This document shows, one piece after another, positions 1 through 29,160 of a stretch of DNA of 29,160 nucleotides. A model generated the notes under the pieces. That model was not told the origin of the DNA. It was given only the letters and a program-made list of their open reading frames with translations, and made no database searches. A program made the position numbers and the translations under genes. Source of the stretch: a virus; the IMG/VR virus record IMGVR_UViG_3300044629_000591, positions 1-29,160 of that record. The stretch is one strand, 5' to 3'. The first letter of the stretch is position 1, and every line of letters begins with the position of its first letter.

Positions 1-1439
1 CGAACACAAAGCCATTCTGAATACTGGTGATCGTAGTGACGAATCTTGTTGTATCCTTCATCCATCCACTCACGAACAATTGGCAAACCCTTTTGATCTG
101 CAAATGATGCAATACCTGTTAGAGATGTACCAATGCGACGATTGCGTTGCATGATACCGTTTGTTTGTGGCCAGTGTGTTGGAACAAGTGTTACAGTCTT
201 TCCATAAAGATATGCAAACTTCAGGGTACGCAGGAAGTCTTCCTTGGATTCATGACGATTTAAGTGCACTTCTACAAGTGTACATAGTTCGTATGATTCC
301 AATGGCTGCTCCGCACATGGGTTAAATCCCATCACACGATAATCCTTACCGTCTGGCGCATCCTTTAGTCGTCCATAATTACGAGCAACATCAAGCCAGA
401 TAAAACCTGGTTCTCCGTTTTCCGTAATTAAATCTACATAGTCTTCGTACTTTGTTCCTACTTCTGCTGAAATAGAATTGTTAGACATCCAAGCCCAGCC
501 TGGATTTTCTGGATCAAATGAGTTACGCTCTGGGAACATCTCTGAATTCTTTAGATTCATGAATGTGTCATCTCCAGCATTTCCCAAAGCAAGTGTTGCT
601 GATCTACGAACATTGCCTGATACCACACAGGTACCAATTAGGTTTACAAGGTCTACGATAGCACGAGAGTCTAGTGTTTCTCCGCCTCTGGAGCCGATTA
701 CACGGTCTATCTGGTCGTGCAACTTGATAAGAGGTGCAGGTCCTGATGCAACGCCTCCAAAGCCCTTAATAGGTGCTCCAAGAGGTCTGATCAAATCATA
801 GTTAAACTTCTGAATACTCTGGTTTGATCTGAGATATGAATTAATGAGAAGTCTAACTGACTCTACCCACCCTTCACGAGTGTCTGGGATTTCGAAGATC
901 TGCTCTGGCTCTGTTGGGGTATAGATTACAAAATTCTTATCCTGTCCTACAGTGTCAAACCCTACACCAATACCAAGCATCAGTGCATCCATAACCCAAG
1001 CAAATAGGGCCCCTGGATCATTTTTGTCAAGGTCCTTTGTAGATACCATGGCACAGTTCTGTAGTGCTGCTGAGTTCTTCTTCTCCATAGTCATAGGAGT
1101 TCCAAATGCCCACATACCTCGTCCTGGTGGAGTCCACTTTAATTCAAACATTCTTTGGAATGCTTCTTGTGCAGACTTCTGAGCCTTATAGTCATTCCAT
1201 GGCAAACGGTTTTCCTTAGCATGATTCTTCTGTACTGAATACATACCCTCGATTACACGACGACAAACCTCATGCCATCTTTCCTTAGTTCCATCTTCCT
1301 TCATACGAGAATATGTACGAATAAAAGTAATTTCTCCAAGTGAATTTTCTGCTGCATCTTTAAAACCAAATGGACTCTCTTGTGATTTGTACTTTTCTAC
1401 GAAATCCTCTGGAAGTTTAAAACTAAAAAAATCTGACAT
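1..1439 (-). CDS. nrdJ: Adenosylcobalamin-dependent (class II, monomeric) ribonucleoside-triphosphate reductase, N-terminal part
   Basis: The enzyme reduces ribonucleoside triphosphates to deoxyribonucleotides using coenzyme B12, supplying precursors for phage DNA synthesis. The frame is open from the ATG at 1439 to the window edge, giving 479 codons, so the C-terminal third is outside. The Lactobacillus-type monomeric signature is visible: NCAMVST with Cys129, GIGVGF near 156-161, SGNVRRSA near 274-281, and NPCAEQPLESYELC with Cys375, Glu377 and Cys386. The 11-residue spacing of the last two cysteines matches the thiyl-radical and redox cysteines of the L. leichmannii enzyme (known family fact), and Cys129 would be the partner cysteine. 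The start is supported by AGAAAGGA about 8 bases upstream and by an extended -10 promoter. No intein or frameshift is seen in the visible part. Confidence 0.95.
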   Translation of the reverse strand, partial: MSDFFSFKLPEDFVEKYKSQESPFGFKDAAENSLGEITFIRTYSRMKEDGTKERWHEVCRRVIEGMYSVQKNHAKENRLPWNDYKAQKSAQEAFQRMFELKWTPPGRGMWAFGTPMTMEKKNSAALQNCAMVSTKDLDKNDPGALFAWVMDALMLGIGVGFDTVGQDKNFVIYTPTEPEQIFEIPDTREGWVESVRLLINSYLRSNQSIQKFNYDLIRPLGAPIKGFGGVASGPAPLIKLHDQIDRVIGSRGGETLDSRAIVDLVNLIGTCVVSGNVRRSATLALGNAGDDTFMNLKNSEMFPERNSFDPENPGWAWMSNNSISAEVGTKYEDYVDLITENGEPGFIWLDVARNYGRLKDAPDGKDYRVMGFNPCAEQPLESYELCTLVEVHLNRHESKEDFLRTLKFAYLYGKTVTLVPTHWPQTNGIMQRNRRIGTSLTGIASFADQKGLPIVREWMDEGYNKIRHYDHQYSEWLCV

Positions 1440-1472
1440 GCGTTTCGTCCTTTCTAAAACGGAATAGTGTTA

Positions 1473-1481
1473 AGTATAGCA
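1473..1481 (-). promoter_or_regulatory. Extended -10 promoter for the ribonucleotide reductase gene
   Basis: On the minus strand TGC-TATACT fits the TGn extended -10 rule. A leader of about 30 bases with a Shine-Dalgarno follows before the ATG at 1439. The -35 region is poor and lies inside the inverted repeat at 1481-1505. Confidence 0.55.
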
Positions 1482-1505
1482 GAGTTTTAAAAAAAGCAAA
1501 ACTCT
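1481..1505. promoter_or_regulatory. Perfect 8-bp inverted repeat overlapping the -35 region of the reductase promoter
   Basis: AGAGTTTT at 1481-1488 pairs with AAAACTCT at 1498-1505 around a 9-base loop of AAAAAAAGC. It sits directly upstream of the -10 box. The T tract lies in the loop rather than after the stem, so an operator is more likely than a terminator, though end-of-transcript folding for the upstream gene is also possible. Confidence 0.4.
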
Positions 1506-1528
1506 CACCCTATTGTTAATGTTTATAA

Positions 1529-2248
1529 CTAGTTAAAATTCTTTTTTTCCCAAGCCCACTTACGATATGCATTTGGATATAGCCCTGCTCCCTTTTTTCT
1601 TTGAGCAGATATAGCATCTGGATCATTATGCATATTAATATCCATTTCCCAAGAATCTCTTTTAAATGGTATTACTTGAAGTATTGGAGTACCCTGCTTT
1701 ATCACACCATCAAAATCTTTTTCTAAAAAGAATGAATTTAATCCAGCAGTTAAAAACTTGTCTGTATCCACTACTGCCTCTATTGCTTTAATAGGGATAT
1801 TTGACTGATGGATTGGCGATGTAAAGAATGAACTATATCCTTTCGGAGTTCTGGTCATCCACATTGGATTAATCCTAAGTAGATCATCTACATAAAAATT
1901 AGACTTAGATGGATAGTGAGATATATGTTCTGAAGAGTGCCAGTTAATCATTATATCTTTAATAAGAGAAAACTCTTCTGAGATACTCCACTCAACTTTT
2001 TTATTTTTAGTATTTATATAAAGATCAACTGGCATCCTTAACAAATATCCCATAGTCATTGCATCAAAAAATGGCAAACATTTTTTTACAGTTAAGTTTA
2101 AATTTCTGTCTTCATCTTCTTTGCTAAAAGAAGAGGGCTGATCTTTATACCAGGTAGGTGATTTCTCTTGTGCAGAAGTTGGATATGGAAAATTATACTC
2201 AAAACCTTTTGTTGGCAATGGCATAAACTCAATTTTATTTGTTAACAC
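1529..2248 (-). CDS. Phage protein of unknown function, paralogue of the 7781-8548 product
   Basis: The function is not known. The protein shares an ordered set of motifs with the product of 7781-8548: WYKD near the N-terminus, CLPFFDAMTMGYLLRMP, TPKGYSSFFTSPIHQ, AVVDTDKF, and GTPILQVIPFKRDSW near the C-terminus. Proteins with this pattern are, from memory, frequent in marine and freshwater phages beside 2OG oxygenases; I do not know a named family for this version. The alternating hydrophobic strands suggest a beta-sandwich or cupin-like fold (inference). The start is chosen at GTG 2248, because GAGGG at 2254-2258 gives proper ribosome-site spacing. GTG 2254 would add two residues but overlaps that site. 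It is the last gene before the reductase promoter. Confidence 0.8.
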   Translation of the reverse strand: MLTNKIEFMPLPTKGFEYNFPYPTSAQEKSPTWYKDQPSSFSKEDEDRNLNLTVKKCLPFFDAMTMGYLLRMPVDLYINTKNKKVEWSISEEFSLIKDIMINWHSSEHISHYPSKSNFYVDDLLRINPMWMTRTPKGYSSFFTSPIHQSNIPIKAIEAVVDTDKFLTAGLNSFFLEKDFDGVIKQGTPILQVIPFKRDSWEMDINMHNDPDAISAQRKKGAGLYPNAYRKWAWEKKNFN

Positions 2249-2294
2249 GACCACCCTCTAACTATAAATATCAGACCAAAAGTGAAAAACAAAA

Positions 2295-2924
2295 TTAATG
2301 AATCCAGTGCTGCGGAACCATAATCTTTTCACCACTCTTTACTAGGTGCGCTGTGTGGTGGTAAGGTGGTGATGGGGGAAACACGATAATGCTTCCTGCT
2401 TTTGGCTTTACAGCAAAAGTATAGTTACCATTTTTTTCTGCTTCTGCAAAATCTGACTCTGGACTAGCCTGACTCAATACACCGTCTGGTGATGCTATAG
2501 TGAAAGATATCTCTCCGCCTTCGTAGTCATCGTTAAGATACATAACAAAAGAAACCTTAAGTCTTTCGTCACCCTCTTGCTGATCAAAGTGTGCTCCCAT
2601 AAATGTTCCTGGCTGATACTTTTTAATTGGGTATTGAGGAAATAACTTTGGCTCATCCACTATTCCTTGAGCCTTAGCATAATCTCTTGCTACATCATCA
2701 AATGCCTTTTGCAAAGTATCGTAAATATACTTATTCTTTTCATCTGTTTCTGATGTTAAAGAAATAGTTTTGTCTGTTCCATAAACGTAGTGCTGACCAC
2801 TGCAGGCCATCCACTCGCCCCAAGGGTCTTTATTATCATTTTCAATTGCCTCAACAAGTTTTTTGGGGTCTTCAATTACGTTTGTGTAATAGTAAACCTT
2901 TTCCTCAAGTATTTCTCTGTCCAT
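2295..2924 (-). CDS. Prolyl-4-hydroxylase-like 2-oxoglutarate/Fe(II) dioxygenase (1)
   Basis: Fe(II)/2-oxoglutarate oxygenases of the P4H type couple decarboxylation of 2-oxoglutarate to hydroxylation of a substrate that cannot be named from sequence. In this 209-residue protein the double-stranded beta-helix core is in the C-terminal half. The metal triad is His112-x-Asp114 and His190, with Lys200 ten residues further as the likely 2-oxoglutarate carboxylate anchor; lysine at this place is normal for prolyl-4-hydroxylases. The linking motif YLNDDYEGGE at 129-138 is shared by all oxygenases in the cluster. The start has a good AAGGAGAT site, which lies just after the stop codon of the next upstream gene, so the two are co-transcribed. 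Confidence 0.9.
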   Translation of the reverse strand: MDREILEEKVYYYTNVIEDPKKLVEAIENDNKDPWGEWMACSGQHYVYGTDKTISLTSETDEKNKYIYDTLQKAFDDVARDYAKAQGIVDEPKLFPQYPIKKYQPGTFMGAHFDQQEGDERLKVSFVMYLNDDYEGGEISFTIASPDGVLSQASPESDFAEAEKNGNYTFAVKPKAGSIIVFPPSPPYHHTAHLVKSGEKIMVPQHWIH

Positions 2925-2935
2925 TTTGTATCTCC

Positions 2936-3598
2936 TTAGTATTTATTTTTTTCATAAAACCCTGTGACCTTCATAAAGCCTACAGTTACATATCTAATAG
3001 GTCCCTCTCCAACAGTCCTAACGCCATGCTCGTACTCTTCGTTTCCTGGAAAAACAAGCAAGGTTCCTGGTTTTGGCCTTAGATCTGAGTCTTCTTTGTT
3101 TTGGAAGAACAACGTTCCGTCTTTATAGTCGTCATTAATATAAAGTATAGCAGCATATCTAATAGATGGGTCTGTATGCTGGTCTGTATGTGATTTTAAC
3201 TGAACACCTGGCTGCATTCTTTGCATAGTTCCAAATCCACCGAGTTCTAGGGATGGGTCTGCTAATTCAAGCAACTTCGAAAGTCTATTATTTAGGGTAA
3301 CGCTTATCTTTCTATTAGTTATATCTAAATTTTTATCTTCCCAGCCTACCGTGATTTCAAACTTTCCTTCTGCCACTAAATTCTCTACATCGTCTCTTCC
3401 AAATTTTTCCATGCAAAATCTAGAAAGATTTTTAGTATACTCAATAGACCAATCCTCGTTATCGGTTGTTTCAATTATTTCTAAAATTTCCTGAAGTTCT
3501 TCTTCTTCTAAAAAGTCTTTTACAAACAAAACATGATCATGAAAAACTTCAACATCATATCCAGCATCTTCAAATTCTTTTTTTAAAAAAACTTCCAT
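2936..3598 (-). CDS. Prolyl-4-hydroxylase-like 2-oxoglutarate/Fe(II) dioxygenase (2)
   Basis: This 220-residue protein has the same catalytic core as its neighbours: His137-Thr-Asp139, YINDDYKDG at 153-161, a GTLLVFPGN strand, distal His191 and Arg202 for 2-oxoglutarate. The N-terminal 100 residues are acidic, partly helical and differ from the other copies, which could mean a different substrate (inference). The ATG follows directly on the TAA of the upstream oxygenase gene with no gap. This implies translational coupling, with a GGTGAT ribosome site inside the upstream gene. Confidence 0.9.
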   Translation of the reverse strand: MEVFLKKEFEDAGYDVEVFHDHVLFVKDFLEEEELQEILEIIETTDNEDWSIEYTKNLSRFCMEKFGRDDVENLVAEGKFEITVGWEDKNLDITNRKISVTLNNRLSKLLELADPSLELGGFGTMQRMQPGVQLKSHTDQHTDPSIRYAAILYINDDYKDGTLFFQNKEDSDLRPKPGTLLVFPGNEEYEHGVRTVGEGPIRYVTVGFMKVTGFYEKNKY

Positions 3599-4345
3599 TT
3601 ATAGATCACCTACTTTGTACTTATTACCATCGGCATCTAGTTTCCATCCCTGCTTTAGCAACTCTTGCCACTCTGCTCTTTCAATTTCTTGCTTGGCTCT
3701 TGTTTCTTTCATCTCTTCAGCCCATGCATCTCTTAACTCTTGTGGATAAGCATCTTCTTCTCTGTCATCCCAGAACGAACCTACAGTGTATCTTACTCCA
3801 CTTGTTATCAGTGTTACTTCGTGCATATTGTTAAATCCACCGTCAAATGCAGCAAGCATTCCAACTTTAGGCTGTATATCTATATCTTGATCTGGGAACT
3901 GCAACATTCCTCCCTCAAAGTCATCGTTCAAATACAAAAATGCTGCGTATCTACTTCGTGTAAAAGCGCCAGAGTTACCGTGTTCGTCTGTGTTATCTGA
4001 ATGCTTTCTTGCATACGCTCCTGGCTCCCACTTTTGTGTGTGGTATCCAATTTGAGAAATTATCTTTGGGTCAAGGTCGTGAACGCTTGCAACAGCATTA
4101 ATAATGCCTTGCTTCATTTGTGAAAATATGTCGCTTGGCAACCCTTCATTTTCTACATGTTCATCATTGTCTTGTGGCAATACTGAAGAGTAAGACTCAT
4201 AAAAAGATATTGGCATCCAAGTAATCAGTCCAAGTTCTGCATGCTTATCTAAAACCTTTACAAGTTTAGCAGCAGTGTCTGCATCAATAAAGTTTTCGTA
4301 AACAACTATATCTTTTGTTATTCTTTTTTTGTTTTCTAGATTCAT
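3599..4345 (-). CDS. Prolyl-4-hydroxylase-like 2-oxoglutarate/Fe(II) dioxygenase (3)
   Basis: The metal-binding triad is His115-Ser-Asp117 and His175, followed by Arg185 as the 2-oxoglutarate ligand. FLYLNDDFEGG at 136-146 is the family strand motif. The 248-residue protein has a charged, probably helical C-terminal extension after the catalytic domain, rich in Glu, Lys and Trp, which the shorter copies lack. The start overlaps the stop of the upstream gene by the four bases ATGA, so it is translationally coupled in the 5891-2295 operon. Confidence 0.9.
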   Translation of the reverse strand: MNLENKKRITKDIVVYENFIDADTAAKLVKVLDKHAELGLITWMPISFYESYSSVLPQDNDEHVENEGLPSDIFSQMKQGIINAVASVHDLDPKIISQIGYHTQKWEPGAYARKHSDNTDEHGNSGAFTRSRYAAFLYLNDDFEGGMLQFPDQDIDIQPKVGMLAAFDGGFNNMHEVTLITSGVRYTVGSFWDDREEDAYPQELRDAWAEEMKETRAKQEIERAEWQELLKQGWKLDADGNKYKVGDL

Positions 4346-5220
4346 CTTACTCTCACTCCTTCTGGTATTTCAAATCTATTTGGTATTATCTTATTGTACT
4401 CCTGAATTATGTCATTTTGCATGCTTGCCCAGACATCTTTCCCAAATTCTTTTTCTTTGTCAAACCATTCTTGACTACCTAGGCTGTACTTTCTCCAATA
4501 CATTCTTGCAAAATACTTCTCATTTTCATAGGAAGGAAAGACTCCATGAAGATACACAGTATCCCCCTTCCTTAATACCTCTGGGTGTCCAGAAGGAAAT
4601 ACTAGCCAGTCTCCTGCTTCTGGCTTATATTTTATAAGTTCTCCATTTACAAAAAAGTCAATCTCTCCACCAACATAGTCTTCATTGAAATATGCATTTG
4701 CTGTTATAGCAAATTTATATCCTGGGCTAGGAATTGGCTCTCTTATAAAGTCAGAATGATACGTCATAGACATTATGTCTTCTATATTTTTATGATACTT
4801 ACAGATTGATGGACCATACATTCTCCATAAAAGGATAGAATCTCCATCTTTGGTTTCTATATTTTTTGTTTTGTCAAAATCAAAATCTTTTCCAAATTTT
4901 GAAATATAATGATCTGTAACCTTATCAAAACCTTTTGCCAACTCTAACAAAAAGTATTTCTGATCTTCTTGTATTTGATTGTAAGTTTCTATAGTCTGCA
5001 GGTTTTCATAACTCCAGTCTCTATTAAAATGTTCTCCTGCTGGATAATTAATGTATTTTCCAAACATAGACCACTCGGACCACTCTCCAAAAACTTGATC
5101 GCCTTCAACCTCTGAAGAATTTTTTATAATACTATACATCCTTGCTGGATCATTAAAAACATTTTTATAAACAATAATATTTGGGTATATTTCTACAAAA
5201 TGAAACTCTTCATTTATCAT
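4342..5220 (-). CDS. 2-oxoglutarate/Fe(II) dioxygenase (4), long divergent form
   Basis: At 292 residues this is the longest oxygenase of the cluster. The likely triad is His155-Ser-Asp157 and His225, with Lys235 or Arg239 binding 2-oxoglutarate. AYFNEDYVGGEIDFF at 176-190 marks the core. The region before the core is longer than in the other copies, and about 45 residues rich in aromatic and charged side chains follow it. Both ends overlap neighbouring oxygenase genes by ATGA. The divergence suggests a substrate different from that of its neighbours (inference). Confidence 0.85.
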   Translation of the reverse strand: MINEEFHFVEIYPNIIVYKNVFNDPARMYSIIKNSSEVEGDQVFGEWSEWSMFGKYINYPAGEHFNRDWSYENLQTIETYNQIQEDQKYFLLELAKGFDKVTDHYISKFGKDFDFDKTKNIETKDGDSILLWRMYGPSICKYHKNIEDIMSMTYHSDFIREPIPSPGYKFAITANAYFNEDYVGGEIDFFVNGELIKYKPEAGDWLVFPSGHPEVLRKGDTVYLHGVFPSYENEKYFARMYWRKYSLGSQEWFDKEKEFGKDVWASMQNDIIQEYNKIIPNRFEIPEGVRVR

Positions 5221-5891
5221 GGCTGTCTGTCACCAGTATGCTTAACAATTTCCCAAAAAAATGGGCAGGTAAATCTAAGACCACTTTTTATCTCTGTTAC
5301 GCCATGGATATAATTCTTGTCTCCAGGGAAGAAATACGCTGCACCCTTCTTAGGCTTAAACTGAACACCCTGAAGAGGAAAGTACAACTCCCCACCCTCG
5401 TAATCATCATTAAGATAAAATAAACTTGATAGATCATAATTTGGAAAGTCATTAGGAAGTCCTGCATCTGGACCTTCATGAAGTTCTTTATCTGCGTGTG
5501 GCTTTTGGAACTGCCCTGGTAGCCATTTTACAATTGTTGTTCCTGTTGGTATAACCTCAACCTTATAGAACTCTTCAACGATTGGCTTTAATCTTTGAAA
5601 CAATCCCGCAATAACTGGGGCAATGGCTGGATCATTCTTGTCTAGAGTTGGGCTAGTTGCAACCCTGTCTTTCCAGTAGTCTGAGTCATAAACAACTGTA
5701 CCATTTTCATTTACATGGCTTTCTGTTACATCCCAAATGGTTAAAGACTTTGCAGCCTTTTCTAAAAAGTCTATTTCCTCTTGAGTCATAAAGTTTTCTA
5801 ACTCAACTATCATATCTTTGCTGCTTCCAAACCATCCAGAAGGGGTCATAGATGGCTTTCTTACTACAACAGAGGCATTTATATTTTCCAT
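5217..5891 (-). CDS. Prolyl-4-hydroxylase-like 2-oxoglutarate/Fe(II) dioxygenase (5), first gene of a leaderless operon
   Basis: This 224-residue protein carries His132-Ala-Asp134, LFYLNDDYEGGELYFP at 157-172, His196 and Arg206. An insertion of about 20 residues after the HxD motif is rich in Pro, Asp and Gly. The gene has no Shine-Dalgarno. Instead TGATATAAT ends six bases before the ATG, so the transcript should begin at or next to the start codon. It heads the run 5217, 4342, 3599, 2936, 2295, in which genes overlap or abut. A 60-residue frame inside it is only a shadow. Confidence 0.9.
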   Translation of the reverse strand: MENINASVVVRKPSMTPSGWFGSSKDMIVELENFMTQEEIDFLEKAAKSLTIWDVTESHVNENGTVVYDSDYWKDRVATSPTLDKNDPAIAPVIAGLFQRLKPIVEEFYKVEVIPTGTTIVKWLPGQFQKPHADKELHEGPDAGLPNDFPNYDLSSLFYLNDDYEGGELYFPLQGVQFKPKKGAAYFFPGDKNYIHGVTEIKSGLRFTCPFFWEIVKHTGDRQP

Positions 5892-5897
5892 AATTTG

Positions 5898-5906
5898 ATT
5901 ATATCA
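5898..5906 (-). promoter_or_regulatory. Extended -10 promoter, leaderless start of the oxygenase operon
   Basis: Minus-strand TGATATAAT is followed by six bases and then the ATG at 5891. There is no room for a ribosome site downstream of the predicted transcription start. Confidence 0.7.
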
Positions 5907-5919
5907 TAGGATCTTGTCC

Positions 5920-6375
5920 CTACAATTCCCTCTCTATTTCTAGTTGTTTTAAAAATCTTTCTATGTTGAATCTCCAGTTATCTTTTGCAAAAGATGTCAC
6001 TATCTTAATACACACATCCTCATAATCTTCTTTTGTAAGTTTATGCTTTAGTGTATGTAGTGCCTCAACAGTATCAATATAGTTTTGCCTAACAAAAGAT
6101 GGATCTCCAGCGTGGTTTCTTTTTAAAACTTTTGTAAGAGTATTCCCAGATGGCTGATACAAGGATACAGTAAGATAGTCTTTAGCAAATCCTGCATCTT
6201 GATACATTTCATATCCTTCTAGCGCCTGCTCAACATTATCAAAAGAGATTATTGATCTTACTGGAGACTCTCCATCTCTAGACACAGTTATCATATAGTG
6301 ACCAACCTTACCCTCTTTAGCATTTTTAACATAATCGTTAACCATATCATCATGAGTTATATTTAATTCGCTCAT
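5920..6375 (-). CDS. Phage protein of unknown function
   Basis: I do not recognise a family for this 151-residue protein. The N-terminal half contains an alternating strand/helix pattern (HYMITVSRDGE, ISFDNVEQALEGYEMYQDAG, DYLTVSLYQPSG), resembling a small alpha/beta fold that handles time-course or sensor-like input. The C-terminal half is helical and charged, ending FLKQLEIEREL. There is no signal peptide or membrane segment. The start overlaps the DUF6065-like gene by ATGA, and the stop lies 13 bases before the promoter of the next operon, so it is the last gene of the 9261-5920 unit. Confidence 0.75.
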   Translation of the reverse strand: MSELNITHDDMVNDYVKNAKEGKVGHYMITVSRDGESPVRSIISFDNVEQALEGYEMYQDAGFAKDYLTVSLYQPSGNTLTKVLKRNHAGDPSFVRQNYIDTVEALHTLKHKLTKEDYEDVCIKIVTSFAKDNWRFNIERFLKQLEIEREL

Positions 6376-7085
6376 TGTTGACCAGTATTATCCTTTACGC
6401 TAAGTTTTAGAGTCTTAACTTCATGAGAACCCAAAGACTCTTGTTTTTCATTGACTGCATTTCTATACCAGTCTGTCCACTCTCCAGAAGAGTTAAGTAC
6501 CTGTGCTGCCTCTCCATATGATATGTTGGCTTCTATTCTTTTTCTATCATCATCTTTATAGTTAACAACATCTATAGATGTATTGTTCAGTTCTGACAAT
6601 GATATTGGTATGATTGTTGCTAATGGCGTACCTGCTTTTATTACTACATTCTTGTTTGCAGACTTTGCCTTTATTGCTAGTGGCAACGGATTGTCATAAA
6701 ATGATGTACTAATTAGGTTTGACATTGTTTCAAAATCATCATTAAAGTAGTTGACTGGATTAATAGTAAAAAGGCTAACATTTTGATCTGTTCTAAATAC
6801 TAAGCCAGTGTTAAAACTAATAGATGATTGACCTCTTCCAGAATACGACCCTTCTGGTGCAGATATTATGTTAATATGATCTTGACTCTGATCATTGATG
6901 CCATCCCACAAGAACTCTATATCTTCTTTACAAAAAATGCTCCACCCAACAACGTTTGACTGTGTTACTGGAAAACATCTATATGCGTGACCTTCTGATG
7001 TGTTGTCCATCCAATCTCTTTTTATAGACATTGGTGCAATATTAAATGGTGCACCATTCATTTTTTCTACTGAGATATCAAACAT
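6372..7085 (-). CDS. DUF6065-like protein
   Basis: The 237-residue protein shows the pattern I associate with DUF6065: a Pro-rich start, KRDWMDNTSEGHAYRCFPV at 23-41, GWSIFC, a LWDGI turn, FNTGLVFRTDQNVSLF, a middle Pro-x-Asn motif, and KAGTPLATIIPIS near 170. The biochemical role of the family is unknown. The late GTPxxxIIP segment resembles GTPxLQxLPFKR of the two paralogues at 1529-2248 and 7781-8548, so all three may be variants of one beta-rich fold (inference). The start is a TAATG overlap with the upstream oxygenase gene. Confidence 0.75.
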   Translation of the reverse strand: MFDISVEKMNGAPFNIAPMSIKRDWMDNTSEGHAYRCFPVTQSNVVGWSIFCKEDIEFLWDGINDQSQDHINIISAPEGSYSGRGQSSISFNTGLVFRTDQNVSLFTINPVNYFNDDFETMSNLISTSFYDNPLPLAIKAKSANKNVVIKAGTPLATIIPISLSELNNTSIDVVNYKDDDRKRIEANISYGEAAQVLNSSGEWTDWYRNAVNEKQESLGSHEVKTLKLSVKDNTGQQ

Positions 7086-7768
7086 TACTCGTTATCCCAC
7101 TTTGGATCGTACATGTCTGGTGTGTGAAACTTTTTGCTATAGTCAAGCATTGTAACAATAGAATATTTTGTTCCTGAGTGTACTGGCATTGCTTGATGAG
7201 GATACATAAAATTAGATGGAAATATAAAAAGATCTCCAGCCTCTGGTTTAATATTTAAACCCTGCAACCTAAAGAAAAGTTCTCCGCCCTCGTAGTCGTC
7301 ATTAACATATGCAACAAGAGAAACTGTACAGTTGTATGAGTATCCGTGATCGTGGTGTTCTTTGAAGTGCTGTCCTGGACCATACTTGATAAAGTTAAAA
7401 GCCTCCCAATACTTTAGTGGCATAATGTTGTGATTTTTTCTATAATCTTCAACCGCTTCAAACTGTGCATCATATATATCTTGCCAAAGAGACTGTAACT
7501 TCAGAGACTCTTCACTAGGATCATGCTCTATGTCTGACTTCTTATACTTAAAGTCAACACAATCTCTATAGTCTGGCATTAATTGCTGGTATCCTACATA
7601 TGCTGGCATCCAGTGATACTTGTTTCCTTCTGGAGACAACTTTCCATATTCAGCAACTGAGCCAATTGCATCTTCAATCCTGTTTATTACGTCAAACTCT
7701 TTTTTAATGACATTCTTGTAAAGATATATGCCATTTCCAAGGTCTTTTTTCTCTGTCCATGTTTGCAT
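7085..7768 (-). CDS. Prolyl-4-hydroxylase-like 2-oxoglutarate/Fe(II) dioxygenase (6)
   Basis: The catalytic residues are His138-His-Asp140, His191 and Lys201. AYVNDDYEGGELFF at 153-166 is the core strand. The 227-residue protein is a close paralogue of the product of 8548-9261: both have VDFKYK, YxEAFNFxKY, HFxxHxDHG and NCTVS in the same order, suggesting a recent duplication compared with the other copies. The ribosome site AAGGAAT lies at a proper distance from the ATG, in the short space after the upstream gene. Confidence 0.9.
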   Translation of the reverse strand: MQTWTEKKDLGNGIYLYKNVIKKEFDVINRIEDAIGSVAEYGKLSPEGNKYHWMPAYVGYQQLMPDYRDCVDFKYKKSDIEHDPSEESLKLQSLWQDIYDAQFEAVEDYRKNHNIMPLKYWEAFNFIKYGPGQHFKEHHDHGYSYNCTVSLVAYVNDDYEGGELFFRLQGLNIKPEAGDLFIFPSNFMYPHQAMPVHSGTKYSIVTMLDYSKKFHTPDMYDPKWDNE

Positions 7769-7780
7769 TTTTTATATTCC

Positions 7781-8548
7781 TTATCTATATTCTCTTCTTG
7801 ACCATACTTTATTTTTGTATACCCCGCCATCTGGCTGACGGTAAAACTCCATGTTCTTAACCATTTTATCATAAATTTTAGACTGATCTAAAATTTCTAT
7901 TTCGTGATCCCAGTTTTCTCTTTTAAAAGGAAGAATCTGAAGATATGGTGTACCTGCTGGAAGTGTTCCTTCCCATCCTTCAGCAATAAAAAATGGAAAA
8001 CTTCCAAGAAGATGAACTTTGTCTGAATCAACTACTCCAGTAGTATTTAAAAATGGAAGATCAAATCTATTCATTGGTGTCATAAACAAAGCACTGTATC
8101 CTTCTGGCAATTCTAATCCCCAGTCAGCAGACCATGCAAAGTGATATCTATAGTATCCGAGTGGATGCTCAAACTGTGGCATTGGTGGTCTTTGAGTACA
8201 AAAATCTTTATGTCTTGGATCTTCAACCTTGACATTAATGTTTCCATATGCATCTTTAAAAAAAGTCAAATCGCAGGGAGTCTTAAAAACATAACCAGTT
8301 GAAAATGCATCCATGATTGCAGGACATGCTTTCCATGTTGGAATCTTTCCGTAGTCATCTTTTGTGCCTTCTTTTGCAACTGGGCAGATTTCTTTTGTTG
8401 CTTTATAGTAATCTCCATTTGGCATTTTTGCAAACCTATCTGCTTCCTTATACCATTCGGGAATTACAGCCTGGGTTGGTCCTGGAACAGAAAGACTATC
8501 CTTATTTAGCCATGGCCTAAATGATCTAAATATTGCAACTAAAGACAC
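7781..8548 (-). CDS. Phage protein of unknown function, paralogue of the 1529-2248 product
   Basis: This 255-residue protein is related to the 1529-2248 product: PEWYKEAD at 30-37, CPAIMDAFSTGYVFKTP, LPEGYSALFMTPMNRFDLP, GVVDSDKV, and GTPYLQILPFKRENW. No catalytic motif can be named. Its position between two closely related oxygenase genes and the repeat of the same pairing at 1529-2924 suggest a functional link with the oxygenases. The start is GTG in a TAGTG overlap with the upstream stop codon, so it is translationally coupled. Confidence 0.8.
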   Translation of the reverse strand: MSLVAIFRSFRPWLNKDSLSVPGPTQAVIPEWYKEADRFAKMPNGDYYKATKEICPVAKEGTKDDYGKIPTWKACPAIMDAFSTGYVFKTPCDLTFFKDAYGNINVKVEDPRHKDFCTQRPPMPQFEHPLGYYRYHFAWSADWGLELPEGYSALFMTPMNRFDLPFLNTTGVVDSDKVHLLGSFPFFIAEGWEGTLPAGTPYLQILPFKRENWDHEIEILDQSKIYDKMVKNMEFYRQPDGGVYKNKVWSRREYR

Positions 8549-9261
8549 TACTTGTGTCCTAGTTCATTAATATCTGTCATTACCACAACACAATACTTGG
8601 TTCCTTTTTTCATTGGTAAGGAAGCATGTTCATAAATGTAATTTGAAGGACAAAGAATAATGTCTCCTATTTTGGGAGAATGTGTATAGTTATCCATTCT
8701 TGGAAACTTAATTTCTCCACCATCATAGTCCTCGTTTATATATATTACAGCAGATACGGTGCAGTTATACATTGGACCATGGTCTGCATGTATATTGAAG
8801 TGTGTTCCTTCTCCTTCATACTTTACAAAGTTAAATGCCTCATAATAAACTACATTAATTCCCCAGTAACGTGCATAATCGTCAACACAAAATTTTAACT
8901 TTTGATAGATCTCTTCGTGTAGATCAATAAGTTCAGAATTATGCTCATCTCTTGGCCCCAAGTTTTCTTGTTTATATTTAAAATCTACAGCGTCTCTAGC
9001 CTTTTTAATTGGAACATCAGAGTTAGTTACCTTTGCCTCTGACCATTTATATTTTCCATTACCGCCCAAGTTTGACTCAAGAGTATTTATATATCTTTCA
9101 GAATCCTCTTTTGAAAAAACATTCCTATATAGGTTAATTCCTAGCGCTGGGTTTTCAACTAAAATATTGTTACCAATAGTTTTTGATGGATATCTGTTTA
9201 TTGTTGTTTCTGACCTATCCTTAGTGAACCATGGGGTTTCATTTTCATCATATGTATTCAT
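8548..9261 (-). CDS. Prolyl-4-hydroxylase-like 2-oxoglutarate/Fe(II) dioxygenase (7), first gene of the cluster
   Basis: The triad is His158-Ala-Asp160 and His212, with Lys222 as 2-oxoglutarate anchor and VIYINEDYDGGEIKFP at 172-187. It resembles the 7085-7768 product closely, but has about 25 extra N-terminal residues rich in polar side chains. The ribosome site is AGGGAGA seven bases before the ATG. A TGGTATACT promoter lies 32 bases upstream, in the right arm of a terminator-like hairpin, so this gene starts the 9261-5920 transcription unit. Confidence 0.9.
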   Translation of the reverse strand: MNTYDENETPWFTKDRSETTINRYPSKTIGNNILVENPALGINLYRNVFSKEDSERYINTLESNLGGNGKYKWSEAKVTNSDVPIKKARDAVDFKYKQENLGPRDEHNSELIDLHEEIYQKLKFCVDDYARYWGINVVYYEAFNFVKYEGEGTHFNIHADHGPMYNCTVSAVIYINEDYDGGEIKFPRMDNYTHSPKIGDIILCPSNYIYEHASLPMKKGTKYCVVVMTDINELGHK

Positions 9262-9292
9262 AATTTTCTCCCTATTACTCTCTACAAATAAA

Positions 9293-9301
9293 AGTATACC
9301 A
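9293..9301 (-). promoter_or_regulatory. Extended -10 promoter of the left modification-gene cluster
   Basis: Minus-strand TGGTATACT overlaps the last arm of the hairpin at 9294-9325. About 31 bases separate it from the ATG at 9261, with an AGGGAGA ribosome site between. Confidence 0.5.
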
Positions 9302-9325
9302 CACCAAATTTATGATGTGGTATAC
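9294..9325 (-). terminator. Terminator-like hairpin after the Pro/Phe-repeat gene
   Basis: GTATACCACA at 9294-9303 pairs perfectly with TGTGGTATAC at 9316-9325 around a 12-base loop. On the minus strand TTTTATTT follows. It lies 15 bases after the stop codon at 9341. The stem also contains the next promoter. Confidence 0.65.
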
Positions 9326-9340
9326 CTTTATTATTTTATG

Positions 9341-10252
9341 TTATCCGAGTTGTGGATCCCACTTACCTCCACCGAAGAACGGCCCAAAACTTGGGAAGAA
9401 CGGTGGGAAGAACGGGAAGAATGGGAAGAACGGGAAGAACGGTGGGAAGAATGGGAAGAATGGGAAGAACGGTGGGAAGAACGGGAAGAATGGGAAGAAC
9501 GGGAAGAATGGAGGGAAGAACGGGAAGAATGGTGGGAAGAATGGAGGGAAGAACGGGAAGAATGGTGGGAAGAATGGAGGGAAGAACGGGAAGAATGGTG
9601 GGAAGAACGGTGGGAAGAATGGAGGGAAAAATGGCGGGAAGAATGGGAAGAACGGAGCAATAGTGGTTACGTTATTAGATGCTGGAGATGCTGATGAATC
9701 TCCGTTTGCATTAATTGCTACAACTGTATATGTCTGTGCTGTATTTGCTTCTTGAGGAACAGAAACAGAAAGGGAAGCAGTTGTTCCAGTCTTTCCATCT
9801 GACGATGTCCATCGATATCCAGTAATTGATTTTCCGCCGTTTACTGGTGCTGTCCAGGAAACTGTGTCTTGATCAACCCCTGCTGTTGCTGTTGGGGCAC
9901 TTGGTGTTGCTGGTACGGTTGTTACTGTTACAGCAGATGAAGCATCAGAAGCAGCAGAAGTTCCAGCAGCATTAGTCGCCGTTACTGTAAATGTTGGTGT
10001 TGCAGATGAAGCAATACCAGTTACAGTAATTGGAGATGATGCTCCAGTTGCTGTTTGTCCTGTGCTTGCTGTTACTGTAAAGGAGGTAGCAGCAGGTGAG
10101 AGTTCTGGTAATGAAAACGCTACAGAAACTGCACCATTATTAAATGCTCTACCAGTTCCTACATCTGTTCCAGTAACACCTGTTGGCTTTAATGGCTCCA
10201 AAAAGTCATTTGACGCTTGGGCCTTTTTACCTATTTTCTTACCTGCTGCCAT
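9341..10252 (-). CDS. Fibronectin-III/Ig-like structural protein with a C-terminal Pro-Phe-Phe repeat tail
   Basis: This 303-residue protein starts with a basic MAAGKKIGKK and then has two FnIII/Ig-like beta domains, at about 23-113 and 114-199. The second contains VSWTAP, GYRWTSSDG and YTVVAINANG. Residues about 200-288 are an uninterrupted run of PFF and PPFF units, ending SFGPFFGGGKWDPQLG. FnIII/Ig domains are common on phage surface proteins (established), so a decoration or fibre role is likely. The Pro-Phe repeat has no function I can name; it is strongly hydrophobic and should be extended. The ribosome site is AGGAGAT. The reverse-strand Lys-Asn-Gly frame over the repeat is a by-product. 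Confidence 0.85.
   Translation of the reverse strand: MAAGKKIGKKAQASNDFLEPLKPTGVTGTDVGTGRAFNNGAVSVAFSLPELSPAATSFTVTASTGQTATGASSPITVTGIASSATPTFTVTATNAAGTSAASDASSAVTVTTVPATPSAPTATAGVDQDTVSWTAPVNGGKSITGYRWTSSDGKTGTTASLSVSVPQEANTAQTYTVVAINANGDSSASPASNNVTTIAPFFPFFPPFFPPFFPPFFPPFFPFFPPFFPPFFPFFPPFFPPFFPFFPPFFPFFPFFPFFPPFFPFFPFFPPFFPFFPFFPFFPPFFPSFGPFFGGGKWDPQLG
9391..9655. repeat. G/A-rich 9- and 12-base tandem repeat coding for Pro-Phe-Phe
   Basis: The plus strand repeats GGGAAGAAC or GGGAAGAAT, sometimes with an extra GGT or GGA, for about 265 bases. One strand is almost all purine. The frame is kept because units are multiples of three. Slippage or recombination here would change the repeat length without a frameshift. 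Confidence 0.9.
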
Positions 10253-10284
10253 TTGTATCTCCTAATTTCTTATTGAATTTTGTA

Positions 10285-12093
10285 TTACGCTGTTAGATCG
10301 CCGTAGACAACCCATGTGTTTGCTGCTCTCTTCATAAGAGTTGCAGAAGACCATCTGGTTCTTAACTTTAGACCTGGTGTTGCATTTACTGTAACTGAAC
10401 CAGAAACTGGTGCGATTGTAACCTGTCCTGTGTTAGTCTGAAGAATATCAATGGTAGTTCCAATTGGATAGTCTACTGTTGAATCTAGAGGAATTGTAAT
10501 TGTTGTTGCATTTGTTGATGAAACCTCAATCATTGAATCTCTGTGTGTTAATGTTGAAAGTGCATATGATGCAGTCTTCTGAACAATTGGTGTCCGTGAA
10601 GGAACGCCTTCCTTTGTCTGTGTTCCGTCTGAGAAGACTACACCAGATGATGCTGTTACAGTTGTTGCCTCAAGTGCTGCAACCTGTAGATCATCTAAGG
10701 ATCCTTGTGTAAAATCAACTGTTGTTGATGGCTCTGATGTAACGCCCTTGAACAACTTCCACTTGTTTGCAGAAACATCTCTAACAATACCTGAGTGCTT
10801 TGCTGCACCATCGTTGTATGCAACTACAATACCAAGGTCTACAGTGTTTGCTGGGTTTAGGTGAGAAAGTTGCAACAAGTTATCTTCAATTGTGATAGAT
10901 GTTGCTGATGCTGAGAAGTTAGTTCCGTTAACTGTAAAGTCTCCGTCTACTACAAGGTTTCCGTCAACCTCTACGTTACCTGTAAATGTTGCTCCTGCAA
11001 GTGATGCCTTTGCATCAAGGGCTGTTTGTGTCGCAGTTGAAACTGGCTTGTTTGCATCTGAAGTATTGTCAACATTGCCAAGGCCTACTGAAGACTTTGT
11101 AAGTGCTGCTACTGCTGTTGCTACCTTGGAGTCTGCTGCTAATCCTGCTGCAGTAATTGCATCTGCTTCTGCATCATCTGCATAAGACTTTGTTGCAAGA
11201 AGCGAAGTGTCTGCAATGCCGTGTACTGATGTTGTATCTGAGTTGTGTGTAGATACTGCATCGTCTGCATATGTCTTAGTTGCAATTGTTGAACTAATAT
11301 CAAATCTCTGATCAACAGAGTTCCAGTCAATTCCAGTTCCTGCAAGTGCTTCCTGATCTACAGTTGCTTCTGCAAGTGCGCCTGAAAGATCTAATTGTGT
11401 AACAAGGACAGATGTATCTGGAATACCGTGTACATTTTCTGTCTCTAGATTGTGTGCTGAAAGATCTGATTCTGTAACAAGTACAGATGTATCTGCAATT
11501 CCGTGTACATCTATTCCATCAGAACTGTGTGTAGACAAATCAGTTGTTGTTACAAGAAGAGATGTATCTGCAATTCCGTGTACTGAAGTTGTATCTGCGC
11601 TGTGTGTTGAAAGCGCTCCAGAAGCATCGTCTCTTGCTGATTGAACTTCTGACTTAAGTGCTAGGTTTGCTGTGTTATCAATACCATGAACCAAAGTTGT
11701 GTCTGAAGCGTGTGTTGAAAGTGCTCCAGAAGCGTCATTTCTTGCTGACTGAACATCACTCTGAAGTGCTAGAGCAGCAACATCTGCAATGCCGTGAATC
11801 ATCGTTGAGGCATTTACGTGATCTGAAACGGTTCCTCCGATTGTTGCAAAGAACTGTGGATCATCGCCAAGTGCTCCTGCTAATTCATTAAGAGTGTTTA
11901 GAAGTTCTGGAGCACCGTCAATAAGGTCTGCTGCGTTAGCAAAATACTGCAGGTTGCCCCATGTAGATGAACCATTACCCATTTTAAATTTATTTGTGTC
12001 AGTTTCAAAACCGATTTCACCTGCTGCTAGAATTGGGTTTGCAGCCGTCCATTGTGCTGCAGTACCTCTGCGCTGTTGCATTCTTGTTGCCAT
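10285..12093 (-). CDS. Tail fibre protein with a conserved N-terminal attachment-type domain and HGI repeats
   Basis: The first 50 residues (RMQQRRGTAAQWTAANP, LAAGEIGFETDTNKFKMG) match the phage fibre N-terminal domain called major tropism determinant N-domain. Residues about 85-300 contain repeated units of THxxDTTxVHGIADTSLL type, each about 20-24 residues, giving a long fibrous shaft. A GNVEVDGNLVVDGDFTVNG region follows, then a C-terminal beta domain near 520-602 that also occurs inside the 817-residue protein (both contain SATLMKR or KATLLKI followed by WxVYGD). The protein probably forms a trimeric receptor-binding fibre (inference). The ribosome site is TAAGGAGAA, and a promoter lies about 42 bases upstream. 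Confidence 0.9.
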   Translation of the reverse strand: MATRMQQRRGTAAQWTAANPILAAGEIGFETDTNKFKMGNGSSTWGNLQYFANAADLIDGAPELLNTLNELAGALGDDPQFFATIGGTVSDHVNASTMIHGIADVAALALQSDVQSARNDASGALSTHASDTTLVHGIDNTANLALKSEVQSARDDASGALSTHSADTTSVHGIADTSLLVTTTDLSTHSSDGIDVHGIADTSVLVTESDLSAHNLETENVHGIPDTSVLVTQLDLSGALAEATVDQEALAGTGIDWNSVDQRFDISSTIATKTYADDAVSTHNSDTTSVHGIADTSLLATKSYADDAEADAITAAGLAADSKVATAVAALTKSSVGLGNVDNTSDANKPVSTATQTALDAKASLAGATFTGNVEVDGNLVVDGDFTVNGTNFSASATSITIEDNLLQLSHLNPANTVDLGIVVAYNDGAAKHSGIVRDVSANKWKLFKGVTSEPSTTVDFTQGSLDDLQVAALEATTVTASSGVVFSDGTQTKEGVPSRTPIVQKTASYALSTLTHRDSMIEVSSTNATTITIPLDSTVDYPIGTTIDILQTNTGQVTIAPVSGSVTVNATPGLKLRTRWSSATLMKRAANTWVVYGDLTA

Positions 12094-12108
12094 TTATATA
12101 TTCTCCTT

Positions 12109-12123
12109 ATGGGGGCTGCCCAT
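12109..12123 (-). promoter_or_regulatory. Small hairpin beside the ribosome site of the tail fibre gene
   Basis: ATGGG and CCCAT pair around five bases in the leader, directly before TAAGGAGAA. It could affect access to the ribosome site or stabilise the 5' end. The function is uncertain. Confidence 0.3.
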
Positions 12124-12134
12124 TAACTTATCTT

Positions 12135-12146
12135 ATTATAACCCCT
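12135..12146 (-). promoter_or_regulatory. -10 promoter of the tail fibre gene at 10285-12093
   Basis: Minus-strand CAGGGGTTATAAT has a perfect TATAAT preceded by AGGGGT, identical to the element before the 14900 gene. It lies just after the stop codon at 12150, leaving a leader of about 35 bases. Confidence 0.55.
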
Positions 12147-12149
12147 GTT

Positions 12150-12599
12150 TTAATTGAAGTTATCTACTACACTACCGCCATCGAATACAACTGTCCAGAC
12201 TGTTGTGTCTGGTCCACCTGCATCCAAACCTACACCCAATGGGCTGTTGAATGATCCACCTTCATAGAACTGGGATACTATAAAACCAGTTCCATCAATT
12301 GCGGTATCGTGAATGTGCTGTGGTAAGTTATTTGTATCATCAATAGTTGCCTGGGTGTACCAAGAACCATTGTAATAGAAATTAACTCTATTTGTTCCAG
12401 TGTCTAACCACTGTGTTCCATTAGTTGGTGAAGAAGGAGCAGTTGAGCCTACGGCCATTGAACGACTATCGACATACTCCTTAGTTGCTGCATGGGCATT
12501 AAGAGTTGGTGCTCCTACTGTTACTGCATCTCCGAATGTACCGCCGTTTGCTACGACTAAACCATTCTTGACCTTGAAGTCTTTGTCGACTGTTGTCAT
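12150..12599 (-). CDS. Small tail fibre-like structural protein
   Basis: The protein has 149 residues. It starts MTTVDKDFKVKNGLVV, matching the N-terminus of the 600-residue fibre encoded next (NNKDFKVKYGLIV), so the two share an N-terminal attachment or folding motif. ATKEYVDSR and PTNGTQWLDTGTNRVNFYYNGSWY are typical of phage fibre segments. It ends in Asp-Asn-Phe-Asn. GAAGGAGT provides the ribosome site. A short accessory fibre or chaperone-like role is possible but not shown. Confidence 0.8.
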   Translation of the reverse strand: MTTVDKDFKVKNGLVVANGGTFGDAVTVGAPTLNAHAATKEYVDSRSMAVGSTAPSSPTNGTQWLDTGTNRVNFYYNGSWYTQATIDDTNNLPQHIHDTAIDGTGFIVSQFYEGGSFNSPLGVGLDAGGPDTTVWTVVFDGGSVVDNFN

Positions 12600-12634
12600 T
12601 TACTACTCCTTCTTCCAACTATTTTTATTTTTTA

Positions 12635-14437
12635 TTACGCAAGTAATGTTCCAACAACTGTAACAACTGAAGTGTTGTTGGCTGTTGTTACACGAAGTCT
12701 TACAGTGGTGCCAATTTCAACATAGTCTGCTGTTATTGTCATTAGGGAACCATTAGTTCCAACCATTGCATATTCTGTGATTGAGATATTGTTTGAAGAG
12801 TCCATGGTTAGGAGAACTTCTGCAACATCTGTGTGTGAGCCTTGTGCTGTCTTTACCAAGAACTTTGCTGAGCGATACTCTGTTCCAAGGAACTCATAGG
12901 CTGTTACTTGGCTTGCAGTTGCTACTGAAGTTGTTGCTGCTACCTGCTTAGCAACTGAGTTAATCTCAACTGCTGTAAAGTTTGGAACAACTGCTTCAAG
13001 AGCATCTACTGCACGAACATCTGTGAAGTAAAGGTTTGAAGTACCTTCTGTTAGGTCATCAGTATCAGAATCTGCTACACCGTTTTCTGCGGTAATTGTA
13101 AGACCGTTTTCATCACCTGTAATAGTAATATTATCAAGTGTTGCACCAGTTAGAAGTTGTGCTGCTGAAGTCTTGGCACGAACATCTGAGAAGTATAGGT
13201 TACCTAATCCTTCTTCAATATCATCTGTATCAAGTGCGTCTGCGTGATCGATTGCTGCTTGCTGTGCAAGGCCAATTTCTGTGCTTGTCTTGTATGCTGA
13301 CCAAGCCTTATCTGTAGCAGTGCCATTTGCATCGCTAATCTTTGCATCTGCATAATCTTCTGCATCTGAAAGAGCCTGTGCTGCTGCACCTGCTGCATCG
13401 TAGTTAGGTGCAAGTCCATCTGCGTAGGCCTTAGCGTCTACTTCTGCTGCATCAACATACTGCTTTGTTGCTGCTCCAAGTTCTGCTGATGGATCTGCTG
13501 AAAGGACAAGAAGCCCAGTCATTGTATCTCCAGACTTGGCTACCTTTTCTCCTGCTAATGTAGTAAGTGTTGAAGCGAAGTTTTCATCATCGTTAATTGC
13601 TGCTGCTAACTCATTAAGAGTATTAAGAAGTGCTGGTGCACCGTCTACAATTGCTGCTACTGCTGCATCAGCGTATGCTGTTGTTGCAATTTGAGTATTG
13701 TTTGTTCCTGGTGTTGCTGTTGGAGCCAACGGAGTTCCAGTTAGTGATGGGGATTCAAGTGGTGCCTTGTCATCAAGTTGACCCTGAATACCAGATGTTA
13801 CTCCATCAACATAGTTAAGTTCTGTTGTTGTTGCAGTTACTCCAGCAAGAAGATTGAGTTCTGCAGTTGTTGCAGTTACTCCGTCAAGAAGATTAATCTC
13901 TGATGCAGTAGCAGTTACACCATCAAGAATGTTTAATTCTGCTGTTGTTGCTGTTACGCCATCAAGAAGGTTAAGTTCTGCTGTGCTTGCAGTAATTCCA
14001 TCAAGAGTGTTAAGTTCTTCTGCAGATGCAGTTAGGTCTGAAACATTTGCAACCTGAACTGTGATTGTGTTGTCTGTATAAGAAATTGTCTTATTTGAAA
14101 GTGACTGTGTATCAGATGTTCCAACAACATTACCAGTTACACCATGGATAGCAGTTGTTGCTGTTTCGTGTGTTGTAAGGTTTCCAGCAACTGTGCTTGC
14201 TGAACCTGCTTCATCGTAGTAAGCATCTACAACTGTACGGTCAAGTGAAAGTTGTCCACCTGCTGAAACATCAAATTCATTTGATACTGACTTGACTAGT
14301 GTTTCTCCACCAATTAAGTCTAAAATGTATTGATCTGATGCATCTTCTGTAAGTACCTGGTTTCCGTTTACGGTTGCATTTGCACCTTCAACGATAAGAC
14401 CATACTTTACTTTAAAGTCTTTATTATTTGTTGCCAT
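12635..14437 (-). CDS. Large tail fibre with LDGVTATTAEL repeats
   Basis: This 600-residue protein opens with the KDFKVKYGLIVEG motif. At about residues 137-212 it has six 12-residue units of TAELNLLDGVTA type, a well-known phage fibre repeat. Further motifs are TTAYADAAV, LLNTLNELAAAI, TKQYVDAAE and two NLYFxDVRA units near 405 and 470. The last 85 residues (YRSAKFLVKT to VVGTLLA) form a beta domain also found at the end of the 148-residue protein encoded next. The ribosome site is AAGGAGAT. The protein is probably a trimeric fibre for receptor contact (inference from family). Confidence 0.9.
   Translation of the reverse strand: MATNNKDFKVKYGLIVEGANATVNGNQVLTEDASDQYILDLIGGETLVKSVSNEFDVSAGGQLSLDRTVVDAYYDEAGSASTVAGNLTTHETATTAIHGVTGNVVGTSDTQSLSNKTISYTDNTITVQVANVSDLTASAEELNTLDGITASTAELNLLDGVTATTAELNILDGVTATASEINLLDGVTATTAELNLLAGVTATTTELNYVDGVTSGIQGQLDDKAPLESPSLTGTPLAPTATPGTNNTQIATTAYADAAVAAIVDGAPALLNTLNELAAAINDDENFASTLTTLAGEKVAKSGDTMTGLLVLSADPSAELGAATKQYVDAAEVDAKAYADGLAPNYDAAGAAAQALSDAEDYADAKISDANGTATDKAWSAYKTSTEIGLAQQAAIDHADALDTDDIEEGLGNLYFSDVRAKTSAAQLLTGATLDNITITGDENGLTITAENGVADSDTDDLTEGTSNLYFTDVRAVDALEAVVPNFTAVEINSVAKQVAATTSVATASQVTAYEFLGTEYRSAKFLVKTAQGSHTDVAEVLLTMDSSNNISITEYAMVGTNGSLMTITADYVEIGTTVRLRVTTANNTSVVTVVGTLLA
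13800..14026. repeat. 36-base imperfect tandem repeat coding for LDGVTATTAELN units
   Basis: Six degenerate copies encode the shaft repeat of the 600-residue fibre. The plus strand shows recurring ttctgctgttgttgcagttac and catcaagaaga blocks. It is a coding repeat and not a CRISPR array. Confidence 0.8.
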
Positions 14438-14453
14438 TTTTATATCTCCTTAG

Positions 14454-14900
14454 TTATGCCTTAAGTCCAATACGAGCATATCGTACTGTGACTGGCCTGA
14501 TCGCAGGATCTGGAGTGACTGTAATAGCCACGGTATTTCCAGTGCGAGAGACATTAATGGTGCCAATATTCCCATCATTGTCGATTGTTCCATACTCGCT
14601 AACGGATACATTTGTACCGTCAACAAGAATTGTCATTTCAGTTGCGTAGAACTTGTTGTCACCTGCTGAAGTCTTTGATATTGAAATAATATACTTCACC
14701 ATACGCCAAACTGTAGCATCAAAGTTATCAATAACAGTTACGTTCTCAATACCAGTGATTGTGTTTTCGTTGTTACCCGCTGAACCTAACTCAGTTGCCT
14801 GAGCAGCAAGGGTGTCGATTAAATCTACATAATTTTCTTGAGTAGGTCTATCTCCAGTTTGGAATAGACTCTTAACTGCTGGGATTGATACTTTAGCCAT
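14454..14900 (-). CDS. Small structural protein sharing the C-terminal domain of the neighbouring fibre
   Basis: The first 50 residues of this 148-residue protein (KSLFQTGDRPTQENYVDLIDTL) resemble the amphipathic anchor segment of phage fibre and baseplate-edge proteins. The remainder (VKYIISISKT to YARIGLKA) matches the C-terminal domain of the 600-residue fibre in order and length: a charged KY/KF strand, a short turn, an E-T-I/V-L strand, ISEYG/ITEYA, and a late T-V-RY ending. This supports module duplication. There is no Shine-Dalgarno: TATAAT ends six bases before the ATG, so the mRNA is predicted to be leaderless. Confidence 0.8.
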   Translation of the reverse strand: MAKVSIPAVKSLFQTGDRPTQENYVDLIDTLAAQATELGSAGNNENTITGIENVTVIDNFDATVWRMVKYIISISKTSAGDNKFYATEMTILVDGTNVSVSEYGTIDNDGNIGTINVSRTGNTVAITVTPDPAIRPVTVRYARIGLKA

Positions 14901-14906
14901 GTGCCA

Positions 14907-14918
14907 ATTATAACCCCT
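14907..14918 (-). promoter_or_regulatory. -10 promoter giving a leaderless transcript for the 14454-14900 gene
   Basis: Minus-strand AGGGGTTATAAT is followed by six bases and the ATG at 14900. It is the same AGGGGT-TATAAT element as at 12135-12146. Confidence 0.65.
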
Positions 14919-14932
14919 ATTTAATAATATTA

Positions 14933-15157
14933 TTAAAGAATATAGTTGCTATAGCCAATAACCTGTAGTGGAATTGCTGGTGTATTTCCCAAACCAATAG
15001 CCTGAATTTGAATTGCTGTGAACTTGACTCTAAATGGCAAAACTTCGGTTATGACTGTTTTTCTTACAAAGTCCTCTATTTGGACTTCTGGATAATCTAT
15101 TGGAAAGATTCGTTCTGTTTTGTTTTGTAGGGTATCAAATAAGACTGCTGTTGCCAT
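14933..15157 (-). CDS. Small phage structural protein, unknown
   Basis: This 74-residue protein (MATAVLFDTLQNKTERIF to QVIGYSNYIL) has no motif I can name. It is mostly beta-strand-like, with no signal or membrane segment. Its start overlaps the stop of the baseplate-type gene upstream as TAATG, so it is translated by coupling. The position between fibre and baseplate-type genes makes a virion role likely. Confidence 0.7.
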   Translation of the reverse strand: MATAVLFDTLQNKTERIFPIDYPEVQIEDFVRKTVITEVLPFRVKFTAIQIQAIGLGNTPAIPLQVIGYSNYIL

Positions 15158-15573
15158 TAATCTGTTACATCTTCAAGAATCTTCATGCTACCCTGGCAAA
15201 CTGTCCAGACTCTTGTTGGGTCGCTAACCTGAATATCAAAGATGTCTCCTGTCTGCAAAACATTAGATTCTTCTGCTGTAAGCCAAACTGTAAACTCTCC
15301 AACTAAATCATCTTCATCTGCAACTGGATGTAGGGCCATAATTGTTGTAGCATTATCAGTAATAACTCCTTTATCTGTTGCAAGTGTTGGTCTTTTAATC
15401 TTCATAGCAATGTCCCACTCAGACCCCTCGCCCTTTAAAATCAAAGGCTCTTGTGCATCATCTGTTACATAAACCTTAAAGCCAGAGGTATCTCCACGAA
15501 CCACAGTCCAAATTACTGTAGGTGGTTTATTTCCTATATCGTATGATGTTTGAGATCCTCTTAGAGTTGCCAT
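15157..15573 (-). CDS. BppU/baseplate-type beta-domain protein (paralogue 1)
   Basis: The 138-residue protein has IWTVVRGDTSGFKVYVTDD at 21-39, a middle WDIAMKIKRP segment and a terminal strand ending in LEDVTD. The KGDT/RGDT opening strand followed by F-x-V/I and a closing I-x-DVT is shared with the products of 22631-23113 and 26083-26463. It resembles the N-terminal domain of phage baseplate upper proteins (BppU type), which join fibres to the baseplate. No Shine-Dalgarno exists: TGATATAAT ends six bases before the ATG. Confidence 0.7.
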   Translation of the reverse strand: MATLRGSQTSYDIGNKPPTVIWTVVRGDTSGFKVYVTDDAQEPLILKGEGSEWDIAMKIKRPTLATDKGVITDNATTIMALHPVADEDDLVGEFTVWLTAEESNVLQTGDIFDIQVSDPTRVWTVCQGSMKILEDVTD

Positions 15574-15579
15574 AATGTT

Positions 15580-15588
15580 ATTATATCA
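15580..15588 (-). promoter_or_regulatory. Extended -10 promoter overlapping the TGA stop of the upstream gene; leaderless start
   Basis: Minus-strand TGATATAAT begins with the TGA stop codon of the 15586-16137 gene and ends six bases before the ATG at 15573. Confidence 0.7.
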
Positions 15589-16137
15589 CGACAATCCGTC
15601 TTTGAGGGCTCCCCATGTCCCGTTGCCTTTTGTCTGAACAACTATTAAACCCTGCGTTCCTTGAACAGCAACTACAGCAACATATCTTGCTGGACCAGTT
15701 AGAGGTCTTCCACCAACAAGTTCACCACTTGAATTAATGTACACCTTTGTTCCAGGAGTACCAAGACCAGTTGTATTCATTTGTAAAATTCCAGACACAA
15801 CTGCAACACCATCACTCATTGCAGAAATTCCTGTTTGTATCAAACCAAGTATTGGTGAGTCTGGGTTATGATTGCTTGATGATGGGTTATATCTTTCCAC
15901 AGTTGTCTTCATCTGTCCGCTATGAGAAACATTTCCTGAAATATAGACTGGAGTTCCAGCAGACAATGCTGAACTAGTATTATTTCTTACAGGAGAGGAA
16001 ACGCTAGTCATTCCCAATGGCGGAAGTATATTGTTTAAAGCATCAACTAAAACCTTAAAATCTCCGTGCACATTAACTGGATCTGATGCAATCGGATATG
16101 ATAGGGAATTAGGATAGTTAGATGCATATTGTGGCAT
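15586..16137 (-). CDS. Phage virion protein, unknown (fibre-associated type)
   Basis: This 183-residue protein contains SPVRNNTSSALSAGTPVYI at 48-66, ILGLIQTGI, GVAVVSGIL, and GTKVYINSSGELVGGRP near 130-146. This order (start-up 'pxGTPVYI', 'v..G.l', 'G..vYi...G.l') is common in phage tail or capsid decoration proteins with a small beta barrel. No enzyme motif is seen. The start ATG is seven bases after TGGTATAAT and has no ribosome site, so it is leaderless. It is the last minus-strand gene before the divergent lysozyme gene. Confidence 0.75.
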   Translation of the reverse strand: MPQYASNYPNSLSYPIASDPVNVHGDFKVLVDALNNILPPLGMTSVSSPVRNNTSSALSAGTPVYISGNVSHSGQMKTTVERYNPSSSNHNPDSPILGLIQTGISAMSDGVAVVSGILQMNTTGLGTPGTKVYINSSGELVGGRPLTGPARYVAVVAVQGTQGLIVVQTKGNGTWGALKDGLS

Positions 16138-16144
16138 AATCTTT

Positions 16145-16153
16145 ATTATACCA
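16145..16153 (-). promoter_or_regulatory. Extended -10 promoter, leaderless start, divergent from the lysozyme promoter
   Basis: Minus-strand TGGTATAAT ends seven bases before the ATG at 16137. It lies back to back with the plus-strand promoter at 16164-16193. Confidence 0.65.
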
Positions 16154-16163
16154 CCCTATAAAG

Positions 16164-16193
16164 TTGACTTTTGGTCAAAATTTGTGTTATACT
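16164..16193 (+). promoter_or_regulatory. Sigma-70-type promoter of the secreted lysozyme gene
   Basis: TTGACT at 16164-16169 and TATACT at 16188-16193 are 18 bases apart, with TGT before the -10 (extended). This is the most complete -35/-10 pair in the window. Transcription should begin near 16200. Confidence 0.75.
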
Positions 16194-16199
16194 TGGTAG

Positions 16200-16219
16200 T
16201 AACACCTACCAAGGTGTTA
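16200..16219 (+). promoter_or_regulatory. 5'-leader hairpin of the lysozyme mRNA
   Basis: TAACACC and GGTGTTA pair around six bases right at the predicted 5' end. It ends 11 bases before the ribosome site AAGGAGG. It may protect the 5' end or bind a regulator. Confidence 0.4.
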
Positions 16220-16240
16220 TTGTTTTCTAAGGAGGAAACT

Positions 16241-16804
16241 ATGATTAAATTTATCGAAAGAAACAAAGAGATCATTAGCACACTCAGTATCGTAGCACTT
16301 GTCAGTGTTTTTTCTAATGCTGCAAACGCTACCCCAGATCTTGATACTAAAAACAATCTTAGCCTGGAACAGGCTCAGACATCGGACACAACCTCGAAAG
16401 AGGTTTTTTTGGTTTCTAAGGAAAAAATGTTGGAGAGTTTTGCAAACAAGACATCTCTTACAGACTTAGAACTAAAGAAGATGCTATCCCTAGTTGGGTT
16501 TAAAGGCCAAAACCTTGTTGAGGCTTGGGCGGTAGCAAAGAAAGAGTCAAATGGTCGCCCATTTGCCTTTAATGGAAACGAAAGCACTGGAGACTCATCA
16601 TATGGAATATTCCAGATTAACATGATCGACTCCCTTGGTCCTGACCGTAGAGACAAGTTTGAGTTATCTTCAAATGCTGAACTTTTTAATCCAGTACTAA
16701 ATGCACAGATTGCACACCATATGAGTAATGGTGGAGAAAACTGGACTGCCTGGAAAGGTATGACTCCAAGAACTAAATCCTGGATGGCTAAATTTCCTAA
16801 GTAA
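16241..16804 (+). CDS. Secreted lysozyme/transglycosylase-like peptidoglycan hydrolase
   Basis: This 187-residue protein has a positively charged start, a hydrophobic segment at about 11-29 and Ala-Asn-Ala at 28-30, a clear Sec signal peptide. A linker follows. The C-terminal lysozyme-like fold has AKKESNGRPFAFN at 99-111, with Glu102 the likely catalytic acid, SYGIFQINM at 120-128 and a late ENWTAWKGMTPR. This signature is common in actinobacteriophage and Rpf/SLT-type lysozymes. Its likely role is cell-wall cleavage outside the membrane during lysis. The start at 16241 is chosen for AAGGAGGAAACT; the upstream ATG at 16184 lies before the transcription start. It is the only plus-strand gene within the structural block. 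Confidence 0.9.
   Translation: MIKFIERNKEIISTLSIVALVSVFSNAANATPDLDTKNNLSLEQAQTSDTTSKEVFLVSKEKMLESFANKTSLTDLELKKMLSLVGFKGQNLVEAWAVAKKESNGRPFAFNGNESTGDSSYGIFQINMIDSLGPDRRDKFELSSNAELFNPVLNAQIAHHMSNGGENWTAWKGMTPRTKSWMAKFPK
16390..16410 (+). terminator. Intrinsic-terminator-like hairpin inside the lysozyme gene
   Basis: AACCTC, a GAAA tetraloop and GAGGTT form a perfect six-base stem followed by five more T. It covers codons about 50-57, between signal peptide and catalytic domain. It may act as an attenuator when translation lags; coding chance is possible. Confidence 0.45.
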
Positions 16805-16818
16805 AAAAATTAAAGACT

Positions 16819-16852
16819 AAAAGCACCTATTGTTAATTCTGTAGGTGCTTTT
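16819..16852. terminator. Bidirectional terminator between convergent genes
   Basis: AAAAGCACCTA at 16819-16829 pairs with TAGGTGCTTTT at 16842-16852, an 11-base stem with a 12-base loop, and U tracts on both sides. It serves the plus-strand lysozyme gene and the minus-strand oxygenase gene, whose stop codon it touches. Confidence 0.9.
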
Positions 16853-17439
16853 TAGTTTCTCAAAATTAAATTAATTGCTACTCGTGGTGCCTTTAAGGTC
16901 TCAACCTCATGTGCAAGATTTTTTGGCACAAAAATAAAGTCACCCTCTACAACATGATGCTCGTTTTCTAAATCTTCTCCTGTGCGCCAAATCATCTCAC
17001 CCTTAACAACCCACTGGAATTGATCAACGTAGTCTCTGTGCTTGCTTCCAACTACTCCTCTGTTTTTCATCAAAGATACTAAACAAAAATTTCCAGTATA
17101 TATTTCTTCTGAGTACTGAGAAAGCCCCCACTGAGTCACTTGACCAAGTTCTGGGATTATTGACATATAAAGATCTTGTGGGTCATAAAGTTGAAATGCC
17201 ATTCTTGACCAAAATCTACACTTTAATCTCATGTCAGAAGACTCACCTTCAACAAAATCACTCAAAAGATATGACCTATCTGGAAAGGATGCTAAGTCTT
17301 CGTCAACATAATTAGAAACTACTGACATTATTGTATCTAATGACGGCAGAGTTGTAAAGACATCTTTAAAAACATGTATTCTGTTCTCATCTATTGCTTG
17401 TTGAACTATGTTCATATCTATTAATGGCAAATTTGACAT
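16852..17439 (-). CDS. Cupin/JmjC-like Fe(II) oxygenase
   Basis: The C-terminal half of this 195-residue protein is a cupin-type beta barrel: SKHRDYVDQFQWVVKGEMIW at 132-151 supplies His134 and Asp136, a GDFIFVP turn follows, and AHEVE supplies His177. That is the Fe(II) facial triad of cupin and JmjC-like 2-oxoglutarate oxygenases, different from the P4H proteins elsewhere in the window. Members of this wider class hydroxylate protein side chains, but the substrate here is unknown. It is the last gene of a unit with the glycosyltransferase (8-base gap) and the eighth P4H-like enzyme, ending at the shared terminator. Confidence 0.7.
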   Translation of the reverse strand: MSNLPLIDMNIVQQAIDENRIHVFKDVFTTLPSLDTIMSVVSNYVDEDLASFPDRSYLLSDFVEGESSDMRLKCRFWSRMAFQLYDPQDLYMSIIPELGQVTQWGLSQYSEEIYTGNFCLVSLMKNRGVVGSKHRDYVDQFQWVVKGEMIWRTGEDLENEHHVVEGDFIFVPKNLAHEVETLKAPRVAINLILRN

Positions 17440-17447
17440 TTTATATT

Positions 17448-18479
17448 TTAACTTTCTTTTTCATTTATTTTATCAATATTTTGCTGAATTAAGTTTAGCG
17501 TTTCTTCTTCAGACAAATCAACAACATTTATATAAGAGTGATTTACTCCAGAATAGTCGGCAAACTCTTTATAGTGATATCTGTGGTTTGGTATTGCTGA
17601 AATTTCAAACATATTTGTTTCTTTGTTTCCCCAAAAAGAATGAAATATCCAAGTTCCAGAAGTTCCTGCAATATTTTTTGCAGAACTAAAAATTTTTATC
17701 TGTTCTATTAAACTGTAATCTTCTGGATATATAATTTTCCATCCATTATCTTTAAATTTATTTTGTATGATGTCCTCTTTTTCACAGTATCTCCATTTAG
17801 CAAAAAAGAAGTCTCCTTTGTCTTTCTCGGATAGAACTTCTTTGTTTGAATAAAATTCAATCTGGCTTTTACGAAAGTTGTTAAATCTTTCTCTTGAAAC
17901 AAAAATGTTTCCTTCTTTTTTGTCATTATAAAATTCTTTAAAATTTTCTTTTAAAATATCTATTGCCAAATAGTTATACTTGAAATGTTCGCTTTCTCCA
18001 CAGGGAAGTTCTCCATTTCCTCCTCCTGCAAAACAAGTGCAAAATGGAAAATACTGCAGTGATCTTGTTGCCCCATTACTTGAATAAAACTCCTGTGGGA
18101 ATGTAAGATTCATGTCAAAAAACATTATTACCTTTTCAAAAGAATAGTTTCCAATTGAAATATCAAACACTTCTGAATTTTCATACCCAAGAAAATACAT
18201 TTGATCTATTGTTACTTTATTTTGATTGAAGTGTCCACTTTGGGCTTCATAAAAAAATGGCTTTATGTTTTTATATTTTAATTGTAAAATTTTAAATTGT
18301 CCATATATGTCCATCATTGAGTGACCAAATGCAGAGTGTGTTTGAAATAAATAAGTTTCTCCAGGTATTTGGATTACTGGACCATCATTATTTTTTATAG
18401 AAAAGTTACTGATAGACACACTATCAAAAACATAGTCAAAAAAATTTTCTTGTGTAATACCATCACATGACAGGATCAT
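17448..18479 (-). CDS. GT61 (DUF563)-like glycosyltransferase
   Basis: The 343-residue protein matches the layout of family GT61/DUF563: an FVSRERFNNFRK segment at about 193-204, an acidic segment, then IIYPEDYSLIEQIKIFSSA at 249-267 and NIAGTSGTW with a following His at 269-280. These are the nucleotide-sugar-binding and acceptor-side motifs of the family. An early HSAFGHSMMDIYG segment is also typical. It would transfer a sugar, cytoplasmically, to a protein or polysaccharide acceptor that is not known. The start is the ATG at 18479, which overlaps the upstream stop by ATGA; TTG at 18488 is less likely. Confidence 0.75.
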   Translation of the reverse strand: MILSCDGITQENFFDYVFDSVSISNFSIKNNDGPVIQIPGETYLFQTHSAFGHSMMDIYGQFKILQLKYKNIKPFFYEAQSGHFNQNKVTIDQMYFLGYENSEVFDISIGNYSFEKVIMFFDMNLTFPQEFYSSNGATRSLQYFPFCTCFAGGGNGELPCGESEHFKYNYLAIDILKENFKEFYNDKKEGNIFVSRERFNNFRKSQIEFYSNKEVLSEKDKGDFFFAKWRYCEKEDIIQNKFKDNGWKIIYPEDYSLIEQIKIFSSAKNIAGTSGTWIFHSFWGNKETNMFEISAIPNHRYHYKEFADYSGVNHSYINVVDLSEEETLNLIQQNIDKINEKES

Positions 18480-19072
18480 GTTAACCAACTAACTACTGCA
18501 TACCGTGTTCCCTCTGTTACTGGAGAAACTGAATGATTATAAACGTAGTTTGAAGGGAAAAATATCATCTCATTTGCCTTTGGTTTATACATTAAGTTAA
18601 ACCTTGGAAAACATATTTCTCCACCTTCGTAGTTTTCGTTAAAATAATAAACATATGATATTTTTCTAGGAAAATCACGATGATCATCTATATGGTTTAC
18701 GAATTGCTGTCCTACGCTATATTTTAAAACACTGTAATCTTCATGAAACTCTGTTGTTGCTTGATGCTCTGCTTTATAATCCTCTTCTATTGGCTTAAAA
18801 TTAGATAAAAATATATTAGAAAGGCTCCCAGAAACGGCATCTTGTACTGATTGAAAATCAGTTAAAATATGATCTCTATATGGCACTGGAAAAGTCAAAG
18901 TGTCCCTATACTTTTTGTCTACCTCTATGCCGTTTTCACCTTTTATTGATGATTCAATCCAAGACAAAATCGGTCCAGAAAGACTTTCTTCAATATCATT
19001 AACTAATAAATCATGATTTGGTATAACGTCCGAATAAACAAAAATGCCTGGCGCTAAAAGTCGTTTTTCCAT
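18476..19072 (-). CDS. Prolyl-4-hydroxylase-like 2-oxoglutarate/Fe(II) dioxygenase (8)
   Basis: This 198-residue protein carries His127-Ile-Asp129, YYFNENYEGGEICFP at 142-156, His180 and Arg190, a complete catalytic set. It is closest in core pattern (FPSNYVYxH, KISYVYYF) to the 8548-9261 and 7085-7768 products, although it lies 9 kb away. The ATG at 19072 overlaps the upstream TAA as TAATG; the GTG two codons before is possible but less likely. Coupling to the glycosyltransferase gene by ATGA suggests that hydroxylation and glycosylation are made in fixed ratio (inference). Confidence 0.9.
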   Translation of the reverse strand: MEKRLLAPGIFVYSDVIPNHDLLVNDIEESLSGPILSWIESSIKGENGIEVDKKYRDTLTFPVPYRDHILTDFQSVQDAVSGSLSNIFLSNFKPIEEDYKAEHQATTEFHEDYSVLKYSVGQQFVNHIDDHRDFPRKISYVYYFNENYEGGEICFPRFNLMYKPKANEMIFFPSNYVYNHSVSPVTEGTRYAVVSWLT

Positions 19073-19308
19073 TACCACTTACCTAAAGGACATGTTGCTT
19101 TTTGTAATTTTGTTTTTGCTGCCATAAAACATCCACACTTCTTGCATTGTTTTGTTAAATTCATAAGTTCTGGACATGACTGACATATTGAATATCTTTC
19201 AGTAGATAATGCTTCGTCTGCCCATTCAATATTTGGATTTACAAGATCCCATGGTCTTGTTTCTCCAAGACTTTCTTTATATCTTTCCCAAAGGGATTTT
19301 TGTTCCAT
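19072..19308 (-). CDS. Small four-cysteine zinc-ribbon-like phage protein
   Basis: This 78-residue protein has an N-terminal helix with Trp and Tyr residues, followed by SICQSCPELMNLTKQCKKCG, then CFMAAKTK and a C-terminal CPLGKW. CxxC-x8-CxxCxC is a probable structural zinc site. The pattern CP-G-KW at the end is one I have seen in small phage proteins near structural or modification genes. Its function is not known; it could be an adaptor for the oxygenase or glycosyltransferase with which it is coupled. No ribosome site is evident. Confidence 0.75.
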   Translation of the reverse strand: MEQKSLWERYKESLGETRPWDLVNPNIEWADEALSTERYSICQSCPELMNLTKQCKKCGCFMAAKTKLQKATCPLGKW

Positions 19309-19314
19309 TCTAGA

Positions 19315-19521
19315 CTAGTTCTCTACGAATTCGGTTCCGTTCCAACTCCAGTTGATATTTACATCAAGGTTGGATGGCACTTCTACAAAAATTGGATTAG
19401 ATGAAAGGCCAGCAACAAGTCTTTCTCCGCTATGGCCATCTGATCCTTGAAACTCTGTGTTTATTGACACTACAGTAAATATATCATTTCCTACAATACC
19501 AGCAAATTTTTTAATTGTCAT
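19315..19521 (-). CDS. Small phage structural-type protein
   Basis: The 68-residue protein has an alternating strand pattern (KKFAGIVGNDIFTVVSI, ERLVAGLSSNPIFVEV, INWSWNGTEFVEN) as seen in small fibre-accessory proteins of T4-like and other phages. I cannot name a function. The ribosome site is AAAGGAG and TGATATACT lies 25 bases before the ATG, so it begins the transcript that continues into the zinc-ribbon, oxygenase, glycosyltransferase and cupin genes. Confidence 0.7.
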   Translation of the reverse strand: MTIKKFAGIVGNDIFTVVSINTEFQGSDGHSGERLVAGLSSNPIFVEVPSNLDVNINWSWNGTEFVEN

Positions 19522-19545
19522 TTTTTCTCCTTTTCTTTTATTTAA

Positions 19546-19554
19546 AGTATATCA
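19546..19554 (-). promoter_or_regulatory. Extended -10 promoter of the 19521-16852 gene unit
   Basis: Minus-strand TGATATACT lies in the short space after the 817-residue gene. About 24 bases with a ribosome site follow before the ATG at 19521. Confidence 0.6.
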
Positions 19555-19564
19555 TATCAATATT

Positions 19565-22018
19565 TTAATTAAAGCAAGCACCCTGCCAGTAAGTGCCTCC
19601 ATAGTTTACACAGTTCTGACAGTCTGCACAGGCCCCACCAGCATAATCCTCACACCCTGGTGTTGGGCAGCCTGTTGCAGGAGTTACGGCTGGAGTTACT
19701 GCAGGTGTTACTGCAGGTGTTACAGCAGGAGTAACTGCTGGAGTTACTGCTGGAGTCACGGCTGGAGTTACTGCAGGAGTCACGGCTGGAGTTACTGCAG
19801 GAGTAACAGCAGGAGTCACGGCTGGAGTTACTGCAGGTGTAACAGCAGGTGTAACAGCAGGTGTAACAGCAGGTGTAACAGCAGGTGTTACAGCAGGTGT
19901 TACTGGACATGCTGGAACTGTAGGATATGCTGGGTAGGATCCAGTTGCACAAACTGTTGCATAATCATTACACAAAGATCCAGAAGCATCATAATTTACT
20001 GTTCCACGGTCTGTACTTCCATCCGCATATCTTGTTGAGCAGTACCAAGTTGTTGCTGGTGTTACTGCTGGTGTTACTGCTGGAGTTACTGCGGGAGTAA
20101 CTGCTGGTGTTACAGCAGGAGTAACTGCAGGAGTAACTGCAGGAGTAACTGATGGACATGAATAAGGACTACTTACTGCGAATGTACATTCTGTTGAACT
20201 AGGTCCACCAGTAAAGGATTGATCTGATGCAAACGGACCAGATGTTGAACATCCCCCACCTTGAACCAAAGTCTTACACCACCATTGTCCTACGGCTGGT
20301 GTAACGGCTGGTGTAACGGCTGGTGTAACGGCTGGTGTAACGGCTGGTGTAACGGCTGGTGTAACTGCTGGTGTAACTGCAGGTGTAACTGGCAAAGTAC
20401 AACTTTGTGGTGTTGTAAATACATCACCAGACAAATTGTTTCCTGCTTCGTTTGAAGCACAAGCGGCTTGTAGCCCTGTTACTGCGGCATTTGAATCTGA
20501 ATATGAACCTTGAACTCCAATACCATTAGTACAGCATGCATAATAAGTTGTTGTAGTTGCTGGTGTTACAGCAGGAGTAACTGCTGGTGTTACTGCTACT
20601 GGGCAATTTGTTGGCAATGCAGGCATTGAAATAGTTGAGCAAGAGAAGTTTGTTCCGCCTCCTCCAGGGAATCCAGCAACAACAGCAGCATATGCAGCAC
20701 AAGCATTATTTATGTCTGTTGCTACGCTATTGTTTGCATCAACAACAAATTCGTCTGAAGTTGCTACTCCTTGATAACAATATGTCATGTATGCAGTTCC
20801 TGTTGTTACTGGTGCTGGTGTAACGGCTGGTGTAACTGCAGGTGTAACGGCTGGTGTAACGGCTATAGGGCAGTTTGGATCTGCTGGAGCAGAGTTTGCT
20901 TGACATACAAAGTTAGTTAAGTTTGGATAAGCCTGAAGTGCCAAAGCCTCTATTTCTGCACAAGATGCTCCAGTGTTATTTCCTATTACGCTACCATTTG
21001 AACAGAATTTTGCATAATAAATTGTAGCAGGTGTTACTGCAGGTGTTACTGCAGGTGTTACTGCAGGTGTTACTGCAGGTGTTACTGCAGGTGTTACTGC
21101 AGGTGTTACTGCAGGTGTTACTGCAGGTGTTACTGCAGGTGTTACTGCTGGAGTAACTGCTGGAGTAACTGCAGGTGTAACTGCAGGTGTTACTGCTGGA
21201 GTTACTGCTGGAGTTACTGCTGGAGTTACTGCAACTCCTTCATAAATGTCTCCATATACAATCCAAGAGTTTGTGTCAATTTTTAAAAGTGTTGCTTTGC
21301 CATATTGAGCATCAATCCACATTTGATTATTTTTGCTATTAATAGTAACACCGTTTGCTGGACTGAAAATTGTTCTTCCATAATTAAACTGAATCAAGTT
21401 ATAACTATATCCAACTGGAATAGCAACAGATGTATTGTTTGGAACAGTCACAGTCATTGTGATTGGTGGATTTGGGTCTCCAGGAATTGGAGAACCTTGT
21501 ATTTGAGATGCAAGCAATATCGTTTTTGAAATATCGTCAAGACTTAAAGAAAAACTATCTGTTTTTGTTGTAACTAGAGAAGAGTTTGAAATTCTTGGCT
21601 CAACATCAAACCTTAAGTCAACAAGGTTCCAGTCAAGACCTGTTCCAGCAAGACTTGGATATCCTCCTGTAGCACCACTAATTGCATCGCCTATTGCGCT
21701 ATCAACATATTCTTCTGTTGCCAATAAAGATGTGTCGTCTATACCGTGAACACCTGTAGTATCTGCAGAATGTGCTGCTATTGCTGCATTTCTATTTATT
21801 ACCTCTGCTGCATCTGCATCTACAAGGTTTTGAAGGTGTTTTGCAATTGATGGGTTTGGAAGAAGAGTAGGGTTTGTATTTGCACCATCATATGTATAAG
21901 ATCCGTAATGATAAAGTCTTAGTGCTGCCTGAATATCTGCTGCATCTGATAAACCTGGGATTTTGGTGTTGAAGAGCCCGTTACCACTAACGGTATTATC
22001 AATATTCTCTTCTGCCAC
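19565..22018 (-). CDS. Mosaic fibre protein of Val-Thr-Pro-Ala repeats and five four-cysteine modules
   Basis: This 817-residue protein begins like a tail fibre: SADTTGVHGIDDTSLLATEE near 93-112, then a beta domain ending WIVYGDIYEG near 250-260 that is shared with the 602-residue fibre. From about 263 on, six blocks of VTPA repeats (about 263-331, 386-404, 474-488, 543-576, 623-656, 705-782) separate five modules. Each module starts with an aromatic-rich strand, has four cysteines, and ends with a Cys-Pro or Cys-Thr-Leu-Pro turn. The last 35 residues have six cysteines. The start is GTG at 22018, with AAGGG upstream. Pairs of disulfides outside the cell are likely (inference). Homology of the modules is inferred by eye. 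Confidence 0.85.
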   Translation of the reverse strand: MAEENIDNTVSGNGLFNTKIPGLSDAADIQAALRLYHYGSYTYDGANTNPTLLPNPSIAKHLQNLVDADAAEVINRNAAIAAHSADTTGVHGIDDTSLLATEEYVDSAIGDAISGATGGYPSLAGTGLDWNLVDLRFDVEPRISNSSLVTTKTDSFSLSLDDISKTILLASQIQGSPIPGDPNPPITMTVTVPNNTSVAIPVGYSYNLIQFNYGRTIFSPANGVTINSKNNQMWIDAQYGKATLLKIDTNSWIVYGDIYEGVAVTPAVTPAVTPAVTPAVTPAVTPAVTPAVTPAVTPAVTPAVTPAVTPAVTPAVTPAVTPAVTPAVTPATIYYAKFCSNGSVIGNNTGASCAEIEALALQAYPNLTNFVCQANSAPADPNCPIAVTPAVTPAVTPAVTPAPVTTGTAYMTYCYQGVATSDEFVVDANNSVATDINNACAAYAAVVAGFPGGGGTNFSCSTISMPALPTNCPVAVTPAVTPAVTPATTTTYYACCTNGIGVQGSYSDSNAAVTGLQAACASNEAGNNLSGDVFTTPQSCTLPVTPAVTPAVTPAVTPAVTPAVTPAVTPAVTPAVGQWWCKTLVQGGGCSTSGPFASDQSFTGGPSSTECTFAVSSPYSCPSVTPAVTPAVTPAVTPAVTPAVTPAVTPAVTPATTWYCSTRYADGSTDRGTVNYDASGSLCNDYATVCATGSYPAYPTVPACPVTPAVTPAVTPAVTPAVTPAVTPAVTPAVTPAVTPAVTPAVTPAVTPAVTPAVTPAVTPAVTPAVTPAVTPAVTPATGCPTPGCEDYAGGACADCQNCVNYGGTYWQGACFN
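19673..19904. repeat. 12-base tandem repeat, block 1 (C-terminal VTPA block)
   Basis: About nineteen 12-base units of the form GGAGTTACTGCT or GGTGTAACAGCA, each coding for Val-Thr-Pro-Ala on the minus strand. The third codon positions vary, so copies have drifted. Confidence 0.9.
20053..20150. repeat. 12-base tandem repeat, block 2 (VTPA)
   Basis: About eight units of the same 12-base type, between cysteine modules four and five. Confidence 0.9.
20291..20390. repeat. 12-base tandem repeat, block 3 (VTPA)
   Basis: About eight units. Most are the identical GGTGTAACGGCT, which suggests recent local expansion. Confidence 0.9.
20556..20597. repeat. 12-base tandem repeat, block 4 (VTPA)
   Basis: Three to four units between cysteine modules two and three. 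Confidence 0.85.
20807..20862. repeat. 12-base tandem repeat, block 5 (VTPA)
   Basis: Four to five units between cysteine modules one and two. Confidence 0.85.
21025..21232. repeat. 12-base tandem repeat, block 6 (N-terminal VTPA block)
   Basis: About seventeen units. The first ten or so are the identical GGTGTTACTGCA, the most homogeneous stretch, pointing to recent expansion. Confidence 0.9.
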
Positions 22019-22036
22019 TACAAATCACCCTTTTTC

Positions 22037-22045
22037 ATTATACCA
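22037..22045 (-). promoter_or_regulatory. Extended -10 promoter overlapping the Val-stop end of the upstream gene
   Basis: Minus-strand TGGTATAAT contains the TAA stop of the 22038-22631 gene and lies 18 bases before the GTG at 22018. The predicted leader is only about 11 bases. Confidence 0.6.
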
Positions 22046-22631
22046 CCGTAATAAACAGGTGGACGGTTTTGGGACCCTCCATAGGGGCCCACTCTCCGTC
22101 AACATATTCTACACCCTTTATTTCAAGTGGTAGTGCTAAAAAGCCTTGAGTAGTCACTAAATCCTTTATAACAAGAGTTGTTGCTAGTGGCCCAGCGGTA
22201 TCTGGTCCAGCAATTGAGTAGTTAACCTTAAAGTTTGCAGATGTAACTTCGTTTTCTGATAAATCATATATTTCTGTTACATTGATTGGTGGTATAACAA
22301 GTTTTCCACCTGAAGCAGTAATCTGCTTTATGGATGAGTAAGAGTTTGCCTTTAAGTTTATAAGTGGTGTCCACTGAAGACCTAATCCAGTAGAAACTAG
22401 TTGAAACACTGTCTTAAAATAAGGAGATGCTGGCTGATAATCTATTGCAAGATCTAAGGCTTGAACATCCTGAACAATTGTTGATGCAACATTAGAGTCT
22501 CTTGGATCTCCAAGAACGCCAACAATAATGCTTCCACGATCACCTTGTGGCCCTATGTCCAAATCAAGACTTATATTTTCTGGACCACCAAAAACTGTTA
22601 AGTCATCATTAGATAACAATATATCTGCCAT
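22038..22631 (-). CDS. Phage virion protein, short collagen-like motif, unknown
   Basis: This 197-residue protein has a short GPQGDRGS collagen-like motif at about 28-35, followed by a PRDSNVASTIVQDVQALDLAI segment and a beta-rich C-terminal region with YVDGEWAPMEGPKTVHLFI. It looks like a tail or fibre-linker protein. The start is ATG in the sequence GGAGCATAATG, overlapping the upstream stop, with CAGGAG as ribosome site. The C-terminal Val-Val-stop is coded within the promoter of the next gene. Confidence 0.7.
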   Translation of the reverse strand: MADILLSNDDLTVFGGPENISLDLDIGPQGDRGSIIVGVLGDPRDSNVASTIVQDVQALDLAIDYQPASPYFKTVFQLVSTGLGLQWTPLINLKANSYSSIKQITASGGKLVIPPINVTEIYDLSENEVTSANFKVNYSIAGPDTAGPLATTLVIKDLVTTQGFLALPLEIKGVEYVDGEWAPMEGPKTVHLFITVV

Positions 22632-23113
22632 TATGCTCCTGGCTGTGTTGCAGACGTAGCGCCTGTAACCTGATCTGTAATTGTTATTTTTCCTGTCAAT
22701 AGGGTTTGAATAATTTCATACTGCCCACTGCCTGGTAATCCTGCTGGCTTTCTTACTTCAACGTCATAAACATACTCAGTTCCAGCAACTAACTGATTTC
22801 CCTCTGCTGGTCTAATAGCGCACTGGACAAATGTATTATCATCTGAAACTCTAGCAAAACACTTAATAGGAACTACTGGTGTTGTTACACCATTTATTGT
22901 CTGAGTTGCACCACGAACTGTGGCAATTGTAAATTGAGCACTATCGTATGGTGCTGTTGTGTCGGTTACATCATCTGGGTTGTTTGCAAAATTTGTAGGC
23001 ACATAGAATGCGCTTAAATCAAAAACCGTTCCATCATTCTTTTTCGGGTAGATACGAAACTCAAAGGTATCACCCTTATAATAGTTAAAGTCGTAAATTG
23101 CTGGAAATGCCAT
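22631..23113 (-). CDS. BppU/baseplate-type beta-domain protein (paralogue 2)
   Basis: The opening YYKGDTFEFRIYPKKNDG at 11-28 and the closing TGKITITDQVTGAT at about 140-153 match the KGDT-to-DVT plan of the 15157-15573 and 26083-26463 products. FDLSAF at 36-41 is typical of this fold. The domain commonly joins receptor-binding proteins to a baseplate (established for BppU-like proteins); the role here is inferred. It has no ribosome site; TGGTATAAT ends six bases before the ATG. Confidence 0.7.
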   Translation of the reverse strand: MAFPAIYDFNYYKGDTFEFRIYPKKNDGTVFDLSAFYVPTNFANNPDDVTDTTAPYDSAQFTIATVRGATQTINGVTTPVVPIKCFARVSDDNTFVQCAIRPAEGNQLVAGTEYVYDVEVRKPAGLPGSGQYEIIQTLLTGKITITDQVTGATSATQPGA

Positions 23114-23119
23114 GTTTTT

Positions 23120-23128
23120 ATTATACCA
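23120..23128 (-). promoter_or_regulatory. Extended -10 promoter overlapping the upstream stop; leaderless start
   Basis: Minus-strand GTGGTATAAT contains the terminal Val-Val-TAA of the 23121-23843 gene and ends six bases before the ATG at 23113. Confidence 0.7.
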
Positions 23129-23843
23129 CGCTGACGTAGACAGAATTGAGAATTACAGATGCATCAAAGTCTGTTCTGATTTGAGGAACTGCACCATTGC
23201 CCCACATAGCCTTGTCTTCAATAAATATGTTTTGGGTGACTGAAAGGTTATACACATTCTGATACTTTAAAGACCCTACCAACTGTACAAACTCCTGATC
23301 CTTGCTTGCAAAGTATGTTCTTAGCCAAACCTCAGTATTGGCTGTATAGGTAGTTAGTTCAAAGTTGTATGTTACGAATATTTGGGAGCCTTCTTTTATA
23401 CCGTGGAAGTTTAGGGCTCTCTGGTGGCTATTCCAAAGGCTGGTGCATCCTTTAGGAAGGTATGTTTCATTTTGGGTTTTATCTTTTGTATCCAATACAA
23501 GTGTTACCCAGCCATCATCTCCTTGAGAGATTCCAAGTTTAATTGGTTTGGTAATTGTGTTTGTATAAGAAGCCCATCCTGCTTGCTGTCCTGAAGAAGA
23601 TAAAGAACTTAGTCCGTCTTTACCTGCTGGACCTTTATCACCCTTTGGACCTGGCTTTCCTTCAGGTCCTTCTTTTCCATCTCTACCATCTCTACCTGCA
23701 GGACCTTGTGGTCCAACTGGGCCAGGGACTGGAAGAAACGAAAGAGCATTATCTACAGTAGGAGATGCTTGACTTTGTTCTACTTGTGCAGCATAAGAAG
23801 ATTTTTTTGCACTTGGGAAATCCATAGATTTAGAAACAGCCAT
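23121..23843 (-). CDS. Collagen-like fibre protein (short)
   Basis: Residues about 40-77 of this 240-residue protein are an unbroken Gly-X-Y tract (GPVGPQGPAGRDGRDGKEG and onward), with Pro often in X or Y and Lys/Arg/Asp/Glu pairs that stabilise triple helices. A C-terminal beta domain of about 145 residues follows (WASYTNTITKPIKLG to NSVYVSVV) and should act as a trimerisation or binding head. Collagen-like tracts are well known in phage fibres. Y-position prolines are the usual target of prolyl-4-hydroxylases in animals, which is of interest given the oxygenase cluster. The start is leaderless-like, with GATAAT six bases upstream. Confidence 0.85.
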   Translation of the reverse strand: MAVSKSMDFPSAKKSSYAAQVEQSQASPTVDNALSFLPVPGPVGPQGPAGRDGRDGKEGPEGKPGPKGDKGPAGKDGLSSLSSSGQQAGWASYTNTITKPIKLGISQGDDGWVTLVLDTKDKTQNETYLPKGCTSLWNSHQRALNFHGIKEGSQIFVTYNFELTTYTANTEVWLRTYFASKDQEFVQLVGSLKYQNVYNLSVTQNIFIEDKAMWGNGAVPQIRTDFDASVILNSVYVSVV

Positions 23844-23849
23844 AACTGC

Positions 23850-23858
23850 ATTATCTCA
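23850..23858 (-). promoter_or_regulatory. Extended -10 promoter variant, leaderless start
   Basis: Minus-strand TGAGATAAT is one base from TGATATAAT. It ends six bases before the ATG at 23843, the same spacing as the other sites. Confidence 0.5.
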
Positions 23859-23864
23859 CGATAT

Positions 23865-25709
23865 TTAGTTACTTATGTATGTGCCAGAAATATGGAAGTT
23901 GTCTGCTGTTGACAATGTTACTGGACTGTTGTAATCAAAGTCTTCATCTTGTCCATTTGAATTTGTAAATGTTAAACCCATTTGCGATTGACCTGCATAT
24001 ACATGTCCACCAATTGCATATTGCTTTCCAGATGAAATATCATGTAAGCAACCTTCCTTAAACTGGTATCCATATTTTGCAGGGAACGGAAGATCAATCA
24101 CATATTGTCCAGTACCAAAGTTAGTAATGTTATCCATATCTACTTGTATTTGGAAATGTACCATTGGACCATTTATTACATATGTACCGCTAAATAATGG
24201 TGCACCGTCAAATGTTGGCTGTGTTCCAAGAGTTCCACCATTAACTGTAAATGACTGTTCTATTGAAGTTGCAGACATAACATCTCCAATGGTTGCAATC
24301 TGGTTTGCTGGATCGGATGAGTCATGTAAATACTCTCCATTACTTTCTCCACCACTAAGAATAAGATTTTGATCTGCCTGAACTTCTAAATTGCCGTCAT
24401 CATTTACAATGCCTGTGACACGTAGATAACCTGTTTCTGTAGGTCCATATAGGTAGCCTGCTGTATTAAAGATCCAATGATGCTCTCCACGGTCTCTTGT
24501 AAAAGTATAACTCCATCCAGGATAAAATACAAGTTGTGTACTATCGCTTGCTATAGCAGTGTACTCTGTTATGCCCTGTGGCTCATCTCGTACTACATTA
24601 TTAATAACATACTTAACGCCATTGAGAATGGTAAAATCATTATAGTCTGGTTCTGCCATTGATGTTTCTACACGGTACGTAGTATTTTCAACATCATTAA
24701 TATTTGTATATGACCAAGTATAATCTTCTTGTTTTGACTGAATGACTACAGTACCAGATGGATCACTTACATGTACGCCTGCTCTTTCTCCACCAAGAAT
24801 AAGTTCTACAGTTGAGTAATCTTGTACTCCGCCAGCACGAATATGAATATGGTTTGGTGCAGTTGGATCAATAATAATTCTTTGTTCTGTTTCATTATCT
24901 ACATCGTTTGGGACAAGGTGGATTGTATCGTTACCATATCCATCACCAGATGAGTTTGCTGGATTCCAGATAATACCATTTCCAGGTAAGTGGAACTCGC
25001 CTTCTGAATTCATTGTCCATTGTGGCAGCACTCCACCAATTGGAGCATCTTCTCTGTTTGTTTCAAAACGAATATCGTCTGCTGCTTGAATATGAATATC
25101 ATCTCCTGCTCCAAGAGTTTGAATGTAAAGGTCATCTCCAGCAGTTAGGTATAGATCACTATCTGATCCTGCTTCAATTCTCATACCCTTATCACCAGGA
25201 AGAGTTATTGTGCTATCCCCGCCATTGTCTGTAAAAATAAAGTCTGCAATATTTTCAGTTCCGCCACCAGTGTTAGTAGAGAAGATATCCCACTCTGCAG
25301 TGTTTCCAACTGGATCTGCTAAACCACCATTTGCTTTTGCAATGTATAAGTTATTGTCGCTTCCTCTTACAACTGCAAGATCTGTAACATATCCATTACC
25401 TGAAATATAGTTTCCTAAGTATACAAGTCCACCAGAACCATTTGTTCCATCTGTTCCTTTTGCTGCAAGTAGATCCCAAATAAATCCTTCTGAAGGTGTG
25501 TCTCCAACATTACCACCGTTTGCATTTGCACGGTACCAAAGTTGTCCGTCATATGTTACAAGATCTCCAACGGCATATGATGCACCACCATTGTATTCTC
25601 CAGTATAATTCCAAAGAGCATCTGCTCCGTCTGCACCATTAGATCCTGCTGGGCCTGGTGCTCCTGGAGTGCCGTCTCCGCTACCGCCTGTTGTACTAAA
25701 ACGTGCCAT
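23865..25709 (-). CDS. Large collagen-like and carbohydrate-binding fibre protein
   Basis: This 614-residue protein has a Gly-X-Y tract at about 13-30 (GTPGAPGPAGSNGADGAD). Two tandem modules follow at 33-80 and 94-144, with YAVGDLVTYDGQLWYRA and WDLL in the first, resembling CBM5/12 chitin-binding domains (inference by pattern). Residues about 170-340 have repeated short Asp/Gly turns (DLYLTAGDDLYIQTLGAGDD) like a beta-helix or fibre shaft. The C-terminal domain includes TFDGAPLFSGTYVINGPMVHF and ends HISGTYISN. It is a likely receptor-binding or decoration fibre. The ATG lies two bases after the upstream stop and no ribosome site is visible. Confidence 0.85.
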   Translation of the reverse strand: MARFSTTGGSGDGTPGAPGPAGSNGADGADALWNYTGEYNGGASYAVGDLVTYDGQLWYRANANGGNVGDTPSEGFIWDLLAAKGTDGTNGSGGLVYLGNYISGNGYVTDLAVVRGSDNNLYIAKANGGLADPVGNTAEWDIFSTNTGGGTENIADFIFTDNGGDSTITLPGDKGMRIEAGSDSDLYLTAGDDLYIQTLGAGDDIHIQAADDIRFETNREDAPIGGVLPQWTMNSEGEFHLPGNGIIWNPANSSGDGYGNDTIHLVPNDVDNETEQRIIIDPTAPNHIHIRAGGVQDYSTVELILGGERAGVHVSDPSGTVVIQSKQEDYTWSYTNINDVENTTYRVETSMAEPDYNDFTILNGVKYVINNVVRDEPQGITEYTAIASDSTQLVFYPGWSYTFTRDRGEHHWIFNTAGYLYGPTETGYLRVTGIVNDDGNLEVQADQNLILSGGESNGEYLHDSSDPANQIATIGDVMSATSIEQSFTVNGGTLGTQPTFDGAPLFSGTYVINGPMVHFQIQVDMDNITNFGTGQYVIDLPFPAKYGYQFKEGCLHDISSGKQYAIGGHVYAGQSQMGLTFTNSNGQDEDFDYNSPVTLSTADNFHISGTYISN

Positions 25710-25711
25710 GA

Positions 25712-25984
25712 TTATTCGAGTCCCATTTTAAATAGCGCAACTTTAGAGTTGTTGGTATCTGTGATTGCGTATATTGAATCTAGTCCAGGTAGTTCTACAG
25801 ACCATGCAGAGCCAGGAGCAAGACGGTATCCGTAATTAGATGATGTCACTCCTTCTCCTCCAAGGTATACATATGCAGAAGAATCTACATTTTGAATTGT
25901 GATATCCATTCCAGAATGCATTCCGTTTGGAGTTAGTCGGGTAGCAGAAGTGCTACTAAGAGTTGTAAGTGCATGAGTTGTCAT
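25712..25984 (-). CDS. Small phage structural protein, unknown
   Basis: This 90-residue protein includes SGMDITIQNVDSSAYVYLGG at 24-43, GVTSSNYGYRLAPG and a late SIYAIT strand. I have seen this pattern in small proteins in actinophage structural regions but cannot name a role. A compact beta barrel decorating the virion is likely. It is predicted leaderless, with TGATATAAT six bases before the ATG, and is probably co-transcribed with the following 614-residue fibre gene. Confidence 0.75.
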   Translation of the reverse strand: MTTHALTTLSSTSATRLTPNGMHSGMDITIQNVDSSAYVYLGGEGVTSSNYGYRLAPGSAWSVELPGLDSIYAITDTNNSKVALFKMGLE

Positions 25985-25990
25985 GCAATG

Positions 25991-25999
25991 ATTATATCA
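25991..25999 (-). promoter_or_regulatory. Extended -10 promoter sharing TGA with the stop of the upstream mini-gene; leaderless start
   Basis: Minus-strand TGATATAAT begins with the stop codon of the 28-residue frame at 25997-26083 and ends six bases before the ATG at 25984. Confidence 0.7.
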
Positions 26000-26083
26000 T
26001 TTGTTTACTTTAAAAGTTTTATCTTTAATTCTAACCAATGGTGGCAACTCAGGTCTTGGAGTTGATATTTTAACTACTGCCAT
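25997..26083 (-). CDS. Possible 28-residue mini-gene
   Basis: A frame coding for MAVVKISTPRPELPPLVRIK and eight further residues starts with ATG overlapping the TAA of the baseplate-type gene (TAATG). It stops exactly at the TGA that opens the next promoter. The start and stop arrangement matches that of accepted genes here. The peptide is basic and Pro-rich; its function is unknown, and it could be a fibre-linking peptide or only a by-product of coupling. Confidence 0.5.
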   Translation of the reverse strand: MAVVKISTPRPELPPLVRIKDKTFKVNK

Positions 26084-26463
26084 TAGAGACTACCAGTTAC
26101 ATCTCCAATTACTGAGATGGTTCCAATCAGAGGAGTCCAAACAGTATCTTCATCAATAATTACTTGAAGGTCAAAAGTTAGTTCTGTAACTATTGATTTA
26201 TAGCCAGTACCCCAAAATTTAGTAATAGATGATGGAGCCATTATATCTACATATCCTTCTCCTGCCGTAACTTCCAGGGAATCAAGGAAGTCTGACTGAG
26301 GATCATAAGAAGTAGCCTCAAAGGTCCAATCAGATGTATCAAAATAGGTTACTTCATCATCTTCTAAAAATTCCACACGAAGCGGAGAGGTATCTCCTCT
26401 AACAATTTGCCATTTGATACGAGCAGGATCTGCTCCAAAAACTCCAGGTCCGTGGGTAGCCAT
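26083..26463 (-). CDS. BppU/baseplate-type beta-domain protein (paralogue 3)
   Basis: The 126-residue protein has WQIVRGDTSPLRVEFLEDD at 18-36 and ends with GTISVIGDVTGSL, the same RGDT-to-DVT plan as the products of 15157-15573 and 22631-23113. A middle WTFEATSYDPQ strand replaces the family's WDI segment. A baseplate or fibre-joining role is inferred. The start is eight bases after TGGTATAAT, without a ribosome site, so it is probably leaderless. It is the first gene of the long structural series read leftwards. Confidence 0.7.
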   Translation of the reverse strand: MATHGPGVFGADPARIKWQIVRGDTSPLRVEFLEDDEVTYFDTSDWTFEATSYDPQSDFLDSLEVTAGEGYVDIMAPSSITKFWGTGYKSIVTELTFDLQVIIDEDTVWTPLIGTISVIGDVTGSL

Positions 26464-26471
26464 AATAATTG

Positions 26472-26480
26472 ATTATACCA
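26472..26480 (-). promoter_or_regulatory. Extended -10 promoter at the head of the structural block
   Basis: Minus-strand TGGTATAAT ends eight bases before the ATG at 26463. A terminator-like hairpin lies immediately upstream at 26491-26533. Confidence 0.65.
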
Positions 26481-26490
26481 TAAAAATTGA

Positions 26491-26533
26491 CTAATACCAT
26501 GGTCGGTGGGTATAGGACAAACCAAGGTATTAG
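26491..26533 (-). terminator. Terminator or attenuator hairpin before the structural block
   Basis: CTAATACCATGGT at 26491-26503 pairs with ACCAAGGTATTAG at 26521-26533, a 13-base stem with one mismatch and a 17-base loop. On the minus strand it is followed by TCAATTTTTA. Its own promoter at 26544-26552 would make a short RNA of about 55 bases. Confidence 0.6.
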
Positions 26534-26543
26534 CCAATAATAA

Positions 26544-26552
26544 ATTATACCA
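26544..26552 (-). promoter_or_regulatory. Extended -10 promoter reading into the hairpin at 26491-26533
   Basis: Minus-strand TGGTATAAT would start transcription near 26537, four bases before the hairpin. The product may be an attenuated leader or a small RNA. Confidence 0.55.
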
Positions 26553-26560
26553 TAATAGAC

Positions 26561-26616
26561 AAAACGGACATGATATTTAAAGTTATCAAATTGTTATAAT
26601 AACCAATGTCCGATTT
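26561..26616. promoter_or_regulatory. Operator-like inverted repeat flanking a plus-strand promoter
   Basis: AAAACGGACAT at 26561-26571 and ATGTCCGATTT at 26606-26616 form arms of 11 bases with one mismatch and 34 bases between. The plus-strand -10 at 26595-26600 lies inside. The core CGGACAT/ATGTCCG is perfect. Confidence 0.45.
26592..26600 (+). promoter_or_regulatory. Extended -10 promoter, plus strand, regulatory region
   Basis: TGTTATAAT ends five bases before an ATG at 26606. It is divergent from the promoter at 26544-26552. Confidence 0.5.
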
Positions 26617-26662
26617 GTTACTTTTAGAACTATTTGCCAAGATTGGAATAGTGTATACTTAA
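26606..26662 (+). CDS. Possible 18-residue leaderless micro-ORF
   Basis: The frame codes for MSDLLLLELFAKIGIVYT. It begins five bases after TGTTATAAT, like the other leaderless genes, and its start codon lies in one arm of an operator-like inverted repeat. A Leu-rich short peptide could be a leader peptide or a small membrane peptide. Coding status is uncertain, because so short a frame can occur by chance. Confidence 0.3.
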   Translation: MSDLLLLELFAKIGIVYT

Positions 26663-26688
26663 AATATATAAAAGAAAAGAATATCTTT

Positions 26689-26709
26689 ATAGTTTTAAAA
26701 ACTATTTTT
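26689..26709 (+). terminator. Weak A/T hairpin with T tract
   Basis: ATAGTTTT and AAAACTAT flank one base and are followed by TTTT; the usable stem is about five A/T-rich pairs. It could end the short plus-strand transcript from 26600. Weak evidence. Confidence 0.3.
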
Positions 26710-26736
26710 ATATATTATATATAGTATATAGGAAAA

Positions 26737-27006
26737 TTATTTCTTATCAAATTTGGCAATATGCTCAAGCAAAATTCTATACATTTCATCAAGTTTTTTC
26801 TCTTGACGATCTCTGGATCTTTCTGAATCAATTCTTTGCTCGTCTAATGCATTCTCAAGTCTATTAACCTGGTCTTTTAAACTTGATCCAGAATTCGGCT
26901 TAAGTTCGCTTAGATAATGTTTTACTAGCCACTTGATTGACAAGCCGATTGATGATACAATTGTAAGTATTGCTACGATTAACGAAGCCCAGTCCTGGAT
27001 TGTCAT
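26737..27006 (-). CDS. Small membrane protein with a coiled-coil tail, holin-like
   Basis: The 89-residue protein has one hydrophobic segment at about 7-26 (ASLIVAILTIVSSIGLSIKW) followed by a charged, probably coiled-coil tail (DQVNRLENALDEQRIDSERS). This layout is seen in many actinophage holin-like or lysis-accessory proteins beside lysis genes, so a holin function is possible but not shown. The start is ATG at 27006; the longer frame to 27234 runs into the divergent gene and is rejected. TATAAT lies nine bases before the ATG and no ribosome site is present. Confidence 0.7.
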   Translation of the reverse strand: MTIQDWASLIVAILTIVSSIGLSIKWLVKHYLSELKPNSGSSLKDQVNRLENALDEQRIDSERSRDRQEKKLDEMYRILLEHIAKFDKK

Positions 27007-27015
27007 AACTAGATT

Positions 27016-27021
27016 ATTATA
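27016..27021 (-). promoter_or_regulatory. -10 promoter of the small membrane protein gene
   Basis: Minus-strand CCCCTTATAAT has a perfect TATAAT but lacks the TGn extension. It lies nine bases before the ATG at 27006, so the leader would be absent or very short. It overlaps the ribosome-site region of the divergent gene. Confidence 0.45.
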
Positions 27022-27040
27022 AGGGGAGTATTTTACAAAA

Positions 27041-27811
27041 ATGAAAACAGCCATACTTGAAACCTTAGAGCATTCTAAGAATTTAATTATATCCCCTGAT
27101 ATGGATGGTTTTATGTCCGCAAAATTATTAGAGCGTTTTAACGGTTCGAAAATAGTGGGTTCGTATGACAAGAATATCTTGTGTCTCGCCGACGGGATCA
27201 ATCCAGAAGAATGCTTGTTCGTCGATTGCGACATGAATCGTCAAGAGTATGTATCTCTCGGCAACCATATGCGACTCTTAGAAGATAATATGTCAGTCGA
27301 GTCGTTCAATCCAAATGTGCACTTCGGCGTTTCGACATATAGCGACAAGTTTCCTTTCGCAACCGCTTTTTTGATTTCGTTCGCAATAGAGGCTGACCTA
27401 TCCGAACAAGACCTTATACGCATGGCTTTCGCTGACTCAACTCTAAAGAACATGGAGAAATACAGCGATAACATGCGAAACTGGTCTACACGGATGGAAC
27501 ATCCTGCAACAAAGTACATAATGGACAATTCGGACATTGCAAGAAGAAATGATGCACAGGCAAGGTTTGATTATGTTGATCAAGCATTTGTGTCTAAAAG
27601 ATATGGCAAGACTCGTTACATAGATACCCTTAATAACGCACTACAAGGGCAAGAGATGAAGTTTGAGCCACTAGTCCAGGGTATGAAGTATGTATGTGAC
27701 AAAGTAGGTTTATCAACCCTATTAAGATATAACAAAGATATAATTTCATATGCAGAAATATTCACAGGAGAGTATTCTATAACTTATGACCAAGAAACTC
27801 CTTGGAACTAA
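27041..27811 (+). CDS. DHH-like phosphoesterase, degenerate
   Basis: The 256-residue protein shows the spacing of DHH/RecJ-type phosphoesterases: IISPDMDGFMSAKLL at 16-30 with Asp20 and Asp22, CLFVDCDMN at 58-66 with Asp62 and Asp64, and SLGNHM at 72-77 in the place of the DHH motif. Only His76 of the usual DHH is kept, so activity is doubtful or metal binding is altered. Family members cleave single-stranded DNA, nano-RNA or cyclic dinucleotides; I cannot choose one. The C-terminal part has no recognisable DHHA1 domain. AAGGGGAG lies 12 bases before the ATG, a rather long spacing. Confidence 0.6.
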   Translation: MKTAILETLEHSKNLIISPDMDGFMSAKLLERFNGSKIVGSYDKNILCLADGINPEECLFVDCDMNRQEYVSLGNHMRLLEDNMSVESFNPNVHFGVSTYSDKFPFATAFLISFAIEADLSEQDLIRMAFADSTLKNMEKYSDNMRNWSTRMEHPATKYIMDNSDIARRNDAQARFDYVDQAFVSKRYGKTRYIDTLNNALQGQEMKFEPLVQGMKYVCDKVGLSTLLRYNKDIISYAEIFTGEYSITYDQETPWN

Positions 27812-27827
27812 ATTAAACATCTTATTC

Positions 27828-27836
27828 TGATATAAT
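27828..27836 (+). promoter_or_regulatory. Extended -10 promoter, leaderless start, plus strand
   Basis: TGATATAAT ends six bases before the ATG at 27843, the same design as on the minus strand. Confidence 0.7.
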
Positions 27837-27842
27837 AAATAT

Positions 27843-28436
27843 ATGATCAATTACAAAAACAGTAAAAGCGCTTCGTTCCAAGAATCTTTTGTTATCTCTA
27901 TGACCAAAGAGAAAAAAGATGGTTTTTATGTTGAGTTGGGGTCAGGAGATCCGTACAAAGAAAGTAATACCTCGCTTTTGGAATCTGAGTTTGGCTGGAA
28001 AGGTCTTGGTCTTGAAATTGATAAAGGCGTTGCCGAAGGATATAACTCTTCAGAGCGTACAAATAAATGTATAAATTCTGATGCGCTTACTTTTGACTAC
28101 AAAACATATTTTGAAGAAAACAACTTTCCAAAAAATATTGATTTCTTGCAGATAGACATTGATGGACACGATAAAGGAAATTGCCTACTGGCATTGGTTG
28201 CATTACCTATGTTGGAGTACAGATTTTCAGTTATAATTATTGAGCATGATATTTGCGAAAACTATAAGAGAGCGTCTATGAGGGATGCTCAAAGAGAAGT
28301 TTTAAGCAGCCTAGGATATAAACTTATCGGACAAACCAATAGCGAAGACTGGTGGGTCGACCCTAAGCGTATCGATAATGATGCTTACCGAAACGATATT
28401 TTTACTGGAAATCCAAACATTAGTATAAACAAATAA
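27843..28436 (+). CDS. FkbM-family-like SAM-dependent methyltransferase
   Basis: This 197-residue protein has DGFYVELGSGDPYKESNTS at 26-44, the SAM-binding loop of FkbM-type methyltransferases; WKGLGLEID at 52-60 ends in the acidic residue that binds the ribose, and IDFLQIDIDGHDKG at 99-112 is the next family motif. FkbM-like enzymes O-methylate sugars or other small acceptors; the substrate here is not known. A late DWWVDP segment may form the acceptor site. The start is leaderless by the promoter at 27828-27836. Confidence 0.8.
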   Translation: MINYKNSKSASFQESFVISMTKEKKDGFYVELGSGDPYKESNTSLLESEFGWKGLGLEIDKGVAEGYNSSERTNKCINSDALTFDYKTYFEENNFPKNIDFLQIDIDGHDKGNCLLALVALPMLEYRFSVIIIEHDICENYKRASMRDAQREVLSSLGYKLIGQTNSEDWWVDPKRIDNDAYRNDIFTGNPNISINK

Positions 28437-28447
28437 TAGGAAATTTT

Positions 28448-29134
28448 ATGGATATAGAGTTTTATTGCAAAGACGCTAGAGAAAGTTTTTTGGATCCAGG
28501 GTCTGTTGATCTGTTTTTAACCCACCCACCATTTCTAAATAGAATACCAGATGCACACGGTGGTGATTCAAAACTTCAAATCCAAAATGCCAATACGCCA
28601 GAAGATTTTTCTAAAGCATTGGTTGAATGTTTAAAAACAATGCAGATAGCGCTTAAAGATAGCGGAGCCATACTTTTGATTTTGCCGAATACTCGTGTAT
28701 TTTTTAAAATTATAAAAGACATAGTCCAGGATACATCATTAATCATAAAGCGTGATATAGTCTGGAATTTTGAAAAAAGCAAAATAGTCAATGGCGTTAT
28801 ATCTGGCAATGAGATAAACCATATCCTGTATATCACCAAAAATGAAGACACATTCCACCCAGTAAATAAACTTAGTAGTTTTGTTATAGAAGAGGATTGG
28901 TCTGTTTATTATATAAACGAAGTTTCGTTTTTTGATGCCCTGCCGAAAAAAATGATAGAAAAACTTATAAGTGTATTTTCTGAAGAAGGAGATACCGTAG
29001 CAGACCTTATGGCTGGAACAGGTACGGTTGCCATTTGTACAGTAGAAAATAATAGAAAAGCGATATATAATGACGTATCGCCACTTCAGGTCGACTTGGC
29101 AAAAAAACGAATTTATGATACAATTGAATCCTAG
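28448..29134 (+). CDS. DNA methyltransferase, N4-cytosine/N6-adenine type (beta class order)
   Basis: The catalytic motif IV is THPPF at 25-29, at the N-terminus; TSPPY/DPPY is usual. The SAM-binding motif I, DTVADLMAGTGT at 182-193, follows near the C-terminus, so the order is that of beta-class amino-methyltransferases. The His in THPPF and Phe in place of Tyr are unusual variants, but the Pro-Pro core is kept. No recognition domain of large size is present in the 228 residues. It may protect phage DNA from host restriction; specificity is unknown. The ribosome site is AGGAAA, eight bases before the ATG. Confidence 0.8.
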   Translation: MDIEFYCKDARESFLDPGSVDLFLTHPPFLNRIPDAHGGDSKLQIQNANTPEDFSKALVECLKTMQIALKDSGAILLILPNTRVFFKIIKDIVQDTSLIIKRDIVWNFEKSKIVNGVISGNEINHILYITKNEDTFHPVNKLSSFVIEEDWSVYYINEVSFFDALPKKMIEKLISVFSEEGDTVADLMAGTGTVAICTVENNRKAIYNDVSPLQVDLAKKRIYDTIES

Positions 29135-29148
29135 AGAAAGGGTCAGAA

Positions 29149-29160
29149 ATGACAAAAGAC
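29149..29160 (+). CDS. Start of a further gene, cut by the window end
   Basis: AGAAAGGGTC precedes ATG ACA AAA GAC at the last bases of the window, giving Met-Thr-Lys-Asp. The gene continues outside, so nothing can be said of its product. Confidence 0.4.

Follow-up and report, generated by a model that had tools for sequence, protein, structure and literature searches.

Several prolyl-4-hydroxylase (P4H) paralogues of plants and algae modify low-complexity proline repeats, such as those of the hydroxyproline-rich glycoproteins (extensins and AGPs), which are afterwards decorated further. Bacterial P4Hs, whose fold resembles that predicted below for one phage enzyme, bind and modify EF-Tu. To our knowledge, no substrate has been assigned to the 2-oxoglutarate (2OG) oxygenases of aquatic phages, which are classed as auxiliary metabolic genes. 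Cyanophages carry up to five 2OG oxygenases per genome, and a role in host 2OG, nitrogen, or oxygen signalling has been proposed for them (Sullivan et al. 2010, PMC3037559).

This study analyzed a window of 29,160 nucleotides, positions 1 to 29,160 of IMG/VR record IMGVR_UViG_3300044629_000591, from an uncultivated aquatic phage. Seven intact 2OG-Fe(II) oxygenase ORFs, here called slots A to G, were identified at 2295-9261 on the minus strand. The features considered were as follows:

3..1439, minus strand: class II ribonucleotide reductase (RNR), partial, running off the window; anchor for the presence/absence test
1529..2254, minus strand: third phrog_7084/DUF6065-like protein, between the cluster and RNR
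2295..2924, minus strand: slot A 2OG-Fe(II) oxygenase
2936..3598, minus strand: slot B 2OG-Fe(II) oxygenase
3599..4345, minus strand: slot C 2OG-Fe(II) oxygenase
4342..5220, minus strand: slot D 2OG-Fe(II) oxygenase, the most divergent slot
5217..5891, minus strand: slot E 2OG-Fe(II) oxygenase, 105 unique orthologues
5920..6375, minus strand: 151-aa protein, no Pfam or PHROG match; family in 11/23 cluster-positive and 0/19 cluster-negative records
6372..7085, minus strand: DUF6065 protein (PF19541, E 7e-29); family in 23/23 positive and 0/19 negative records
7085..7768, minus strand: slot F 2OG-Fe(II) oxygenase, predicted prolyl-4-hydroxylase fold
7781..8548, minus strand: phrog_7084 protein (DUF6065-related), putative dUTPase-like beta-clip fold; family in 23/23 cluster-positive and 0/19 negative records
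8548..9261, minus strand: slot G 2OG-Fe(II) oxygenase
9341..10252, minus strand: FFP-repeat fibre-like protein, the proposed substrate; fn3/PKD-like towards the N-terminus, [FFP/FFPP]n tract at the C-terminus
9386..9655, minus strand: P/F repeat tract of 90 residues (PFFPFFPPFFPP...), PFFP/FFPP
18476..19078, minus strand: eighth 2OG-Fe(II) oxygenase, H, outside the cluster beside a GT61 glycosyltransferase gene; none of the conserved slots

The spacing between the genes from G to A ranged from -4 to +28 bases, and gaps this small are consistent with a single transcript. Promoter and terminator scans yielded no excess over shuffled sequence.

The HxD...H triad and the K/R 2OG anchor were found in every copy. 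Both were 100% conserved among the 60-105 unique orthologues of each slot (A-G), the sole variation being the slot D anchor (K in 95% and R in 4% of orthologues), and both were retained though pairwise orthologue identity falls to 23%. The anchor residue, K or R, was slot-specific. Judging from these residues, all copies look catalytically intact; the ORFs and their invariance thus bear out the preliminary description, which had reported seven intact oxygenases, each with triad and anchor. The Pfam model PF13640 scored above its cut-off in six of the seven cluster genes (seven of eight counting H); slot D (4342-5220) reached 24.2 bits against a cut-off of 27, but it aligns with the other copies and has 62 orthologues, which confirms its membership.

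A profile of all eight copies matched prolyl 4-hydroxylases and prolyl 3-hydroxylase 1 best in the PDB. Structure prediction among the oxygenases covered slot F, the remaining slots being judged by sequence and profile. The slot F model (pLDDT 90) revealed a prolyl-4-hydroxylase fold whose DSBH was closest to known P4H structures (Z 18-19). The matches included 3gze (Z 18.9, 2.5 A, 174 residues), in which an algal P4H is paired with a (Ser-Pro)5 peptide, the P. putida P4H (4iw3, PPHD; Z 18.1), 5v7y, PHD2, and 5c5t, the vCPH of PBCV-1 (Z 17.1, 2.5 A, 159 residues). Fold and family suggest that the cluster enzymes would hydroxylate peptidyl proline. Sugars, lipids, small molecules, or non-proline residues (Phe, His, Cys) of virion proteins are other candidate substrates: PF13640 enzymes are chemically diverse, the window holds FkbM methyltransferase and GT61 genes, and the slot D sequence departs strongly from the P4H consensus. 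Nevertheless, the nearest solved relatives are peptidyl prolyl hydroxylases and the protein linked to the cluster is a proline repeat, and we consider such substrates unlikely.

At least five oxygenases were present in 61 of 80 related IMG/VR loci among the matches listed, and the gene order G-F-E-D-C-B-A was kept across related loci. Frequencies in the collection refer throughout to the matches listed and are not population estimates. Slot D was absent from some clusters, and one examined contig carried a glutathione-peroxidase-like gene at its position. When slots A, D, E, and F were compared by tblastn with a collection of 50,697 phage records, no equivalent cluster was found. The cluster, first regarded as unusual, is thus, by the yardstick that the preliminary description had set itself, ordinary in related phages and stands out only against the wider collection.

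A tree of viral sequences alone was built from all eight copies and six cyanophage 2OG proteins. Each slot formed its own old clade, and slots A-G lay apart from the six cyanophage rows, although deep branching was weakly resolved and several branches were long. Slots F and G were sister clades (support 99) yet merely 40% identical, and both were already present in nearly all related phages; their duplication is therefore old, and the recent duplication of 7085 and 8548 proposed earlier was ruled out. Gene dosage was rejected on account of the slot-specific clades. Separate, old clades in a fixed order, together with the intact copies, support divided roles as far more likely than dosage, in line with the divided substrates that had been put forward. 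A metabolic or signalling role, in which many 2OG oxygenases turn over the 2-oxoglutarate of the host and alter its nitrogen or oxygen signalling, has been proposed for cyanophages with up to five such enzymes (Sullivan et al. 2010, PMC3037559). Bulk 2OG turnover, however, predicts interchangeable copies, whereas the slots keep their order, K/R anchors, and separate clades; we consider this role extremely unlikely here.

The FFP-repeat gene (9341-10252) sits immediately upstream of the oxygenase cluster and had been missed by the preliminary description; its presence suggests that the divided substrates may be positions of one protein, not different proteins. Homologues with FFP-type tracts lay upstream of most related clusters, and in 117 distinct tracts the codons were mixed both for Pro (CCA/CCG/CCT) and for Phe (TTC/TTT). 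The linked repeat was FFP/FFPP and not of the collagen-like GXY type. The window's collagen-like fibre gene occurred both with and without the cluster, and its product was ruled out as the linked substrate for this reason. A tblastn search of the phage collection with the FFP fibre protein (low-complexity filter on) gave no match, the FFP DNA pattern was found in merely 11 stretches across the bacterial genomes of 85,000 species (DNA-level matches), and neither FFP repeats nor an oxygenase array of this kind turned up in our searches of the open-access literature.

The co-occurrence of tract and cluster was examined with a presence/absence test anchored on the adjacent RNR gene, which is independent of the cluster. 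The results revealed that the cluster was present in 20/20 RNR-anchored loci with an FFP tract and absent from 19/22 without one. The three exceptions, with a cluster and no FFP in the fetched locus, had FFP elsewhere in the same record, and the 19 cluster-negative records had no FFP tract anywhere in the whole record. Across whole records, the tract therefore occurred in 23/23 cluster-positive and 0/19 cluster-negative RNR-sharing records. These counts include duplicate contigs (e.g., L350/L351, L364/L365, L390/L395, and L405/L407), and the complete separation was unchanged with one of each pair dropped. The fn3 fibre homologue was present in 12/19 cluster-negative records, where its C-terminus was Hint-like, YSFTP, or FGFSPF instead. 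When retrieval was anchored on the FFP repeat instead, 28 of the matches listed were records of 30 kb or more, and 22 of these carried at least four PF13640 genes, compared with 1/37 in a collagen-repeat control retrieval, likewise among the matches listed. The remaining six FFP records, with 0-3 oxygenases, had short FFP tracts internal to other proteins and no cluster.

Long repeat and cluster were either both found or both missing in a related phage, a pattern which suggests that the enzymes decorate the FFP fibre. We consider it probable that seven active, distinct prolyl-hydroxylase-type oxygenases modify this one viral and presumably structural protein, the fn3 FFP fibre. The oxygenases could instead target host proteins (e.g., EF-Tu or ribosomal proteins) so as to reprogram the cell during infection, in which case the FFP gene would be a mere neighbour; EF-Tu-modifying bacterial P4Hs are among the slot F matches (4iw3 and 5v7y), and PHROG 61 is categorised as auxiliary or host takeover. 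In otherwise similar phages, however, cluster presence tracks the C-terminal type of the fibre gene, and host targets give seven conserved enzymes no need to vanish along with the FFP tail, which makes this explanation improbable.

Three observations weigh against the fibre as substrate. The FFP gene adjoins the cluster, so that joint transfer without functional coupling would give the same co-occurrence; the six FFP records with short internal tracts lack a cluster; and the repeat offers two or three proline contexts, a number that seven enzymes exceed. The region beside the RNR gene does resemble a swapped tail-fibre cassette, and linkage by itself yields co-occurrence. Nevertheless, distant cassettes whose oxygenases differ (L129, L135, L148, and L166) still showed the FFP-oxygenase link, as did the FFP-anchored retrieval, and loss of slot G coincided with loss of the lone-proline context from the repeat (in few independent events). 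We consider hitch-hiking of fibre and oxygenases in one recombination cassette, with no functional dependence, very unlikely. Slot G was present where the lone-proline FFPFF context exists and absent where there are PP contexts alone, except in one clade in which the automatic threshold scored slot G inconsistently. The lone proline of FFPFF may thus be the specific target of slot G.

If the fibre is the substrate, the enzymes would be made during infection, and each would hydroxylate its own proline position or context, namely one of the two P of PP, or a lone P. The product would be a hydroxyproline-rich rod, stiffer and more soluble than bare poly-FFP, with a possible effect on adhesion. 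An assembly line of seven regiospecific prolyl hydroxylases, one per position of the Phe/Pro repeat, that yields a hydroxyproline-rich virion fibre is a tentative extension, which we find plausible without favouring it. In some relatives, genes for FkbM (O-methyltransferase-like) proteins or short-chain dehydrogenases lie next to the cluster, and the products of these genes might act on the new hydroxyls.

Among the other genes of the locus, the phrog_7084/DUF6065 model bore a tentative resemblance to the beta-clip dUTPase fold (best Z 9.7, 5.1 A, 121/255 residues; 1smc_B, Z 9.2, 2.6 A, 112 residues). Homologues of 1529..2254 also occupied the same place in many cluster-negative records, and this gene is therefore not specific to the cassette. 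WhiB genes in 12/33 records suggest an Actinobacteria host. A search of 14 long records for Gp23, as a sign of T4-like cyanophage membership, found none, but the controls gave no match either, so that this negative says little. A sheath protein was present in one contig (L102), whereas in another (L091-L095) a long tape-measure protein was seen and none of the ORFs was recognised as a sheath; the cassette may thus be carried by more than one tail type.

Phages with the cassette are numerous in metagenomes, and the locus offers a concrete, testable candidate viral substrate for aquatic-phage 2OG oxygenases. If the proposal is true, hydroxyproline-rich protein is a phage building material, and the locus supplies seven related enzymes that may differ in site specificity.

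Cyanobacterial T4-like phages (PHROG 61; Kyanoviridae) resemble this phage in having up to five 2OG oxygenases per genome, of the same superfamily (PMC3037559), and in adjacent oxygenase pairs, as in S-SCSM1 and Sf-FS3. Their copies, however, were 25-42% identical to the slots over part of their length (tblastn), and the six in the tree grouped outside slots A-G. The bacterial EF-Tu P4Hs (P. putida PPHD, 4iw3; B. anthracis P4H, 5hv0) share the fold and catalytic residues but are encoded singly, serve housekeeping or regulation, and do not form a cluster with a fibre gene. The vCPH of PBCV-1 (5c5t) is likewise a virus-encoded P4H of the same fold and gives precedent to the idea of a virus hydroxylating a proline-rich protein, yet it takes its name from collagen and is a single enzyme, not an array linked to an F/P repeat, and its virus infects eukaryotic algae. 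The plant and algal P4Hs share several paralogues and low-complexity proline repeats with the present locus, and 3gze is among the best slot F matches; here, in contrast, the genes belong to phage genomes, the repeat is Phe/Pro, the context is the bacterial cytosol, and any glycosylation would be hypothetical.

We analyzed the 29,160-base IMG/VR virus record and identified, at 2295-9261 on the minus strand, seven 2OG-Fe(II) oxygenase genes transcribed in the order G, F, E, D, C, B, A. Two DUF6065/phrog_7084 genes and one 151-aa gene are interspersed among these slots, and the intergenic gaps from G to A range from -4 to +28 bases.

Oxygenase and DUF6065 genes of the window
8548-9261, minus strand, slot G oxygenase
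7085-7768, minus strand, slot F oxygenase
5217-5891, minus strand, slot E oxygenase
4342-5220, minus strand, slot D oxygenase
3599-4345, minus strand, slot C oxygenase
2936-3598, minus strand, slot B oxygenase
2295-2924, minus strand, slot A oxygenase
18476, oxygenase H (eighth copy), outside the cluster, beside a GT61 glycosyltransferase
1529-2254, 6372-7085 and 7781-8548, three DUF6065/phrog_7084 proteins

Six of the seven slots exceeded the PF13640 cut-off, with slot D slightly below it. The HxD...H motif and the K/R anchor were present in all seven, as the preliminary description had stated, and the two His and the Asp of the Fe triad were invariant across the unique orthologues of slots A-G (A 83, B 60, C 78, D 62, E 105, F 83, G 62). 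The anchor in these orthologues was K in A, F, and G, R in B, C, and E, and K (95%) in D. Oxygenase H is adjoined by a cupin-like protein and the GT61 glycosyltransferase (16852-18488), a neighbourhood that is possibly a separate modification module; the protein encoded at 19565-22018, next to this region, contains extended VTPA repeats (TPAVTPAV) and is a possible second substrate.

We gathered 80 related loci from viral contigs and assigned each gene to its best-matching window copy. The cluster had been considered unusual; however, at least five oxygenase genes were found in 61 of the 80 loci, and the array is real, conserved, and ordinary within its own phage group. The order G-F-E-D-C-B-A recurred repeatedly, with identities mostly 45-95% within a slot and 20-40% between slots. 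In a tree of 153 rows comprising viral proteins, six cyanophage 2OG proteins among them, each slot fell into a clade of its own, in most cases with good support; F was the sister of G (support 99), and the C and E grouping was weaker. Because the slots are separate clades and are kept across relatives, the F/G duplication is old, not recent as first proposed for 7085 and 8548. The L024 contig lacks slot D and carries a glutathione-peroxidase-like gene (PF00255; L101:18764-19534) between E and C, and similar ORFs occurred in L017, L053, L057, and L180.

The profile of the eight copies matched a bacterial P4H best in the PDB (5hv0, 1e-11), followed by prolyl 3-hydroxylase 1, a viral P4H, and PHD2. 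The slot F model, the one oxygenase structure predicted (pLDDT 90.4), retrieved prolyl hydroxylases nearly throughout the matches listed (Z 16-19). We infer that the oxygenases act on proline.

The gene 79 bases upstream of slot G encodes an fn3-like protein with a 90-residue C-terminal PFFPFFPPFFPP tract (window 9386-9655). Most related clusters carried an upstream homologue with an FFP, PPHF, or PPGFF[AS] tract, some with a Cys-rich tail or Hint-like domain. Fibres ending in the putatively self-processing Hint-like domain were seen at L083:3556-4989, L042:2738-4033, and L080:2297-3769 and in the cluster-negative L354, L364, L377, and L387; Pfam Hint_2 gave one weak match to such C-termini. 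Pro and Phe codons were mixed in 117 tracts, with CCA and TTC favoured, which fits a translated tract but is not in itself proof of protein-level selection.

To examine co-occurrence from the repeat, we searched 48 FFP-codon records, leaving out loci with a cluster already seen. Among those 30 kb or longer (28 records), 22 carried at least four PF13640 genes, a share that this omission makes an underestimate, versus 1 of 37 collagen GXY-codon control contigs (Fisher 6e-11). The window's own collagen-like protein occurred in cluster-positive and cluster-negative classes alike. When the six FFP records without a cluster were inspected together with others, several had short FFP runs inside other proteins, indicating that FFP as such needs no enzymes.

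Relatives of the class II ribonucleotide reductase (RNR) yielded 42 loci with a complete 10 kb upstream of RNR. All 20 FFP-tract loci had at least four oxygenases there, and 19 of the 22 loci without the tract had fewer than four (Fisher 3e-9). A whole-record DNA pattern search revealed FFP in all three exceptions, beyond the fetched loci, and in 0 of 19 cluster-negative records, which brings the distribution to 23/23 positives versus 0/19 negatives. In the positive L363 the tract has diverged, such that the protein pattern detects it and the strict DNA pattern misses it. Both cassette DUF6065/phrog_7084 families were found in 23/23 positives, an FkbM-like methyltransferase in 8/23, and a short-chain dehydrogenase in 10/23, each with 0/19 negatives (names taken from scanned members). 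An fn3 homologue was seen in 12/19 negatives, its C-terminus being Hint-like, YSFTP, or FGFSPF instead; the alternative aromatic repeats YSFTP and FGFSPF occupy this same fibre C-terminus at L350:5177-6229 and L383:6669-7781. Many contigs share an RNR protein at 95-99% identity (window 3-1439, L342-L417) while the fibre cassette next to it is swapped, which suggests a recombination hot spot. The array is most likely a multi-enzyme system hydroxylating the repeat tail of the fibre protein.

Slot G may track lone proline, a hypothesis formed post hoc. In the FPFF-context count, slot G was present in cassettes with lone proline and absent where PP contexts occurred alone. A stricter count on the slot E tree gave 47 loci with both, 13 with neither, and 2 mixed. 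L363 was among the 13 yet scored with slot G in the first count, and the mixed cases (L388, L392) are its relatives; scoring of this clade is thus threshold-dependent, and the pattern reflects only about two independent transitions.

The model of the 7781-8548 DUF6065 protein (pLDDT 93) was dUTPase-like: the top Foldseek match had an E-value of 4e-4, and the highest VIA-align score was Z 9.7 (5.1 A, 121 residues), with 1smc_B at Z 9.2 (2.6 A, 112 residues). Our guess is a scaffold or substrate-presenting subunit. Distant relatives of this protein occur in haloarchaeal tailed viruses.

The actinobacterial regulator WhiB was encoded in 12 of 33 long records; part of the group therefore likely infects Actinobacteria. 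The nearest RNR in the phage collection was that of DSL-LC01 (predicted host Actinomycetia), and tblastn of that collection found no close relative of slots A, D, E, or F or the FFP protein. The enzyme family is already known, whereas the array and its likely substrate appear new.
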